A program made the position numbers and the translations under genes. The notes below the pieces were generated by a model. That model did not search any database and had not been told where the DNA came from. It saw nothing but the letters and a program-made list of their open reading frames with translations. This document shows positions 1 to 64,000 of a DNA stretch of 64,000 bases, in pieces. This DNA is from Nitrospira sp. Ga0074138 (lineage in GTDB: Bacteria; Nitrospirota; Nitrospiria; Nitrospirales; Nitrospiraceae), in NCBI GenBank assembly GCA_001464735.1, contig LNDU01000045.1, positions 1-64,000 on the forward strand, given 5' to 3'. Positions within the stretch are counted from its first letter, which is position 1. The number at the start of each line of letters is the position of its first letter.

Positions 1-315
1 TGAACAGCTCCAGGGGTACCAGGTGGGGAAGCAACTGTGGACGGGGCGCAGTATAGCAAAACGTTCAATCAACGACCCTATTATTCAACAGGCCCTTAAA
101 GCCAACACAACGTTGAACCCTAGACGGAGGTTCCGACATTGCCAGTGTTCACCTTAATCTTCTGCCAGAAGCAGATCGTGAGTTTTTGGAGTGACAGCTT
201 CTGGTTCGGCTGGTGACTTATGCTGCTATTCGCAACATGTCCTCACCAAAAACACGTGGGTGTGGGCCTGAATAAGATGTGGCAGGAAAGTAAGTGCGAC
301 AAGACGGGAAAATGG
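1..315. other. left-edge stretch without a convincing gene
   Basis: No complete gene is visible. On the plus strand a frame is open from the window edge to a TAA at 155-157 (about 51 codons); it contains the run RSIAKRSINDPIIQQAL, which loosely resembles the start of cache sensor domains, so it might be the tail of a broken gene cut by the edge. Nothing else with coding character or a clear hairpin was seen here. Confidence 0.4.
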
Positions 316-564
316 TTACCGCGTCAAGAGGACAACGAGAGTAACGAAACTCCACAACGTGACTGACAGGCGTAGTCCATTGACAATGCCTCTGGCAGAA
401 CCCAAAGGATCATGCTCCAACTCTTCCTTCCGCTCGTCCCGCACCACCTGCAATGGCCTCTCAGCCGCTTTGCAGTTGGGCCTGAGCAGTGCTTCCAAGC
501 TCACATGGGCAAGAGCAACCGACTGTGGGTGAAGCCCTCTATCCTGGATTTTGGAAAGTGCCAT
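316..564 (-). CDS. small hypothetical protein with C-terminal membrane helix
   Basis: An 82-residue frame of unknown function. The start is well supported: the sequence GAGGAGGGATC lies directly before the ATG. The first 60 residues are polar and charged with no recognised motif. The last 18 or so (LRLSVTLWSFVTLVVLLTR) are hydrophobic and look like a single C-terminal membrane anchor, so the protein may be tail-anchored. It stands alone on the minus strand, about 500 bases past the end of smc. The Shine-Dalgarno sequence is the main reason to believe it; there is no family recognition. Confidence 0.5.
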   Translation of the reverse strand: MALSKIQDRGLHPQSVALAHVSLEALLRPNCKAAERPLQVVRDERKEELEHDPLGSARGIVNGLRLSVTLWSFVTLVVLLTR

Positions 565-1058
565 GATCCCTCCTCGTTGATGTAGGTTGTGAAGCAGCTT
601 TCACGCTCTTGCTAGAGCAACAACGATACCGTGAGTCATTCGCCATTTCATAGCAAAACCCCTTTTCTTGACTACACATCCACTATTGGCAAATAAGAGT
701 GAACACCTCCATAAGTATTTGACAAATTACGCTTTACTTCAATAAGGGCATCCACCTCTCAGTACGTGATGGGAGCTCGCTCCACAACTCTGCAGCCCTT
801 TCAGATGACCAGAGCATTTCCCGGCATATGACCTGGACATTCTTGAACGCTAGAATGTCAAACTACCTACGGGAATTGGCACTGCAGAGACAAAAGAGGC
901 TATGGCGGTAAGCAGAAAACTGTGTCCGTCACCCTGGAGATGGGTCACGGCTGACGACAAACCCGTTCCGAAACGAGTCTACCCAGGATGGTGAAGAAGG
1001 GCGTGAGAACTCCCAATCCTTACGTTGATCAAAAGCTGGTGCTGCAAGACAGCTACGC
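565..1058. other. intergenic region downstream of smc
   Basis: About 490 bases between smc and the small membrane protein gene. Frames here are short and carry no recognisable domain. The 650-720 part is A+T-rich and, reading minus, lies upstream of the small gene, so it is the likely place for its promoter; no clear -35/-10 pair could be fixed. No strong terminator hairpin with a T tract was found after smc. Confidence 0.4.
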
Positions 1059-4000
1059 CTACACCGGTTGCAGATCGCCGAGCCTGACGGACACCAATTT
1101 GGACACCCCCGGCTCCTCCATGGTGACGCCAAAGAGGGAATCAGCGATGCTCATCGTCCGCTTGTTATGCGTAATGACGAGAAACTGCGCGTTCTGCGCC
1201 AGCTCCTTCAAGACCCCCGTAAACCGTCCGATATTTTCCTCGTCCAGCGGGGCGTCGATTTCGTCCAACAGGCAGAACGGTGTCGGCCTGATCAGAAAAC
1301 TCGCAAACAACAGCGCCATCGCCGTAAGCGTCTTTTCTCCGCCTGACAGCATAGTGATGCTCTTCAGCCTTTTTCCAGGCGGTTGCGCCACGATTTCAAT
1401 ACCTGGCTCTTGATTCCCGGAAGGTTCACCGTTTTCAGCAGGCGGTTCATCGACCAGCTGCAGCTCAGCCCGCCCGCCAGGGAAGAACTGACCGAAGACC
1501 TCGGTGAACTTTTGCTGCAACTCTTGGTACGTGGCTGAAAACATCTCTTTCGTCGTCTGATGAATCCGCTGAATAATTTCCTTCAATGAAGCAATCGAAT
1601 TCGACAGATCCTGCTCTTGAGCAGACAAGAATGTATGGCGTTCTTCTAGCTCTTGGTGTTCGCTGATCGCCGCTAAATTGATGGGGCCCATTCGATCTAG
1701 TCGGTCACGGAGCTTCTGCAACTGCTCTTTCAACTCGGCATCGGAGCGATGCGCGGGCTCCTCTACGGCCGTGGCCTCAGACTCGTTCATCTGGTCGATC
1801 GACCGCGTAGGATCATCGATCAGTGTGAGGGGATCAAGCTGATAGGTCCCCGACAATGTTCCTTCGACAGTCCCCAATTGCGTGCGAATTTCTGCTCGAC
1901 GGACCTCAACCGTCATCCGAGCATCCCGCAGAACCGAAATCCCTCGTCGCAACTCTTCCAGCGCGGATTCACGCGTCTGACTCGCCGCCATCTGTTGCGC
2001 CTGCTGTTCCTGAGCGGCGACCAATTCTCCCTTCACCTGCCCGGCAGTGACGCCGAGTTCTTGGCAGAGGCCCTCCTGACGAGCTTGTTCTGTCTGGCTC
2101 TGTTCGATGAGCCCCTTCAGACTGTTCAGGTGTTCACCCAGCGCACGACGCCGATCTTCCGTCTCCTGGATCTGTTGTGTCACCCGAGTCCGGTTCAGTT
2201 GCTCATGTTCCCGTTTGGCTCGCAAACCCTCCGCGGTCAGCTTTGCCTCAGTCACATGTTCCTGGTGCGTTCTCATATTCTGATCGAGCAGCCCCAGTCG
2301 CTCGCGCACACTCCCTAACATCGCTTCCTGTCCGTTCTTCTCAGCCAGCCACTGACTCAATTGCGTCTGGACCGAGTGCGATTCTTGCTCCAACCGCTGA
2401 CCTTCGCTGACACCGTCCTGAATTTCCGTCTCCATCCCACTGAGTCGATGGTCAAGGTCGTTCAGCACATGCTGAAGCTTCTCTTCATCCTTGCGCAGCG
2501 ACAGATTCTGCATCTCGGCGTCACGAAGCGCATCTCCAAGTTGGCGGCCCTGCTGGGTAAGCATCTGGATCTGGGCAGACACCATCTCTCGCTGTTGCTT
2601 GCTCTGATTAAGCTCCTCCACAAGCACATGGCGTTTGGTTTCAAGATCGATCACCTCTCGCCGGCGTTCCAGCAAACCCGGCGTTCCTTGAACCTGACCA
2701 CCCGTCACAATGCCAGACGCATCCACCACTTCCCCATCCAGAGTCACTAAGATGGGACCGTTCGGAGCGCTCCACGCATATTGCTCCCACAATTGCATCG
2801 CCTGGTCCAATGATCGAACAATGACGACGCGATCGAACAACGAATCGCGGGCCGACGTTCGGGCGGCATCGGTTTGGACCAACTCCACGGCAAGCCCGAC
2901 AACGCCTGGCTGCGTGGCGATCGACGTCCACCAATCATGACTCCGTCCACCTTCCCATCGTGGGCGCTGGGGAATAAAACTGCCTCGCCCGAGCGATTCT
3001 TGTTGAAGAAATCGAATCAACCGTCGCCCGACGGACGGTTCATCCACAAACCATCCTCGGACGCGTTCTCCCAACACCGCCTCAACCGCCCGTTCCATCC
3101 CCGACGGAACCACCAACCATTCGGCCACCGCATCCCGTACCCCGTCACAAGACTTCAGGGCGGGGCCTTGCTGGATCCCCTGTCGACCGTAGCCCATCTC
3201 TTCACGAACCACACCCTGCAATGCTTCAAGGCGAGAGTCCACTCCGGCCAGCTCTTCTGAGCGTCGTAAGATCACCGGATCCAACGACTGGAGGGCACCC
3301 GTAGCTTGAGCCGCCTCCTCTTGCACGGTGCGTTGTTCTGTCCGTAGTTGCGAGACAAGGCGATCGGCCTCTCCATATTCCTTGCGCAAGATCTCGTAGC
3401 GCGCAATCGCTGACTCACGTTGGCTTCGCAGTTCGTCTCGCTCCGACGACAAGCGAGTGCCGCGGCCCATGAGATCTTCCACTCGCTTCGCCAATTGCGA
3501 GATACCTTGTTCAGTATTCGCGACGAGCACAGCCAATTGCAGCACATCTTTGCGCCCTCGCTCCTCCTCCGCAACAGCCGCAGCCCGTTGGTTGAGCAAG
3601 CTCGTCAGCTCTTCATCGAGCTCCCCGAGAGTCCGATCCCGAATCGCCATCTCCTCCTCAACCGACGTTAATGACGACTCGATAGCACGAAGTCCGGCAA
3701 CCAACTGCTCTTGTGATCGGACTAGCTCCTCCAGCTCAGCCGATTCCTGTACCTGTTGCTGGCCGAATAACAGCCCGCGGTTTCGTTCGACCTCGGCAAC
3801 CGTCAGCGCGTGGGCCTGCCGTTGTTCGACACCCGCCAATTCCTCTCGAATCTTCCCGATAGAATCAGCGGTTGCAATCGCCTCAAGACGCGCCTGTTCG
3901 AGTTCTGTTGTGAGCCGAGCCAGGTCGGCCGCTTTCTCAGAGTCTTGTTGATCCAGGTTCAGGACTTCGGTGTCCGCCTCCTGCAATGCGTGTCGTAAGA

Positions 4001-4739
4001 CCCTGAATTCCCTTGTCAACAATATCACTTCGATTCCGCGCGCCTCACCCTGTAGAGTCTGAAATGTGCGCGCTTGGCGAGCTTGGCGTTCCAACGAATT
4101 GAGTTGCTTCTTGACCTCTGCCACAATATCTCGGACACGCAGAAGATTCTGCTGCGTCGCTTCCAACTTCCGTAGCGCCTCGGCTTTCTGTTTCTTATAC
4201 CGGACAATGCCTGCGGTCTCCTCGATGAGCTCGCGCCTGTCTTGCGGCGACGCATTCAAAATGTGATCGATCTGGCCCTGGGCAATGACCGTGTGTCCTT
4301 TGCTCCCCGCCCGCGTATCGAGTAACAAGCTACGGATATCCTTCAACCTGCAGTGAATCTTGTTGATGAGATACTCGCTCTCGCCGTTGCGGTACAAACG
4401 GCGGGTAATCATCATCTCTTGCGCCTCAGTCAGCTCGTTCGGAAGTCCTGAGCCACCGTCCAGCTTCATTATTGCCGGATCAAGCCCACCGATCACTAAC
4501 GACACCTCCGCCATCCCCAAAGGCTTTCGTAGTTCGGTGCCGTTAAAAATGACATCTTCCATCTTTTCACTTCTGAGCGTTTTGGTGCTTTGCTCCCCCA
4601 ACACCCATAGGATGGCATCTACGACGTTGCTCTTTCCGCTCCCATTCGGCCCGACGACCGCAGTGACCCCCTCAGGGAATTCAATCTTGGCTTCCGCGAA
4701 CGACTTGAAGCCCATCATTTTCATAGATTTCAGATACAT
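1059..4739 (-). CDS. smc: chromosome segregation protein SMC
   Basis: A 1226-residue condensin-type ATPase that organises and helps segregate the chromosome. The Walker A motif GPNGSGKS is at residues 30-37, the ABC signature LSGGEKTLTAM starts near 1131, and the Walker B/D-loop LLDEIDAPLDEEN follows near 1157. Between them lie two long coiled coils rich in Glu, Gln and Arg, separated by a hinge near residues 510-680. Length matches bacterial SMC (about 1150-1200). The frame extends 24 codons further upstream, but the ATG at 4739 follows GAGGGTGAG and begins with MYLKSMKMMGFKSF, the usual SMC start. ScpA/ScpB partners are not next to it. ispH lies upstream on the same strand, with a hairpin in between. 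Confidence 0.97.
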   Translation of the reverse strand: MYLKSMKMMGFKSFAEAKIEFPEGVTAVVGPNGSGKSNVVDAILWVLGEQSTKTLRSEKMEDVIFNGTELRKPLGMAEVSLVIGGLDPAIMKLDGGSGLPNELTEAQEMMITRRLYRNGESEYLINKIHCRLKDIRSLLLDTRAGSKGHTVIAQGQIDHILNASPQDRRELIEETAGIVRYKKQKAEALRKLEATQQNLLRVRDIVAEVKKQLNSLERQARQARTFQTLQGEARGIEVILLTREFRVLRHALQEADTEVLNLDQQDSEKAADLARLTTELEQARLEAIATADSIGKIREELAGVEQRQAHALTVAEVERNRGLLFGQQQVQESAELEELVRSQEQLVAGLRAIESSLTSVEEEMAIRDRTLGELDEELTSLLNQRAAAVAEEERGRKDVLQLAVLVANTEQGISQLAKRVEDLMGRGTRLSSERDELRSQRESAIARYEILRKEYGEADRLVSQLRTEQRTVQEEAAQATGALQSLDPVILRRSEELAGVDSRLEALQGVVREEMGYGRQGIQQGPALKSCDGVRDAVAEWLVVPSGMERAVEAVLGERVRGWFVDEPSVGRRLIRFLQQESLGRGSFIPQRPRWEGGRSHDWWTSIATQPGVVGLAVELVQTDAARTSARDSLFDRVVIVRSLDQAMQLWEQYAWSAPNGPILVTLDGEVVDASGIVTGGQVQGTPGLLERRREVIDLETKRHVLVEELNQSKQQREMVSAQIQMLTQQGRQLGDALRDAEMQNLSLRKDEEKLQHVLNDLDHRLSGMETEIQDGVSEGQRLEQESHSVQTQLSQWLAEKNGQEAMLGSVRERLGLLDQNMRTHQEHVTEAKLTAEGLRAKREHEQLNRTRVTQQIQETEDRRRALGEHLNSLKGLIEQSQTEQARQEGLCQELGVTAGQVKGELVAAQEQQAQQMAASQTRESALEELRRGISVLRDARMTVEVRRAEIRTQLGTVEGTLSGTYQLDPLTLIDDPTRSIDQMNESEATAVEEPAHRSDAELKEQLQKLRDRLDRMGPINLAAISEHQELEERHTFLSAQEQDLSNSIASLKEIIQRIHQTTKEMFSATYQELQQKFTEVFGQFFPGGRAELQLVDEPPAENGEPSGNQEPGIEIVAQPPGKRLKSITMLSGGEKTLTAMALLFASFLIRPTPFCLLDEIDAPLDEENIGRFTGVLKELAQNAQFLVITHNKRTMSIADSLFGVTMEEPGVSKLVSVRLGDLQPV

Positions 4740-4799
4740 CAGCTCACCCTCGGTTACGCGCAGATTAAGACGCGTGCTTGAGAAACAAAAAGTTTCCGG

Positions 4800-4820
4800 C
4801 CCTTGTACCACAAGGGTTTT
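4800..4820. promoter_or_regulatory. small hairpin in the smc leader
   Basis: CCCTTG (4800-4805) and CAAGGG (4811-4816) form a 6-bp stem with a 5-base loop, about 60 bases upstream of the smc start. A TTTT follows on the plus strand, but no plus-strand gene ends here, so it is more likely leader structure of smc than a terminator. Function is unknown. Confidence 0.3.
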
Positions 4821-4861
4821 GGGAAATCAAAAACAAAACACATTGCGTGGTGGAATGAATA

Positions 4862-4890
4862 ACATGGCCCTACAAGATATAGGGCCATGT
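4862..4890 (-). terminator. hairpin between ispH and smc
   Basis: A perfect 11-bp stem, ACATGGCCCTA against TAGGGCCATGT, with a 7-base loop, placed 27 bases after the ispH stop. Reading minus it is followed by the moderately T-rich TTATTCATT. It probably ends or attenuates ispH transcription before smc. The T tract is not ideal, so strength is uncertain. Confidence 0.5.
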
Positions 4891-4917
4891 GGGGATATGA
4901 GCGGATGGCACCGCCAG

Positions 4918-5880
4918 CTACCCGGCAATGCTACCGACCGGCTTTTTCGAGGATTCTATCTGAACCAGTTCCTTCGGCAAGAGGAATTCGACGTCTTCCT
5001 CGATCACCGTGAGTTCTTCAACATCGGATGGTTCCGACGCTCTCAGGAATGCAACGACTTCCGTGACCAGGATTTCCGGAGCTGACGCACCGGCCGCAAT
5101 CCCAACTGCCTTGGCCCCTTGCAGCCATGCAGGATCGATGTCGGCAGCTGAATCGATCAGGTACGACGGAATGCCGCACTGCTCTCCCAGTTCGCGTAGA
5201 CGATTGGAATTGGAGCTGTTCGGCGACCCAATGACCAGAATGACATCCACCAGGCGGGACAACTCCTTGACAGCATTCTGCCGATTCTGCGTCGCGTAAC
5301 AGATATCTTCCTGGTGTGGCCCCTTGATGTTCGGAAACCGCTGATGCAGCGCGCCGACGATGTCCCGACATTCATCCACGCTCAACGTCGTCTGCGTGAC
5401 ATAGGAAAGATTGACAGTGTTCTCCACTCGCAATTCTTCCACATCTTTGACAGAAGACACCAAATGAAACTTATCGGGAATCTGGCCCAGCGTTCCGATC
5501 ACTTCCGGATGGCCGGCGTGACCGATGAGGATTAGATCATAGCCCTGGGTGTAATCACGGTTGACCTCGTTATGAACTTTGATCACGAGCGGGCAGGTCG
5601 CGTCGATTACATGCAGACGACGCTGATTCGCCTCTTCCCAGACCGACTTCGCCACACCGTGTGCGCTGAAGATCACGACCGACCCTTCCGGCACTTCGTT
5701 CAACTCTTCCACAAAGACCGCGCCCTTTCGCCGAAGCGAATTCACGACGTGTCGGCTGTGAACGATCTCGTGACGAACATAAATCGGAGCGCCGTACTTC
5801 TTGAGCGACAGATCCACAATATCGATCGCCCGATCGACACCAGCGCAAAACCCGCGGGGATTGGCAAGATAGATCTTCAT
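4918..5880 (-). CDS. ispH: 4-hydroxy-3-methylbut-2-enyl diphosphate reductase
   Basis: The last enzyme of the MEP (non-mevalonate) isoprenoid pathway; it reduces HMBPP to IPP and DMAPP with a 4Fe-4S cluster. The 320-residue protein keeps the three cluster cysteines at 12 (NPRGFCAGV), 96 (DATCP) and 194 (EDICYATQ), and the substrate-binding His41, His74, His124 and Glu126, in almost the same positions as in E. coli IspH. The C-terminal extension of about 20 residues is acidic and not part of the core. It stands upstream of smc on the same strand, separated by a hairpin, so the two may be partly co-transcribed. Identity is certain from motifs alone. Confidence 0.97.
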
Positions 5881-6404
5881 GGTTGGCGTAGCTCCTTAGG
5901 CTCAGCTCCAGTATCTAGTCACGAACCTGGATCGGTAGGCCACGATACGTCAGATCCACTGGCCTCGTCAACAGAATTGCCGTCATCATTACCCTAGTCC
6001 TTCAAACTGCTTTCAAACTGCTTTGCCAACACCAGGTCACATATGGATGAATCAGAGTTCGTAGGCGTTCATGAGTCTCTACCGACCCTTTTCAGGCCCC
6101 CATAACTTGATCTGTCGATTCAACAGTGATTCTGCAGCATACTTGATAGTCAAAGTCACCGCACCTACTCCCTTCTCTCCATTGGGCATCCATAATGCTA
6201 CCGATATGGATGCTATCTTGATGATCCCACCCGGACAGGTGTCGGCCCAAAACGCTCTTGGGAGTCATGCTCACGCCATTGAATAACAGACCTACTTTGT
6301 GCCGCCATCACTCTGCTGACTTGACTCCCCCTACCACCCCTCGTACGCTCAATCTCTGTCAAAACTTTTGTTCGCTGTTTCTTCTTATGAAAGGAGTCCC
6401 TCGT
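5881..6404. other. divergent intergenic region, ispH / unknown gene
   Basis: About 520 bases between two divergent genes, so it should hold both promoters; neither could be fixed with confidence. It contains a short direct repeat of TTTCAAACTGC-like sequence around 5999-6023. Small frames here lack ribosome-binding sites and recognisable content. AAAGGAG just before 6405 belongs to the next gene. Confidence 0.4.
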
Positions 6405-6788
6405 ATGGCTCAACGACCTTTTCAGACGGGAGCGGTTGTCAATCTGAGTGATGGAGAAAGCAACAAGGATGTCGTCGTCTGTACCGTGCCGGCCAGGAAA
6501 CGATTCGATGTCAAATTTCTCGGCATCAATGGTTTCGGGCACCCGACTCAACCCCTCTTTTACGCGGTTCACGTGACGACACGTTCGAGAGTCGGTATCT
6601 ATCCCATTGGGCTCACCGGTGTGTCTGAGATAGACGAGCCAGAGTTTCCCGCGAGGTTCTTTGGAAGCCAAGAAGCGATGCTCTACGCGGATCCCAAGTC
6701 CAACCTTATCTTTTCAGTCGCGCGCAAGGACACCGCGGGTAACGTCAGAGTATTTATTGACATCTGCGGACTGCTCGTTGATGTTTGA
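6405..6788 (+). CDS. hypothetical beta-rich protein
   Basis: A 127-residue protein of unknown function. The start is chosen at the ATG at 6405 because AAAGGAG lies 7 bases upstream; the frame stays open further upstream, but that part is proline/cysteine-rich and unlike the body. The protein has alternating hydrophobic and polar residues with many Val, Phe and Asp, which suggests an all-beta fold, and ends in RVFIDICGLLVDV. There is no signal peptide, membrane helix, or metal-binding cysteine motif. It sits 74 bases before an O-methyltransferase gene on the same strand, which may or may not be functionally linked. Confidence 0.7.
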   Translation: MAQRPFQTGAVVNLSDGESNKDVVVCTVPARKRFDVKFLGINGFGHPTQPLFYAVHVTTRSRVGIYPIGLTGVSEIDEPEFPARFFGSQEAMLYADPKSNLIFSVARKDTAGNVRVFIDICGLLVDV

Positions 6789-6862
6789 GATGAGGAAACG
6801 AGCGGATCGGCGACGAAATTATCAATGGTGACCTGTAACCACCAGCAGGAGATCACTGTCAT

Positions 6863-7888
6863 ATGAACCCCTCTCCAAATCCCTCCTCCATTTTGCAAAC
6901 TGCCTTTGGCTTTTGGGGCTCTAAGGTGCTGCTCACAGCTGTGGAGGTCGGTCTCTTCACGACACTTGCCGGTCGCCGTCTTACAGGGGCGGAGTTGGGC
7001 AAGGAATTGCAATTCCACCCACGCGCAAATCCCGATTTTTTTGATGCGCTCGTGGCGATGCAGTTTCTCGGTCGTGATGGTGACGGTCCCGATGCGAAGT
7101 ATTTGAATACTGCAGAAGGCACCCTCTTCCTCGATGCTGCGAGCCCGCGGTACATCGGAGGAATTCTCGTTATGCTCAACGCGCGGCTGTTCAAATTTTG
7201 GAATGATCTGCCGGAAGCGTTGCGGACAGGACGGCCGCAGAACGAGGTGAAGCATGGGCAGAAGGGAATGTTTGAAGAACTTTATTCGGATCTGCCTAGG
7301 CTGGAACAATTCATGGACGCCATGACCGGCATTTCACGCCTCAACTTCGAGGCGTTCGCGGAGAAATTCGACTTCTCAAAATACCAGACCCTTTGCGACG
7401 TCGGCGGCGCGACCGGTCTGCTCAGCATCGAAATCGCGAAGCGCCATGCCCACCTGCAATGCATCAGCTTCGATCTGCCGGTAGTCGAACCGATTGCGAA
7501 GAAATACGTCGCTGCCGCTGGGTTGGAACATCGCGTGAGCACGGCGTCCGGCGACTTCTTCAAGAACCAGCTACCAAAGGCAGACATCATTACAATGGGC
7601 ATGATTCTGCACGACTGGAATCTGGAGAAAAAGATGTATTTACTCCGAGCCGCCTACGACGCATTGCCACCGGGCGGCGCGTTGGTGGCCATCGAAGCAC
7701 TGATCGATGATGCCCGTCGAGAAAATGTGCAGGGGTTGCTGATGTCGCTCAACATGCTCATCGAATTCGGCGACGCGTTTGATTATTCCGGCGCAGACTT
7801 CCGCCGGTGGTGTAGCGAGGTGGGCTTCACATGGGTCGAGGTCATCCATCTCGTTGGGCCATCGAGCGCGGCGATCGCCTACAAATAA
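6863..7888 (+). CDS. SAM-dependent O-methyltransferase (plant-OMT/hydroxyneurosporene type)
   Basis: A 341-residue methyltransferase of the family that includes acetylserotonin, caffeate and bacterial polyketide O-methyltransferases. The N-terminal 100 residues are the helical dimerisation domain seen in this family (LLTAVEVGLFTTL, then a winged-helix-like part). The SAM motif is LCDVGGATGLLSIEIAKR around residues 175-192, and MILHDWNLEKKMYLL near residue 250 carries the family's catalytic His (HDW). Substrate cannot be told from sequence. The gene starts 74 bases after the unknown beta-rich gene and is followed by a PhoB-like regulator 82 bases later, which looks like a separate unit. Confidence 0.9.
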   Translation: MNPSPNPSSILQTAFGFWGSKVLLTAVEVGLFTTLAGRRLTGAELGKELQFHPRANPDFFDALVAMQFLGRDGDGPDAKYLNTAEGTLFLDAASPRYIGGILVMLNARLFKFWNDLPEALRTGRPQNEVKHGQKGMFEELYSDLPRLEQFMDAMTGISRLNFEAFAEKFDFSKYQTLCDVGGATGLLSIEIAKRHAHLQCISFDLPVVEPIAKKYVAAAGLEHRVSTASGDFFKNQLPKADIITMGMILHDWNLEKKMYLLRAAYDALPPGGALVAIEALIDDARRENVQGLLMSLNMLIEFGDAFDYSGADFRRWCSEVGFTWVEVIHLVGPSSAAIAYK

Positions 7889-7970
7889 CCAGCCATCACC
7901 GAGCGAGCCAACTGCCCGGTAACCCCTGTCCGCTTGACTCTCTCTCCCCTCCCCCGTACGCTCACGTCCC

Positions 7971-8672
7971 ATGGGAATTTCCGCTCACAAGAAAGTGCTC
8001 ATCGTCGAAGACGAGCAGGACATCTTGCAGCTCGTGAAACACTATTTGGAGAGAGAGGGGTTTCGACCGATCACCGCGATCAGTGGGCTCGACGCGCTGA
8101 AGAAGGTCAAAGAGGAGAAGCCCGATCTGGTCGTCCTGGATCTGATGTTGCCCGAGATGGATGGACTCGAAGTCTGCAAACGCCTCCGCTCCATGCCCAG
8201 CACTGCCATGCTTCCGATCCTCATGCTCACGGCAAAAGCGGAAGAATCGGACACGATTGTCGGGCTGGAGTTAGGGGCTGACGATTACGTCACCAAGCCG
8301 TTCAGCCCCAAAGCGCTGGTTGCGCGTGTCAAAGCGCTGCTGCGTCGTATCGAGCGTGCCCCTGCTGATGGCCCAGATCTGCACCTCTATGGTGCGCTCA
8401 CCATGAACCTGGCTCGGCATGAGGTCAGCCTCGGGAAACACGAGATACCGTTGACAGCAAAGGAATTTGGCCTGCTCGAGCATCTGCTTCGGCATCGTGG
8501 CCGTGTGTTGACCCGTGAAGTCCTGCTCAGCGCCGTGTGGGGTTACGACTACTACGGAACAACCAGAACAGTCGATGTGCATATCCGCCGCCTCAAGCAA
8601 AAGCTGCCGCTCCTAGAAGAAGCCATCGTGTCCGTTAAATCATTGGGCTATAAGCTGATGGATCTCGACTGA
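7971..8672 (+). CDS. PhoB/OmpR-family response regulator
   Basis: A 233-residue DNA-binding response regulator. The receiver domain covers residues 8-122, with acidic pocket Glu13/Asp14, phospho-acceptor Asp57 (VVLDLMLPEMDG) and the conserved Lys in DDYVTKPFSP. A winged-helix Trans_reg_C domain follows (residues about 135-230, ending VDVHIRRLKQKL and SLGYKL). The gene lies 5 bases before a PhoR-like kinase gene, so they form a cognate pair. Phosphate control by a PhoB/PhoR-type system is a fair guess from the family, but no phosphate genes are in the window. No strong Shine-Dalgarno sequence precedes the ATG, so the start is slightly uncertain. Confidence 0.93.
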   Translation: MGISAHKKVLIVEDEQDILQLVKHYLEREGFRPITAISGLDALKKVKEEKPDLVVLDLMLPEMDGLEVCKRLRSMPSTAMLPILMLTAKAEESDTIVGLELGADDYVTKPFSPKALVARVKALLRRIERAPADGPDLHLYGALTMNLARHEVSLGKHEIPLTAKEFGLLEHLLRHRGRVLTREVLLSAVWGYDYYGTTRTVDVHIRRLKQKLPLLEEAIVSVKSLGYKLMDLD

Positions 8673-8677
8673 TCAGG

Positions 8678-10537
8678 ATGACGTGGTCGATTCGATGGAA
8701 ATTGACGCTTGGCACGCTTGTGGCGGTCGCCTGTGGGCTGCTGATCGCCGGCGTAATGACGGTCCAGGCCCTCGAGCAACAGTACCTCGCGCAATTCGCT
8801 GATGCGCTGGAGGCAAAAACCAAGCTTGTTGAATACGGCTTTCAGCCGCTGTTTCACTCATCGTCTTCACCTCCGACCCCTTCCTCCTTGCAGGAGACGG
8901 CACGTGACCTCGGCAACCGATCATCCGCCCGTGTGACGCTGGTCGCCGCAGACGGAACGGTTCTCGCGGATAGCGCCGTACGAGATGCCGACGTGCCCGC
9001 TGTTGAGAATCACACATCTCAGCCAGAAATCCAACAGGCCTTTTCCACGGGACAGGGAAAGGACATCCGCCCACGTCATACCACCGGCGAGCGCACCATG
9101 TATCGCGCGGTGCTGCTACGTCAGCCTCAGGAGGCAGCGGCGATCGCCGTGCGCGTGGGCCTGCCGATGGCCATCGTCGACCGCGAGATTGCAGAATTGA
9201 AACGGCACCTTCTTCTCGCGCTCGGAGTCGCGTTCCTCGTCGCCCTACCCCTGAGTGTCGGGTTGGCGCACAACATCACCAGACCTCTCTCGGACATCGC
9301 ATCGGCTGCGCGACGACTCAGTTCTGGCCATCAGACCATGCCCATCAGAACAACCGCCCATGATGAAGTCGGTCTCTTAGCAACGACGCTGAATGACATG
9401 GCAGGCCAGCTGCATGCCAAGATCGACGAACTCTCAGAAGATCGAGCCCAACTCCTTGCCGTACTCACATCAATGGTCGAAGGCGTCATGGTCTTGGACT
9501 CTCGCGGCCACGTGTTGCAGATCAACCCGGCGTTGGAACGGATGTTCGACATCTCGCGCGTGGAAGCTCGAGGGCGCCCCTGCGCCGAGCTGTTCCGCCA
9601 TCAACAGCTTAACGACCTGGTCACGACCATCCTCCGATCACGCGTACCGGGCGAAGATGAAATCGTGCTGCCTCTAACGGGGCGGTGTCTTCAGATCGAA
9701 GCTTCTCCAGCAGGGGGAGAACGGGAACGCGAAGCCTGTATCGTGTTGGTCTTTCATGACATCACCGAACTGCGGCGTCTGGAGAAGATCAGGAAAGACT
9801 TTGTGGCAAATGTCTCCCATGAACTTCGGACACCGCTCACCTCCATCAAGGGCTACGTGGAAGCCCTGCTGGACGGCGCCAAGGACGACCCCGTGACGTC
9901 CGTGAAATTCTTGGAGATCATCCTCAAACAAAGCGATCGACTGAACCTGATCCTCGAAGATCTGCTTGAACTTTCGAAAATCGAATCTGGCCGCGTCTCA
10001 CTGAAGGAAGAGCCGCTTGAACTGCGTTCCGTCGTCGACCGGACGCTGTCCATGATCAAACCGATCGCCGATAAGAAACGGCACCGTCTCGTCACCTCGG
10101 TCGATCTGTCGCTCCCTCCGGTGGCGGGCGACGAAGGTCGGCTCGTGCAAGTCTTGACCAATCTGCTCGATAACGCCATCAAATATACGCCGGAAGGAGG
10201 AACCATCACGGTCGGCGCCAAGCTTGCTCCCCCGATCGGAAATGCCGAGCCAGCAGCCCGAGCGATCGACCTCAGCGTCGCCGATACCGGAATCGGTATC
10301 CCCGAAGAGGATAGGCCTCGTGTCTTCGAACGGTTTTATCGCGTCGACAAAGCCCGGTCACGCGAGTTGGGAGGTACGGGACTCGGATTGGCGATCGTGA
10401 AGCATATCGTTGAAGGACATGGAGGACAGGTGTGGGTCGAAGCGAATCATCCTCAGGGGAGTCGGTTCGTGGTTCGACTTCCAGTCAGCGGCGGCAAGCG
10501 AGTGTCCACTCAGTTGAGCGAAACAAGCAAGGTATAA
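8678..10537 (+). CDS. PhoR-like membrane sensor histidine kinase
   Basis: A 619-residue kinase. Two membrane helices (about residues 10-31 and 177-197) flank a periplasmic sensor region of about 145 residues. After the second come a HAMP linker, a PAS domain (about 255-365), the HisKA domain with the phospho-accepting His381 in NVSHELRTPL, and an HATPase_c domain with the N box (NLLDNAIKYTP), the G1 box (VADTGIGIPEED) and GTGLGLAIVKHI. This order is that of PhoR-class kinases. It starts 5 bases after the PhoB-like regulator stop and is surely its partner. The signal sensed is unknown. Confidence 0.94.
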   Translation: MTWSIRWKLTLGTLVAVACGLLIAGVMTVQALEQQYLAQFADALEAKTKLVEYGFQPLFHSSSSPPTPSSLQETARDLGNRSSARVTLVAADGTVLADSAVRDADVPAVENHTSQPEIQQAFSTGQGKDIRPRHTTGERTMYRAVLLRQPQEAAAIAVRVGLPMAIVDREIAELKRHLLLALGVAFLVALPLSVGLAHNITRPLSDIASAARRLSSGHQTMPIRTTAHDEVGLLATTLNDMAGQLHAKIDELSEDRAQLLAVLTSMVEGVMVLDSRGHVLQINPALERMFDISRVEARGRPCAELFRHQQLNDLVTTILRSRVPGEDEIVLPLTGRCLQIEASPAGGEREREACIVLVFHDITELRRLEKIRKDFVANVSHELRTPLTSIKGYVEALLDGAKDDPVTSVKFLEIILKQSDRLNLILEDLLELSKIESGRVSLKEEPLELRSVVDRTLSMIKPIADKKRHRLVTSVDLSLPPVAGDEGRLVQVLTNLLDNAIKYTPEGGTITVGAKLAPPIGNAEPAARAIDLSVADTGIGIPEEDRPRVFERFYRVDKARSRELGGTGLGLAIVKHIVEGHGGQVWVEANHPQGSRFVVRLPVSGGKRVSTQLSETSKV

Positions 10538-10561
10538 ACGCCCGCTCCCGATCTATTAGCG

Positions 10562-11554
10562 TTACCAGCGGAGAAGCCCCGTTGCCCAGGTGACTCCGCC
10601 GCCGAAAGTGCCCAGCAGCACCAGATCATTCGGTGAGATGTTCCCGCCGCGAACCGCATCATCGAGCGCGATCGGAAGAGAGGCTGAGGACGTATTGCCA
10701 TAGCGTTCGATCACCGAGGCTAAGCGCCCCTGATCGATACCCAAGCGCTCGGCAACTTGCGACAAGATTCGACCGTTTGCTTGATGGAGAACGACCTGCT
10801 TAAGATCTCCTGGACAGGCACCGAATTCCTTCAAGATCTCCAGCACAGCCCGTTCAATCCGGCGAATGGCTATCCGAAAGAGCGACGCTCCCTGCATACG
10901 AAGCAAGTGCTCCCGTTTACGCAACGTGTCGGAGGACAAGGGCAGCCGTGATCCTCCGCCGGGGAGTCGAATGAGTCCATGGTGGGCTCCATCGGCATAT
11001 AACCTGATCCCCAGAATCCCTCGCCACTCAGGCGTGCCATCCTCTTCACCCCGCAATATGACAGCACCGGCCCCGTCGCCGAACAACAGCGCCGTCGAGT
11101 CATCCTGAGGATCGAGCGACCGAGACTTGACCTCTGAGGCCACAACCAGACAGGTCTTGGCCTGTCCGCTCAGAATCATGGCTTGTGCCATGGAGAGCCC
11201 GTACAAGAACCCTGAGCAGGAGGCAGACACGTCAAATGCCCCCACTGGCTTGCAGCCCAATCCTCGTTGGACCAAGCAGGCCGTCGACGGGAACGCCATG
11301 TCCGGAGAGGTGGTGGAAAGAATAATGGCATCGATTGAAGAAGGCGGACAATCTGCGGCATCAAGTGCCCGACGTCCCGCCTCGACGGCCATGTCGGAAG
11401 ACGCCTCGTGATCGCCGGCCCAATGACGTGTCTGAATACCGGTCAGACGGTAGATCCGGGCCGGGGATACCCCTAACGTAGGAGCAATCTCTTCATTCGA
11501 GACGATCCGGGAAGGGAGATAGCTACCTGTTCCAATGATTCTTGAACGAATCAT
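10562..11554 (-). CDS. fabH: 3-oxoacyl-ACP synthase III
   Basis: Beta-ketoacyl-ACP synthase III, which condenses an acyl-CoA with malonyl-ACP to start fatty acid synthesis. The 330-residue protein keeps the Cys-His-Asn triad: Cys113 (ASCSGFLYGL), His257 (VLHQANGRI) and Asn287 (RYGNTSSASLP). The frame is open for 29 further codons, but the ATG at 11554 begins with MIRSRIIGTGSYLP, the usual FabH start, and gives the normal family length. No strong Shine-Dalgarno sequence is seen at either start. It is not beside fabD/fabG/acpP here; the gene converges with the PhoR-like kinase gene, 24 bases apart. A stand-alone KASIII for a secondary product cannot be excluded. Confidence 0.92.
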   Translation of the reverse strand: MIRSRIIGTGSYLPSRIVSNEEIAPTLGVSPARIYRLTGIQTRHWAGDHEASSDMAVEAGRRALDAADCPPSSIDAIILSTTSPDMAFPSTACLVQRGLGCKPVGAFDVSASCSGFLYGLSMAQAMILSGQAKTCLVVASEVKSRSLDPQDDSTALLFGDGAGAVILRGEEDGTPEWRGILGIRLYADGAHHGLIRLPGGGSRLPLSSDTLRKREHLLRMQGASLFRIAIRRIERAVLEILKEFGACPGDLKQVVLHQANGRILSQVAERLGIDQGRLASVIERYGNTSSASLPIALDDAVRGGNISPNDLVLLGTFGGGVTWATGLLRW

Positions 11555-11694
11555 GACCGCTAGACACCGTCCGTTCCCCGCAAAAATACTCAAACTTGCG
11601 ATGCTCGGCCGGATTATAGGGAGTGGAAAGAGGCAGGTCAACCAAACCGCTCCTGCATTGCTTTTAGCCCGTATCCTTGCTATGTTTTGACAGT

Positions 11695-12678
11695 ATGTCC
11701 CTTCATTCCATCGGAATCATTGCCCATCGACCGTCACGATCATCCCGACTCAGTCTGGCTGTTTGTCTCGGTATCGGCTCACTGTTCATCACGTCGTGTG
11801 CCGGCGATATCGGTACAAGTGACGTTCGAAGCGGAATCAAGAAGGTCTTCAGCAGCACAGACGAGCAAATTTTTCTCGGAGATACCGTTGAGAACCACTA
11901 CCACCCCAACATCATCATGAAGCGGGGAGAGGCCTATTTCGAGAAAGAGGAGTATGCGGAGGCCTTAGTCGAATACAAACATTTTCTGGAGCTCCATCGC
12001 AATCACGTCCTGGCTCCGTACGCAGCATTTAGGATCGGGGAAATCCATTTCAAGATGGCGAAGACCATCGATCGTGATCCTGAACCGATGCGCAATGCCA
12101 TCACTGCATTCGAGCAGATGAGAAAAGAGTTCCCCGGTAGCCGCTATGACATCCAGGCTCTGCAAAAACTCGAAGAATGCCATGATTGGATCGCGCAGAT
12201 GCATCTCTTCGTGGGACAATTTTATTACCGGCGGGGCTCCTACCTTGCTGCCACGCATCGGTTCCAGCAAATCCTCAAGGCGTATCCTGACAAGCCCATC
12301 GCCGCAGAAGCCCTGTACTCCATCGCGAAGGCGTACCATGAAATGGGTGCCGACGATTGGGCCAGGGAGAATCTCGTCGTCTTGGTGGACAAGTATCCGA
12401 CCAGTACTGCCTCAGGGGCGGGAAAGAGCTTGCTAGAGAAAATCGGAGGGGCCCAGCCGAATACGCTCCTCGCGCAGAAATCGGAATCGCTTCCCTTTTC
12501 TGACGCAGGCCCAGGGATGGTCCGAAACAGTCGACCAGCCATTAGTTCATCGCTCGCTCCGGCGACAATGGGAACACTCGGCATTCCTCCGTCACTCGAC
12601 TCTTTGAGCACCTCCCCTTCCATTACCACGACACTGGGGCAAGGCTTTACAGCCTGCCGTCTCGGCGCTTGGTGCTGA
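11695..12678 (+). CDS. bamD: BamD-like outer-membrane assembly lipoprotein
   Basis: A TPR lipoprotein like BamD/ComL, a helper of the BAM complex that inserts beta-barrel proteins in the outer membrane. The signal peptide ends at a lipobox, ITSC, with Cys35. Residues about 75-250 hold four to five TPR-like repeats (for example EEYAEALVEYKHFLELHR and GSYLAATHRFQQILKAYPDKPIAAEALYSIAKAYHEMG). The C-terminal 70 residues are Ser/Pro-rich and probably disordered, longer than in E. coli BamD. An ATG six codons upstream in frame is possible; 11695 gives a more usual signal peptide. It diverges from fabH, with only about 140 bases for both promoters. Confidence 0.85.
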   Translation: MSLHSIGIIAHRPSRSSRLSLAVCLGIGSLFITSCAGDIGTSDVRSGIKKVFSSTDEQIFLGDTVENHYHPNIIMKRGEAYFEKEEYAEALVEYKHFLELHRNHVLAPYAAFRIGEIHFKMAKTIDRDPEPMRNAITAFEQMRKEFPGSRYDIQALQKLEECHDWIAQMHLFVGQFYYRRGSYLAATHRFQQILKAYPDKPIAAEALYSIAKAYHEMGADDWARENLVVLVDKYPTSTASGAGKSLLEKIGGAQPNTLLAQKSESLPFSDAGPGMVRNSRPAISSSLAPATMGTLGIPPSLDSLSTSPSITTTLGQGFTACRLGAWC

Positions 12679-12802
12679 TTTAGCCCGGTAACTGCCAACA
12701 TACGCAATCAGTACCGCGGCTCAACAGTCTCAGTGGAGACGGGAGTAGTTTGATCCAGATTGTTCGTGAGCTGACGGCTGGTTGCTGAAAGCTGATGCCT
12801 AT

Positions 12803-13549
12803 CTACTGGCCGAAATACCAACCGATCCCATATCGTTCCAAGAAACTGGTCACCACGGTCAGCGAATTGGCGTAGATCATCACGCCGACGAGGATCAGCA
12901 GGACTCCACTCACGGTCGACACGCCCCACAGATACGCCCGCACTTCCTTGAAATAGGCCAGAAACCGATCGACCCCCAATGCCGTGAGGAACAGCGGCAA
13001 GCCCAACCCCAACGAGTAAAAGGTCAGTAACACGACCCCACTAAAAAGAGAGTCGGTCGTGCTGGCATAGAGAAGAATGGACCCCAGCACTGGCCCGACA
13101 CAGGGAGTCCAACCGGCGGCGAAGGCAACCCCGATCAAGAATGACCCCAGGTACCCGGCGGGTCTATTGCGGAATTGATACCGCTGCTCTATCTTGAGGA
13201 AATTCAAGTTCAGAATCCCGAGCAAATAGAGCCCAAACACGATAATCAACGCGCCACCGACACGACGGATGAGATCTTGATGGGTGATCAGGATCTGGCC
13301 GAGAAAACTCGCTGAAGCCCCGAACGCAATAAAGACCGATGAAAACCCTCCGATGAACAACAAGGAGTTCACAACGATGGCCTTCCGAAACTTCACTCGT
13401 TCAGACGCATCGGTCAACTGCTCGACGGACAGGCCTGTAATGTAGGAAATATAGCTCGGCACCAACGGCAACACGCATGGGGATACAAACGAAAGGAGCC
13501 CCGCTGAAAAAGCGGCAATGAGCGAAATCTGTGGGATGGATTGTGTCAT
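12803..13549 (-). CDS. ccdA: cytochrome c biogenesis protein CcdA
   Basis: A 248-residue, six-helix membrane protein that moves reducing electrons from cytoplasmic thioredoxin to periplasmic thioredoxin-like proteins, needed for keeping apocytochrome c haem-binding cysteines reduced. The two conserved Pro-Cys sites are visible, in FVSPCVLPLVPSY (helix 1) and GWTPCVGPVLGS (helix 4). It follows the TlpA-like gene by 2 bases on the same strand, so the two are translated together and surely work as a pair. The protein ends soon after the sixth helix, a normal CcdA length. Confidence 0.95.
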   Translation of the reverse strand: MTQSIPQISLIAAFSAGLLSFVSPCVLPLVPSYISYITGLSVEQLTDASERVKFRKAIVVNSLLFIGGFSSVFIAFGASASFLGQILITHQDLIRRVGGALIIVFGLYLLGILNLNFLKIEQRYQFRNRPAGYLGSFLIGVAFAAGWTPCVGPVLGSILLYASTTDSLFSGVVLLTFYSLGLGLPLFLTALGVDRFLAYFKEVRAYLWGVSTVSGVLLILVGVMIYANSLTVVTSFLERYGIGWYFGQ

Positions 13550-13551
13550 GG

Positions 13552-14106
13552 CTACGACTTCATCAGTTCTTGAATGAGGTCACGGGCCTCCGGAGAACCC
13601 CAATCACGTGCACCGAAAATCTTTTGTCGCACGATGCCTCGACGATCGACCATAAACGTGAGCGGAAGCGAACGGGCCCCGTACGTCAGGCCTACACGGT
13701 ATTCCGAGTCATGAAGAATGGGAAACGTGAACCCCATTTCTCGCTGAAACGGACGGGTGACCGCAGCGCCCTGTTGATCCGTCGACACGGCCAAGATCTC
13801 GAACTCCCTTCGCGGCAACGTGCGGTACAGCTGTTCCATCGCCGGCATCTCGACACGGCACGGTCCGCACCACGTCGCCCAAAAATTCAGCAGCACGACT
13901 TTCCCTCTGAGCTGAGACAAGCTTACAACGTTACCGGCAAGGTCCCGCAACATAAAATCCGGTGCTTCGTCACCGACTTGGATAACGCCACGCTCAAGGC
14001 CTGGCCGTTTCTTCGGTTGGGGTGATTCTGCCTCGGATAACGGTGCCGTGCAAAACGCGCCGACTACCATGAAAGCGAAAACCAGAGCCGCTTGATGAAG
14101 TGTCAT
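13552..14106 (-). CDS. TlpA/ResA-like periplasmic thiol-disulfide protein
   Basis: A 184-residue secreted thioredoxin-fold protein. Residues 1-26 are a signal peptide (cleavage near SEA). The redox site is WATWCGPC with Cys80 and Cys83, in an AhpC-TSA/Redoxin-like frame starting VGDEAPDFMLRDLAGN. Upstream of ccdA by 2 bases, it is expected to receive electrons from CcdA and reduce apocytochrome c or other periplasmic disulfides. No soluble-only alternative start is attractive, because the signal peptide begins right at the ATG. ResA or TlpA cannot be separated without alignment. Confidence 0.93.
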   Translation of the reverse strand: MTLHQAALVFAFMVVGAFCTAPLSEAESPQPKKRPGLERGVIQVGDEAPDFMLRDLAGNVVSLSQLRGKVVLLNFWATWCGPCRVEMPAMEQLYRTLPRREFEILAVSTDQQGAAVTRPFQREMGFTFPILHDSEYRVGLTYGARSLPLTFMVDRRGIVRQKIFGARDWGSPEARDLIQELMKS

Positions 14107-14423
14107 GTTGATACACGGATGGACACGTTCTTAGTCTGCCGTCAAAATAGCCATGGTCAGTTCAAACAAACTTTCTTACCTCAGCCATCGGCGGGTTCTC
14201 TTGCTACTAGGGGGTTATGTTACAAGTCCGCAAAAACCTGAGTCAAGCAAGCGGCGAGTGACAAATTTCTACCCCTACGATCGAAGTGATGGACAAAGCC
14301 GACTGATCTCTCTAGAATTGCCCACGTTTGTGCGTGGTCTGTCACTCAGCACCACTCGTCACATTCACAATCAGCAAACACAGCAACGCAGGCTTTCCAT
14401 AAACCTGAACCCACGAGGGGCAC
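14107..14423. other. divergent intergenic region upstream of metK
   Basis: About 315 bases between tlpA-like (minus) and metK (plus). Being upstream of metK it was checked for SAM- or SAH-type riboswitch cores; none of the hallmark conserved segments was recognised. GAGGGGC before the metK ATG serves as ribosome-binding site. No clear promoter pair could be fixed. Confidence 0.4.
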
Positions 14424-15572
14424 ATGCGAGACAATTTTTTGTTTACTTCAGAATCGGTCACCGAAGGACACCCGGATAAGATTGCCGACCAGATTTCCGA
14501 CGGCATCTTGGACGCCATCATTGCGCAGGATAAATATTCCCGCGTCGCCTGCGAAACCATCCTGACCACCGGCATCGCACTGGTAGCCGGTGAAATCTCA
14601 ACCAAGGCGTATGTTGAAATCCCGGATATTATCCGTGACGTCATCAAGGATGTCGGCTATTGCGATGCATCGTGGGGATTCGACTATCATACGTGCTCGG
14701 TGCTCACCGCTATCCACCAGCAATCTCCTGATATCTCGATGGGCGTAGATTCCGGAGGAGCCGGTGATCAGGGCTTGATGTTCGGCTACGCCACCAATGA
14801 AACGGATGAGCTCATGCCGATGCCCATCGTCTTGGCTCATCGGCTGACCAAGCGGCTGGCAGAGGTGCGCAAGAAGAACATTCTCAAGTGGGTGCGGCCC
14901 GACGGCAAATCCCAAGTGACGGTCGAGTACAGGAACGGCAAACCCGTGCGGATCGATACGATCGTCGTCTCCACGCAACACAGCCCCGAGGTCACCAGCA
15001 AGCAGATTGAGCGTGAGATCATGGAAAAGGTCATTAAACCCGTGATGCCGAGAGGGCTCTACGATTCAACCAGTGTGAAGCATCACATTAACCCCACCGG
15101 CCGTTTCGTCGTTGGCGGCCCGATGGGGGACACGGGCCTCACAGGTCGGAAAATTATCGTCGATACCTACGGCGGACACGGCAGTCACGGCGGTGGCGCG
15201 TTCTCAGGCAAGGATCCCACAAAGGTGGACCGGTCCGCCTCGTATATGGCCCGCTATATCGCCAAGAATCTCGTCGCCGCCGGCCTGGCCGGTAAGTGTG
15301 AAGTGCAGCTGGCCTACGCGATCGGGGTTGCCGATCCGGTGTCTGTCCTCGTCGACACCAAGGGCACTGAAAAGGTGTCGGTCGATATTCTCGATAAGCT
15401 CGTGCGCAAACATTTCCCCATGACTCCCCGGGGCATCATCGATCATCTCAAACTCCGAAGACCGATTTTCAGAAAGACCGCTGCATACGGCCATTTCGGC
15501 CGCACCGAACCTGAGTTTACGTGGGAGAAAACCGACAAGACGAAGACGCTGCGCAAGGACACCGGGCTGTAA
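14424..15572 (+). CDS. metK: S-adenosylmethionine synthetase
   Basis: Makes S-adenosylmethionine from methionine and ATP. The 382-residue protein shows the family signatures: [12 protein letters not shown] near the N-terminus, [15 protein letters not shown] around residues 110-125, and the P-loop-like [18 protein letters not shown] around 255-272. Length is normal. The start follows a GAGGGGC ribosome-binding site. A strong hairpin terminator follows the stop, then ahcY, so the two methyl-cycle genes sit together but the terminator separates most of their transcription. Confidence 0.98.
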
Positions 15573-15596
15573 GCGCCCTGAGTGTAGCATGTCGGC

Positions 15597-15629
15597 AAAG
15601 GGGGACGGGTTCTCCACCCGTCCCCCTTT
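15597..15629. terminator. terminator after metK
   Basis: A perfect 14-bp stem: AAAGGGGGACGGGT (15597-15610) with ACCCGTCCCCCTTT (15616-15629), loop TCTCC. The A and T ends make it usable on both strands. It lies 25 bases after the metK stop. Confidence 0.85.
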
Positions 15630-15663
15630 GCATGATGGCGCATGATAACCATTTAACCGTTGA

Positions 15664-16959
<1,296 letters not shown>

Positions 16960-17100
16960 GAAGCAAGGCGTGGTGCGGATACTCTCAGTGCTCGCTCACC
17001 GCGCATGCAGGACCAATTCAATTACAAATAGCGGGAGATGCTCGGTGAATGCGCCAGTTGAGAGCACCCGCGTCGCACCCGTTGAGAGAAGAAACGGAAG

Positions 17101-17125
17101 GGCCACCTGAAAAGGTGGCCTTTTT
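17101..17125 (+). terminator. rho-independent terminator downstream of ahcY
   Basis: GGCCACCT (17101-17108) pairs perfectly with AGGTGGCC (17113-17120), closed by a GAAA tetraloop and followed by TTTTTCTTCT. This is a textbook intrinsic terminator for transcription coming from ahcY. Confidence 0.9.
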
Positions 17126-17255
17126 CTTCTCAAGTGAGTTCCAGCTGTCACATCGCCCACGGCACGGTGGATCCCCGCCATGTGAGTCTCGACCTCATGA
17201 GCCACCACCGAAACATGCGGATTGCAATCTCCGGCTAGAGTGGTAGAGTGAGGCC

Positions 17256-17262
17256 GAGGAGG
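17256..17262 (+). promoter_or_regulatory. ribosome-binding site for a GTG-start dioxygenase gene
   Basis: GAGGAGG lies 5 bases before the GTG at 17268. It supports the non-ATG start of the indoleamine 2,3-dioxygenase homologue. Confidence 0.65.
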
Positions 17263-17267
17263 CCTCT

Positions 17268-18470
17268 GTGAACTCCCACCCATCCCAACCGCTGTCGCTT
17301 GCAGATTTTGAGATTTCCCCTGAACGGGGTTTCCTGCCGTCGGATCCTTGTGAAACTCTGCCCGACTCTCCCACGCTAAACCATCTCGGCCGCGAGATGC
17401 CGAAGCTGTTGAGCGCGCGGCGAGTCCGGCAGTTTATCGACGAACAACCGTCGTTGCTCCCGTCCATTCCAACCAGTTGGCATGATAACGAATACCGAGC
17501 CTCGATGAGGATCCTGTCATTCGCCGGCCACGCTTATGTCTGGGAAACACCGGGGCAGCCGGCCATCAAGCTCCCCTCTCACCTCGCACAGCCATGGTAT
17601 GAGATCGCCCAGAAACTCGGCCGTCCGCCGGTCCTGTCCTATGCGTCTTACGCATTGGACAACTGGCGCCGGCTTGACGGGACGAAGCCAATTCAGCTCG
17701 ACAACATCGTGCTGTTGCAAAATTTTCTCGGTGGGTTGGATGAAGAGTGGTTCGTCGTCGTCCATATCCAGATTGAGAAGCAAGCGGGGCCTGGCCTGGA
17801 GGGCCTGGTGCGGGCGATCAATGCGGCATCAAAAGGGAATGACGATGAGGTCCTGTCGGGCTTACGAACTCTGGCCGCCGCTCAAACCGCTATGCGCGAC
17901 ACGCTGCTCCGCATGAAAGAGCGCTGCGATCCCTATGTCTATTACACCCGCGTGAGACCCTACATTCACGGCTGGAAGAATAGTCCGTCCCTGCCCGAGG
18001 GACTCATCTATGACCACGTCGAAGCCTACGCACGGCAGCCGCAGCAGTTTCGTGGCGAGACCGGCGCGCAGAGCTCAATCGTCCCTTGTTTGGACGCCGG
18101 ACTGGGCATCCACCATGCACCTGATCCCTTGACGGTGTACTTACAAGAAATGCGGGAGTACATGCCACCTACCCACCGCGCCTTTCTTCAGGCCCTGGAG
18201 AACCAGACTGATGGCCAAGGGCGCGCTCTGCTTTCCGGCTATGTCCATGATCGCAGGCAGAGCCACCCCGAACTGTGGTCCGCCTACTGTGCCTGTGTTG
18301 ACCTTCTGGCCCAGTTCCGGGAAATCCACATCGGCTACGCAGACAGCTACATCAACCGTCAGAACCAAACTAGTACGACCAACCCCACAGCCGTGGGCAC
18401 CGGCGGCACCCCCTTCATGACCTACCTACAGAAGCACCTGGACGAAACCAAACAAGGTATTGCGGTCTAG
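17268..18470 (+). CDS. indoleamine 2,3-dioxygenase family protein
   Basis: A 400-residue homologue of indoleamine 2,3-dioxygenase, the haem enzyme that opens the indole ring of tryptophan to N-formylkynurenine. Family marks are RVRPYIHGWK (residues 228-237), FRGETGAQSSIVPCLDAGLGIHH (261-283), MPPTHRAFLQALE (299-311), the proximal haem ligand candidate His354 in AQFREIHIGYADSYI, and GTGGTPFMTYLQKHL (377-391). The start is GTG with GAGGAGG 5 bases upstream. Other kynurenine-pathway genes are not next to it, so the substrate and role are open; many bacterial members are slow on tryptophan. It has no signal peptide and should be cytoplasmic. Confidence 0.88.
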   Translation: MNSHPSQPLSLADFEISPERGFLPSDPCETLPDSPTLNHLGREMPKLLSARRVRQFIDEQPSLLPSIPTSWHDNEYRASMRILSFAGHAYVWETPGQPAIKLPSHLAQPWYEIAQKLGRPPVLSYASYALDNWRRLDGTKPIQLDNIVLLQNFLGGLDEEWFVVVHIQIEKQAGPGLEGLVRAINAASKGNDDEVLSGLRTLAAAQTAMRDTLLRMKERCDPYVYYTRVRPYIHGWKNSPSLPEGLIYDHVEAYARQPQQFRGETGAQSSIVPCLDAGLGIHHAPDPLTVYLQEMREYMPPTHRAFLQALENQTDGQGRALLSGYVHDRRQSHPELWSAYCACVDLLAQFREIHIGYADSYINRQNQTSTTNPTAVGTGGTPFMTYLQKHLDETKQGIAV

Positions 18471-18504
18471 CCATCACCATTCGTCCAAGTGACGAGTTTC
18501 ATGC

Positions 18505-19281
18505 CTAGCGCCCTCTCTTTTCTTCAAGCCAAGCAACTCTGAAAGGAGCCATCCAGTCATATTGAATAGCAGGAACTGCGGTGATGAGAGCACTCTGTTC
18601 AAGGAGAAGAGTGCAGTCCTTAGCAAGGCGTTCAATTGTATCAATGCACGAATCTAGCTCTGCATAGGTAGGAAACTTTTTCATACCCGTTTTGTCGAGA
18701 TGCGCAACGTGTTTGTTCGTGTAAATGCGAAGCCTCTTCTGACACTTAACAAGCGCCGTTCTATGTCTTGATATACGTTTCTTGCTGATCACATCAGCTC
18801 CTGGCGTCGACAAACGATCAAAATCCCTATGACCGAATTGCTTCACAAAGTCTTTATAGGGACGAGTGAACCGACGACGGCTTATCACCTGTGGATAATC
18901 TTCTATGTCCTTCGCCAGATTGTAGAGCGAGGTAGATCTCTTATCTCTGTCAGCCAATCGGCGGATGTGAATCGACATATCGCTGACATATGCTCTATGC
19001 ATCCAGTCATAAAAAGCGCTGGGCACCTGAAGACGTGGGTTGTCCTGGATCAGTTTAGTAACTTGCTGATAAACGAATCGCTTTGACGCCAAATCATATA
19101 TAGAATTCTTGATTACCTGGAACTGTCTCTTCCACTGCTTGAACTTGTTGGACCGTGCGCGAGTTGACAAAAGTGAGGAAGATGGAGAGGTTGGTTTCTT
19201 AAGCTGGATTGAGCACAATGGAGACATTCTGAACTTCCAGGCTATTGCGGCGTATCGAAACAAGGTACCGCGCACGCTCAC
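18505..19281 (-). CDS. AbiU2-type HEPN protein, putative toxin
   Basis: A 258-residue basic, helical protein resembling AbiU2-like HEPN proteins. The body contains VPSAFYDWMHRAYVSDM and IHIRRLADRD, then the typical HEPN signature RIYTNKHVAHLDK (R-x5-H), where HEPN nucleases carry their catalytic Arg and His. HEPN proteins often act as RNases in abortive infection or toxin-antitoxin pairs. It follows a nucleotidyltransferase gene by 17 bases. The start used is GTG at 19281; a downstream ATG at 19227 is possible, as the first 18 residues look unrelated to the family. Base composition is lower in GC than the flanks, suggesting acquisition. Toxin activity is inferred. Confidence 0.7.
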   Translation of the reverse strand: MSVRGTLFRYAAIAWKFRMSPLCSIQLKKPTSPSSSLLSTRARSNKFKQWKRQFQVIKNSIYDLASKRFVYQQVTKLIQDNPRLQVPSAFYDWMHRAYVSDMSIHIRRLADRDKRSTSLYNLAKDIEDYPQVISRRRFTRPYKDFVKQFGHRDFDRLSTPGADVISKKRISRHRTALVKCQKRLRIYTNKHVAHLDKTGMKKFPTYAELDSCIDTIERLAKDCTLLLEQSALITAVPAIQYDWMAPFRVAWLEEKRGR

Positions 19282-19298
19282 GCCAGCAAGCCACTAAC

Positions 19299-19847
19299 TC
19301 AGACGGAAGATTCGAGCAGAATGCGCACTTCTTGGGCAAGTCCTAATACATCGGCCTGGGCGATCAGGCTTTCCCGGTCTATCCCGTTGGGTTTTCGGAC
19401 CGCTACAATGCTTCGGGCGTCCTGTAGATCGACTGGCCCTCCGGCGTAGAGCTTCAAGAGCACGAGCGCTTGCCAGTTTACGACCGGCACCAAACGACCA
19501 AATACGTTTAGGGTTTCAACTCCATTAAACGTAATGGCTGCCAATTTTGACGGCAGAACGATCAGCTGAACCGGCACTTCTTGCCCTTCACATTTCAGGC
19601 TGAGCCTGAAGACACCTCGTAGCGGGTCATCTATGCCACCAGATTCGTATGCGGCTCCAAGGTGGGTAGCCAACGCCTGTGGGTCTGAGGTCCCAAGGGC
19701 CACTGCGAGATCAATATCTTGCGTGGCTCGCGCAACACCCCAAGCCGACACAGCAAAACCACCGATCAACGCGTACGAATGAAGCAGGCGCTCCTTCTGC
19801 GCTTGGTCTAGACGTCCAACAATCTGGCTTAGGGCTTCGGAGAACAC
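19299..19847 (-). CDS. AbiEii/MNT-like nucleotidyltransferase
   Basis: A 182-residue protein with the polymerase-beta-type nucleotidyltransferase core: GGFAVSAWGVARATQDIDLAV (residues about 29-49) gives the GG motif and the Asp-x-Asp pair. A third acidic strand residue expected in active members falls in VPVQLIVLP, where the usual Asp appears to be Gln, so activity is uncertain. A C-terminal helical part (VNWQALVLLKLYAGGPVDLQDA) is as in DUF6036/AbiEii proteins. GTG start, overlapping the upstream 60-codon ORF by 19 bases, and 17 bases before the HEPN gene. HEPN and nucleotidyltransferase genes often pair as toxin and antitoxin, the latter adding nucleotides to the toxin. Confidence 0.75.
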   Translation of the reverse strand: MFSEALSQIVGRLDQAQKERLLHSYALIGGFAVSAWGVARATQDIDLAVALGTSDPQALATHLGAAYESGGIDDPLRGVFRLSLKCEGQEVPVQLIVLPSKLAAITFNGVETLNVFGRLVPVVNWQALVLLKLYAGGPVDLQDARSIVAVRKPNGIDRESLIAQADVLGLAQEVRILLESSV

Positions 19848-20011
19848 CGGTTCAATCGGTAGCAGAAATCGGAGAGGCTCAATGCAATCGTCAGCCGTTC
19901 TTCTGGAGTCTGACGCCTAGCCCGTTCAATCTTCTCGTCAGCAAGCTGCTGACCCAACTTGCTCGGTCGCCGTCGTGACCCCTGAGAGATGGTCGGTTGA
20001 CTTGGTTTCAT
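19829..20011 (-). CDS. small basic protein, first gene of the island
   Basis: A 60-residue protein, rich in Arg/Lys at its N-terminal half and ending in ERLTIALSLSDFCYRLNR. Short proteins of this sort (a TPEERL...AL..SDF helix) often precede AbiEii-like nucleotidyltransferases and are assumed to be antitoxin-like partners. It overlaps the downstream nucleotidyltransferase gene by 19 bases, a sign of coupled translation. No Shine-Dalgarno sequence precedes the ATG, but a TATACT -10-like box lies only 7 bases upstream, so the message may be leaderless. No clear DNA-binding fold could be named. Confidence 0.6.
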   Translation of the reverse strand: MKPSQPTISQGSRRRPSKLGQQLADEKIERARRQTPEERLTIALSLSDFCYRLNRCSPKP

Positions 20012-20018
20012 GAGGACG

Positions 20019-20024
20019 AGTATA
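20019..20024 (-). promoter_or_regulatory. -10 box of a possible leaderless promoter
   Basis: Reading minus, TATACT lies 7 bases before the ATG of the 60-residue ORF, so transcription would start at about the A of the ATG. The -35 region (TTTTCG, 17 bases upstream) is poor. The absence of a Shine-Dalgarno sequence fits a leaderless message. Confidence 0.35.
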
Positions 20025-20163
20025 CATGCATCTGCTAGACCCGAAAAGGATGAAGAGGGAAGCCGCTATAATCCGAACCCGAGAAACCCCGATGCTGAAG
20101 AGCGCACTACCGTTGCTCCCGCGTGCGCGCTCGGGGAGCAAGAGACTAGCAGGGATGGCCTAC

Positions 20164-20487
20164 TTACTTCCCGAATGCTTTTTTCAGCAACGGTTCGATT
20201 TCGCCTTTGGCAGCCATTGGGTCGAGGACGTCGGTATCTCCATAGAACGTCCCGTCGATAAATACCTTGGGGAGTGTCGGCCAATTGGTGATCTTCGTCA
20301 GCGCTTCCCGTTTCGCCGGTTGCGACAGGACGTCGATCAGTTCGTATGGGTACCCATACTTATCGAAAAACTGCATGGTTTCCCTCGTGAACCCACACAT
20401 CGGCATGGTCTTCGTCCCTTTGCCGTAAATCAAAATTTTATGGGCCTTCACTTCGTTTTGGATTTCTTCTTCGATTTGGTCGGCCAT
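20164..20487 (-). CDS. grxD: monothiol glutaredoxin (Grx4 type)
   Basis: A 107-residue monothiol glutaredoxin, which carries or delivers 2Fe-2S clusters with glutathione and BolA partners. The active site reads MPMCGFT with a single Cys31; the common form in this family is CGFS, so a Ser-to-Thr change is present. Other family marks are KGTKTMP near residue 23, TNWPTLPKVFIDGTF (the cis-Pro loop) and GDTDVL. A clear TAGGAGGA ribosome-binding site precedes the ATG. It follows the BolA gene by 9 bases; the two form a Grx-BolA operon, the standard functional pair. Confidence 0.94.
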   Translation of the reverse strand: MADQIEEEIQNEVKAHKILIYGKGTKTMPMCGFTRETMQFFDKYGYPYELIDVLSQPAKREALTKITNWPTLPKVFIDGTFYGDTDVLDPMAAKGEIEPLLKKAFGK

Positions 20488-20496
20488 GATGTCCTC

Positions 20497-20736
20497 CTAA
20501 GCCTCATCTCTGGTGCGCGCCGTTAATTCGAGCGCATGGATTCGTCCGTCTTTCATCGGCACGTCTAACGCTTGATAGATCATCCGATGCCGGTCTAAGA
20601 GGTTTTTCCCATGAAAACCATCTGAGACAATCACAACCTTGAGGTGGTCCATTGTTCCTGTACGGTCGGTCACCGTCACCACGGCATCCGGCAAGGACTT
20701 GCGAACATAGTCAGTCAGTACGTCTGGGGTAATCAC
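20497..20736 (-). CDS. BolA/IbaG family protein
   Basis: A 79-residue BolA-like protein, first gene of a two-gene unit with the monothiol glutaredoxin. The class II KH-like core is seen in DHLKVVIVSDGFHGKNLLDRHRMIYQAL, with the conserved FxGK and RHR..Y elements. BolA proteins bind 2Fe-2S clusters jointly with CGFS glutaredoxins and act in cluster trafficking or regulation. The only conserved His residues available as cluster ligands are those in the FHGK and DRHR parts. Promoter must lie in the 260-base divergent gap before the response regulator gene. Confidence 0.92.
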   Translation of the reverse strand: MITPDVLTDYVRKSLPDAVVTVTDRTGTMDHLKVVIVSDGFHGKNLLDRHRMIYQALDVPMKDGRIHALELTARTRDEA

Positions 20737-20995
20737 CGGCCTCCACTCCTCTTGTCCTCTTGCTTATTCGATACCCTAGCCGAAATGGACTCTGAAACGC
20801 AATGTGCATCCTCGGTGGTGGTTTTCCGCAATTATGGTGGTGCATGTGAGCCAGCACCCACCAGCAACAAAAATTCTGGTCGAGCAAGCCGTTGAATTGT
20901 TTCAGACTCACCTTCGTCACGTTTCGGCATCAAGCTTGCCATACTCACAATACAAACGGAAACGGATCACCCCGCCCTTCACCGAGGAGGTTTTT

Positions 20996-21430
20996 ATGAG
21001 TGACTTCAAATCCGGGTTCTTTGTGGGAGGTGAGAGCTGCAATGGCCGCGTCCTCGTTGTGGATGATGAGCCCGATATCCGCAAGGTCGTCCGCATGACG
21101 TTGCAGAAAGCCGGCTACGATGTCCTTGAAGCAGAGAACGGCGAGAAGGCCATCGAAACCATCAACTACGGGGAAAATCGGCTGCTCCTTGATGTCATCA
21201 TCTGCGACATCCGAATGCCGAAGGTGAATGGGATCGAAGCGATCGCCTACTTCCGCCAGAATTATACTCGGGTCCCCTTGATCGTCCTGACCGGATTCCC
21301 CGACACCGACATGGCCACGGCCTTACTCCGACAAGGCGTGGTGGATTATCTCGTGAAACCGGTAGAGGGCGAGAAACTGAAGGCCTCCGTCGCACGTGCC
21401 ATGGAGCAGCGTGAATTGGCCCATCTCTGA
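20996..21430 (+). CDS. single-domain response regulator
   Basis: A 144-residue receiver protein without an output domain. The acid pocket Asp23/Asp24 (VVDDEPDI), the phospho-acceptor Asp71 (IICDIRMPKVNG) and the Lys of YLVKPVEGEKL are present. The start at 20996 is set by GAGGAGG 5 bases upstream; the frame is open 64 codons further back, without such a site. It begins a plus-strand cluster with two histidine kinases and a haem c protein, and may take phosphate from either kinase. As it has no DNA-binding domain, the next step of the pathway is unknown. Confidence 0.93.
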   Translation: MSDFKSGFFVGGESCNGRVLVVDDEPDIRKVVRMTLQKAGYDVLEAENGEKAIETINYGENRLLLDVIICDIRMPKVNGIEAIAYFRQNYTRVPLIVLTGFPDTDMATALLRQGVVDYLVKPVEGEKLKASVARAMEQRELAHL

Positions 21431-21462
21431 GGGAACAGGCCACAGCATAGCAGGGAGCCAGC

Positions 21463-22575
21463 ATGACGATCATCTCTCCGACCATGTCCTATCCGCAAGC
21501 CGACAATCAGGGAATCGGATCAGCTCCCGCCTCGCCTCCGATGAGAGTGGCCATCATTGGGGCGGGGCGTGGGGGCATGGCCCTGCTCGATGCGCTCCAT
21601 CAGATCAGCAGGATTCAGATCGTCGGCATCACCGATCAGAATCCCTCGGCTCCCGGGCTCACACGCGCCCAAGAGCTCCACGTGCCGGTCTATGACCGGG
21701 TGACCGACTTGATCACGCACCAAGGGCTCAACCTTGTGATAGACGTCACCGGTGATCCAGCGATGGAGTCGGTGCTTCGGGAGGAGGTGCCTGCGGGGGC
21801 CGATGTGGTCAATGGCCAGACCGCACGGCTTCTCTGGGTACTCGTGCAACATGAATCGACATTGCAAACCGAATTGCTCCATGCCGAGAAACTTGCTGGA
21901 ATCGGCTCGTTCGCTGCCGGCATCGCGCATGACATGAACAATCCGCTCCAGCTGATTCTGGGTCTGGCGGAAAATCTGACGGACGAAACGGACCTGGAAG
22001 CCGTGCACCTGCAGGCCCACGATATTATTGAAGCCGTGAAACGGACGACGGCCATTTGTCGAGACCTTACGTCCTATTCTCGTCGCGCATCCTTACGGCA
22101 AGACTGCCTGATTAGCGTCGGCGGCAAGTTGGATGAAGCGCTCAAGATTGCCCGCTATGCGGTGGCGCTCCAAGACATTGAAATTCGTAAGCTGTATCAG
22201 CCAGACGTCGTTGTGAAGGGGAACCCCGATGAGCTTCTCCATGTGTTCGTCAATCTCATTACCAACGCCGTGCAGGCCATGGAACACCACGGAACCTTGA
22301 CGCTGGAAACCAACGCGATGGCCGACGCGACGCAGATTCGTGTCTCCGATACCGGCAGCGGCATCGCCCCAGAGCTCCTTGGTCGAATCTTTGAACCCTT
22401 CTTCACGACAAAACCACCAGGGAAGGGAACCGGATTGGGTTTGTACAATATCAAAAATGTGATTCATCACATGAATGGCACGATAGGGGTCGACAGTCAG
22501 ATCGGCCGAGGCTCAACCTTTACCCTCACATTTCCCGGTGAGTCCGGTGCCGGTGAGAGGACCACTCAGTCATGA
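21463..22575 (+). CDS. soluble histidine kinase with N-terminal NAD(P)-binding domain
   Basis: A 370-residue protein with an unusual join. Residues 27-125 form a Rossmann fold: MRVAIIGAGRGGMALLDAL (GxGxxG), acidic residue Asp58 at the end of the second strand, and LVIDVTGDPAMESVL, as in dehydrogenases of the homoserine/oxidoreductase type. From 140 on it is a kinase: GIAHDMNNPLQLILG with His156, N box NLITNAVQAMEHHG, and GKGTGLGLYNIKNVIHHMNG. No membrane helix is present. It may link the cell's NAD(P)H state, or a bound dinucleotide, to phosphotransfer; this is inference. The stop overlaps the start of the next kinase gene (ATGA), so translation is coupled. Confidence 0.9.
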   Translation: MTIISPTMSYPQADNQGIGSAPASPPMRVAIIGAGRGGMALLDALHQISRIQIVGITDQNPSAPGLTRAQELHVPVYDRVTDLITHQGLNLVIDVTGDPAMESVLREEVPAGADVVNGQTARLLWVLVQHESTLQTELLHAEKLAGIGSFAAGIAHDMNNPLQLILGLAENLTDETDLEAVHLQAHDIIEAVKRTTAICRDLTSYSRRASLRQDCLISVGGKLDEALKIARYAVALQDIEIRKLYQPDVVVKGNPDELLHVFVNLITNAVQAMEHHGTLTLETNAMADATQIRVSDTGSGIAPELLGRIFEPFFTTKPPGKGTGLGLYNIKNVIHHMNGTIGVDSQIGRGSTFTLTFPGESGAGERTTQS

Positions 22576-25067
22576 AGGGAACTCCGATGCCATCGCCGCC
22601 TGGTACCAGATGGGGGCTGAAGGCGAAAGTCATCCTCTCTATGCTGCTCGTCGGTGTCATCCCGCTCGTCGTCGGCTTGGGGATGGCATTCTGGCAGGGG
22701 TCTCAAGAAATCCGGGAAGTCAGTGGGGAAAGCTTTAAAGCACTGGCGACCGAAGCCGCCCGTAAACTCGATCTCCTCCTCGCCGAAGAAATCGCGCACA
22801 CCGCGCGCATCGCGAATGACCCGGCGATCATTCGCGCGTTGGAGCAACGGCGTGATGCGCGGGGAGACCCCAAGAGTCCGACCACGGCACTCACTGACTT
22901 CGAGCAGCGCTGGAAGGCAAAAGATGCTGCCGTCGTCAAGTCCATTATCGATAATCCTCTCAGCACCTTGCTCCATGAATACTTTACCGGCGTCCATAGT
23001 GCGCCGGGCCAGTCGCTTCCGCACGTGGTTCGCTCATCGACAAAGATGCTCTTCCTGACCGATGCGCAGGGTGCGCTCGTCGGGACCATGACTGACCATC
23101 CGGCGTTCCGCCACCAGAAGTCCCACTGGTGGCAGGGTGCCTTCAATAAAGCGGTGGGCAAGCTCTATATCGAAGATGTGCGTTTCGACGACCAGGTGAA
23201 CGCCTATGTCTTCTCCATCTCACTTCCTGTCATGGATAGTCTCCGGTACGAGGTCGTCGGAGTGCTGCACCGCGTGATCGATGCCAGAGAGTTCTTCTCT
23301 CCCGCGACCCATGTCACTCGCTTTGGAAAGACCGGCCACGTCATGTTGATCGATACCAACGGGATCGTCGTCAGCTGCCCGATTCTTCCCACCGGCGTCC
23401 CGTTGTCCGATCCGAAGCTCATCCCGCTCGTCACACCGCCACACCCCGGTTGGGTTCAAACCTCAAGCGACGGCCACGGCGGACAGTCGACCTCCGTCAT
23501 CGGCTTTGCCCCTCTGGCAGAGACCAGCCGGGCGACCAACGGCTCGATTGACAATGGGTCGTGGCACACCTTCGTCTGGCAATCGTCCGATGAACTCTTC
23601 GCGCCGATTCAGCATCTGTTCACCTGGGTGACGGTGTTCGGAGCCGTCGCTGTCGTGCTACTAGCCTCGCTGGGCTACCTCGCCGCCAGTCGCATCGTGA
23701 CGCCCGTACGGCAACTGCAAATGGCCGCGCAGTCAATCGGGCGCGGTGAATTGCGGACACCGATTCAGATCCACACGGGTGACGAATTGGAGGACCTGGC
23801 CGAAGAATTCAACCGCATGAACCAGCAGTTGAAAGTTGCCTTCGCCGGATTGACCGACCAGGTCAAGTTGAAAACCCAGGAAGTCCAGGTCCTTCAGCAG
23901 TCGACGGATCAGATCTTAGACGCCGTCCCCACTCCCATTCTCCTCATCGATGCCCACGAAACTGTACGCTACATCAATCAGGCGGCCCGCGATTCTTTCA
24001 AGGTCCAAGAACCGATGTCAGGAGCGTCGCTGTTCACGATCCTTCCCCTCGACCCAGCCGTTCAGAAACAACTTCACGCAGAGTTCCAAGCCAACGGGGA
24101 TACGTCTCTTGCCACAGCCGGTATCAAGCGCGAGACGGCGCCGAGGGATCCACTTGCGCCAAGTGCCGATCACGAATCGGCCGGGCATCGTGCTGAGCTC
24201 CACATCGGATCGCGCATCTATCACTATCAATGGTTCCGATTACCCACAAGACCAGGAGAAGAAGATAGTATCGGGCTGGTGCTTCGAGACACCACGGATG
24301 AGAGTCAACTACAAGATAAGCTGGTCCAGGCTGAAAAGACAGGAAGCCTCGGAGTCCTCACCGCTGGGATCGGCCACGAACTCAACAATCCCTTGTTCGG
24401 TATCATCGGGTTAGGGGAAGCGATTCAGGACGAGCAGGATTTGGAGCAGATCAAGTCTTGCGCCCAGGACATCGTGGCCCATGGCCGTCGCATGGCGACG
24501 ATCATTCGCGATTTTACCGGCGTGACAAACCGTGAGGCCTTCGACCAGCACGTACCGGTGCCTGTGGAGCAGATAATGGACCAAGTGCTGGCCACGGCAC
24601 AGACCACCGTTGAAATGAAAGACATTGTGATCCACAAAACCTATGCGGGTCATACCCCTGTGCTGGTCTTTCCGGACCAACTTCGGCAAGCGTTAGTAAA
24701 TCTCGTGACCAATGCTGCCCAAGCCATGAAGGGCACCGGCACGCTTACATTGACGACTGCCGCGTCGGACCATACGGTGACGGCGACGATCGCCGATTCC
24801 GGCCCCGGCATCTCCAAACAGCACCTATCAAAGGTCTTTGATCCGTTTTTTACGACCAAGGGACAGGGGGAAGGTTCTGGACTCGGACTCACGGTGGCCA
24901 GGCGGATTATCCGAAAGTTCGGGGGCGATCTCCGCATCGAGAGCGTCGAAGGCCAAGGCACCACCTGCGTTGTCACCCTCCCGATCGGTTCTCCCCTATC
25001 TTCCGAAGGAGGCCCATGGACATCGTCCGCATCACGTTCCGAGCCGCAACCATCGCACTCTTCGTAG
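22572..25067 (+). CDS. cache-HAMP-PAS sensor histidine kinase
   Basis: An 831-residue membrane kinase. A first helix (about residues 17-41) and a second (about 348-372) enclose a 300-residue periplasmic double-cache-like sensor, including the signature TGHVMLIDTNGIVVSCP. HAMP follows (about 373-425), then a PAS domain (about 445-560), then HisKA with GIGHELNNPLFGIIG and HATPase_c with NLVTNAAQAMKGTG, ADSGPGISKQH and GSGLGLTVARRII. It overlaps the preceding kinase by four bases and overlaps the next gene by 52 bases. The tight packing suggests that the two kinases, the receiver protein and the haem protein form one pathway. Confidence 0.93.
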   Translation: MKGTPMPSPPGTRWGLKAKVILSMLLVGVIPLVVGLGMAFWQGSQEIREVSGESFKALATEAARKLDLLLAEEIAHTARIANDPAIIRALEQRRDARGDPKSPTTALTDFEQRWKAKDAAVVKSIIDNPLSTLLHEYFTGVHSAPGQSLPHVVRSSTKMLFLTDAQGALVGTMTDHPAFRHQKSHWWQGAFNKAVGKLYIEDVRFDDQVNAYVFSISLPVMDSLRYEVVGVLHRVIDAREFFSPATHVTRFGKTGHVMLIDTNGIVVSCPILPTGVPLSDPKLIPLVTPPHPGWVQTSSDGHGGQSTSVIGFAPLAETSRATNGSIDNGSWHTFVWQSSDELFAPIQHLFTWVTVFGAVAVVLLASLGYLAASRIVTPVRQLQMAAQSIGRGELRTPIQIHTGDELEDLAEEFNRMNQQLKVAFAGLTDQVKLKTQEVQVLQQSTDQILDAVPTPILLIDAHETVRYINQAARDSFKVQEPMSGASLFTILPLDPAVQKQLHAEFQANGDTSLATAGIKRETAPRDPLAPSADHESAGHRAELHIGSRIYHYQWFRLPTRPGEEDSIGLVLRDTTDESQLQDKLVQAEKTGSLGVLTAGIGHELNNPLFGIIGLGEAIQDEQDLEQIKSCAQDIVAHGRRMATIIRDFTGVTNREAFDQHVPVPVEQIMDQVLATAQTTVEMKDIVIHKTYAGHTPVLVFPDQLRQALVNLVTNAAQAMKGTGTLTLTTAASDHTVTATIADSGPGISKQHLSKVFDPFFTTKGQGEGSGLGLTVARRIIRKFGGDLRIESVEGQGTTCVVTLPIGSPLSSEGGPWTSSASRSEPQPSHSS

Positions 25068-25609
25068 GGGGACTCTGGGGCGGGGCTTCTCTTCACGCAG
25101 CCAAGGAGAACCCACCCATCGGCAGCATCTCTCCGGAAAGAGTCGCCGATTACGTGCATGCCATCCTGGAGGCTGACCGGACGATCTATACGATGCACAT
25201 CGTCAACCGTATGCAGGAGAAAGGTATCGTCGCTGCGAGCGAACATTGGGAGCAGGACAGCACACTCCTGCTGCCGGCTCAGTTTCTTCAACATTCAGGC
25301 CGGTTGGTCGCCGAGAGCGGACGAGGTATTCGCTATAGGCTTATCGGGTTCTCTCCGATCTATCAACGCAATGCGCCTGCCACAGAGTTTGAACGAAAAG
25401 CGCTGGAGGTGCTTAGGCGACAGCCTGACCGGCCGATTACCGGAGTTGTGTCAAGCGGCAAGAAGCAGTACTTCCAAGCTATCTATGCAGACCGTGCCGT
25501 CTCATCCGCCTGCATCACGTGCCACAACAGTCATCCGTTAAGCCCAAAGCAGGACTTCAAGTTGAATGATGTGATGGGTGGGATCGCCATTACGATTCCG
25601 CTGGAGTAG
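25016..25609 (+). CDS. Tll0287-like (DUF3365) haem c periplasmic protein
   Basis: A 197-residue secreted protein with a signal peptide (residues 1-28, ending SLHA) and one c-type haem site, CITCH at 166-170. The frame around it, YFQAIYADRAVSSACITCHNSHP, and the upstream MQEKGIVAASEHWEQDSTLLLPAQFLQ agree with the Tll0287/DUF3365 family of PAS-like haem proteins. Such domains are often the sensor part of kinases or guanylate cyclases; here it is a separate periplasmic protein, coded 52 bases inside the end of the kinase gene, and is likely to feed a redox, NO or oxygen signal to the cache kinase. The ligand is not known. Confidence 0.9.
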   Translation: MDIVRITFRAATIALFVGGLWGGASLHAAKENPPIGSISPERVADYVHAILEADRTIYTMHIVNRMQEKGIVAASEHWEQDSTLLLPAQFLQHSGRLVAESGRGIRYRLIGFSPIYQRNAPATEFERKALEVLRRQPDRPITGVVSSGKKQYFQAIYADRAVSSACITCHNSHPLSPKQDFKLNDVMGGIAITIPLE

Positions 25610-25682
25610 CAAAACGCGTGATAGGTCATTGTCGGCTAGAGAACGAAAAGCACTGTGCGCAGGTGCAGCGTGACTAAGGAGG

Positions 25683-26780
25683 TTACGAAGGCATGGGTGG
25701 ACCTGCAGGAGCGACCGGTGGCTTGAGGTAGTACTCCTCTCGATAGATCTGCACCGCCGTCATCAGCAGACTGATAAGAATTGGGCCGACGAAAAGTCCA
25801 AGCAACCCGTACAGCGCCAACCCGCCCAACACGCTGAGTACGAGGAGCAACACGGGAATCTGCACATCTTGGCCGATCAACCACGGGCGTAGGAACTGGT
25901 CGACCATCGACACGACGCCAATTCCCCAAACCAACATAACCAGCGCTTTCCCGCTCGCACCCACCCAGAATAGGTAGAGCACCACGGGTCCCCACACCAG
26001 TCCGGTTCCGCCGAACGGGATCGGCGCCAACACGGTCGTCAACGCGGTCAGTCCCATCGGAAACGGCACATCGAGCGCCCAATAGGCCATCCCCGCCAAA
26101 AGCCCTTGAACGATCGCCGTGACGAGCATCCCTTTCACCACCGCCCGAATCGTTTGATCCAACCGGGTCAGGATTTTGGACTTGTGCGACTCATCCATCG
26201 GAATCAAATCGTATAACACGGTGAGCCACTGCGGACCGTCTTTGAAGAGAAAAAATAGCACCAACAGCATAATGAAGAAATTCGTCACCAGCGCGAAGGT
26301 GTTCTTCAGCAAGCCTCCCATTCCTCCGACCAAAAACTGGCCCAATTCCGTGACTCCACCGACGAGCGACTGTTCCAATGAAACGGTGGGACTGCCGGTC
26401 CCGGATACCGCCGCCTTCAACCAACTTCCCACCAACGGAATGCCGGCCACTTGATCCGGCAATCGCTGGAGCCCGCCGGCTGAGATCCATACTCGGATCT
26501 CCTGCTCCGCTGCCCCGGCTTCCCGCACCAACATCACCCCCATTGCAACTAACGGCACAACGACAACCCCCAGCGCGCCGACGGTCAGCAGAGCGGCAGA
26601 GAGCACGTCTTTCCCACCGAACCATTTGGCCAGCCGGAGATGCATGGGGAAGGCCCAATGGGCTAACAGGCCGGCCCACAGGGCCGAAAACACAAACGGT
26701 TTAAACATCAACCCGATTTGGTAGAGGAGCAAGACTAGGAGGGCAAAGAACACGATGGAAAAGATCTGTTGTCGAGTCAT
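25683..26780 (-). CDS. AI-2E family transporter (PerM-like)
   Basis: A 365-residue polytopic membrane protein with about eight helices, of the AI-2E/PerM transporter family (DUF20). The N-terminal two helices (FSIVFFALLVLLLY; VLSAALLTVGALGVVVVPLV), a middle extracytoplasmic part with long helices, and the C-terminal FGGTGLVWGPVVLYLFWVG and VLGGLALYGLLGLFVGPILISLL fit the family. Substrate is not predictable; some members export autoinducer-2, others carry Na+/H+. The frame is open for 38 more codons upstream, but the ATG at 26780 begins at the family's usual N-terminus. It ends 73 bases from the haem c gene (convergent). Confidence 0.9.
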   Translation of the reverse strand: MTRQQIFSIVFFALLVLLLYQIGLMFKPFVFSALWAGLLAHWAFPMHLRLAKWFGGKDVLSAALLTVGALGVVVVPLVAMGVMLVREAGAAEQEIRVWISAGGLQRLPDQVAGIPLVGSWLKAAVSGTGSPTVSLEQSLVGGVTELGQFLVGGMGGLLKNTFALVTNFFIMLLVLFFLFKDGPQWLTVLYDLIPMDESHKSKILTRLDQTIRAVVKGMLVTAIVQGLLAGMAYWALDVPFPMGLTALTTVLAPIPFGGTGLVWGPVVLYLFWVGASGKALVMLVWGIGVVSMVDQFLRPWLIGQDVQIPVLLLVLSVLGGLALYGLLGLFVGPILISLLMTAVQIYREEYYLKPPVAPAGPPMPS

Positions 26781-26916
26781 ACGAACGTCGCAGTCTCTTG
26801 AGGCAGTATCGAGTAAATAACAGATCTGACGGCGTCTGTCACGGGAGGAAAGAATGGGATGGAAGGCGCAAGACCACCAGACGTGAGAACACAATGAGCG
26901 AAAGGCGAGAGCGCAC

Positions 26917-27360
26917 TTACAGGTCGACTTCCCTTCCGATCAGGGCAATCGCTTTCCCACGATGCGCATTCATGTCGCGAACATTATTCGGTACTCGAGG
27001 GGCTTCTTCGGGCCAACCTGTGACCTCCATATCGCTGACCCCCTGGAATTTGGCTCCTTCTTCCATCAGCATCATCGGGCAATGGACTTCGCCGATCAGA
27101 ATCGCAGTTTTGAGAAGCTGGATCTTCCCGGTTGCGGTAACCGTGGCTTTGATGCGTCCACTGCTGATCAATGAATCGGCGTGGATGGTTCCCTTCACGA
27201 CTCCATCTTCCCCGACAATCACTTGCCCCTTCGTGTACACATCCCCTTCGAGTCGCCCGTCGATCCGCACAGTACCCTCGACCTTGATTTCCCCTTTGAG
27301 CTCAACACCTTTTGCCAACAGCGTAATATTGCCATCGTCGACAGACCCGGTCTTTTTCAT
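26917..27360 (-). CDS. bactofilin family cytoskeletal protein
   Basis: A 147-residue polymer-forming protein. The core is a right-handed beta-helix of short repeats: LLAKGVELKGEIKVEGTVRI, DGRLEGDVYTKGQVIVGEDG, VVKGTIHADSLISSGRIKAT and so on. Bactofilins assemble as filaments at the inner membrane and often position cell-wall enzymes. The start is chosen at 27360, with GAGAGGAG upstream; a longer frame of 39 codons exists. Its neighbour upstream on the same strand is a penicillin-binding protein, which fits a shared cell-wall role. Confidence 0.94.
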   Translation of the reverse strand: MKKTGSVDDGNITLLAKGVELKGEIKVEGTVRIDGRLEGDVYTKGQVIVGEDGVVKGTIHADSLISSGRIKATVTATGKIQLLKTAILIGEVHCPMMLMEEGAKFQGVSDMEVTGWPEEAPRVPNNVRDMNAHRGKAIALIGREVDL

Positions 27361-27460
27361 GGGGGCTCCTCTCAACAGGCCAATCTTCCCCAAGGGTACC
27401 CGAGGACCAGGGATACGCCTAACAGTTTCTGGAATCCAGCACCCGGGTACGCGCTCCACC

Positions 27461-29773
27461 TTATTGCGGTAAACCAAACGTCTGCTTCATCCGTTCCCAG
27501 AGCCCGCCTCCATGCACTTCGCAATAGACCGTCGGTTCGGTCCCGGTGATGAAGAACTCAACTCTCTTCTCCGGACATTGCGACGTCGCGAGTTGTCCGC
27601 TTTTGGGATCAATCTTCCGCTGAACAACCCCAACGGGCGCCTCAAAATCAGGAGAATCACGTGGGATAAGCCGACTCGCCAGTTCACTCCAAATCGGTAG
27701 AGCTGCCTGGGCGCCGGTCAACTTGAGAGGGCGTTCATCGTCAAACCCGACCCACACACCGATCGCCATATCCGGTGTATAGCCGATGAACCAGGCATCC
27801 CGATACCCATCGGTTGTCCCGGTTTTGCCTGCCACTGGGCCATGCACTCCCAACACTCTGGCTTTGGCCCCAGTGCCATGGTCCACCACCCCTTTCAGCA
27901 ACGACGTAACGAGAAATGTCCCTTGTGGACTTGCCGCCTGACGCCGATCGAGCGGGGGACTCCAGATGGTCTCACCTTCTTCACCCACCATATTGGACAG
28001 CGCGACCGGATGGATGACCACGCCTCCATTGGCAAGCCCGGCGTAGGCGGATGTGATCTGAAGCAACGAGACTGAAGAACTCCCCAACGCCAGGGACAAA
28101 TCGTCCGCCACCGGTGTCGTGACCCCGAACGCGTGCAGCAGACTCGTGAGCGCCGTCATCCCAGTTCGATGTGCCGTCCGAACGGCGGGAACGTTCAAGG
28201 ACTGCTCAAGTGCCGTTCGAACCGTCACCGGCCCTCGATACTGCCGATCATAATTTTGAGGTGACCAGGACCCTGTGCCGGATTCCAAGGTCACCGGCTC
28301 ATCCACCAGTAAGGTTGCCGGAGTCAGTCCGGTCGTACCGTGGTCACGGGCTGCCTCAAATCCGGCCAGGTACACAAACGGCTTGAAGAGAGACCCCGCT
28401 GATCGATGCGCCTGCACCGCACGGTTGAATTGGCTCAGCTGATAGTTACGACCGCCGACCATCGCACGCACGTGACCGGTCTTGACATCCAGGACAACCG
28501 CCGCCCCCTGAAGTGGAGGCTCAACTCCAGCCAGGGGCGGATAGCTCTTTTCGAGTTTCGCCAATCCTTCATGCAACGCCCCTGCGACGATTCGCTGAGC
28601 CCTGGGATCAAGGGTCGAATAAATTCGTGCTCCATCTGGTATCTCCAACCCTCTCCCCTGATCGATTTCTCTGAGCAGATGATCGACAAAGTACGGCGCA
28701 TCGGTGAGGACATCCTGATTCAGCATCACCTTCACCGGCCGGTTCATGGCCTGGGCCACGGCCTCCTCCGTCAAGACCCCCTCGTCCTTCAATCGGCGAA
28801 GCACTACATTGCGACGCCTCGTAGCCTCCTCCACGTTTTTGACAGGGGAATAGGCATTCGGCCCCTTGATCAATCCAACGATCAGCGCGATTTCATCGAT
28901 CGACAAGTCGTCAAGATTCTTGCTGAAGTAGCGATGGGCGGCTTCTCCCACACCGTAGATCGAAACCGGTCCGGCTTGGCCAAGATAGATCTCATTCACA
29001 TAGCTCTCTAGAATCTCCTCTTTCCGATACTTGAACTCGAGCGCCATCGCAGCCATCACTTCCTGAAGTTTCCGCCCAATGGTTCGCTTGGAAGAATAGT
29101 AGAGATTCTTGGCTAACTGTTGGGTAAGCGTACTGCCTCCCTGCACAAGGGCGCCGCGAGTTATATCGATCCAAAACGCTCGAGCAATCGCGATGGGATC
29201 AACCCCGAAATGAGAAAAAAATCGACGATCCTCGACGGTCAGCAGCGTCTTGATCAGAGTGGGAGGGACACGGTCTAGGGGAATCCATTCCCGGACCTGC
29301 CTGGAGCCGGAGCGCATCCCACTGATCAACACCGGCTCGAGCGAGACCAAAGAAAGCGGGCGCCCATCGGACACGGACAACACCTCAGTGACGAAACCAT
29401 CGGCCAATTTCAAGCGGACCGATCGTGCAGGCAGTCGGGCCTCCTCCTGAGCATGAAGAAAGATCTCAATGGAGTCCTTGGTCGCAAAGTACTCACCAGC
29501 AACCCGCGGTGCCGCAGTGGCCGGCTTGTACTCCAACCGTTGCAGATGGTCGAGCAGTCCTGAATCGGCAGCGTGGATTCCCGGCGTTAAAAACAACGGG
29601 GCGCCATAGATCAGCAGGGGTGGATGCTCATCGCTTTTGGGAAGCGCCAAACTCGTTGAAAGAAACGCGCCATATCCTGCCACGAGAGCGAACACCACTC
29701 CGCAGACGATCAGGAACGGTAGAAGAAGCCGCCTCGCCAACGAAACGGCCCGAGCTGACGTTTGAATCGACAT
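27461..29773 (-). CDS. penicillin-binding protein 1B-like bifunctional enzyme
   Basis: A 770-residue class A PBP that polymerises and cross-links peptidoglycan. A short cytoplasmic tail and one helix (about residues 14-38) are followed by a UB2H-like domain (about 65-160), the GT51 glycosyltransferase with catalytic Glu181 in TVEDRRFFSHFG and QGGSTLTQQLAKN (211-223), and the transpeptidase with SLFK at 461-464, SLN and GKTGTTDGYRDAW. The start at 29773 was preferred to a 59-codon-longer frame since that extension has no signal-like feature and the shorter protein is normal length. The C-terminus has two Cys residues (a possible disulfide) and a short PASTA-less tail. Confidence 0.94.
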   Translation of the reverse strand: MSIQTSARAVSLARRLLLPFLIVCGVVFALVAGYGAFLSTSLALPKSDEHPPLLIYGAPLFLTPGIHAADSGLLDHLQRLEYKPATAAPRVAGEYFATKDSIEIFLHAQEEARLPARSVRLKLADGFVTEVLSVSDGRPLSLVSLEPVLISGMRSGSRQVREWIPLDRVPPTLIKTLLTVEDRRFFSHFGVDPIAIARAFWIDITRGALVQGGSTLTQQLAKNLYYSSKRTIGRKLQEVMAAMALEFKYRKEEILESYVNEIYLGQAGPVSIYGVGEAAHRYFSKNLDDLSIDEIALIVGLIKGPNAYSPVKNVEEATRRRNVVLRRLKDEGVLTEEAVAQAMNRPVKVMLNQDVLTDAPYFVDHLLREIDQGRGLEIPDGARIYSTLDPRAQRIVAGALHEGLAKLEKSYPPLAGVEPPLQGAAVVLDVKTGHVRAMVGGRNYQLSQFNRAVQAHRSAGSLFKPFVYLAGFEAARDHGTTGLTPATLLVDEPVTLESGTGSWSPQNYDRQYRGPVTVRTALEQSLNVPAVRTAHRTGMTALTSLLHAFGVTTPVADDLSLALGSSSVSLLQITSAYAGLANGGVVIHPVALSNMVGEEGETIWSPPLDRRQAASPQGTFLVTSLLKGVVDHGTGAKARVLGVHGPVAGKTGTTDGYRDAWFIGYTPDMAIGVWVGFDDERPLKLTGAQAALPIWSELASRLIPRDSPDFEAPVGVVQRKIDPKSGQLATSQCPEKRVEFFITGTEPTVYCEVHGGGLWERMKQTFGLPQ

Positions 29774-30118
29774 AGTGTCAGGGTACCTTGTGTCTTCAGA
29801 CAAGAAAATTGTGTAAGAGATTACCAGATTCAGGAAGTCTGCGAGGAAGAACTTATGACACGCCCAAAAGCGTAAGAACTTCCTGAAGCCTTGTGCAATC
29901 TGCGCACATGTGGCCGGCGTAAGCGGTGCCGTCCCTGTCGGCGTTGCCACACTTCATGCGATGTGTGTCGCACGTGGGCTGGCACCGCCTCCAGCGCATT
30001 CCTGGCGGAATCAATACAGTTGAACACAATCCGCACCGCCTCACGGTGCCGGGAATCGAGGGCACAGACTGATCAGCGAGGTGGGAGAGAGCCAATCTAG
30101 ACCGCTCAGGTCGGCTGA
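29774..30118. other. gap between PBP1B gene and giant-protein gene
   Basis: About 345 bases. It contains a cysteine-rich minus-strand frame (listed separately with low confidence). The stretch after 29774, just upstream of the PBP start, is A+T-richer (ACAAGAAAATTGTGTAAGAG) and probably holds its promoter. Confidence 0.35.
29853..30095 (-). CDS. possible small cysteine-rich protein
   Basis: An 80-codon frame starting with TTG. It contains CGLC, CQPTC, and CADC, which would suit a small zinc-binding protein, and ends TRLQEVLTLLGVS. There is no Shine-Dalgarno sequence. The opposite strand also codes a cysteine-rich frame over the same bases, so this may be a composition effect. It lies between the end of the giant gene and the PBP gene. 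Confidence 0.25.
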   Translation of the reverse strand: MALSHLADQSVPSIPGTVRRCGLCSTVLIPPGMRWRRCQPTCDTHRMKCGNADRDGTAYAGHMCADCTRLQEVLTLLGVS

Positions 30119-33100
30119 TTAGGGCTTGCGGTCAGGCGGAAGTCCGAGGTCGAGCAAATGTTTCAGCCCCTTGAATTCGGTGGCTTCTGCGTGCTGATCC
30201 TGTTCTACTTCTTTACGACGGCGTTCCCGCTCGCTGCGGCTGCCCCCTAACACCGGCAGCGGGTCAAAGTGTCGCCAGGCCGGCATGGTCGCCATGAAAC
30301 TCGCCAGCAGGGTGCCGCTGCGGAGGGCCCACGCGACGAAACCGGCCGACAAGGTGGTCCCCGTCAGCGCGGCGATCCGCGCCGTAATCGCATGCTGCTC
30401 TTGGGACACGCCCATAGCCCGCTCTAGCGAGGCCGTCATTTCATCGAGTTTGGAGAACAGGAGATCGCTCACCGACTGAGATTCCTTGTCTGGTTCAGAT
30501 TCTGGCGTTGGAGTCGCTTCCTCGGGAATCCCGGTCAAGAGCAGCCTTCTGGTTTCGTCAATCCAGTGGAAGAGCACCGAATCCTTCACCACATCGATCG
30601 TTTCTCTCGGTTCCTCAGGCCTGATAACCATCAGGCGCTCCGTCGGCGATGGCAGAACGGTTGCAGAATGAGATTCCACTGGCGCAGAGCGTGAATCTGG
30701 CAATACCGGAGCCTGAGGGAGTGCGTCTGTTGGCGGCTCGGCGGGGCCCGAGGGGCGCGAAGGCACCGGTCCTGGACCAGTCGGACTCAGCGGGGCCGTC
30801 GGGAGCAGGACCGGCGGGATAAGCGGAGTCGTTGGGGTGGGTGGCAGTCCTTCTGCCACATCCGTCACCGTCACCTGGATCGTCTGGGTCGTGCTCGCCC
30901 CCTGGCTATCGATGACTTGCACCTGCACGACATACACGTTGTCGCCATTCGCGTCAGTGGCCACTTCAAAATCGGGAGGCGCCGTAAAGTTCAACGCGCC
31001 GGTGGCGGCATTGATCGTGAATAGCGCTTGATCCACTCCCCCGCTGATGCTGTAGGTCAGCGCCTGCGCCGGCAGATCCACATCCGCCCCAGTCACGATC
31101 GTGACCGCGCTGACATTCTCCGCCACGTTGATCGCCGCCGTGGCGCCGCCCCCGTTACTCGTAATCGTGGGTGTATCATTTACCGGCGTGATCGTCAGGG
31201 TCATGGTTGTGGGGCCGAGGGTCCCCCCAGCCCCATCATTGACCGTAAACGTGAAGCTGTCGCTCGTCGTCTCAGATCCGTCATGCACATAGACCAGCCG
31301 ATTGGAGGCAATATCCGCTTGCGTAAAGGTGGTCGCGGACACACCAGGGGCGGTCGTCAGTTCCAGTCGTCCATAGGCCGGACCGGTCCCAATGGTGTAC
31401 GTCAACTGAGCGGCCGTATTATCTACATCTGTCACGGCCAACTCGCTGCTATCGATCGTATCCGTGCCGCCATCAGCCACCGTGCTGCCGGTGTTGGCAC
31501 CCAAGATTGGCGCATCGTTCACCGCCGTCACCGTCACGGTCACCGTGGCGGTTTCGGCCACCCCCCCGCTCGTGATGGTGTAGGTAAAGCTGTCGGTCCC
31601 GTTGAAGTTCGCGGTGGGCGTATAGGTCACGGTCCCGTTGGCCAGGAACGTCACCGTCCCGTTCGCCCCTTGCGTCACGCTCGTCAGCACCGGCGTGCCC
31701 TCGAAGCTATCTGCCGTGGCCCCGTTCGTGCCCGTGAGCACGTTCGCACTGATCGCGGTATCCTCCGCCGTCGTCAAACTGTCGTTGGTGATGTCCGCCA
31801 CCGCCGTCACGGTCAGCGTGATCACGTGGGTGGTGCTGGTGCCCGCATCATCGGTGAGGGTCACGGTGAAGCTGTCCGTCCCGTTGTAGTCGGCATTCGG
31901 CGTGTAGCTCCACAGGCCCGTCGCCGGATCGATGCTCGCCGTCCCGTTCGTCGCGCTCGTGGTCACGGTAAACACCGTGCCGTCGCTCAGCCCGTCCGCA
32001 TCGGTCGCCGTCAGGGTCCCCGTCAGGGTCGTGTCTTCATTGCCCGTCCCGCTCGTGCCCCCTGTCACGATCGTGGGATCGTTCACCGCCGTCACATTGA
32101 CGGTGAGAGTATTCGGCACCGCATCGTAGGCGTTGTTGCTATCACGGACCGAGAAGGTGACGCTCGCATAGCCGGTGCCATTGGCATTCGCGGCCGGTGT
32201 AAAGACGAGATTCCCCGCCGTAATGTCGGCCACGGTGATGACCTGGCCCGCTGTCACGGCTACCCCAGACAGCGTCAAACTGCCGGCGCTCGGAAGCGTG
32301 TCAATCCGCACCGCACTCAGACTGTCACCCGCATCCACATCGCTGAACCCGAAATTGGCCGTGGTCAATGTATGGGAGGTATCCTCGTTGACCGTGACGG
32401 TGGCATCGGCGCCGGTTGGGGCTTCGTTCACGTTGGTCAGGGTGATCGTAAACGTCTCGTCGTAGGTCAGCCCGCCCGCGTCCGTCACCCGCACGATCAC
32501 GCTGTGGCTCGTCGCCGCTTCGTAGTTCAGCAGCGTGCTATTCGCCACGGTGATCTCACCAGTCATGGCATTGACGGCAAACCGCCCGCCCGCAGAGTCG
32601 GTGAGGCTGTAGCTGAACGTCTCACTGGCATCTGAGTCTTCTGCAGTAACAAAGCCAACATGGCTGCCGTTGGCACTATTTTCGTCAATTGACAGTTGTG
32701 CATTCACGGCGCCGGTAGTAAATCCAGTCCCGCTTGCATGCGCGATGCTGAGGTTGTTTCCACTGACGATCTCAACAACCTGATTCGAACCATTGAAACC
32801 GTCCATCTGCCAGTTGGCAACCAGACCGACGGCGGCGGCTTCTGCCGGTGTCAGACCGAGTTCTTGCTGGTAATACTGGCCAATCTCACCGGCAGTGCGA
32901 ACATCGTTCCAGATGCGGACGTCATAGATGGTACCGGAAAAGTACTGAGTTGAGTCATACCCGCTGTTTTGGGCATCCTGCTCTTGCCCGAAGACGAACT
33001 GACCATTGGTCGTGTCAAGCGAGGAGCCCGCACTCAGCCCAGTACCTGATTCAATGAAGATCCCGTCAATATAGACGGACCAATCACCGGCGGTGCTATC

Positions 33101-36100
33101 CCAGGTCACTGACAGCGTATGAACGGTACCATCCACCAGGGCCGCCCGATAATCGATTGCACTTGCAGACGCCACAGTACTGGCACCAAAATCGATCTCA
33201 AGGTTATTTGACGGATCATCAAGCTGGATGCTGAGTTCGTCTCCGGCGGGGTTGTTGAAGGACATCAACACCGTCTCAAGAGGTAGATCATTGGCAGCGA
33301 AACGAATCTCCACGGTCGTGGCTGTCAGCGACTGTGACAAACCCGTATCCGAAATCAAATAGGCATCATTTCCACCATCCGTATTGAGTTCGATACCGCT
33401 CGACAGATCTGTCGGTGCATCATTGACGCCGCTGACGGTGACCGTCGTGTCGTAGTTGGCGCTGGTGCCGCCATCGCCGTCGGTCAACACATAGCGGACC
33501 GTACGAGCCCCAGTCGTGGGGGCATTGGTGTCCGTGTTCTGGTAGGTGATGTTCTTGACCAAGGCCGTCACCGCCGTGGGGGTGGCATTGCTGTTCAGCG
33601 TGATGACGAGGTTGCTGCCGCTGCTGCCCCCGGTGAAGGTGCCGATGGTGGTGCCGCCATAGGTGACATTGCTGCCGCTCACGCCGATCTGGCCTGCGCT
33701 GGTGCCCTGATTGCGAATGCTCAGGACATCTTCCGCGCTGTCGCCACCAGCAGGAATCGAGACGGTCAACGTCCCGGTATCGAAGTTGGTGCTGTCTACA
33801 TCAGACACCAGCGCATTGCTACTCTGTTCAATGACCAGAGGCCCATCGCCTTCGCTATAGCTCAGGCTGTCCCCACTCAAGCTCGTGATCGTCGGCGCGT
33901 CGTTGACTGGATCCACCAGGATGTGGACCGTCGCCACATTGGACAAATTGGTCCCGTCACTAACCTGATACGTAAAGGAGTCGGTCCCAGAGAAATTCGC
34001 GGCTGGTGTATAGGAAAAGGATCCGTCGGGGTTCAGGGTGAACGCACTGGCATGGGAAGGCCCGGTCACCATGATGATCGACAAGGTGTCGCCATCCGCG
34101 TCATAGTCGTTCCCCAGGACTCCTGAACCCGACACCGTGAGGGTCGTGTCTTCATTGACTCGATAGGTGGCCCATTGGGGAGTCTGTCCTGGAACTCCGC
34201 CTCCAAGCGTCCCATCAGAATTGGCCGTCAGATTGTCCGCTGTGGTTCCAGTGTTCTCATTAAACTTCCAGTAGCCGAGAAGCCCCGTCTCTGATCCGGT
34301 CAACGTACCGTTCAGATCACCGGCGATCTGTCCGGCTGTACGCACCACATTCCACACCTGCGCTTCGCTGATCTGACCATTGAAATACTGGTTTGCCGGA
34401 TTGTTCTCACGACCGCCGATTCGAAGGCTATCTTTGGTCGGATGGGCATCGCCGATCGTACCTGACCCAGCGAAGGTCTCCACCGCGACCCCATTCACAT
34501 AACTCGTGATGGTGCCGTTATCATACGTCACTGCGATATGCGTCCAGACATTCACCGGAATCACCACACCGGTATCATGCCAGCCCCAGCCGGGGTTGGT
34601 ATTCGCAAAAGCCCATTTAAGGCTCCCATCGGAATCCAAACCAACTTCGTACTCCCCTTCCTTGTTGATGATTATTTGCGTGGCTTGAGATGAAGGCTCC
34701 CTGTTGATCCAGGCCTCCATCGTCATCGTGTCCGTGACTTCGTAGACCACTCCGCTTCCCATATCGACGAAATCATCCACACCATCGAACGTGAGCCCGG
34801 CCCGGTCGTCTGCGGCCACAGGAGTCTCGTTCACGTTCGTCAGATTGATGGTAAAGGTCTCGTCGTAGGTCAGCCCGCCCGCGTCCGTCACCCGCACAGT
34901 CACGCTGTGATTCGCCGCCGCTTCGTAGTTCAGCAGAGTCCCATCGGCCACCGTAATCTCGCCCGTGCTGCTGTTGATGGCAAATCGTCCGCCGGCGCTA
35001 TCCGTAAAGCTGTAGGTCTTGGTATCACCCGTATCTGGATCCGTCCCACTCACGGTCCCCACCACCGTCCCGTTCGCCGCGTTCTCCGCCACCGTATTTG
35101 CTGACAAGCTCAAGTCCACCGGCGCATCGTTGACAGCCGTCACGGTCACATCTACGGTATCCGTGGCACTGGAGAAGGCCGTGGTCCCACCATTGCTCGC
35201 CGTGCTCACCTTCGTCCCCGCCGTGCCGCTCGTCTGGTCCCAGGCCCGCACCGTCAGCGCCGCGCTACTCGTCCCGTTGTAATTGGCATTCGGCGCAAAA
35301 TACAGCCGCGTACTGGCATTGTCCGCAAGGAGCAGCGCTGAGGTGTTGCTCACCGTGCCCACCGCCGTCCACGTCGTGCCCCCGTTCCGCGTGTAGTACC
35401 AGATCCCATTCGTCTGGTTGCTGCCTGTAATCGCGAGCCCCTTGGACGCTCCACTGTCCACATCGGTGATGCCTCCGGTGAAGGCGCTGATCAGCGAGCC
35501 CACCGCCCCGCTCGGCGCCCCCGCATCTTCCCCCACGGTGAGTGACAACGCCGTATCCGCCAACACCGGCGCATCGTTGACCGCACTGACCGTCACCGTC
35601 GTGTCATAGTTCGGACTGGTGCCCCCGTCCCCATCGGTCAGCACAAACCGCACGGTACGGGCCCCCGTCGTCGGCGCATTGGTGTCGGTATTCTGATAGG
35701 TGATGTTTCGCACCAGCGCGGTGACCGCCGTTGGCGTGGCGCTGCTGTTCAACGTGATGACGAGGTTCGCGCCGCCGCTGCCCCCAGTGAACGTCCCAAT
35801 GGTCACGCCCCCGTAGGTCACGTTGCTCCCGCTCACGCCGATCTGGCCCGCCCCGGTGCCTTGGTTCCGGATGCTCAGCACATCTTCCGCGCTGTCGCCC
35901 CCGGCCGGGATGGAGACGGTTAAGGTCCCGGTGTCGAAGTTCGTGCTATCGACATCGGCAACCACCGCGTTGCCACTTTCAATCACCACCGCCCCGGCCC
36001 CCTCGCTGTACGCCCGGCTGTCGCCGCTGAGATTGGAGATGGTGGGAGGCGTCTCGCCAGCCAGCAGGCCAAGCCAATCAAGCTGCAATTCGTCGGTCAC

Positions 36101-36853
36101 AACGAGCTGCGTCTCAATGGTGCCGATCTCCGTTTCCAGCATCCAGTCACCGCCCAGCAACGCGTGACCGGTGGCGTCCGTGCTCGCGGCGACGTCGGCG
36201 CCAGTCAACTGACCCAGCAACGTGGCCGCCGCTTGCCCATCCTGGCCTCCGGCGAAATTGCATCCATAGACAAGAATATCGGCCTGTTCCGATAAGGCTT
36301 CCCGGATCGTGGCCAGCTCGCCGGCATACGCCCCGGACATGGACTCGGCGGTAAGCGTGCCGGCACCAAGCTGCAACTCCCCGGAGCTACCATGCGAGAT
36401 GAGGTGGATGGCATCGATTCCGGTCCTGTCTGAAAGAGCGCTCGCCATCTGTTGCACGCCATCCCGGCTGGCATCGAGCATGATGACTTCAATGTTCAGA
36501 TCCAGCCCGCTGAGGAGTTCGCGATAATTCGGCACGGTCGGATCGATGAAGACAATCTCCGTCCTGGACTCGCCAGGGGAATAGGTCATAATGGCTTGAA
36601 GGAGTTCTTGCGACTCATTCTCTATAGCGGTTGGCTCTATACCACCTTCTGCGGACACCGCCGATTCGGCCTGGTCCTGCGCAACTTGTGCTTGACTGAC
36701 TTCCGCCGCCGTGGCTGTAGCGGCCGCATCGAACATCAGGCGGGATTCGAGCGAGAGCAGGGATGCCTGGACTCGGAAGGTGCCCGGAGCCTTTGGAGTC
36801 GGCTCCGGTCTGTCATTCTGCTGTGGCGCTGTGCGTTTTTTTTGCCCGAACAT
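30119..36853 (-). CDS. giant DUF4347/LamG/cadherin-repeat surface protein
   Basis: A 2244-residue protein, last gene of a minus-strand export train. Order: an N-terminal LEPR-like motif LESRLMFDAA (35-44); a DUF4347 domain (about 95-265) with SHG (His154) and YGCN (Cys198), a caspase-like pair; two near-identical modules of about 155 residues; cadherin-type repeats; two concanavalin/LamG-like domains (about 675-885 and 1150-1385); a chain of Ig-like/VCBS repeats marked by YNGTDSFT and VNDAP; a Pro-rich linker; and a C-terminal helix LSAGFVAWALRSGTLLASFM with a charged tail. The ATG has GAGGGGG upstream. Probably a surface or secreted adhesin. The C-terminus is not RTX-like, which argues for a non-classical route. 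Export through the neighbouring genes is inferred. Confidence 0.9.
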   Translation of the reverse strand: MFGQKKRTAPQQNDRPEPTPKAPGTFRVQASLLSLESRLMFDAAATATAAEVSQAQVAQDQAESAVSAEGGIEPTAIENESQELLQAIMTYSPGESRTEIVFIDPTVPNYRELLSGLDLNIEVIMLDASRDGVQQMASALSDRTGIDAIHLISHGSSGELQLGAGTLTAESMSGAYAGELATIREALSEQADILVYGCNFAGGQDGQAAATLLGQLTGADVAASTDATGHALLGGDWMLETEIGTIETQLVVTDELQLDWLGLLAGETPPTISNLSGDSRAYSEGAGAVVIESGNAVVADVDSTNFDTGTLTVSIPAGGDSAEDVLSIRNQGTGAGQIGVSGSNVTYGGVTIGTFTGGSGGANLVITLNSSATPTAVTALVRNITYQNTDTNAPTTGARTVRFVLTDGDGGTSPNYDTTVTVSAVNDAPVLADTALSLTVGEDAGAPSGAVGSLISAFTGGITDVDSGASKGLAITGSNQTNGIWYYTRNGGTTWTAVGTVSNTSALLLADNASTRLYFAPNANYNGTSSAALTVRAWDQTSGTAGTKVSTASNGGTTAFSSATDTVDVTVTAVNDAPVDLSLSANTVAENAANGTVVGTVSGTDPDTGDTKTYSFTDSAGGRFAINSSTGEITVADGTLLNYEAAANHSVTVRVTDAGGLTYDETFTINLTNVNETPVAADDRAGLTFDGVDDFVDMGSGVVYEVTDTMTMEAWINREPSSQATQIIINKEGEYEVGLDSDGSLKWAFANTNPGWGWHDTGVVIPVNVWTHIAVTYDNGTITSYVNGVAVETFAGSGTIGDAHPTKDSLRIGGRENNPANQYFNGQISEAQVWNVVRTAGQIAGDLNGTLTGSETGLLGYWKFNENTGTTADNLTANSDGTLGGGVPGQTPQWATYRVNEDTTLTVSGSGVLGNDYDADGDTLSIIMVTGPSHASAFTLNPDGSFSYTPAANFSGTDSFTYQVSDGTNLSNVATVHILVDPVNDAPTITSLSGDSLSYSEGDGPLVIEQSSNALVSDVDSTNFDTGTLTVSIPAGGDSAEDVLSIRNQGTSAGQIGVSGSNVTYGGTTIGTFTGGSSGSNLVITLNSNATPTAVTALVKNITYQNTDTNAPTTGARTVRYVLTDGDGGTSANYDTTVTVSGVNDAPTDLSSGIELNTDGGNDAYLISDTGLSQSLTATTVEIRFAANDLPLETVLMSFNNPAGDELSIQLDDPSNNLEIDFGASTVASASAIDYRAALVDGTVHTLSVTWDSTAGDWSVYIDGIFIESGTGLSAGSSLDTTNGQFVFGQEQDAQNSGYDSTQYFSGTIYDVRIWNDVRTAGEIGQYYQQELGLTPAEAAAVGLVANWQMDGFNGSNQVVEIVSGNNLSIAHASGTGFTTGAVNAQLSIDENSANGSHVGFVTAEDSDASETFSYSLTDSAGGRFAVNAMTGEITVANSTLLNYEAATSHSVIVRVTDAGGLTYDETFTITLTNVNEAPTGADATVTVNEDTSHTLTTANFGFSDVDAGDSLSAVRIDTLPSAGSLTLSGVAVTAGQVITVADITAGNLVFTPAANANGTGYASVTFSVRDSNNAYDAVPNTLTVNVTAVNDPTIVTGGTSGTGNEDTTLTGTLTATDADGLSDGTVFTVTTSATNGTASIDPATGLWSYTPNADYNGTDSFTVTLTDDAGTSTTHVITLTVTAVADITNDSLTTAEDTAISANVLTGTNGATADSFEGTPVLTSVTQGANGTVTFLANGTVTYTPTANFNGTDSFTYTITSGGVAETATVTVTVTAVNDAPILGANTGSTVADGGTDTIDSSELAVTDVDNTAAQLTYTIGTGPAYGRLELTTAPGVSATTFTQADIASNRLVYVHDGSETTSDSFTFTVNDGAGGTLGPTTMTLTITPVNDTPTITSNGGGATAAINVAENVSAVTIVTGADVDLPAQALTYSISGGVDQALFTINAATGALNFTAPPDFEVATDANGDNVYVVQVQVIDSQGASTTQTIQVTVTDVAEGLPPTPTTPLIPPVLLPTAPLSPTGPGPVPSRPSGPAEPPTDALPQAPVLPDSRSAPVESHSATVLPSPTERLMVIRPEEPRETIDVVKDSVLFHWIDETRRLLLTGIPEEATPTPESEPDKESQSVSDLLFSKLDEMTASLERAMGVSQEQHAITARIAALTGTTLSAGFVAWALRSGTLLASFMATMPAWRHFDPLPVLGGSRSERERRRKEVEQDQHAEATEFKGLKHLLDLGLPPDRKP
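32421..32615 (-). repeat. cadherin-type module, copy B
   Basis: DNA coding for the cadherin-like module (GEITVANSTLLNYEAATSHSV). It is closely similar to 34826-35020, with a shared run of about 40 identical bases that codes YDETFTI and its approach. Confidence 0.6.
33417..33893 (-). repeat. internal module repeat, copy B
   Basis: DNA coding for the second copy of a module of about 155 residues (DSTNFDTGTLTVSIPAGG to NYDTTVTVSGVNDAP). The protein is nearly the same as copy A, but the DNA differs at many third positions. Confidence 0.75.
34826..35020 (-). repeat. cadherin-type module, copy A
   Basis: DNA coding for the first cadherin-like copy (GEITVADGTLLNYEAAANHSV), paired with 32421-32615. 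Confidence 0.6.
35573..36036 (-). repeat. internal module repeat, copy A
   Basis: First copy of the module of about 155 residues, directly after the DUF4347 domain. It pairs with 33417-33893. Confidence 0.75.
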
Positions 36854-37184
36854 GTGTAGGCCCCCTCTGGTCCTGCAATACCGTGTCAGGTCTTCATCGA
36901 CCTATTCCGTTCAGCGCTGGAGATCCGCTTAAAACCATGCAGGTTTTGCTCCAGCACAGCAAAATCGATTGATGGGAACAATGCGCTGTAACCGCCACTA
37001 ACTAGCTGAAAGAGGCTGGTGACGATGTTGTGAGGCTACCGATTGTGTCTCGATGACAAAAAGCGGCAGTCAAGGCTCTGATCGGTCAAGATCTGCTCTT
37101 CTATAACTGAAACAGGAGGGTACGATTCTGACTATCCTGTGAAGGAACCCAAGCCGATTCGCCTAGCGCCATCCCGTCTGTATT
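36854..37184. other. leader region of the giant gene
   Basis: About 330 bases between the metalloprotease gene and the giant gene, on their shared strand. It is far longer than the other gaps in this train (4-5 bases or overlaps), so the giant gene may have its own promoter or leader control. It holds one 7-bp hairpin at 36944-36964. GAGGGGGCC before the start serves as ribosome-binding site. Confidence 0.5.
36944..36964 (-). promoter_or_regulatory. hairpin in the giant-gene leader
   Basis: TTTTGCT (36944-36950) and AGCAAAA (36958-36964) form a perfect 7-bp stem with a 7-base loop, about 90 bases upstream of the giant gene's start. It might be a weak attenuator, a protein site or an mRNA-stability element. 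Confidence 0.35.
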
Positions 37185-39326
37185 CTAGAACCCGCTTTCT
37201 CTCACGACAGCGGCAACCACCTGATCCCACACTCGTTGTGCGATGCTCGATGGTTGGCCCTCGATTTGGAGATGGCCGGCGAGGATGTGGTCTGGAGACG
37301 TCTTCGCGTCGTCCAGGCTCAGCCGCACACGATACACGGAGACTTCCGGCTTGAGCCGTCCCTTGTCGTCTTTTCGCACCGGGACATCGCCACCATAGAC
37401 TGAGGCGAGATAGGGCACCATGAACTCGCGCTCATCTACCTCCGCAATCTGCGTCACATGGGCTTCGACCGATGGCCTGGTGAGATCCGACGGGACGAAT
37501 CGTGCCGGTTGTCCCACGGTGATATAGGCTAACTCGTCTACTGGGACGAAGCTTTCTATTTCCGCCTGGCGATCATCGACGAGATAGGCAATGGGCAGTT
37601 TCTGATCGATCCATCGCCCGACGGTGAGGGAATCCGCTCGATCGCGTACCACCCCGGCGATGGGTGCCCGCAAGGTTAAATTGTCTCGTTTGGCCTCTAG
37701 CCCCGTCAGTTCGGCAAGCCCAGCTCGCAATGATTCCCCAATGACCTGTCGCTGATCGCGATCTTGGCCGTAGCCGGCCATCCGGCCAAGCCGATAGTCC
37801 CATTTCGCAACTTTCGTTTCGGCCAGCCGGACTTCCTTTTCCAACAACGGATTCTCGAGGACCACGAGAGCATCCCCTGCCAACACCACCTGCCCATCGC
37901 GCACCAACACCTGCTGCAACCGCCCCGGGGTCGGTGCAAAAATGGTCGTGTACGACGACGCTTGCAGGACAGCCGGAACCGAGACGCTCGTGTGCAATGG
38001 AATGAGCGTGGACGCCACGACTACACCAAAACCGACTGCCGTCATCCAAGTCCGTGGTGATGCCGCATACAGCGTTCGGCTGCCCCACCACACGGTCAGT
38101 TCCCGATATATCGGCATGGCGATGAACCACACAATTTCGACCAAGAAGAGCAGGATGCCGAGGGCTTTAAAGAAGTAGTGGTAGACCATCACCGCGATCC
38201 CGGTGAACAGGATGAGCCGATAGAGCCAGATCGCCCAGGCGTACACCACCATGGTGTGCCGCACCCCTACAGAGACCGTTTCCGGGGGTGCACTGTGCTG
38301 GCCGAACAACAGGCTCCGCAATCGCCATTGTCCGAAGGCAAACGCCCGATCTTGGAGATTCGGCAGACCTAATCCATCGGCGAGGAGATAGTAGCCGTCG
38401 AACCGCATCAACGGATTCAAGTTGACAATGAGACTCATCGCCAGACTGGTCGTCGCCACGATAAAGGCAATGCTCCGTGCCGTCCCTTCCGGTAAGAAGC
38501 CCCAGCAAAAGAGCGCCAGCGCCGCCAACCCCAGCTCAGCGATGACCCCACCGGCTGCGATGAGGAGTCGCTTCCGTTTGGACGTCAGGCGGTACGAGTC
38601 GGTCACGTCCGAGTACATGACCGGCATCATCACCATGAACGCCACGCCCATGGTCGTGACCCGGCACCCGAACCTGGTCGCCGTATAGGCATGACCGAGT
38701 TCGTGCACGACCTTCACCACCCCCAGCGTTAGACTGTAGAGGATGGCCCCTCGCCAATTGAAGAAATAGAGAAAGGTCGAGACAAACGTGTCCCATTGAC
38801 GGCCGACGAGCACCAGCCCAACAAGTCCAAGTACCCCAAACGTCCATCCGGCCACTGCGGTATAGAGCGGCTCCACGAACGGGAGCGTCGTCTTCAGAAA
38901 GTTGTGTGGATGCACGAGCGGAATCTTGATGAAGAGATAATGATGGACCACCCACATCAACCAGTTGTGTTCACCGGCTTGGGCCTGGGTCTGGAAATCC
39001 GTGTGCTTCCCGCTTGCGGACTGCTCCGTCAAATTATTCGCATAGAGAAACTTCACCAAGTCTTCTACATCCGCGATGGTCGTGTGGCAGGTCGTGTCCT
39101 TCGTCATCGCGGCATGGAGCTTCTCGATGGTTCCTGCGCTCCAGCGTTGGATCATCTGATAGACCGGCCACTCGATCTGGAAATACCGATTGCGAATTGG
39201 ATCGACGATGGTCCAGGTCGGTACCCCATCAGGCGTAGGGGTCCCGCGATTAAATTGCAGATTCGGTCGGAGTGTCGGCAGCTTCCGTTCTTGTGGCTTG
39301 GCTCCCGGTGCTTCAGGGGGACCCAT
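37185..39326 (-). CDS. PqqD-like / site-2 protease / HlyD fusion protein
   Basis: A 713-residue inner-membrane protein. Residues about 35-105 look like a PqqD-type winged helix (RYFQIEWPVYQMIQRW...TIEKLHAAM). A polytopic M50 metalloprotease follows: HELGH at 208-212 and NLNPLMRFDGYY with Asn304 and Asp310 in the second metal motif. From about 460 to 700 there is a HlyD/biotinyl-lipoyl adaptor part (FAPTPGRLQQVLVRDGQVV, LTLRAPIAGVVRDRAD). Proteins of this kind are called peptide zinc metalloproteases (YydH-like) and are linked to export and cleavage of secreted peptides. It lies 331 bases before the giant gene and 3 bases after the GAF-HlyD gene. Likely role: cleaving or passing the giant protein across the membrane. 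Confidence 0.85.
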   Translation of the reverse strand: MGPPEAPGAKPQERKLPTLRPNLQFNRGTPTPDGVPTWTIVDPIRNRYFQIEWPVYQMIQRWSAGTIEKLHAAMTKDTTCHTTIADVEDLVKFLYANNLTEQSASGKHTDFQTQAQAGEHNWLMWVVHHYLFIKIPLVHPHNFLKTTLPFVEPLYTAVAGWTFGVLGLVGLVLVGRQWDTFVSTFLYFFNWRGAILYSLTLGVVKVVHELGHAYTATRFGCRVTTMGVAFMVMMPVMYSDVTDSYRLTSKRKRLLIAAGGVIAELGLAALALFCWGFLPEGTARSIAFIVATTSLAMSLIVNLNPLMRFDGYYLLADGLGLPNLQDRAFAFGQWRLRSLLFGQHSAPPETVSVGVRHTMVVYAWAIWLYRLILFTGIAVMVYHYFFKALGILLFLVEIVWFIAMPIYRELTVWWGSRTLYAASPRTWMTAVGFGVVVASTLIPLHTSVSVPAVLQASSYTTIFAPTPGRLQQVLVRDGQVVLAGDALVVLENPLLEKEVRLAETKVAKWDYRLGRMAGYGQDRDQRQVIGESLRAGLAELTGLEAKRDNLTLRAPIAGVVRDRADSLTVGRWIDQKLPIAYLVDDRQAEIESFVPVDELAYITVGQPARFVPSDLTRPSVEAHVTQIAEVDEREFMVPYLASVYGGDVPVRKDDKGRLKPEVSVYRVRLSLDDAKTSPDHILAGHLQIEGQPSSIAQRVWDQVVAAVVRESGF

Positions 39327-39329
39327 CGT

Positions 39330-40700
39330 TTACCAGCCTATCCATTGCCGAAGCGCGGTGATTGGACGGCGCAGGAGCAGATAGGCCAGCGGTCCTTGCT
39401 CCCCATACACCTTGGCCGTACCTTGCCATCCGAGGCGAATGCGGGGATCCGGTGTGGCGAGCTGTGCGGTGACCCGGTACGCCAGCACGTCGCCCGGTAG
39501 AACCTCGGCGTGGTAACTGGCATGTACCACCGTCGCAGGAAACGATTCCAGTGCAAGCGCGTTGAGGAAGATCAAGGCTTCAGCTCCTTCTTTGAGCACG
39601 ATGGCATCGGCCACAGGCAGATCAATACGCAGTTCGATCTGTTTGGGATCGGCGATCTCCATGATCCGCTCACCGACGGTGACCGGCCGACCGATCCAAT
39701 CGGACTTATCTGAATAGAGGAGCAGCCCCGCTTGAGGGGCGATGACTTCGACCTGGTCAAGCATTTCCTTCGCGTACTGCAACTCGGTTTGTCGGAGATC
39801 GACCTCTGCCTCCTTCAACGGAACCTCGGCCTTCCGTTGTGGATCGCCGAACCCCGCTTGAATGGATTGAGTGTGCTCCGCGCGTGCGACGGTCAATTGC
39901 TTTTCAGCGACAAGGAATTGGTTGCGTAGCGTCGTGTCTTCGTACCGAAATAACGCCGTGCCGGCTTGCACATTTTGGTTCGGATGCACGAGCACGTCGG
40001 CAATCACCCCATCGATGGGCGCGCTCACAACCACCGGATCTTTTGCCATGACTTTGACCGGCGCCACGGCTGAAATTCTGATCGGGAGACAGAGTGCGGC
40101 GATGAGCGCAACGGGAACCAGCCACCAGGTCGGCTTCTTAATGGTCTTCGCCCAGCTCTGCTCCTTCTTTGAGAGGGCCTTCCAGGCATAGGCATAGCTG
40201 CCGGCCAGCCGATGGACAATGGCCACATCGTTTTCCTGCCAGGGGAAATTCCGCTCGAACCACCACGCTCCAAGCACCGTTTCATCGGGATGTTGCAGCG
40301 GACACCAAAAGACATGGCCTTTCACAAACTCCCGCCAGCCACTACGAAGTGACTCCGGCAGCAGCTCTTCCGTGATGACGGTCGGTTGTTCTTTGGTGTC
40401 GGCAGCCTGAAAGAGCGCCCGAACCGCCTGTTCGAGCCACACCATCATCGGGGCATCACGATCCACGACGGCCACACTCGACGCATTGAGCACACGACAC
40501 GCCTCGTTCGCGGAATGTGGCGCACTCAACAGAAAGGCCTGCTCGTACGGAATCAGTCGTCGGGTCTCGTTGACGGACAGAAACTGCAACTCTTGGATGG
40601 TTTTCACCGCCCGGATCTGCCCCTCCAAATGCGTCAGGGCCGCCAGGTGAATCAAGATCGGGAGCTGTTGTGGCGTTGGTTCGGCAGTCGTAGCCATCAT
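39330..40700 (-). CDS. GAF-like/HlyD fusion, membrane adaptor
   Basis: A 456-residue protein with a rare build. The first 180 residues resemble a cytoplasmic GAF-type sensor domain (RRLIPYEQAFLLSAP, VFWCPLQHP, VHRLAGSYAYAWKAL). One membrane helix follows (WWLVPVALIAALCLPI, about 192-207), then a HlyD-type adaptor with biotinyl-lipoyl core (VSAPIDGVIADVLVHPNQNVQAG), coiled coil and beta-barrel part. It probably bridges the inner membrane to the TolC-like protein and could be gated by a small ligand. Stop and start of its neighbours are 3 and 5 bases away, so it belongs to the same operon. Start may be either of two tandem ATGs. Confidence 0.85.
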   Translation of the reverse strand: MMATTAEPTPQQLPILIHLAALTHLEGQIRAVKTIQELQFLSVNETRRLIPYEQAFLLSAPHSANEACRVLNASSVAVVDRDAPMMVWLEQAVRALFQAADTKEQPTVITEELLPESLRSGWREFVKGHVFWCPLQHPDETVLGAWWFERNFPWQENDVAIVHRLAGSYAYAWKALSKKEQSWAKTIKKPTWWLVPVALIAALCLPIRISAVAPVKVMAKDPVVVSAPIDGVIADVLVHPNQNVQAGTALFRYEDTTLRNQFLVAEKQLTVARAEHTQSIQAGFGDPQRKAEVPLKEAEVDLRQTELQYAKEMLDQVEVIAPQAGLLLYSDKSDWIGRPVTVGERIMEIADPKQIELRIDLPVADAIVLKEGAEALIFLNALALESFPATVVHASYHAEVLPGDVLAYRVTAQLATPDPRIRLGWQGTAKVYGEQGPLAYLLLRRPITALRQWIGW

Positions 40701-40705
40701 GCTCT

Positions 40706-41485
40706 CTATGGTTGTTCTGCAAACTGAGCGGATCCGCTCATCCCAGCCAACACTTCCGGTGGCAATTTTTCGAAAACCCCTATGACCTTGACGGTCTGAC
40801 TGGCGGCATCCACCGATGCCCCGATTTCTTTGACCCTCGCCGGATAACTCCGACGGGTCTCATCCACCACGAAGCTAAATGGCGACTTCCGTTTGAGCCA
40901 GGACAGTGACGAGGATGGCAGCACCAGCTCAATCTCGAGGCTAGTGTCATCCAACAGACTGATCAACTTGTCGTTGGGAAACACGTTCTCATGTTCATTA
41001 ACCATCACGCTGACGACACGACCGCCAAATGGAGCAGCAATCTGACACCCTCTCACGTTGACGGTCGCGACACGGATTGCCGCCAACGCTTTTTTAGCTT
41101 CGGCCCCTGACGTTTCCAGATCGACTTTACTGACGGCATTGAGTTTCCCGAGTTCGACATTGTTCTTGTACACAGCGTCTTTGGCTTCATGCTCGGCGAT
41201 GGCCACGGCTAATTCCGCCTGGTACTTGTCACAGTCGATTTGGACCAGCATGTGTCCTTTTTCGAAGCGCTGTCCTTCCTTGTACGGAAGCATGCTGACG
41301 CGTCCCTGGACTTGGGCATAGAGCACCGCCTGGGCCGCCGCCTTGACGATTCCGCGCGCGACACCATGGTCCAACCGTGTGATTTGAGCCGTTTGTTCCC
41401 CCTTCGGCCACCCAGTCGAAGGGACACCCACGACGGCAGCAAGGAACACCGGCACTATCGCACTACTGCGCCACAGGTATCGCAT
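40706..41485 (-). CDS. periplasmic adaptor (membrane-fusion) protein
   Basis: A 259-residue secreted adaptor of the RND/HlyD family. Signal peptide at residues 1-25. The barrel-sandwich part contains AQVQGRVSMLPYKEGQRFEKGHMLVQID and its return half IAAPFGGRVVSVMVNEHENVF, joined by a short coiled coil. A beta-barrel domain follows. It is shorter than typical AcrA-like proteins (about 370). It overlaps the upstream TolC-like gene by 23 bases and is 5 bases before the GAF-HlyD gene. Together with that gene it should dock on the outer-membrane channel. There is no RND pump in the cluster. Confidence 0.87.
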   Translation of the reverse strand: MRYLWRSSAIVPVFLAAVVGVPSTGWPKGEQTAQITRLDHGVARGIVKAAAQAVLYAQVQGRVSMLPYKEGQRFEKGHMLVQIDCDKYQAELAVAIAEHEAKDAVYKNNVELGKLNAVSKVDLETSGAEAKKALAAIRVATVNVRGCQIAAPFGGRVVSVMVNEHENVFPNDKLISLLDDTSLEIELVLPSSSLSWLKRKSPFSFVVDETRRSYPARVKEIGASVDAASQTVKVIGVFEKLPPEVLAGMSGSAQFAEQP

Positions 41486-43025
41486 GGCCGTCCGATCTCC
41501 TTTCCGCCTCCGACATCGTAGATCCGCTTGGTTCCCAATACTTTCTGATTGACTCGGTGAGTTCGGCCAGGTTTTGTTCCCCCATGATTGCTGGGACCGC
41601 CTCTTCTCCGAGCGACGCCATCAAGGTGGCATAGGCTGTTTCCAATCCCGATCGTGCGGCATCCAATCGCACATCGGCGGCCACGTCACTGACTCGTTCC
41701 CGGATCAACGTGAGATCATTCGTCCTCTGCGCGACCCACATATTTCTTGTGTGTTCGACAATCGCCGCCTGTGTGCGCTGGTAATTCCGCGCATCCTGAT
41801 ATTCCTCTTTGGCATGGACGAACTGCGCCGCACCGACGTGCACCTCCGTCAGAATGGACAAGCTCAACGCCAGACTTTGGGTATCCAACATGTGTCCGTG
41901 GGCTTCGATCGCCTTGAGCTTAGCCGGCGTTCGAAATACAGACAGTAAATTCCAACTGACCTGCGCCGCATAGGTCAGCCAATTCTGATAAAACAAGAAA
42001 CTGTTGCTGTTGTAATACCCGCCGAATGAGACTTTAAGACTGGGGAACAGCTCCAAGAATACAGCCTTGGCTTCCTTGGCATTAATACGCTTCCTATAAT
42101 CGATGGCTCGCAGCTCAGGCCTGAGCATGAGCGCCTGCTCCTCCATCTTTTCGCTATCCAAGTTGATCACCGGCACAACAGTTTCCCGGGGAGGGATGAC
42201 CAGATCAAACGGCGTTCCTGGCGGCAACCCCATCATGGACGCCAGTTGAGTCTTGGCCGTACTGAGTTCACGAAAGAGTCGCCGCACCTCCCGTTGAATA
42301 TTCAGCAGATCCCGTTGATAGTTGAGTGGAGTCAGCGGAGCCTGCAGTTTTTGATCGACGATTCGTTGGGCGCTCGCCAGCGCCGTGGTGACCGATTCAT
42401 TCAAAAACTGGATCCGCGGCAGCACCCGTTCCGCACTCACGGCTCGCCAGTAGGCACTGCGAACTTCCTGTACGAGGCGAACGGCGATCCGTCGTTTTTC
42501 CTCCTCAGCGATCATCACATTGTCGGCGGCCTGTTGCGCACGTACGAAAGACAATCCAAAATCCAGCACATCCCAACTCAAAGCAAGATTTCCGGAGGTA
42601 ATGTTCTTCTCGGCAGACGTGAACGGTTCGACTGCCTGACGCCCGGTGATGATCGATTGCCCGACACCGCCGGCGAAGTTATTGCGGCCATCGAACCCGG
42701 CGTTGGCTGAGACATGAGGGAGCAAAGAATAGTGCGCAATATTGAGTTGCTGGTGCGCCAGCTGCACTTGTATGGTTTTGACTTTTGCGTCCAAGTTGTA
42801 CTTCAACGCCCGCGCGACCGCCTCATAGAGGTTGATCGGCCCCACAATTGGTTCTTCAACGGATGAAATCGCTTGAAAATCTTTCACCACCCGCGCCTTC
42901 ACGTCCTCCTTGTTCAACGCGTGGGGTTTGATGAGGCACCCGCTCAGTGAGAACAGAACCACCAACGCCATAGCAGCCATTCTCATGGTACGACCCGCCC
43001 CAATGCACACTTCTTGTGGAAGCAT
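41463..43025 (-). CDS. TolC-like outer-membrane lipoprotein
   Basis: An outer-membrane efflux protein of the TolC/OEP family. From the ATG at 43025 it has 520 residues. The signal peptide ends in a lipobox, LSGC. Two OEP repeat halves of long helices are seen (NLYEAVARALKYNLDAKVKTIQVQLAHQ...; QRDLLNIQREVRRLFRELSTAKTQLASMMGLPPGT), typical of channel proteins. The frame is open for 29 more codons upstream; an ATG at 42986, just before the hydrophobic stretch, is another option. It is the first gene of the train and should be the exit duct. Its 3' end overlaps the adaptor gene by 23 bases. Confidence 0.88.
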   Translation of the reverse strand: MLPQEVCIGAGRTMRMAAMALVVLFSLSGCLIKPHALNKEDVKARVVKDFQAISSVEEPIVGPINLYEAVARALKYNLDAKVKTIQVQLAHQQLNIAHYSLLPHVSANAGFDGRNNFAGGVGQSIITGRQAVEPFTSAEKNITSGNLALSWDVLDFGLSFVRAQQAADNVMIAEEEKRRIAVRLVQEVRSAYWRAVSAERVLPRIQFLNESVTTALASAQRIVDQKLQAPLTPLNYQRDLLNIQREVRRLFRELSTAKTQLASMMGLPPGTPFDLVIPPRETVVPVINLDSEKMEEQALMLRPELRAIDYRKRINAKEAKAVFLELFPSLKVSFGGYYNSNSFLFYQNWLTYAAQVSWNLLSVFRTPAKLKAIEAHGHMLDTQSLALSLSILTEVHVGAAQFVHAKEEYQDARNYQRTQAAIVEHTRNMWVAQRTNDLTLIRERVSDVAADVRLDAARSGLETAYATLMASLGEEAVPAIMGEQNLAELTESIRKYWEPSGSTMSEAERRSDGHAIPVAQ

Positions 43026-43424
43026 AGTGATTCCTGCCCCGCGGACATCTATCTCTTTTTCTATGGTTATCCAGTGATGATATCGGCTGGGTTGCAGGAG
43101 AACTTGACCCAACCGAAGAGAATGGAGCTGAACTGCGTTTATCTATTGAGGAACCAGCTACAGGGGCAGAAACAACTGGCACGGCGAGGCTTTCACCGGT
43201 CTCTACTGATGGAGGTCGCCTTTCTCAGAAAATCGTTACGGTCTGGTTTACGAAGCATCGAGATCCCTAGCCCCTAAGGCTTTGACAAGTAAGTGGTCTT
43301 TCAACTACTCGTCTCACAACGCCCACCTTCCGAGTTACCCCATCCGAGTCTACTCATTCCCATGGATTACGGTACCTTTCTCTTCACCGGCATGCGTTCC
43401 ACAATATCTAACCAGGAGCCCATC
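43026..43424. other. divergent intergenic region
   Basis: About 400 bases between the first gene of the export train (minus) and the zinc-ribbon gene (plus). It should hold the export operon promoter. An 87-codon plus frame at 43014-43277 lacks a ribosome-binding site and overlaps the TolC-like start. No promoter could be fixed. Confidence 0.4.
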
Positions 43425-43673
43425 ATGATGAAGTGCACCCGTTGCCAAGGTCTGATGATCGAGGATCACTGCTTGGATTTCGAAGGCACCCATGGCCATA
43501 TGTGGACCAAGGCACACCGCTGCATGAACTGTGGAAACGTCCATGATTCCGTCATCGAGCAGCACCGTCTCGCCAAACCACAACCGGCGCTCGTGCTCGC
43601 AAGCTGCGCACTCGATTACGAAGCCGATGATTGCGACGGGGACATCCATCCCGCCGCCCTGCGAGCAGCATGA
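43425..43673 (+). CDS. small zinc-ribbon protein
   Basis: An 82-residue protein with two Cys pairs near the N-terminus, MKCTRCQGLM and HRCMNCGN, a likely zinc ribbon, and further cysteines near the C-terminus. The start at 43425 follows CAGGAG; the next codon is also ATG. The protein may bind nucleic acid or another protein; its function is not known. It is followed by a receiver protein gene 69 bases later on the same strand, and could be part of the same unit. Small zinc ribbons like this recur in Nitrospira-like genomes, to my recollection. Confidence 0.72.
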   Translation: MMKCTRCQGLMIEDHCLDFEGTHGHMWTKAHRCMNCGNVHDSVIEQHRLAKPQPALVLASCALDYEADDCDGDIHPAALRAA

Positions 43674-43742
43674 TGCCGTCTATCGGATTGGAAGTTACCT
43701 TGAGCCGGCCATGTGCCAATCACGCGTGAGAGGATGTGAGAC

Positions 43743-44105
43743 GTGGCCTCTATCTTGATCGTTGAGGATGACGCACCGGTTCGGGCCTTGTTGCGGGATA
43801 TTCTTGAAGAAGATGGCCATCACATTCGGGAGGCCGAGAACGGCCAAATTGGTCTGACGCTCTATCGTGACTCACCCGCCGATCTCGGGATCACGGACAT
43901 TTTGATGCCGGAGCGGGATGGGATGGAAGTGACACTCGCTCTGACACAGGAATTTTTAGATGCTCGAGTCATCGCCATGACCGGCGCCACCGGTGGACAA
44001 AAATTTCTGAACGTCGCGAAACTCTTCGGCGCTCGACGCGTGATTCAGAAGCCCTTCACGGTGGAAGACATTCGACGAGTCGTGCGTTTTACCCTCGACC
44101 ATTAG
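43743..44105 (+). CDS. single-domain response regulator (CheY-like)
   Basis: A 120-residue receiver domain alone. Asp9/Asp10 (IVEDDAPV), phospho-acceptor Asp52 (GITDILMPERDG) and the Lys of VIQKPFTVEDI are in place; the switch Thr is TGAT. GTG start with GAGAGGAT upstream. No kinase is next to it, so its partner is unknown. It converges with a sodium symporter gene; a stem at 44121-44142 lies between. Confidence 0.93.
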   Translation: MASILIVEDDAPVRALLRDILEEDGHHIREAENGQIGLTLYRDSPADLGITDILMPERDGMEVTLALTQEFLDARVIAMTGATGGQKFLNVAKLFGARRVIQKPFTVEDIRRVVRFTLDH

Positions 44106-44120
44106 CGTCTCACGACCGAT

Positions 44121-44142
44121 GGGTTGGCCAACAAGCCACCCC
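44121..44142. terminator. hairpin between convergent genes
   Basis: GGGTTGGC and GCCACCCC pair with one mismatch around a 6-base loop, 15 bases after the response regulator stop and 18 bases from the symporter stop. It could stop both strands, though there is no T tract. Confidence 0.35.
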
Positions 44143-44160
44143 CTGAACCCAGTGAGCACG

Positions 44161-45609
44161 CTACGCTGCCCCATCCCTCACTCCCCCACTGGCCTCATGG
44201 GCGGCAAGCCCCTGTGAAGGCCACAGCGATCCCACAAACATGCCGATGGCGGCCATCACAAATCCGACGAGGTGTGGAGGACAGACGTCAGTCGGCTGAC
44301 TGACCAGCTCTAACGCCAGCCAACTCGTAAGCCCGGCGACAATGGCCCAAAGCGCACCCTGTGTCGTCGCTCGTTTCCAATACAGTCCGGCGAACAATGG
44401 GATAAACGCGGCGACCAGGGTGACCTTGTACGTACTCACCACCATTTTATAGATGGTGGCATCAGACCACAGAGCGATGATCAACACTACCGACGCAAAG
44501 CCGATTAAGACAACCCGCATGAGACGGAGAAATTCCGCATCATTCACGTTAGACAAGAGCGGCTTGACAACGTTTTCACTCAGTGCCACCGACGGCGCGA
44601 GGAGCGTCGCGCTTGAGCAGCTCATGACTGCGGAAAGCACGGCGCCAAAGAAAATGATCTGCGCAGCGATCGGTGTGTGTTCCAAGATCAGTGTCGGCAA
44701 AATCAACTGTGAATCTTGCTCCAGCAGGAGGCCGAACTTTGCCGGGTCAATCAATGTCGCCGCGTAGGCAAGAAACATTGGAACAAAACAGAAGCTAAAA
44801 TAGAGCACCGCGCCCAATAGCGCACCACGAACGGCTGTTCGTTCATCCTTCGCTGATGTGATCCGTTGAAATACATCTTGTTGGGGAATAGACCCGAGCA
44901 TCATGGTCATCCACGCGCCGACGAAGGGGAGCCACGCGGCGAATGTCGCGGGAGGAAACAACTCCAATTTACCGGCTGCCTCCGCCTGCTCGATGACCGT
45001 CCCTACTCCACCCGCAAGATCACCCACAAGTGATGCGATATACAGCAAGCCTCCCATGATGACCGAAATCTGGACGAAATCCAAAATCGCGACGGAAAAC
45101 ATGCCGCCGAAGGTCGTATAGATCAGAACGATGGCCGCTCCAATCACAATACCCACCGACTGGCTGACGGCACCCTCTGTCACGACGTTGAGCACCAAGC
45201 CCAGCACTTTGAATTGAGCCGCCACCCATCCCAGGTACGAGGCGACAATGCAGAGCGTGCACAACACCTCGATAGTCCGGTTGTAACGGTACCGATAATA
45301 GTCTCCCACCGTCAGCATATTGAGTCGGTAGAGGCGTGGGGCAAAAAAGAGTCCGGCGAGTATTAGGCACATGCTGGACCCGAAGGGATCGGCGACCACT
45401 CCACGGAGGCCTTCTTTGACAAACGTCGCCGAGATGCCTAACACGGCTTCCGCACCGAACCACGTCGCAAACACCGTCGCCGTGACAACGGGCAGCGGCA
45501 AACTTCTTCCCGCGACCGCAAAATCCTTTGAGTTCCGTACTCGTGTCGCAGCGAACAGGCCGATGCCTACAGACAGGAGAAGATAGAGGATGACGAACCA
45601 GAAGACCAC
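44161..45609 (-). CDS. sodium:solute symporter family protein
   Basis: A 482-residue SSS-family membrane protein with about 13 helices. Family marks: VAGRSLPLPVVTATVFATWFGAEAVLG in helix 1-2, TVGDYYRYRYNRTIEVLC, and GSIPQQDVFQRITSAKDERTAV, the conserved loop. Substrate (for example proline, pantothenate or acetate) cannot be predicted. It lies 42 bases before the acyltransferase-PAS gene's stop, in the same direction, so it is downstream of that gene. Confidence 0.92.
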   Translation of the reverse strand: MVFWFVILYLLLSVGIGLFAATRVRNSKDFAVAGRSLPLPVVTATVFATWFGAEAVLGISATFVKEGLRGVVADPFGSSMCLILAGLFFAPRLYRLNMLTVGDYYRYRYNRTIEVLCTLCIVASYLGWVAAQFKVLGLVLNVVTEGAVSQSVGIVIGAAIVLIYTTFGGMFSVAILDFVQISVIMGGLLYIASLVGDLAGGVGTVIEQAEAAGKLELFPPATFAAWLPFVGAWMTMMLGSIPQQDVFQRITSAKDERTAVRGALLGAVLYFSFCFVPMFLAYAATLIDPAKFGLLLEQDSQLILPTLILEHTPIAAQIIFFGAVLSAVMSCSSATLLAPSVALSENVVKPLLSNVNDAEFLRLMRVVLIGFASVVLIIALWSDATIYKMVVSTYKVTLVAAFIPLFAGLYWKRATTQGALWAIVAGLTSWLALELVSQPTDVCPPHLVGFVMAAIGMFVGSLWPSQGLAAHEASGGVRDGAA

Positions 45610-45651
45610 GCGCGCAGAATACGGCTATCTCGGCTTGCAATCAATCGATAT

Positions 45652-47997
45652 TCAAGAAAGCTTCGGGCAGGCAGGCGAGCCGTTCGAACATCTCGGCTGG
45701 GTCAAGAACGACTGCAATTCATTTCTGAAAGCCCCGGAGCGAGGAATCGGAAGGAGCCCATTGGTCTCGATCACCGTATTCACCCGATCTTGGGAATATG
45801 GTTTGTGCTCAAGGTCCCAATGGCTGGTCACGGTGACTCTGGATCCGTCACGGCGCACATGGACGAGCTGCCCTTCCCATCGTCCCTTCGTGCGAAGCTC
45901 CTCCTCAATCACATCGAGTGGAACAGGAAACACCGTCTTGAGGAGTTGATGGGAGGTCGTCCCCAGTGCATCGTGCGAGTCCCATCCATACAGCTTCTTC
46001 GCACCCTCACTCCAGTATCGGATCGTCCCATCCAGATTGCGAACCATGAGCGCATCGGTGGAAGGCATGCGGTCTTTCTTCGGCCTATCGTGCCCCCTAC
46101 CTGGTTGCTCTTGATCGATTCCTGACATGAGACTCGAGGTCACTATGGCCAGAAGCATGGAGCCTGGCTCGGTTAAATGAACCGTATCCCAAAAATAAAA
46201 CACGCCATCCTTCGCAACCAGGCACTTAGTGCTCGAGCAGAATAATTGAGAGGCATCGATAAATTCAAAACCAAACTTCGACGCCTCTTCGCTGAGAGCC
46301 GCATTGACTGCGTCAAGATTGTCTGCGTCCACCTCCAGATTTGTCGGCACTTCCATCCCAAAGCTCTCAAGCTTGTACACATACCGATGAATATCCAACG
46401 ACAGTGATGCCGGCTGAGAATAGATGATCACTCGCTTCTTCTTCAGCTTCTCGAATAGAGCTCCGAGCTGGACTCGAAACTCTTTATCGCCGAGCTTTTG
46501 ATACGTCTTCAGCCAGCTACTTGTTACAATAATCCCATCCATTTGATTGTTTGGGACATACTCATCCACAAACCAGTCATAGAAATCGGCACACCGCCGG
46601 TCATGCCCGCTGCGTATTGCTCGACATGAGGTTCCGGTGAGCTGAATGATGGCATTCTCACCGAATACGTCCACAAGGCCGGGATATAAACTCGCCGCCA
46701 GGCTGTCTCCGAACAATACATAGACTGTCGAAGTTCGAGCCTGCCCTCCATCTGTCCGAATAACCGACGGGCGCACCGAGTCACAATGATTCTGCACGAG
46801 TGTTTCAACCGTCTGCTGCGGATCGAATAAGCATGTATGCAGGCGAGACAACGCATCCGCATCACGGTTCAGCCTACCGTGATACGCTGCCGTCGTGAGC
46901 TGCAAACCCACTGCGCATACAGCCAGGGCAACTGCAGACGCAAACGAGAATCTCCACACCAATCGTTTCGGCATCGTATTCTGTTGGCGAAATGGCTGTT
47001 CGACATAACGCCACGTTACGTAAGCCAGGCCGAACGTCAGGACGACAATAAGCGCGATAACCAGATCATGAGGCTCAGCAAGGCTCCTATGGCGAGCGAA
47101 CGACAACAATGGTTGATGCCATAAGTAAGCACTATAGCTGACAAGGCCCACACCAACTAACACTCTACTCCCCAGCAATCGCCCAACCAACGTTTCCGGT
47201 AACGCAAACACGATAATTAAACCGGCGCCGACTGTCGGTATCAAAGCTGAGAAACCCGGGAACACCGTCTCTTTACTAAACGCCAGCACCCCGGATGCGA
47301 TCAATCCAAGCCCAACAAGACTGAGTATTTGGTTGAGAGCCGGAGGGAACTGGCCGCGCTCCTTCCCTTGCAAGTAGAACGCGATAAGGGCCCCCATAGC
47401 CAATTCCCATCCACGGGTGGGCAGCAAGAAAAACGTTGCATCCGGCTTCCTGCTGATCGCAAACTCAGCTAACACCAGGCTGAGCAGCGCCACGATTGCC
47501 AGAAACACGACGATTCGCTTTCGCCCAAATCGCCACGCAACCATCAGAAATATCGGGAACAGCACGTAAAACTGCTCTTCGACTCCCAAACTCCACGTAT
47601 GCAGCAGCGGCTTTAACTCCGTTGCCGCATCGAAGTAATCACTCTGCCGCCAAAAGAAGATATTTGACGCAAACACCAAAACCGCCATAACACTCTTCGA
47701 AAATTCTTTCGCATCGCTTGGCATAAGCCACAACCAGGCAAAGGGCAGGCACGTCGCCATAACCAAGAACAACGCGGGCAGAATACGCCGCGCGCGTCGT
47801 TCATAGAACTTGAGGAGTGAGAACTGACCGGTCTCAAGGTCCGCAAGAATGATCGTCGTAATCAAGTACCCACTGATGACGAAGAAAATATCCACGCCAA
47901 CAAAGCCGCCGCTAAACAGTGGGAAACCGGCGTGGAATAATATGACGGGAATGACGGCAATCGCTCGCAAGCCATCTATTTCAGGACGATAACGCAT
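45652..47997 (-). CDS. OafA-like acyltransferase with SGNH and C-terminal PAS domains
   Basis: A 781-residue protein. Residues 1-360 are an acyltransferase-3 domain of about ten helices (RPEIDGLRAIAVIPVILFHAGF, SGYLITTIIL, HTWSLGVEEQFYVLFP), which acylates cell-surface sugars. Next comes an SGNH esterase-like domain in the periplasm with GDSLAASL and the DTVH pair (DxxH) near residue 600. The last 120 residues form a PAS domain (MVRNLDGTIRYWSEGAKKLYGW, HVRRDGSRVTVTSHWDLE), of the kind found in sensor kinases; a PAS here is unexpected. Start is placed at 47997 at the first domain's usual N-terminus; the frame runs 15 codons longer. No frameshift is seen at the join. Confidence 0.88.
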   Translation of the reverse strand: MRYRPEIDGLRAIAVIPVILFHAGFPLFSGGFVGVDIFFVISGYLITTIILADLETGQFSLLKFYERRARRILPALFLVMATCLPFAWLWLMPSDAKEFSKSVMAVLVFASNIFFWRQSDYFDAATELKPLLHTWSLGVEEQFYVLFPIFLMVAWRFGRKRIVVFLAIVALLSLVLAEFAISRKPDATFFLLPTRGWELAMGALIAFYLQGKERGQFPPALNQILSLVGLGLIASGVLAFSKETVFPGFSALIPTVGAGLIIVFALPETLVGRLLGSRVLVGVGLVSYSAYLWHQPLLSFARHRSLAEPHDLVIALIVVLTFGLAYVTWRYVEQPFRQQNTMPKRLVWRFSFASAVALAVCAVGLQLTTAAYHGRLNRDADALSRLHTCLFDPQQTVETLVQNHCDSVRPSVIRTDGGQARTSTVYVLFGDSLAASLYPGLVDVFGENAIIQLTGTSCRAIRSGHDRRCADFYDWFVDEYVPNNQMDGIIVTSSWLKTYQKLGDKEFRVQLGALFEKLKKKRVIIYSQPASLSLDIHRYVYKLESFGMEVPTNLEVDADNLDAVNAALSEEASKFGFEFIDASQLFCSSTKCLVAKDGVFYFWDTVHLTEPGSMLLAIVTSSLMSGIDQEQPGRGHDRPKKDRMPSTDALMVRNLDGTIRYWSEGAKKLYGWDSHDALGTTSHQLLKTVFPVPLDVIEEELRTKGRWEGQLVHVRRDGSRVTVTSHWDLEHKPYSQDRVNTVIETNGLLPIPRSGAFRNELQSFLTQPRCSNGSPACPKLS

Positions 47998-48671
47998 GTC
48001 TATAATCTTGTTGCCTCTCTGAGCCGGTTGAAAGCACGGCATTCATGCAGTTGGTCGGTTAGCCTCAGCTGTAAATCGCTACCCCTGTGATGGGGATGTT
48101 TCAGATAGTGTAAGGCGTGCCTGGTAGGGGGTTATTTTGAAACAGTACGGTCGCATGTTTGTCATAAAAAGACTGGTCAATAGTGAGCATCTATCAATTG
48201 AGCCAGGGCGTCTAAAATGAGTCGCAAAAATTGCACGTGGTGACGTAGCTGAATTCAAACTGACCTACTACTCGCGTGCTTCCCTTGTCCCATGCCGAAA
48301 TCTTATTAGAGAGTTGGGCTACGATATTTCCAAGAATTCCGTGAGTTGTACCAGGATAACCCATAAACCACAGAGGGATTCTCGGCTAAATACGATTTTG
48401 AGCTAACTAGTAAATGCCCGAGGCCGTATCTAAAAAAAGACCGCGATAAATATACACAAGCCCGAAGGAGCCGCCCACAAAATGGTTTTAGGAAATGCCT
48501 TTCTGGGTGATGAGTGGCGCGGGCAAGGGATGCTGGCTTTAAGCTCGGGAGATGGGCTGACCTCCGGGGGATTATTATGGCGCGTGTTGGCGGTGTCAGA
48601 CCTGTTTAGCCTCACGAAGATCAGGCCGTGCCTGATCTCCTGTGTGGCCAACTCACATAGAGACGACTGAA
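47998..48671. other. low-density accessory stretch
   Basis: About 670 bases, lower in GC than the flanks, without a supported gene. Short frames on both strands lack ribosome-binding sites. A 9-bp hairpin, AGATCAGGC/GCCTGATCT with loop CGT, sits at 48618-48638 past the end of the PilZ-like gene (minus); it has no T tract but may stop that gene. Looks like decayed or regulatory DNA. Confidence 0.4.
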
Positions 48672-49109
48672 CTAAAACGCCCAGTATCGAGAGGCTCCGA
48701 ATACCAGTCGACACCCCACGAGAAACAGTTCACCATGAGACTCAACCGGTACAAGTTTCGTCCACTGCACTTCATACAAACTCAGGGAATATTCCCATCG
48801 AGTTTCAGCAACATGGAGTTCCATCAGCTGCTGCTTTCGAGGCCGACCACCCATCAACACGAGGATCCCATGCTCACTTCTGTTGACGCAGTACACCTCA
48901 CCCTGCTCAATGGTCACTCGCTGTCCATCAAGCGATTCGCATAAGCTATAGGCGCAGACCTTTTGTTCGTTCACCCGCTCCTCTCGTCGTCGCGAAGGGA
49001 ATGAAACCTCCACGTCTTTACGGACACCGACCATCGCGACGTCGGCGTTCAGATTGCCCACACGCGATATAGGCGATTCACGGATGACTTCCTTGGTTCC
49101 AATATTCAT
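48672..49109 (-). CDS. PilZ-like hypothetical protein
   Basis: A 145-residue protein of unknown function. The start is chosen at the ATG at 49109, preceded by TTTGGAGG; a 22-codon-longer frame exists. The N-terminal half is charged (SFPSRRREERVNEQ). The C-terminal half looks like a small beta-barrel: LDGQRVTIEQGEVYCVNRSEHGILVLMGG, then ELHVAETRW and VESHGELFLVGCRLVFG, a pattern that recalls PilZ domains. The RRxxR-like element (RRREER) and a DxSxxG-like element (NRSEHG) needed for c-di-GMP binding are only partly there, so binding is uncertain. It stands next to the IS insertion. Confidence 0.6.
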   Translation of the reverse strand: MNIGTKEVIRESPISRVGNLNADVAMVGVRKDVEVSFPSRRREERVNEQKVCAYSLCESLDGQRVTIEQGEVYCVNRSEHGILVLMGGRPRKQQLMELHVAETRWEYSLSLYEVQWTKLVPVESHGELFLVGCRLVFGASRYWAF

Positions 49110-49405
49110 GATGCCTCCAAAGCTCAACCAAGCAATAACTGTTGCTATGGAGCAAGTGCCGTACCTAAAGAGCATTCATACATGTACACGTGGATTGCTA
49201 ATGAATCTCTCTCAAATACCTTGTTTGGAAGCGTATCGAAACAAAACAGCGAAGGGATATGGATTCATCATTTCGAAGTATTCTGATTGTAGCTTGTTGA
49301 TTTTCAGTATAATTACACGGTGTATGGGAAAGCATGCGCAACAAGAAGGTCTGCCCTTCACCGAAAGGTAGGCCCCAGGGGTGCTGAATCCCTTTAAATA
49401 GTTAG
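49110..49405. other. A+T-rich gap before the IS
   Basis: About 295 bases. A TATAAT box at 49308-49313 with a weak TTGTAG 15 bases upstream faces right, toward the IS; no gene follows before the IS. Reading minus, the region must hold the promoter of the PilZ-like gene. A target duplicate TTAG ends the stretch at 49402-49405. Confidence 0.35.
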
Positions 49406-49423
49406 GGAAGGTCTGATTAATTC
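49406..49423. repeat. left terminal inverted repeat of the IS
   Basis: GGAAGGTCTGATTAATTC, matching the right end at 17 of 18 bases, with TTAG just outside. Confidence 0.9.
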
Positions 49424-49557
49424 ACGTTTTCACTCGGTCAGCTGTTCCTGGACTGACCACCAGGGCAAATTCAGTGGGTAGCCGCTGTTGCGAGAGCCTG
49501 TTTGTGAAGCACACCCATCGTGCGATGGCCCACGGCCCGCCTCCGGCCCTCCATCCT

Positions 49558-50514
49558 CTACGTTCCCGCCAACAGGCGCCGTCGTGACACATAGAGATTT
49601 GCTAACCCGCAGCTGATCTGGAGCCAGTGAGTATTCTTTGCCAGCCCCCGGTACCGGACTTTGGCCCAGCCGAAGATCCGCTTGATGACCAAGAACGCAT
49701 GTTCGACCTTCGCCCGGACCTTTGACTTCGTGCGGTTCCGGCCCCGCTCCATCTCACTCAGTGGTCGATGCCGGTGCGCTTTGGTCTGGACGAAACTCTT
49801 GGCCTTGGGCGCGTGCTGCCGGATCACGTCGCGTTGTCCACTATAGGCGGCATCGCCCCACACCCGTGTTTCCTCTCCATGCAGCAGTTTCGGCAAGACT
49901 TGGCTGTCATGGACATTGGCCGCCGTGGCCGCCACGGAATGAATCAGCTTCGTCTGGCTGTCCACGCCAATATGCGCCTTCATGCCGAAATACCACTGGT
50001 TCCCCTTCTTCGTTTGATGCATCTCGGGATCCCGCTCCTTGGGCCGGTTCTTTGTCGAACTCGGCGCACTGATGATGGTGGCATCCACGATGGTGCCTCG
50101 GCTCACTTGCAGCCCCTGCTTCGTCAGATACTCCCCGATCCGGATAAAGAGCTGTTTTCCCAACTCATGCGCCTCCAGCAAATGCCGAAACTTACAGATC
50201 GTCGTCTCATCGGGCACGGGCTCACGGCCCAGATCAATCCCCACGAACTGCCGCATGGCCCGTGAGTCGTACAAGGCCTCCTCCACCGCCGGATCTGACA
50301 GGTTGAACCACTGTTGCAGGCAATGGAGGCTCAGCATGCGTTCGACCCCGACGGTCGGACGTCCTGGCCCGTCGGCCTTAGGGTAAACCGGCTTGATCAC
50401 CGCGACTAATTCCGCCCAGGGCACCACGCGATTCATTTCGTCGAGGAACCGTTCTCGGCGGGTGGATTTGCGATATTGCTCGAATGGGATTTCTGCAAAG
50501 GTCTGTTGGTGCAT
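49558..50514 (-). CDS. IS5-family transposase
   Basis: A 318-residue DDE transposase. Domain order is that of IS5 proteins: an N-terminal DUF772-like region (MLSLHCLQQWFNLSDPAVEEALYDSRAMRQFVGIDL) and a catalytic RNase H-like core, with first Asp in TIVDATIISAP, second in VWGDAAYSGQRD and Glu in VRAKVEHAFLVIKRIFG. The motif DETTICKFRHLLE is typical. Full length, no frameshift, GGGAGACG ribosome-binding site. It should be able to move the surrounding element. Confidence 0.96.
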   Translation of the reverse strand: MHQQTFAEIPFEQYRKSTRRERFLDEMNRVVPWAELVAVIKPVYPKADGPGRPTVGVERMLSLHCLQQWFNLSDPAVEEALYDSRAMRQFVGIDLGREPVPDETTICKFRHLLEAHELGKQLFIRIGEYLTKQGLQVSRGTIVDATIISAPSSTKNRPKERDPEMHQTKKGNQWYFGMKAHIGVDSQTKLIHSVAATAANVHDSQVLPKLLHGEETRVWGDAAYSGQRDVIRQHAPKAKSFVQTKAHRHRPLSEMERGRNRTKSKVRAKVEHAFLVIKRIFGWAKVRYRGLAKNTHWLQISCGLANLYVSRRRLLAGT

Positions 50515-50565
50515 GGATGCGTCTCCCGTTCAGTGCTGCATTCCTCATAGCACATCACCAACGGA

Positions 50566-50583
50566 GAATAAATCAGACCTTCC
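50566..50583. repeat. right terminal inverted repeat of the IS
   Basis: Reads GAATAAATCAGACCTTCC on plus, the reverse complement of the left end except one base; TTAG follows at 50584-50587. Confidence 0.9.
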
Positions 50584-50689
50584 TTAGGTGGAATGAGTCG
50601 GTCCAGTCACTGAATCACGCCTGAATTTTCAACCTGCTTGGCGAGGCACCGCGAGGGGCCGATTGAGCAACCCTACAAGGTTCATCCCA

Positions 50690-51766
50690 TCAGCTCAACT
50701 TCTCCACTCGAAGACCGAGCAGGCGGATCAGTTTTCGGTGAGGGTTTTCTCGCCGATCGAGAAACGGTAGCAGCAGCTTCAGACCTTCCCGCTGCAACAT
50801 CGCCGCATTGCCGGTCGGTGCAGCCAAGGTGTGCGCCCGAGATGTGGTTTTAAAATCAGCAAACCTGACGGTAAGCACGACAGTCCGAAATGATTGAAAT
50901 CCTTCGTGATGCAGACGCTCGATGACACCGTGAACCAGCGCATCTAGTAGAGTGAATAGCCGTTGACTGTCGAGCGTATCGGACTCAAAGGTCTCCTGCT
51001 CACCGATGGATTTTGGTTCCGAATATTCCTCAACCGGTGAGTCATCCCGTCCTCGAATCTTTTCGTAAAGATCTACCCCTCGTTTCCCCAACAGGGCTTC
51101 GAGTTGATGGACGGTCAACACTCTCAGGTCCGTGACAGTCTTGATATGTTTTGCGTTTAGCATGCTTTCTGTTTTAGGTCCGATACCAGGGATGACCCGG
51201 ATCGAGAGTGGAGCCAGAAACGTCTCGGCCTCTTCCGCTCGTATAGTCGTGAGTCCGTCAGGTTTCTGCCATCCTGACGCGATCTTCGCGATCAGCTTAT
51301 TGGGCCCGATGCCGACTGAGGCTGTCAGCCGTTCTTCTGCGTGGATCGCCTCCTTCAACCGCCGACATAATGATTCTGCTGCCTCATAGGATTCCGTAAA
51401 GCTCACATCCCCATACGATTCATCGATACTGGCCTGTTCCACCTTAGGAAGGAAGCGCCGTACGATCCGCATCACGTCCTCTGAAATCCGTGCATACTTA
51501 TGCATATCGACCGAGACAAAGGTCACCGGCGGTTTCCCCGCCCGACGGGCGGCTTCAGATAAGCGCCACGCAGTGGAGATTGGCGTCGCCGAGTAAATTC
51601 CGTACGCACGCGCCAGATAGTTCGCCGTAGAGGCAACCCCACGCCCGTTCCCGCCCTGCGGATCTGCGCCAACGACAAGCGGCACCCCTCGAAACGCCGG
51701 AGTATCTCGCTCCTCAATCGCGGCGAAGAACGCATCCATATCTAAGTGAGCGATAATCCTTATCAC
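50690..51766 (-). CDS. dinB: DNA polymerase IV
   Basis: A 358-residue Y-family translesion polymerase. Metal ligands are in HLDMDAFFAAIEER and in SIDESYGDV; the little-finger domain makes up the last 120 residues. A GTG at 51766 gives VIRIIAHLDMDAFF, which aligns with the usual DinB N-terminus; the frame is open up to 51817. AGGACAAG lies upstream of the GTG. A C-terminal beta-clamp-binding motif is not clear; the end reads LLGLRVEKLS. No LexA-like operator was recognised upstream. Confidence 0.94.
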   Translation of the reverse strand: MIRIIAHLDMDAFFAAIEERDTPAFRGVPLVVGADPQGGNGRGVASTANYLARAYGIYSATPISTAWRLSEAARRAGKPPVTFVSVDMHKYARISEDVMRIVRRFLPKVEQASIDESYGDVSFTESYEAAESLCRRLKEAIHAEERLTASVGIGPNKLIAKIASGWQKPDGLTTIRAEEAETFLAPLSIRVIPGIGPKTESMLNAKHIKTVTDLRVLTVHQLEALLGKRGVDLYEKIRGRDDSPVEEYSEPKSIGEQETFESDTLDSQRLFTLLDALVHGVIERLHHEGFQSFRTVVLTVRFADFKTTSRAHTLAAPTGNAAMLQREGLKLLLPFLDRRENPHRKLIRLLGLRVEKLS

Positions 51767-51868
51767 TTTACAGTCTTGTCCTGGTCTAAATACCGCCACA
51801 TGGTTGACAATACCCACCGATCAGAAGACGCCTCAGGGGGAGTTCCGTCATTTTCATCGTAGCTTTTC

Positions 51869-51944
51869 GTGCCGTAGGTGACGTACAATTGGCACTCGGT
51901 TGTGAGCCAAGAGGGTTCGATTCCCCGATCGTTGCTCACAAACC
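51869..51944 (+). other. tRNA-like minihelix sequence, possible tRNA remnant
   Basis: This stretch resembles the lower half of a tRNA. CTCGG-TTGTGAG-CCAAG (51895-51911) looks like an anticodon arm with GTG at the anticodon position (His type; 4 of 5 pairs). Then GGGTTCGATTCCC (51913-51925) is a TpsiC-like arm. Separately, TTGTGAGC (51900-51907) and GCTCACAA (51934-51941) are a perfect 8-bp pair that encloses the T arm and is followed by ACCA. Acceptor and D arms of a normal tRNA are missing, so it is not an active tRNA. Confidence 0.35.
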
Positions 51945-51956
51945 AACAATATCAGC

Positions 51957-51963
51957 AGGAGGT
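51957..51963 (+). promoter_or_regulatory. ribosome-binding site for a GTG-start miniprotein
   Basis: AGGAGGT sits 5 bases before the GTG at 51969 and supports this non-ATG start. Confidence 0.7.
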
Positions 51964-51968
51964 CATTC

Positions 51969-52154
51969 GTGGCTTTTCATTGGTTCAACATCATCGGGTC
52001 TCTGATGTTGCTTTTCGCTTTGTTCCTCAATGAGGTTGTGTACTTGAATGTGTGGTACGACTCCAACTTCACGCTGATTGTTCCGGCTATCCTGTACCTC
52101 GGTGTTGGACTGTGGCTCTCACTGTGGGGAGGACCACGTCGTCAGGAAGTATGA
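51969..52154 (+). CDS. two-TM miniprotein, copy 1
   Basis: A 61-residue membrane protein with two hydrophobic helices (FNIIGSLMLLFALFLNEVVYL and TLIVPAILYLGVGLWLSLW) joined by a short VWYDSNF loop. GTG start with AGGAGGT 5 bases upstream. It is a clear paralogue of the gene at 52296: both share a W(F/Y)-type N-terminus, the LNE motif at the end of helix 1, WY in the loop and an LSLW end at helix 2. Function unknown. Confidence 0.75.
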   Translation: MAFHWFNIIGSLMLLFALFLNEVVYLNVWYDSNFTLIVPAILYLGVGLWLSLWGGPRRQEV

Positions 52155-52295
52155 TGTCGCACACCGCCATGACTTTTCAATGTCTAGGACTTTGTCTTGA
52201 GTGTGCGGTAGCGTTCCGACCCAATGTGAAGGGTCAGTTGATTGACGCGTTCATCGAACGCGGGGCAAAGACCATCACCAGAAAGGAGACCATCC

Positions 52296-52484
52296 ATGGG
52301 TATGAGTTTCATTAATTGGATTGGGTTTGTGATGTTGGTGCTTGCGCTCATTCTGAATGAGCTGTTCCTTGGGATGAACGCCTGGTACGAACTCAACTTA
52401 GGGGCAATTGTTGTGGGGATCGTCTACCTGGTCGTGGGAGTATCGCTATCGCTCTGGCCAAACCCACAAGATCAGACAGCTTGA
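52296..52484 (+). CDS. two-TM miniprotein, copy 2
   Basis: A 62-residue paralogue of the preceding miniprotein, with helices FINWIGFVMLVLALILNELFL and LGAIVVGIVYLVVGVSLSLW and loop NAWYELN. The ATG at 52296 follows AAAGGAG; a longer frame starts at 52242 but without such support. A hairpin terminator candidate lies 105 bases downstream. Function unknown; the tandem pair suggests a hetero-oligomer or a dosage gain. Confidence 0.78.
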   Translation: MGMSFINWIGFVMLVLALILNELFLGMNAWYELNLGAIVVGIVYLVVGVSLSLWPNPQDQTA

Positions 52485-52854
52485 TCGTACAGTCTTTCCT
52501 CCTTGTCGAACAATAGGACGCAAGAGGTAGGGTGTGTCCTCTGCGCTTTCCAAATCAGAAGTCTCTCTGCATTTTCTAGAACATTTAAGGAAGAGCGGTA
52601 TCACTGGATGCTCTTCCCCCTCTTTGATTGCGAATAGTACCGACATCCTTACATCCGGGCGGTAAAACGGGCGACTGCAGCAGAGTCAAACTCCGCATTC
52701 GTACCTCTGGATCTGCCCACAGGATTGTAGAAGCAGTCCCGACCAGTTCGCACTGTACATTTCCGCATGGAGCCCTCGATGCACATCAAGGGTTGATCTC
52801 CTCCGTACAAATCCACTACGATCCTTCTATCCACCAACAACGGAGGATATCATC
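52485..52854. other. gap with terminator candidate
   Basis: About 370 bases between the second miniprotein and the SnoaL-like gene. It contains the hairpin at 52589-52625, and towards the right a stretch that must hold the next promoter. The frames inside it lack ribosome-binding sites. Confidence 0.4.
52589..52625 (+). terminator. terminator candidate after the miniprotein genes
   Basis: GGAAGAGC (52589-52596) pairs perfectly with GCTCTTCC (52610-52617), loop 13 bases, followed by CCCTCTTTG. The T tract is short and comes after three C bases, so efficiency is uncertain. Confidence 0.5.
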
Positions 52855-53220
52855 ATGACGACCATAGACATTGGCAAAGAAGTGGCGGCATTGTGCCGGC
52901 AAGGCAAGAATCAGGAGGCGATCAATCGCTTCTACTCCTCCAATATTGAGAGTGTCGAGGCCTGTGCGATGCCTGGCATCGATCAAATCCAGAGAGGAAT
53001 TCAGACCATCAAGGGAAAGAACCAGTGGTGGGTCGAGAACCATGAGGTTCACGGAGGGACCGTCGAAGGGCCCTATCCGAACGGCGACCGTTTTATCCTG
53101 CATTTCAAGTATGACGTCACCCCGAAGCAGACCGGGAAGCGTATCACTCTGGACGAGACCGGTCTCTACACGGTGCAAGACGGAAAGATCGCGAAGGAGA
53201 AGTTCTTCTACTCCATGTAA
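52855..53220 (+). CDS. SnoaL-like (NTF2-fold) protein
   Basis: A 121-residue protein of the NTF2-like/SnoaL-type fold: helices first (VAALCRQGKNQEAINRFYSSNIESVEAC), then strands VHGGTVEGPYPNGDRFILHFKYDVTP and ITLDETGLYTVQDGKIAKEKFFY. GGAGGATATC upstream of the ATG sets the start. Proteins of this type may be small enzymes, but many have no known role. It leads a group of small genes read in the same direction. Confidence 0.88.
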   Translation: MTTIDIGKEVAALCRQGKNQEAINRFYSSNIESVEACAMPGIDQIQRGIQTIKGKNQWWVENHEVHGGTVEGPYPNGDRFILHFKYDVTPKQTGKRITLDETGLYTVQDGKIAKEKFFYSM

Positions 53221-53258
53221 CTGCCGTCACCAACCAACCCCAACAAGAGGAGGAGACC

Positions 53259-53465
53259 ATGGCAGACAAACAGTACAAACAGCTCGGATGTCTGGATGTG
53301 CAACCGTCAGGCGGCTGCGGATTCCAGGTGCGCGCGGAGACCGAGTCGGAACTGATGCAGCTCGTCGCCACACACGCCAAGCAATGTCATAAGTTGGACA
53401 CGATCCCACCGGAGATGGTGTCTGCAGTAAAGGCTGCGGTCAAGACCGTCACGGTTACAGTCTAG
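53259..53465 (+). CDS. DUF1059 family small protein
   Basis: A 68-residue protein, of the DUF1059 family of unknown function: CGFQVRAETESELMQLVATHAKQCH near the middle, with conserved cysteines and a His that may bind metal. A strong AGGAGGAG ribosome-binding site precedes the ATG. It starts 38 bases after the SnoaL-like gene and is probably co-transcribed with it. Confidence 0.85.
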   Translation: MADKQYKQLGCLDVQPSGGCGFQVRAETESELMQLVATHAKQCHKLDTIPPEMVSAVKAAVKTVTVTV

Positions 53466-53486
53466 CGAACGCTAGGCACAGTCAAC

Positions 53487-53523
53487 AGGCCTCCCTATGC
53501 ACCCTCAGGCGCCAGGGAGGCCT
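53487..53523. terminator. hairpin after the DUF1059 gene
   Basis: AGGCCTCCCT (53487-53496) and AGGGAGGCCT (53514-53523) form a perfect 10-bp stem with a 17-base loop, 22 bases after the DUF1059 stop. No T tract follows, so it may be a 3' end stabiliser or pause rather than an intrinsic terminator. Confidence 0.5.
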
Positions 53524-53560
53524 CCACATCTCGCACCCAAATTTTGGCCAAGGAGGACTT

Positions 53561-53995
53561 ATGGGCTTAAAAACAGTCCTACCCATTACAATACTTCTCC
53601 TGTTGAGCACCAGCGGGTGCAGCTACGTATTTTACCCACACGCGAAGGACTTTACGGCGAAAGCAAAGGGAACAACGGGAGTCGAAACGTTGATCAATCT
53701 GACCAATATGGCGGAAGCCACGGCCAAAGCCGCCAAAGGCGGCAAAGGGGTCGATCAGCCTTTCGACGACCTTCACAATCAGTTCCATGCCATCGACAAC
53801 AGCATCTGCTGTGTCGAGAAATCGGTGAGAGAACAGCCGGCCTATGCACTGGCCGTCACACACAACAAAGAACTCGGGACGATCTTCAAGCGGCTATGGA
53901 AATTCAAGGATGATCAGCCGCAGCGAGATCAGCACCTGGACCTCTTTGCATCTGAACTCCAAGAGATGCGTCAGACCTTACAAACCTTGAGGTAA
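53561..53995 (+). CDS. small putative lipoprotein
   Basis: A 144-residue protein with a lipoprotein signal (MGLKTVLPITILLLLSTSGC; lipobox STSGC, Cys20). The rest is polar and helical, with HAKDFTAKAKGTTGVETL, a Lys-rich AKAAKGGKG, and a Cys pair (ICC). Function unknown. CAAGGAGGA lies 5 bases before the ATG. It ends 4 bases before the methyltransferase gene, so the two may be translated together. Confidence 0.82.
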   Translation: MGLKTVLPITILLLLSTSGCSYVFYPHAKDFTAKAKGTTGVETLINLTNMAEATAKAAKGGKGVDQPFDDLHNQFHAIDNSICCVEKSVREQPAYALAVTHNKELGTIFKRLWKFKDDQPQRDQHLDLFASELQEMRQTLQTLR

Positions 53996-53999
53996 CGTC

Positions 54000-54857
54000 G
54001 TGGCATCACCATCGCCAGAGCAAATCATTGAGACCCAGCGCCAGGATTGGAACCGCGTGGCCGGTGGCTGGGAGAAATGGGATCGTTTCTTCGACGAGCA
54101 GATGGCGTTCCTGAACCATCGACTCGTGGCCGATGCTCGACTAAGATCGGGCATGCGAGTACTCGACCTTGGATCAGGCACGGGCTACCCGGCTCTACTT
54201 GCCGCGCAAACCGTCGGGCCATCTGGCAACGTGACTGGTGTCGATTTGGCTGAACAGATGTTAGAAGCCGCCAGACGTAAGGCGGCCGCATTGAAGCTTT
54301 CGAACATCACGTTCAAAACTGGTGATGTCACGACGTTACCGTTCGAGGCCGCTTCCTTCGATGCCATAACCACCCGCTTCTGCCTAATGTTCTTGCCGGA
54401 GATTCCCAAGGCTGTCGCCGAGATCGCCCGGATCTTAAAGCCAGACACCTGGGTTGCCGCAGCAGTCTGGTCTGCGCCAGAAAAGAACCCGTATCTCAAG
54501 ATCCCGATCGATGTCATCAAGCAATTCGCCGAGCTCCCGCCACCAGATCCGGCAGCTCCTGGGATTTTTCGGTTGGCGAAGCCTGGCGAGTTAGCTGGCT
54601 TGTTCGAACAAGCTGGTTTTAGGGAAGTTTTCGAACAAGAATTCCTCGGAGATGTCCGATTTGTGGCGGCAGATGATTATTACTCCAGCCTGATGGACAT
54701 CGCCGCACCGATTCAGAATCTGTGGGCCAAGTTAAGTCCGAAACAACAGACGGACGCCAAACAGCGCATCATTCACACGGCTGAGCAGTATCGTATAGGC
54801 TCAGTTGTCGCCCTCCCGATCGCCGTACGGATGGTTGCGGCACAGAAGCCTAGATGA
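54000..54857 (+). CDS. class I SAM-dependent methyltransferase
   Basis: A 285-residue methyltransferase. Motif I is VLDLGSGTGYPALLAA near residue 54-69, then GNVTGVDLAEQMLEAARRKA, motif II TLPFEAASFDAITTRFCLMFLPE and motif III LKPDTWVAAAVW. This resembles UbiE/methyltransferase 11 proteins. Substrate is unknown. GTG start immediately after the lipoprotein stop; no separate Shine-Dalgarno sequence, so coupling by reinitiation is likely. The TfoX-N gene begins 3 bases past its stop. Confidence 0.9.
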   Translation: MASPSPEQIIETQRQDWNRVAGGWEKWDRFFDEQMAFLNHRLVADARLRSGMRVLDLGSGTGYPALLAAQTVGPSGNVTGVDLAEQMLEAARRKAAALKLSNITFKTGDVTTLPFEAASFDAITTRFCLMFLPEIPKAVAEIARILKPDTWVAAAVWSAPEKNPYLKIPIDVIKQFAELPPPDPAAPGIFRLAKPGELAGLFEQAGFREVFEQEFLGDVRFVAADDYYSSLMDIAAPIQNLWAKLSPKQQTDAKQRIIHTAEQYRIGSVVALPIAVRMVAAQKPR

Positions 54858-54860
54858 CTG

Positions 54861-55172
54861 ATGTCGCCGAAGAGCGACGGCTTCAAAGACCTTGTCTTGG
54901 ATCAGCTAACAGACCTGCGTGGAGTCACGGCTCGTGCTATGTTCGGCGGCTATGGGCTCTATCATGGAGCCACATTTTTCGGAATCATCCACAAAGGCCG
55001 ACTGTATTTCAAAGTCACAATAGCGACGGCATCCCGCTATAAGGCACATGGCATGAAGCCGTTTCGGCCGAACGCCAAGCAGAAGCTCAAGTCCCTCTAT
55101 GAGGTCCCGATTGATATCATCGAAGATGCGGAAGCCTTGACTCAGTGGGCGACGGAAGCAGTCGAGAAATGA
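54861..55172 (+). CDS. TfoX N-terminal domain protein
   Basis: A 103-residue protein holding just the TfoX/Sxy N-terminal domain: LDQLTDLRGVTARAMFGGYGLYHGATFFGIIHKGRLYFKV and AYxYEVP-like end (LYEVPIDIIEDAEAL). The GYGLY motif and YFKV are typical. In some bacteria TfoX/Sxy controls competence; stand-alone N-domain proteins are common and unassigned. Starts 3 bases after the methyltransferase stop and is likely its operon partner. Confidence 0.9.
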   Translation: MSPKSDGFKDLVLDQLTDLRGVTARAMFGGYGLYHGATFFGIIHKGRLYFKVTIATASRYKAHGMKPFRPNAKQKLKSLYEVPIDIIEDAEALTQWATEAVEK

Positions 55173-55272
55173 GCCTCAATCCGCAATTCAATAGAAACAG
55201 CCTTCTGCCTGTTCACATAGCACGTGACACCACCAGCCTTCCTACCTTGCAACCGCGACCAGCCTCCGACCG

Positions 55273-56907
55273 TCACGCACTCTTGAATTTGGTGACCTTG
55301 GCAAACAGAATGGCGGAGAAGGGGATGGCCAGGCCGAGAAGGAGCTGCACAATGAAGAGCTCGCCGAGCTGGCTGTAGTCGGCTGGTGTCTGAATGGTGC
55401 CGGTCGCTTGGTCTCGGACTTCCCGCGTGACGACGAAGATCTCGTTGAGATACTTCGTCCCGAGCTGGCTGAAGGACAGCGCGAGGTTGGTGAACGACGC
55501 CATCACGGCAAAGAAGGTGGCTTTCAGATTAGCGGGAGCCGAATTCGCGATCCAGGCCAACATTGGAATCATGGAAATCTGCCCAAGCGGCGATTCCAAT
55601 GCCGTGTCGACCAAAGCAATGAAGCGTGCATCGACGACTCCTCCGCTGATCCTCGCTGTCCATTCATGTAATCCATAGTAGAGACCCGCAATCGGAAGTG
55701 CGAGGATCGTCCCAACGATGGTTAAGAAACCAACCACGTACATGATGGATCGTTCAGCCATAAATCGCCGAAACACAAACATCCCCACCAAGGCAACAAC
55801 GCCACCGATCAGGGAGAGGACCGAAAGGAACTGCTGATCGAACTTCAAGTGATCGATCATCCACCACGTCGCGCCTGGACCCGTCCCTGGAATCGCACGT
55901 AACGAGAAGACCACGGCTGCGGTGCCGACCAACGTGAGTCGTTTATCCGGTTCCAGTTCCCGCGTCAGCCTCGACATCAAGAACAGGACGATGGTCATCG
56001 AACCGGCAAACACGATCTCTTCGCGGTACGGAAATCCTCCCAGCCCCACAGTGAGAGTGAAGAGGACAAAGGCCATGCTGCCGATGAGGATCCACCAGTT
56101 CGGCTTCGTCGGTTCGCTTTGGGAGTCCCGCACGATCACCATGTGTCGCGCCTGTTCCGAGGAGAATCCTTCCTGAACAAGTTGGTTCCTCTGTCGATGC
56201 TGCAGCCACCACGCCAACCCGACTCCCAGCACCGACACAGCAGGAATCGCCATGGCCATCACATAGATCTGTTTGTAGAGCCGAACGAGGTCGGCCTGCG
56301 GCAATCCCTCGGTTCCGCTGAAGACATAGACATTCACCAGCGCGACCGCGATACCGCCCCCAACAATCGCAACACGTCCGAGGGTCTGCATCGTGGTGTG
56401 CATCAGCTTGCGCGTGTGCTCATCGAATGGATGGCCCTGATCATCGACTCGGGGAACGGCTTCAACCGTCATCGCATCAGCAACGGCGTCTTGAATGACA
56501 TATCCGATGGGGGCCAGCAGCACGCTGAGCACGAACCAGACTTCGGCCGGCAAGATAGCCGTCATCGTCTCGCGGTCACCGATCAACAGGGCCATAATAC
56601 CGAGGCTGATCGTCAGCAACCCGGCCCCTACCCCAACGAGCCAGCTCTTCCATCGCCAGAGAAGATCGACTGTATGACCGATCGGCATCTTCAGAGCCCA
56701 GGGAATCCCGGCCCAGAATCCAAGGGCTGCAAGAAATGATGCTGAGAGACCGAGATAGTCTTTGACGAAGAAGGTCCCGACGATTCCGGTGAGGCCAGAG
56801 ATGCCGTAAGCCACATAGACCATGAGCGGCGGCAGATAGGACAACCGCATCTCACGTCCAAGCGAGAGAATGTTCCGATCGATCCATTGTGCGACGGGTG
56901 TGAGCAT
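55273..56907 (-). CDS. folate/biopterin-type MFS transporter
   Basis: A 544-residue membrane protein with about 12-14 helices, which fits the BT1/folate-biopterin transporter branch of the MFS. Marks include YGISGLTGIVGTFFVKDYLGLSASFLAALGFWAGIPWALK, and IQDAVADAMTVEAVPR in the second part of the N-half, a loop with the conserved D..AD...E pattern. The substrate could be a pteridine or folate, but this is family-level inference. It starts 2 bases after the ferredoxin-MBL gene stop, thus the third gene of an operon with alkA-like and MBL genes. It converges with the TfoX gene. Confidence 0.85.
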   Translation of the reverse strand: MLTPVAQWIDRNILSLGREMRLSYLPPLMVYVAYGISGLTGIVGTFFVKDYLGLSASFLAALGFWAGIPWALKMPIGHTVDLLWRWKSWLVGVGAGLLTISLGIMALLIGDRETMTAILPAEVWFVLSVLLAPIGYVIQDAVADAMTVEAVPRVDDQGHPFDEHTRKLMHTTMQTLGRVAIVGGGIAVALVNVYVFSGTEGLPQADLVRLYKQIYVMAMAIPAVSVLGVGLAWWLQHRQRNQLVQEGFSSEQARHMVIVRDSQSEPTKPNWWILIGSMAFVLFTLTVGLGGFPYREEIVFAGSMTIVLFLMSRLTRELEPDKRLTLVGTAAVVFSLRAIPGTGPGATWWMIDHLKFDQQFLSVLSLIGGVVALVGMFVFRRFMAERSIMYVVGFLTIVGTILALPIAGLYYGLHEWTARISGGVVDARFIALVDTALESPLGQISMIPMLAWIANSAPANLKATFFAVMASFTNLALSFSQLGTKYLNEIFVVTREVRDQATGTIQTPADYSQLGELFIVQLLLGLAIPFSAILFAKVTKFKSA

Positions 56908-56909
56908 CG

Positions 56910-57791
56910 CTAGCGTAATGATCTACCTTTTTCACGACGCTCAACCAATGCCAAGAGATGTCTTCGCAGGTCTATCGAGGAAAGATGCACTCGATCGCCA
57001 TGTCCCGCGAGCACCCATTCGAACGAGTAGTCGAGGAGTTTACGGAGAGAGTCCAGCATGGTCCATTTTCTCCAGATCAAGCGAGTGGGGGCTTCCAGCG
57101 ACTGCGTATGTGGATCCCACCAAAGATGATCGCCGGTGAAGAGAAATCGCTCCCGATAGAGCAGCGCCATACTCCCGGCTGTATGGCCTGGTACAGGAAT
57201 GATGTGAAACTCAGACCCCACACAAACCGGCTCTTCCCCAGTAATGACCTGTTCTGCAGTGGGTGCGGCATCCACGTCGGCCCGATGGATGATCCGCTTG
57301 GCGCCGAAATGTGCGGCATACCTATCCGCATCGGCCACATCGTCTTTGTGGGTCAGAAAAATGTGGGCGATGCCTCCTCGCTGCTCAAAGACATCAACCA
57401 AATGTTTGAGATACCGCGGGGAATCGATCAGCCAGTTACCGTCAGGATGCTCAATGAAAAAACTGTTGGCACCGAACGATTTCTCCGAATTAAAGCCGCA
57501 ATAACTCACGCCGTTTTCAAGTTGGAGCGGAAAACTCGCCATCGCCTGGTGCAGCCGTGACTTGTCACCATGCTCCGTGCCGATTGACCCAACCGGACAA
57601 GCAAGCAATGCCTGATAAGCCTGATGCGTCTGCGCATCATCCTGCGGCTGGTTGTGGACTGCGGAATAGTCACCGATCTCCTCGAAACACCGCGGCGCCA
57701 ACTGACGACAGGTATCACAATTGATACACGTGGCATCCACGTAGAAGTTACCCTGAGCGTTGGAATCGAGTCGTTTGTTTCGGTCTGCCAT
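56910..57791 (-). CDS. ferredoxin / metallo-beta-lactamase-fold fusion protein
   Basis: A 293-residue protein. Residues about 14-75 form a 4Fe-4S ferredoxin-like part: CINCDTCRQLAPRCF and LACPVGSI (Cys pattern for one cluster). Then a MBL fold with LTHKDDVADADRYAAHFGAKRIIHRADVD, VPGHTAGSMALLYRERFLFTGDHLWWD and VLAGHGDRV. The first motif lacks the second His and the canonical HxHxDH; only Asp residues and His flank it, so metal binding may be different. Start at 57791 is inferred from MADRN; the frame is open for 61 codons upstream, into the neighbour gene. It lies 4 bases after the glycosylase gene, in one operon. Confidence 0.87.
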   Translation of the reverse strand: MADRNKRLDSNAQGNFYVDATCINCDTCRQLAPRCFEEIGDYSAVHNQPQDDAQTHQAYQALLACPVGSIGTEHGDKSRLHQAMASFPLQLENGVSYCGFNSEKSFGANSFFIEHPDGNWLIDSPRYLKHLVDVFEQRGGIAHIFLTHKDDVADADRYAAHFGAKRIIHRADVDAAPTAEQVITGEEPVCVGSEFHIIPVPGHTAGSMALLYRERFLFTGDHLWWDPHTQSLEAPTRLIWRKWTMLDSLRKLLDYSFEWVLAGHGDRVHLSSIDLRRHLLALVERREKGRSLR

Positions 57792-57795
57792 CAGA

Positions 57796-58431
57796 TTACT
57801 TTTGTCCCCGCTTTTCCCGATCAGCGGCTCGCCAGAGATACCAGGATGCAATGGTCCGATACGGTTTCCATCGTTCTCCGTATCGTACCATAGTGCGTGC
57901 AGTCGGCAGGGTACGACGACCATAGGCGATCCGGAATCCATTCCGCACGCCAAAATCGTCGACCGGCAATACATCCGGACGCCCCAGCTGAAAGATCAAC
58001 ATCATCTCGACCGTCCATCGCCCGATGCCTCGCACTTCGATCAGCTGCTCGATAATGGCCTCATCTTCGAATCGCTTCATCATGCGGTTTGTCGGTAACG
58101 TCCCATCAAGTGTTTTTGTGGCCAGATCACGAAGCGCCAGGATTTTGGGTCGTGAAAATCCGGCATTCCTGATGGCGCTCACCTTCAGCGCCAAGAGATC
58201 CTCGGGGCGAGGGAATCGCCGTCCAGGAAAGAGCGCGATGAACCGTTTGAGTATACTCTCGGCCGCTTTGTCATGAAGTTGTTGATAGGCAATCGCTCGG
58301 GCAAGTGATTCGAACGGCGAGCGGCGAACGTTCGGCCTCAGGGAGCAAGGACCAATTTCTCCGATCAAGCGACGCATGACCGGATCGATTTTCGAGAGAT
58401 GGTCCGTTGGGTCAGAATTTGCGCGGTACAT
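57796..58431 (-). CDS. DNA-3-methyladenine glycosylase II-like (AlkA/HhH-GPD)
   Basis: A 211-residue helix-hairpin-helix DNA glycosylase: FESLARAIAYQQLHDKAAESILKRF, then the HhH-GPD element EVRGIGRWTVEMMLIFQLGRPDVLPVDDFGVRNG, where Asp in VDDFG is the usual catalytic Asp. It removes alkylated purines from DNA, beginning base-excision repair. First gene of an operon with the ferredoxin-MBL and the MFS transporter gene. The N-terminal AlkA_N domain is absent, so it resembles the shorter Mag1-like form. Confidence 0.93.
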   Translation of the reverse strand: MYRANSDPTDHLSKIDPVMRRLIGEIGPCSLRPNVRRSPFESLARAIAYQQLHDKAAESILKRFIALFPGRRFPRPEDLLALKVSAIRNAGFSRPKILALRDLATKTLDGTLPTNRMMKRFEDEAIIEQLIEVRGIGRWTVEMMLIFQLGRPDVLPVDDFGVRNGFRIAYGRRTLPTARTMVRYGERWKPYRTIASWYLWRAADREKRGQK

Positions 58432-58467
58432 CGCTTCAGCGGAATCTGATCAGATATCCCGATTCAC

Positions 58468-59199
58468 CTACATCACAATGCCCCCGCCGACCTGGATCGT
58501 CTGCCCTGTGAGCCACCGAGCCTCTTCACTCACGATAAAGGCCACGACGTCAGCAATATCTTTTGGGACACCGAGTCGTTTCATCGGCGTCAGCTGAATC
58601 CCGATCTGCCGATACTCCTCCGTCATCATGCCCGTTTCGGTAAAGCCGGGTGAGACGGTATTCACCGTGACCCCCTTCGAAGCCAGTTCTTGCGCCAGCC
58701 CCTTGGTGTACTGCTCAAGCGCCGCCTTGCTCCCAAGATAGGCCGTGGCGCCGGGGAAGTGAAGATGGGTCCCACCGGTCGAGATATTCACAATCCGTCC
58801 CCCATCTTTGAGCACCTTCGCTGCTTCCTGCATGGCAAAGTACGGCCCTTTGGCATTCAGGGCTATGACACTATCGAACTCCTCTTCCGTCGTTTCATCT
58901 ACTGACTTCGGCATGAACTTGCCCGCATTATTCACAAGAATATCCAGCCTATTGAACTGTTTCACGGTGTCGATCACAAGACGGCGGGCCTCCGCCACCT
59001 GGCTCATGTCGGTTTGGACCGCAAGTGCCTTGCCCCCCTTGCCCTGAATCCCCACAACCACCTGTTGAGCTTTTTCTGAACTCTTCGAATAGTTGACCAC
59101 GACGATCGCACCATCCTCCGCCAGTCGTTCTGCGATTGCTCGACCGATTCCGTTGGAAGCCCCGGTCACAATCGCCACTTTTCCGCTCAACTCTTTCAT
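58468..59199 (-). CDS. short-chain dehydrogenase (FabG-like SDR)
   Basis: A 243-residue NAD(P)H-dependent SDR. The cofactor motif TGASNGIGRAIAERL is at residues 12-26, NNAG at about 90, the catalytic Ser in STGG and Tyr-x3-Lys in TAYLGSKAA, and PGFTETGM near 187. This resembles 3-oxoacyl-ACP reductases, but the substrate is unknown and no FAS genes are adjacent. AGAGGAG lies 7 bases before the ATG. It is 36 bases beyond the AlkA-like gene start, on the same strand, perhaps the operon's first gene. Confidence 0.92.
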   Translation of the reverse strand: MKELSGKVAIVTGASNGIGRAIAERLAEDGAIVVVNYSKSSEKAQQVVVGIQGKGGKALAVQTDMSQVAEARRLVIDTVKQFNRLDILVNNAGKFMPKSVDETTEEEFDSVIALNAKGPYFAMQEAAKVLKDGGRIVNISTGGTHLHFPGATAYLGSKAALEQYTKGLAQELASKGVTVNTVSPGFTETGMMTEEYRQIGIQLTPMKRLGVPKDIADVVAFIVSEEARWLTGQTIQVGGGIVM

Positions 59200-59232
59200 T
59201 GACTGAACTCCTCTTCTTACACCAGAACCGGG

Positions 59233-59826
59233 CTATGGAATTCGGGTTCCCCACTGTCCCCAAAATGTCCATTCTCCGATCGGCCGGCGACTCCGTGGTT
59301 GTAATTCCCGTTCCCGCAGCCGCTCGGGCAGACTATCCGGATCGCCTGGATAGCCAATCGCAATCATCGCAACCGGCTCGCAGCCGGACGGAATACCAAG
59401 ATCAGCCCGCGCCTTCTCTACATCAAAACCCGCCATCTGATGGGCAACCAATCCGCTCGCCGTCGCTTGCAGGACGAGATTCTCCGTCGCCAATCCCGTA
59501 TCGTGAAAGGCGTGTCGATTCGGCTTGCCGTCGTCCTCGAAATTCATGCTGGCAACCGAAAGGATCAGCACCGGCGCCCGGAACGCCCATGTTTGGTTTC
59601 CCTTCGCCAAACACACGAACAATCGATTCCATTCCGTTTCATGGTCTTTGGTCGCCACGATAAAACACCACGGCTGCTCGTTACTCGATGACGGCGCCCA
59701 GCGGGCCGCCTCAAAAAGCGTCCGCAGTGTATCGGCCTCCACCAGCCGTTCATCGAATGCGCGAGGACTCCAACGTCCAGCGAGCAGGGCATGAATTGGG
59801 GAATCCGTCTCTGCCGGCTTTTCCAT
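59233..59826 (-). CDS. nitroreductase family protein
   Basis: A 197-residue flavin oxidoreductase-type protein. Marks are RWSPRAFDERLVEADTLRTLFEAARWAPSSSNEQPWCFIVA (FMN-binding start), GLATENLVLQATASGLVAHQMAGFD and PVAMIAIGYPG. Such proteins reduce nitro groups or quinones with NAD(P)H. The ATG at 59826 is preceded by AAAGGG; the frame is open 54 codons further upstream through the efflux gene. It is 33 bases upstream of the SDR gene, in the same direction. Confidence 0.92.
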   Translation of the reverse strand: MEKPAETDSPIHALLAGRWSPRAFDERLVEADTLRTLFEAARWAPSSSNEQPWCFIVATKDHETEWNRLFVCLAKGNQTWAFRAPVLILSVASMNFEDDGKPNRHAFHDTGLATENLVLQATASGLVAHQMAGFDVEKARADLGIPSGCEPVAMIAIGYPGDPDSLPERLRERELQPRSRRPIGEWTFWGQWGTRIP

Positions 59827-59830
59827 GGTG

Positions 59831-61243
59831 CTACCCTTTCTTGGCGTCCCCGACCGATGGCCTATCAGGTGACCACCCCCCGCCGAGCGCTTTGTACAGT
59901 TGGACGACCGATGCCGACAGCAGCCGACGTGTACTCGTCCACGCGAGCTCCGCCTCGAACAGACTTCTTCGAGCAACGAGCACGTCAAGGTAGTTCGCCA
60001 GCCCTCCTTTATAGCGAAGCTCCGCCAGCTTCAGAGCCGACTGCAGCGCCGTGACCTGTTGCTGCTGAGACTCGCTCTGGACACGAACCGTCCGAACCGC
60101 GATGAGCGAGTCTTCGACTTCTCGAAAAGCCGTCAACACTGCTTGCTGGTATTGCGCCAATGCTTCTTTGCTTTGTGCCTCCACCGCCTCTTGTTGAAAA
60201 CCAAGAACCTGAGCATTCAGCAGAGGAGCGGCCAGACCGGCGCCGAGCACACCGAAGGAGGACGCCTCTGTGAAGATCAAGGACAATTCGGGATGAGCCA
60301 AGCCGGCCAACCCGGTTAATGTAATTTTGGGGAATCGTTCGGCCTTGGCGGCTCCGATACGCGCCGTGACGGCCGCTAACTGTCGCTCCGCGACTAAGAT
60401 ATCAGGCCGCCGCTGCAGCAGCTCGGACGGCAAACCTGCGGGAACATCGGGAAACGCGATCTGCTTGTCCAAGGAACGACCGCGCGCAACAGCAAAAGGC
60501 TTGCGACCCAGCAATATACTCAAATGATTCTCGGCTTGAATCATCTGCCGCTGGAGTTCCGCGGAGCGGGCCGCTGCACCTGCCCGCTCCGCTTCAAACT
60601 GGTCTGCATCTAATTTCGATGTCATGCCTTGACGCAGTCGTGCTTGCGCGATCCGCACCGACTCTTCCCACGATTGCAATGTCCGCTCCGCTATGTCGAG
60701 CTGCAAGTCAAACTGGAGCAGGGTGAAATACGCCTCGGCGACGGCGCTGACCAGCTGAATCGTCACCGCGCGTCGGTTCTCTTCCTTGGACAACAGGTCG
60801 GCGCGCGCGGCTTCGTTTGAACGCCTGATCCGCCCCCACAGATCGACTTCCCACGACAAGTTACCTAACGCGTAATAGTTGAACGGACTGGCAAATCCGG
60901 GAAACAAAAACACGGCGCTGCGTGCGGCCGGCGCGTTCACTGCCGCCGTGATTTGCGGTAAATAGTCGGTTTGGGCGATCAACGCCCTCGCCCGAAATTC
61001 ATCCACGATCGCGACGGCGCGTTGGAGGTCCTTATTTTCCGCAAGTGCCGAACGAATGAGCTGCTGCAACTGTTCATCTTGCAAGAGATCCCACCAGGGC
61101 AAGTTGGCCAACGAGGGAAGATCCGACTGACCCTCCGCCATGCGAAACCGATCTTCCCCATCGGTCTGTGGCCGCGTATAGTTCGGGCCCATTGTGCAGG
61201 ACAGGAGGAGCACTGCGAGCCCGATGATGAAGACCGTGCGCAC
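59831..61243 (-). CDS. NodT-family efflux outer-membrane lipoprotein
   Basis: A 470-residue TolC-type lipoprotein of RND efflux systems. The GTG at 61243 gives VRTVFIIGLAVLLLSCTMGPNYTRP, with lipobox LLSC and the typical GPNYxRP start after it. Two OEP repeats follow (PWWDLLQDEQLQQLIRSALAENKDLQRA; RPDILVAERQLAAVTARIGAAKAERFP). GTG follows the RND pump stop by one base; the GGAGAAG inside the pump end serves as ribosome-binding site. The frame continues 26 codons upstream, inside the pump gene. It forms the exit duct for the pump. Confidence 0.94.
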   Translation of the reverse strand: MRTVFIIGLAVLLLSCTMGPNYTRPQTDGEDRFRMAEGQSDLPSLANLPWWDLLQDEQLQQLIRSALAENKDLQRAVAIVDEFRARALIAQTDYLPQITAAVNAPAARSAVFLFPGFASPFNYYALGNLSWEVDLWGRIRRSNEAARADLLSKEENRRAVTIQLVSAVAEAYFTLLQFDLQLDIAERTLQSWEESVRIAQARLRQGMTSKLDADQFEAERAGAAARSAELQRQMIQAENHLSILLGRKPFAVARGRSLDKQIAFPDVPAGLPSELLQRRPDILVAERQLAAVTARIGAAKAERFPKITLTGLAGLAHPELSLIFTEASSFGVLGAGLAAPLLNAQVLGFQQEAVEAQSKEALAQYQQAVLTAFREVEDSLIAVRTVRVQSESQQQQVTALQSALKLAELRYKGGLANYLDVLVARRSLFEAELAWTSTRRLLSASVVQLYKALGGGWSPDRPSVGDAKKG

Positions 61244-61244
61244 G

Positions 61245-64000
61245 TTAGGACTTCTCCTCCACAGAAAGGTTGGGTATGGTGGGCTGAGTCTCGCTTGCGG
61301 CCGGTCGTTCCTTACGCCCACTCAATTTTCTCAGCAACACAAAAAACAGCGGCACAAAAAAGATGGCCAAGAAGGTTGCAGCCAACATGCCGCCCATCAC
61401 ACCCGTCCCGATCGATTGACGACTTGCCGCTCCTGCCCCGCTTGCAATCACCAATGGAACCATGCCGAAGATAAACGCCATCGACGTCATAATGATCGGA
61501 CGGAACCTCAAGCGAGCGGCTTCGACCGCCGCTTCGATCAAAGGCCGGCCGGCTTCATACCGAGTGTTGGCAAACTCCACGATCAAAATCGCATTCTTGG
61601 CCGAGAGACCGATCAGCGTGACCAGACCGATCTGGAAATAGATATCATTCTCGAACCCTCGAAGCCAGACGGCCGTCAACGCTCCGAACACCGCGAACGG
61701 CACAGCGAGAATCACGGCGAACGGTACCACCCAACTCTCAAACTGCGCTGCCAGGACCAGGAAAACCATCAGCAACCCGATGACAAATACCTGGCCCGAT
61801 TGTCCACCCACCCGCCGTTCTTGAAAAGAAATGTTACTCCAATCGATTGCATAGCCCTGCGGAACCAGCACGTCCTTCGCTACCCGCTCTAACGCTTCCA
61901 GCGCCTGACCAGAGCTGAAGCCCGGTGCAGCAGCGCCCAACAGAAACGCGGTGTTATAGCCGTTGAAGTGATTCACGGGATCCGGTCCGCTCTGGTACTC
62001 AGCGGTCACCACCGTATCGAGCGGGACCATATTGACACCCCGTGCGCTTTGGGTCCGCACATAGATTTTCGAGAGATCCTGAGGCGTCGATCGATATTCG
62101 GCCTCCGCTTCCGTCTGCACATGATACACCCGACCGAATTTGACGAAGTCGTTGATGTAGAAATTGCCGAAGTACGCCTGGAGGGTGTCAAAGATATCCG
62201 AAATCGGAATGCCCAACGCCTTCGCCCGCTCCCGGTTCACGTTGGCATAGAGCCTCGGCGAGGACACACGAAAATTCGTCCCGACGCGCCCGATGGCTGG
62301 CTCTTTCTGTGCCCGCTCGACGAATTGCTGCGCCACCATGGCGAATTTCTTGAAATCGCCGCTGCTCGGATCTTGGAGTTGCGCAGAGAATCCGCCGACG
62401 GATCCGACGCCACGAATCGACGGCGCATTGAACGCGAGCAGCAAGGCCTCTGGAATCTTCGCGAACTCCGCATAGGCCGCACCGATAAGCGCCTTGGCAT
62501 GATACTGCGGGTCAGGCCGTTCATCCCATAACACGAGCGGCACAAACATCGTCGCAGAATTGGGGCCTCTGGTGCCGAAGACGAAATTCTGCCCGGTCAG
62601 GGCATCGGTTGAATGAACGGCCGGAATGGCCTGAAAGTACCGCTCGACCCGTTCAAGTACCGCCACAGTCCGCTGCTTCGATGCCCCGTCCGGCAGTTGC
62701 GCCACGACGATAAAGTAGCCTTGATCTTCTTCCGGTAGAAAACTTTTCGGCAACTTCTGGTACAGGCCTACACACACGACCAGGAGCAACGCGAAGACCG
62801 CCATGACCCGAAGCGGCCTGGCAATCAGGGCAGCCGTCGTACGTGTATAGCCCTGCTGCGTCCGGCTGAAGAATCGATCGAAGAACGCCCAAAACCCGCC
62901 TCGTTTCCCATGCTGCGCTGTGAGGACGACGCCACAGAGTGCGGGGCTTAAGGTCAAGGCGACAAATCCTGACACAGTGACTGAAATCGCAATCGTCGCG
63001 GCAAATTGCTTATACAGGGCCCCGGTGATCCCGCCGATAAAACCGACGGGGGCGAAGACCGATACCAGGACCAACACAATCGCGATGATGGGCTCGGTGA
63101 CTTCGTTCATCGCCCGCTTGGCCGCGTCTTTGGCCGAGAGCCGATTTTCCCGCATGTGGCGTTCAACGTTCTCCACCACCACAATGGCGTCATCCACGAC
63201 AATGCCGATCGCCAGCACCATCCCGAACAGCGTGATCGTATTGATCGAAAACCCGAGGGCATAGAGTCCGACAAACGTCCCGATCAGGGACACGGGCACG
63301 GCGACCGTAGGAATGATGGTCGCGCGCCAGGTCTGTAAAAACAGATACACGACCAGGACCACCAACACCATCGCTTCCAGCAGCGTCTTGACCACTTCCG
63401 TGATCGAGATCTCGATGAACCGAGTGGTATCATACGGCGTGTCGTACGACACGCTGGGTGGGAAACTCTTGGCCAGTTCATCCATCTGAGCCCGCGTCCG
63501 ACGCACAGTATCGAGAGCATTGGCCCCGGGGGACAGAAATGTCAGGATGAACGTGGTTGGTTTGCTGTTCCACCGGCCTTCCAGTCCGTAGGACTGAGCC
63601 CCCAGTTCGATACGTGCCACGTCCTTCAGTCGCACCGTGGACCCGTCCGGGAGGGCGCGTACGATCAGCTCCTCAAACTCCTTCACCTCTGTCAGACGGC
63701 CCTTCGTGATGATCGGAATCGTGAGCTCGGTCCCCTTTGGGGCAGGCTCCCGGCCGATCGTCCCCGCCGGATAGTCACGGTTTTGTTCACGGATGATCGC
63801 AGTAATATCGCTCGGGGTCAGATCCAGTTTGGCCATCAGCATCGGGTTGAGAATGATCCGCATGCTGTAATTTTGCTGCCCAAACACCAACGCATCGCCC
63901 ACGCCCTTGACCCGCTTCAAGTCATCAACGAGGCGAAGCGTGGCATAGTTCGAAAGAAACACCGCGTCGTGTCGTGGATCGGTCGACTTGAGCGCGATGA
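61245..64000 (-). CDS. HAE1-type RND efflux pump, cut by window edge
   Basis: The C-terminal 918 codons of an AcrB-like inner-membrane pump; the N-terminal part lies beyond the window. The frame stays open to the edge and reads IALKSTDPRHDAVFLSNYATL at its start, a usual early RND segment, so the first ATG/GTG seen inside is not the true start. The TM4 motif GIVVDDAIVVVENVERH holds the proton-relay Asp pair, and FNGYNTAFLLGAAAPG, GLSAKNAILIVEFA and GMVPLVIASGAGAASRQSIGTGVMGG are typical of HAE1 proteins. With the outer-membrane gene it forms an operon; the adaptor is expected upstream of the edge. Confidence 0.97.
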   Translation of the reverse strand, partial: IALKSTDPRHDAVFLSNYATLRLVDDLKRVKGVGDALVFGQQNYSMRIILNPMLMAKLDLTPSDITAIIREQNRDYPAGTIGREPAPKGTELTIPIITKGRLTEVKEFEELIVRALPDGSTVRLKDVARIELGAQSYGLEGRWNSKPTTFILTFLSPGANALDTVRRTRAQMDELAKSFPPSVSYDTPYDTTRFIEISITEVVKTLLEAMVLVVLVVYLFLQTWRATIIPTVAVPVSLIGTFVGLYALGFSINTITLFGMVLAIGIVVDDAIVVVENVERHMRENRLSAKDAAKRAMNEVTEPIIAIVLVLVSVFAPVGFIGGITGALYKQFAATIAISVTVSGFVALTLSPALCGVVLTAQHGKRGGFWAFFDRFFSRTQQGYTRTTAALIARPLRVMAVFALLLVVCVGLYQKLPKSFLPEEDQGYFIVVAQLPDGASKQRTVAVLERVERYFQAIPAVHSTDALTGQNFVFGTRGPNSATMFVPLVLWDERPDPQYHAKALIGAAYAEFAKIPEALLLAFNAPSIRGVGSVGGFSAQLQDPSSGDFKKFAMVAQQFVERAQKEPAIGRVGTNFRVSSPRLYANVNRERAKALGIPISDIFDTLQAYFGNFYINDFVKFGRVYHVQTEAEAEYRSTPQDLSKIYVRTQSARGVNMVPLDTVVTAEYQSGPDPVNHFNGYNTAFLLGAAAPGFSSGQALEALERVAKDVLVPQGYAIDWSNISFQERRVGGQSGQVFVIGLLMVFLVLAAQFESWVVPFAVILAVPFAVFGALTAVWLRGFENDIYFQIGLVTLIGLSAKNAILIVEFANTRYEAGRPLIEAAVEAARLRFRPIIMTSMAFIFGMVPLVIASGAGAASRQSIGTGVMGGMLAATFLAIFFVPLFFVLLRKLSGRKERPAASETQPTIPNLSVEEKS

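Follow-up and report, generated by a model that had tools for sequence, protein, structure and literature searches.

A Rossmann-type N-terminal input domain on a histidine kinase of Nitrospira and on a range of other bacterial signalling proteins

Organization of the locus

The window analysed here is a stretch of 64,000 nucleotides from Nitrospira sp. Ga0074138 (contig LNDU01000045.1, positions 1 to 64,000), in which we annotated a four-gene operon whose second gene encodes a histidine kinase with an N-terminal Rossmann domain (hereafter the Rossmann kinase). The genes and the features within the kinase gene are listed below with the evidence for each.

20996..21430, + strand: response regulator of 144 aa whose single domain is a receiver (PF00072, E 4e-28)
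21463..22575, + strand: cytosolic histidine kinase with an N-terminal Rossmann sensor domain, 370 aa (ORF list, Pfam, orthologues, AF2)
21541..21855, + strand: Rossmann-type input domain, residues 27-131 (Pfam DapB_N/GFO_IDH_MocA; AF2; PDB folds)
21559..21576, + strand: GxGxxG loop GAGRGG, residues 33-38 (orthologue and family conservation)
21634..21636, + strand: acidic D58 at the end of strand 2 (orthologue and family conservation)
21742..21759, + strand: DVTGDP motif after strand 4, residues 94-99 (orthologue and family conservation)
21814..21984, + strand: continuous helix, residues 118-174, made up of the last Rossmann helix, the signalling helix and DHp helix 1 (AF2 models)
21907..22086, + strand: HisKA / DHp domain (Pfam)
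21928-21930, + strand: phospho-acceptor H156 in HisKA (invariant among orthologues)
22219..22539, + strand: HATPase_c catalytic domain with N, G1, F and G2 boxes (Pfam; invariant motif residues)
22572..25067, + strand: dCache-HAMP-PAS-HisKA-HATPase membrane histidine kinase (Pfam; conserved downstream)
25016..25609, + strand: Tll0287-like protein with a CxxCH haem-binding motif, last in the cluster (PF11845, E 5e-18)

The receiver gene lies 32 bases upstream of the Rossmann kinase, the first 4 bases of the dCache kinase gene are also the last 4 of the Rossmann kinase gene, and the listed start of the Tll0287-like gene, whose haem motif reads CITCH in the translation, overlaps the dCache kinase gene. 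Rfam gave no match in 19900-25700. The order receiver, Rossmann kinase, dCache kinase and Tll0287-like gene was found in nearly all Nitrospira loci with enough flanking sequence and recurs in more distant Nitrospirota (L084, L085, L113, L119 and L120), while at other loci (L091, L115-L117 and L121) the receiver-Rossmann kinase pair is kept and the rest is absent from the fetched stretch. In almost all orthologous loci where this flank is available the receiver gene lies directly upstream of the Rossmann kinase, and its product is the probable phospho-acceptor partner of the kinase. The dCache kinase and the c-type Tll0287-like protein are probably co-transcribed with the Rossmann kinase, an arrangement in which cytosolic and extracytoplasmic sensors would feed one shared receiver.

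Further genes in the window include an indoleamine 2,3-dioxygenase family protein (17268-18470, + strand; PF01231, E 2e-89), a neighbour that is conserved in many Nitrospira loci, and a HEPN AbiU2-like protein (18505-19281, - strand; PF18734, E 4e-11) that adjoins an unassigned 182-aa ORF (19299-19847, - strand), the two being possibly a toxin-antitoxin pair. A protein of 2244 aa with cadherin/Ig repeats, an N-terminal DUF4347 and laminin-G/pentaxin-like domains (30119-36853, - strand) is a probable large surface protein.

Domain layout of the Rossmann kinase

A sequence-only reading of this DNA had proposed that the gene encodes a histidine kinase with a dinucleotide-binding Rossmann N-terminus, marked by GAGRGG and by an acidic residue ending strand 2, in an organism living on nitrite or a similar donor. 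The ORF of 370 aa at 21463-22575 on the forward strand is as described there, GAGRGG is found at residues 33-38 of a domain that matches dehydrogenase NAD-binding families in Pfam and adopts the fold in AF2 models, the acidic residue is D58, and the organism belongs to Nitrospira, in agreement with a nitrite-oxidising setting. The Pfam matches were DapB_N (E 4.5e-7) and GFO_IDH_MocA (E 9e-6), both within residues 27-120, and the Rossmann domain is followed directly by HisKA (PF00512, residues 149-208, E 1e-9) and HATPase_c (PF02518, residues 253-359, E 3e-26). The Pfam scan of the protein gave no PAS, GAF, HAMP or membrane sensor, which bears out the earlier statement that PAS, GAF and membrane sensors are missing, and no DapB_C, aldehyde dehydrogenase catalytic or Gfo/Idh C-terminal domain. 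CoA_binding, PglD_N and other nucleotide-binding families matched weakly, and on the full protein CoA_binding scored below the Pfam cut-off.

Because the first 26 residues vary and are disordered in the full-length model, the start codon is uncertain and the true start may lie downstream of 21463, as far as M27 (nt 21541), where the conserved part begins.

Predicted structure and nearest folds

Structure prediction, which the sequence-only reading had suggested, gave a full Rossmann fold for the domain modelled alone, with a beta-alpha-beta unit that carries GxGxxG after strand 1 and a mean pLDDT of 90 (AF2, with an alignment of the window and locus sequences as input). In model numbering the elements are E2-6, H10-20, E26-31, H38-45, H54-58, E65-68, H73-82, E88-90 and H92-119. 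The AF2 models contain no cofactor. By its position D58 is expected to contact the adenosine-ribose hydroxyls, and the DVTGDP motif is expected to form the second side of the nucleotide pocket. In the full-length AF2 model (mean pLDDT 77, pTM 0.47) residues 118-174 form a single helix in which pLDDT dips near residue 145. Given the pTM of 0.47, this model does not establish how the domains pack, and because confidence drops near residue 145 the coupling of the Rossmann domain to the DHp domain is put forward as a proposal only.

The closest solved structures were those of acylating acetaldehyde dehydrogenases (1nvm and 4lrs; Z 11.9, with 93-94 residues aligned at an rmsd of 1.7-1.9), and NAD-bound Gfo/Idh/MocA dehydrogenases were also among the closest folds. 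The fold matches mostly end at about model residue 106. Formyltransferases, which are Rossmann-like and do not bind NAD, reach a Z near 10, so the fold alone does not prove the ligand. When the family profile was compared with PDB sequences, acetaldehyde dehydrogenase (1e-5) and the redox repressor Rex (2e-5) came out as the best relatives, and in the alignment with Rex one of its strand-2 aspartates pairs with D58.

Conservation and selection

A search for the same fusion, also proposed in the sequence-only reading, found orthologues throughout Nitrospira and in other Nitrospirota. They occur in many Nitrospira records at 60-97% identity, including N. moscoviensis (L069), and outside the genus at 40-52%; the domain and its fusion are common to these orthologues over a range of 39-97% identity. 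In the sample of relatives, 59 of 59 genomes held at least one copy of the domain. Among 34 orthologues G33, G35 and G38 are invariant, D58 is always D, and D94, T96 and D98 of the DVTGDP motif do not vary; in the kinase part, H156 (34 sequences) and N268, D296-G298 and G322-G326 of HATPase_c are likewise invariant. When the target was compared with up to 23 orthologues, the median dN/dS came to 0.21 in the Rossmann part, against 0.05 in the linker/DHp and 0.08 in the catalytic part. The Rossmann domain is thus under purifying selection, but it is less constrained than the kinase parts and evolves faster. Orthologues, dN/dS and the predicted fold together indicate that the fusion is not a chance feature.

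One genome carries a decayed copy of the Rossmann kinase (L150, G020:C34:115000-123000) whose Rossmann domain is interrupted by two in-frame TGA stops; at this locus the receiver is intact and the genes for the dCache kinase and the Tll0287-like protein are missing.

Across the wider family, 92 of 104 non-redundant members keep GxGxx[GA] (a minority lacks one glycine), 103 have D or E at the end of strand 2 and 100 have T or S at position 96 of the DVTG motif, counts to be read with the fact that members were picked by a profile score that favours these very motifs. Within the domain, conservation is highest at the pocket residues, whatever the output or phylum. Retention of the motifs on outputs that lack an enzymatic half is as expected of a ligand-binding sensor.

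A domain shared by many signalling outputs

The sequence-only reading had treated the fusion as an isolated case, and this part of it did not hold: the kinase lies within a conserved operon and its domain belongs to a widespread sensor-domain family with many outputs. A second copy in the same genome precedes a NarX-like HisKA_3 kinase, which is followed by a NarL-like regulator (G000:C44, L002/L148), and this copy has counterparts in all four sampled families of the order. By profile search, 124 of the 245 Nitrospirota genomes sampled carry the domain. In members identified by Pfam and by reading, it stands N-terminal to sigma-54 AAA-Fis activators (L228, L229), to GGDEF-EAL (L225), GAF-GGDEF (L223, L236) and GAF-GGDEF-EAL (L221) proteins, to GAF-PAS-HisKA-HATPase-REC-GGDEF hybrids (L208, L212, L213) and to an MCPsignal protein of Acetoanaerobium (L207); plasmid records held a single relative, an MCP-type protein of Acetoanaerobium.

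Outside Nitrospirota, in samples whose phyla were assigned through record titles only, matches were found in 7 of 119 genomes from the phylum of a genome recorded as Holophagaceae, in 74 of 200 from that of a genome recorded as Gammaproteobacteria and in 1 of 140 from that of a genome recorded as Deltaproteobacteria. The members read from these samples have sigma-54, GGDEF, PAS/GAF kinase or mini-MCP outputs, with the exception of one short stand-alone copy. We considered that the weaker of these matches (frames of 210-425 aa) might be ordinary dehydrogenases and rejected this, as all those read were signalling proteins except the stand-alone L272.

Two other arrangements were seen. Short stand-alone copies with no output (L195/L242, L200/L227, L243 and L272) form a separate branch of the family. 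In four loci of one genus of the order (L111, at 5172-6056, L112, L114 and L129) the Rossmann domain lies within a receiver domain, ahead of the latter's C-terminal strand and helix, and the operon's kinase genes were not found near these copies.

When motif-based output labels were placed on a tree of the 104 members, we counted 19 changes versus 53.6 with shuffled labels, on a tree of only 105 columns that is poorly resolved and leaves the deep forks open. These counts suggest repeated re-use of the domain, with outputs still clustered by lineage. A range that takes in HisKA, HisKA_3, sigma-54 AAA-Fis, GGDEF, GGDEF-EAL, GAF, PAS and MCPsignal is the pattern of a sensor module; as an N-terminal input module the Rossmann domain is promiscuous, and its family is widespread.

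Relation to known systems

Among the closest known systems is the redox-sensing transcriptional repressor Rex, where a Rossmann domain with GxGxxG and a strand-2 acid serves as an NADH sensor; the Rex model in NCBIfam matched the Rossmann kinase weakly (9e-4). Rex, however, binds DNA and has a winged helix at its N-terminus, whereas the domain described here is itself N-terminal, on kinases, cyclases, sigma-54 activators and chemoreceptors. No Rex-type winged helix is present, as only the disordered residues 1-26 precede the domain and Pfam gave no DNA-binding domain. The N-terminal NAD domain of acylating acetaldehyde dehydrogenases (DmpF/MhpF type) is the closest solved fold, but here the catalytic/substrate and dimerisation domain that follows it in those enzymes is absent and signalling outputs take its place; the corresponding NCBIfam model matched over positions 2-78 of 285 only, with 26 bits against a cut-off of 282 bits. 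The N-terminal domains of DapB (PF01113) and of Gfo/Idh/MocA enzymes (PF01408) matched above the Pfam cut-off, and DapB has a D-x-T motif after strand 4 like that of the Rossmann domain. Unlike these enzymes, the protein has no C-terminal domain of their kind, carries its own DVTGDP signature and has a last helix that runs on into a signalling helix. The HisKA and HATPase_c core resembles AtoS and ZraS, the best NCBIfam matches (PDB match ZraS 9jfj, E 2e-33), which differ in that the kinase described here has a Rossmann input in place of a periplasmic, PAS or GAF sensor.

The domain has no dedicated Pfam or NCBIfam model, and in the open-access literature searched we found no description of a Rossmann sensor domain on signalling proteins. 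While NADH sensing by Rex, the kinases and the other outputs are known, the modular N-terminal Rossmann input common to them all appears to be new as far as Pfam, NCBIfam and the open-access literature reach.

Proposed mechanism and alternatives

In Rossmann enzymes GxGxxG together with a strand-2 acid is the usual signature of a preference for NAD(H) over NADP(H). Fold, motif and conservation support NAD(H) sensing as the most economical reading, and our best account, which we consider fairly probable, is that the domain is a redox sensor of NAD(H) type acting through the helix. It builds on the domain, its predicted fold, the conserved pocket, the continuity of the helix in the models, the gene order and the modular re-use; from these we infer the identity of the ligand, the dependence on redox state, the direction of the effect and the partnership with the receiver. 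The input domain would have kept the dinucleotide pocket of NAD-dependent dehydrogenases and lost their catalytic half, and the pocket would most likely bind NAD+ and/or NADH. How the last Rossmann helix is posed would depend on this binding or on the ratio of NADH to NAD+. In the model that helix continues as the signalling helix and enters the dimerisation/phosphotransfer domain, and a shift in it would set the autokinase or phosphatase activity of the protein on the single-domain receiver encoded beside it. The dCache kinase and the c-type Tll0287-like protein would bring extracytoplasmic input to the same receiver. Weighing against this account are the Z scores of the formyltransferases, the faster evolution of the domain, the glycine missing from a minority of relatives, the pTM of 0.47 with the pLDDT dip near residue 145, and the weak matches to CoA_binding and other nucleotide-binding families.

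The pocket could instead bind another adenine-containing or related small molecule, such as NADP(H), CoA or acyl-CoA, a nucleotide sugar or some other metabolite, in which case the protein would sense metabolism and not the NADH/NAD+ ratio. The weak matches to CoA_binding and PglD_N point in this direction, as do the loss of one glycine in some members and the fact that the nearest fold relatives, the acylating acetaldehyde dehydrogenases, also use CoA. Against it, the signature for NAD(H) is nearly universal in the family at the strand-2 acid, and CoA_binding does not reach its cut-off on the full protein; we regard such a ligand as unlikely, yet as the most serious competitor to NAD(H) sensing.

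A ligand-free domain, vestigial or structural and serving dimerisation or protein-protein docking, would accord with its faster evolution relative to the kinase, with the decayed copy and with the short copies that have no output. A mere scaffold, however, would not need pocket residues that are the best conserved of all across outputs and phyla, and we find this improbable. Its sequence and fold relatives among dehydrogenases would suggest an enzyme, in the form of a minimal oxidoreductase, but only the N-terminal half of such enzymes is present, their catalytic and C-terminal domains are missing and the fold matches mostly stop at about model residue 106; we give this reading very little credence.

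Significance

Beyond the Rex regulon, little is settled on how bacteria link their NADH/NAD+ balance to signalling, and a modular Rossmann input on kinases, diguanylate cyclases, sigma-54 activators and chemoreceptors would offer a direct answer that can be tested. We put at about even the chance that the family is an undescribed and widely shared sensor module for the cytosolic NADH/NAD+ state, one that connects without intermediates to two-component, sigma-54, cyclic-di-GMP and chemotaxis pathways. Its clear sequence signature means that the family could be annotated at once. If the proposal is true, the Rossmann input would give each of these pathways a direct redox-cofactor input, of a kind best known from Rex. 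Nitrospira must make NADH by reverse electron flow from nitrite, and in this genus the Rossmann input would then report a key constraint on growth.
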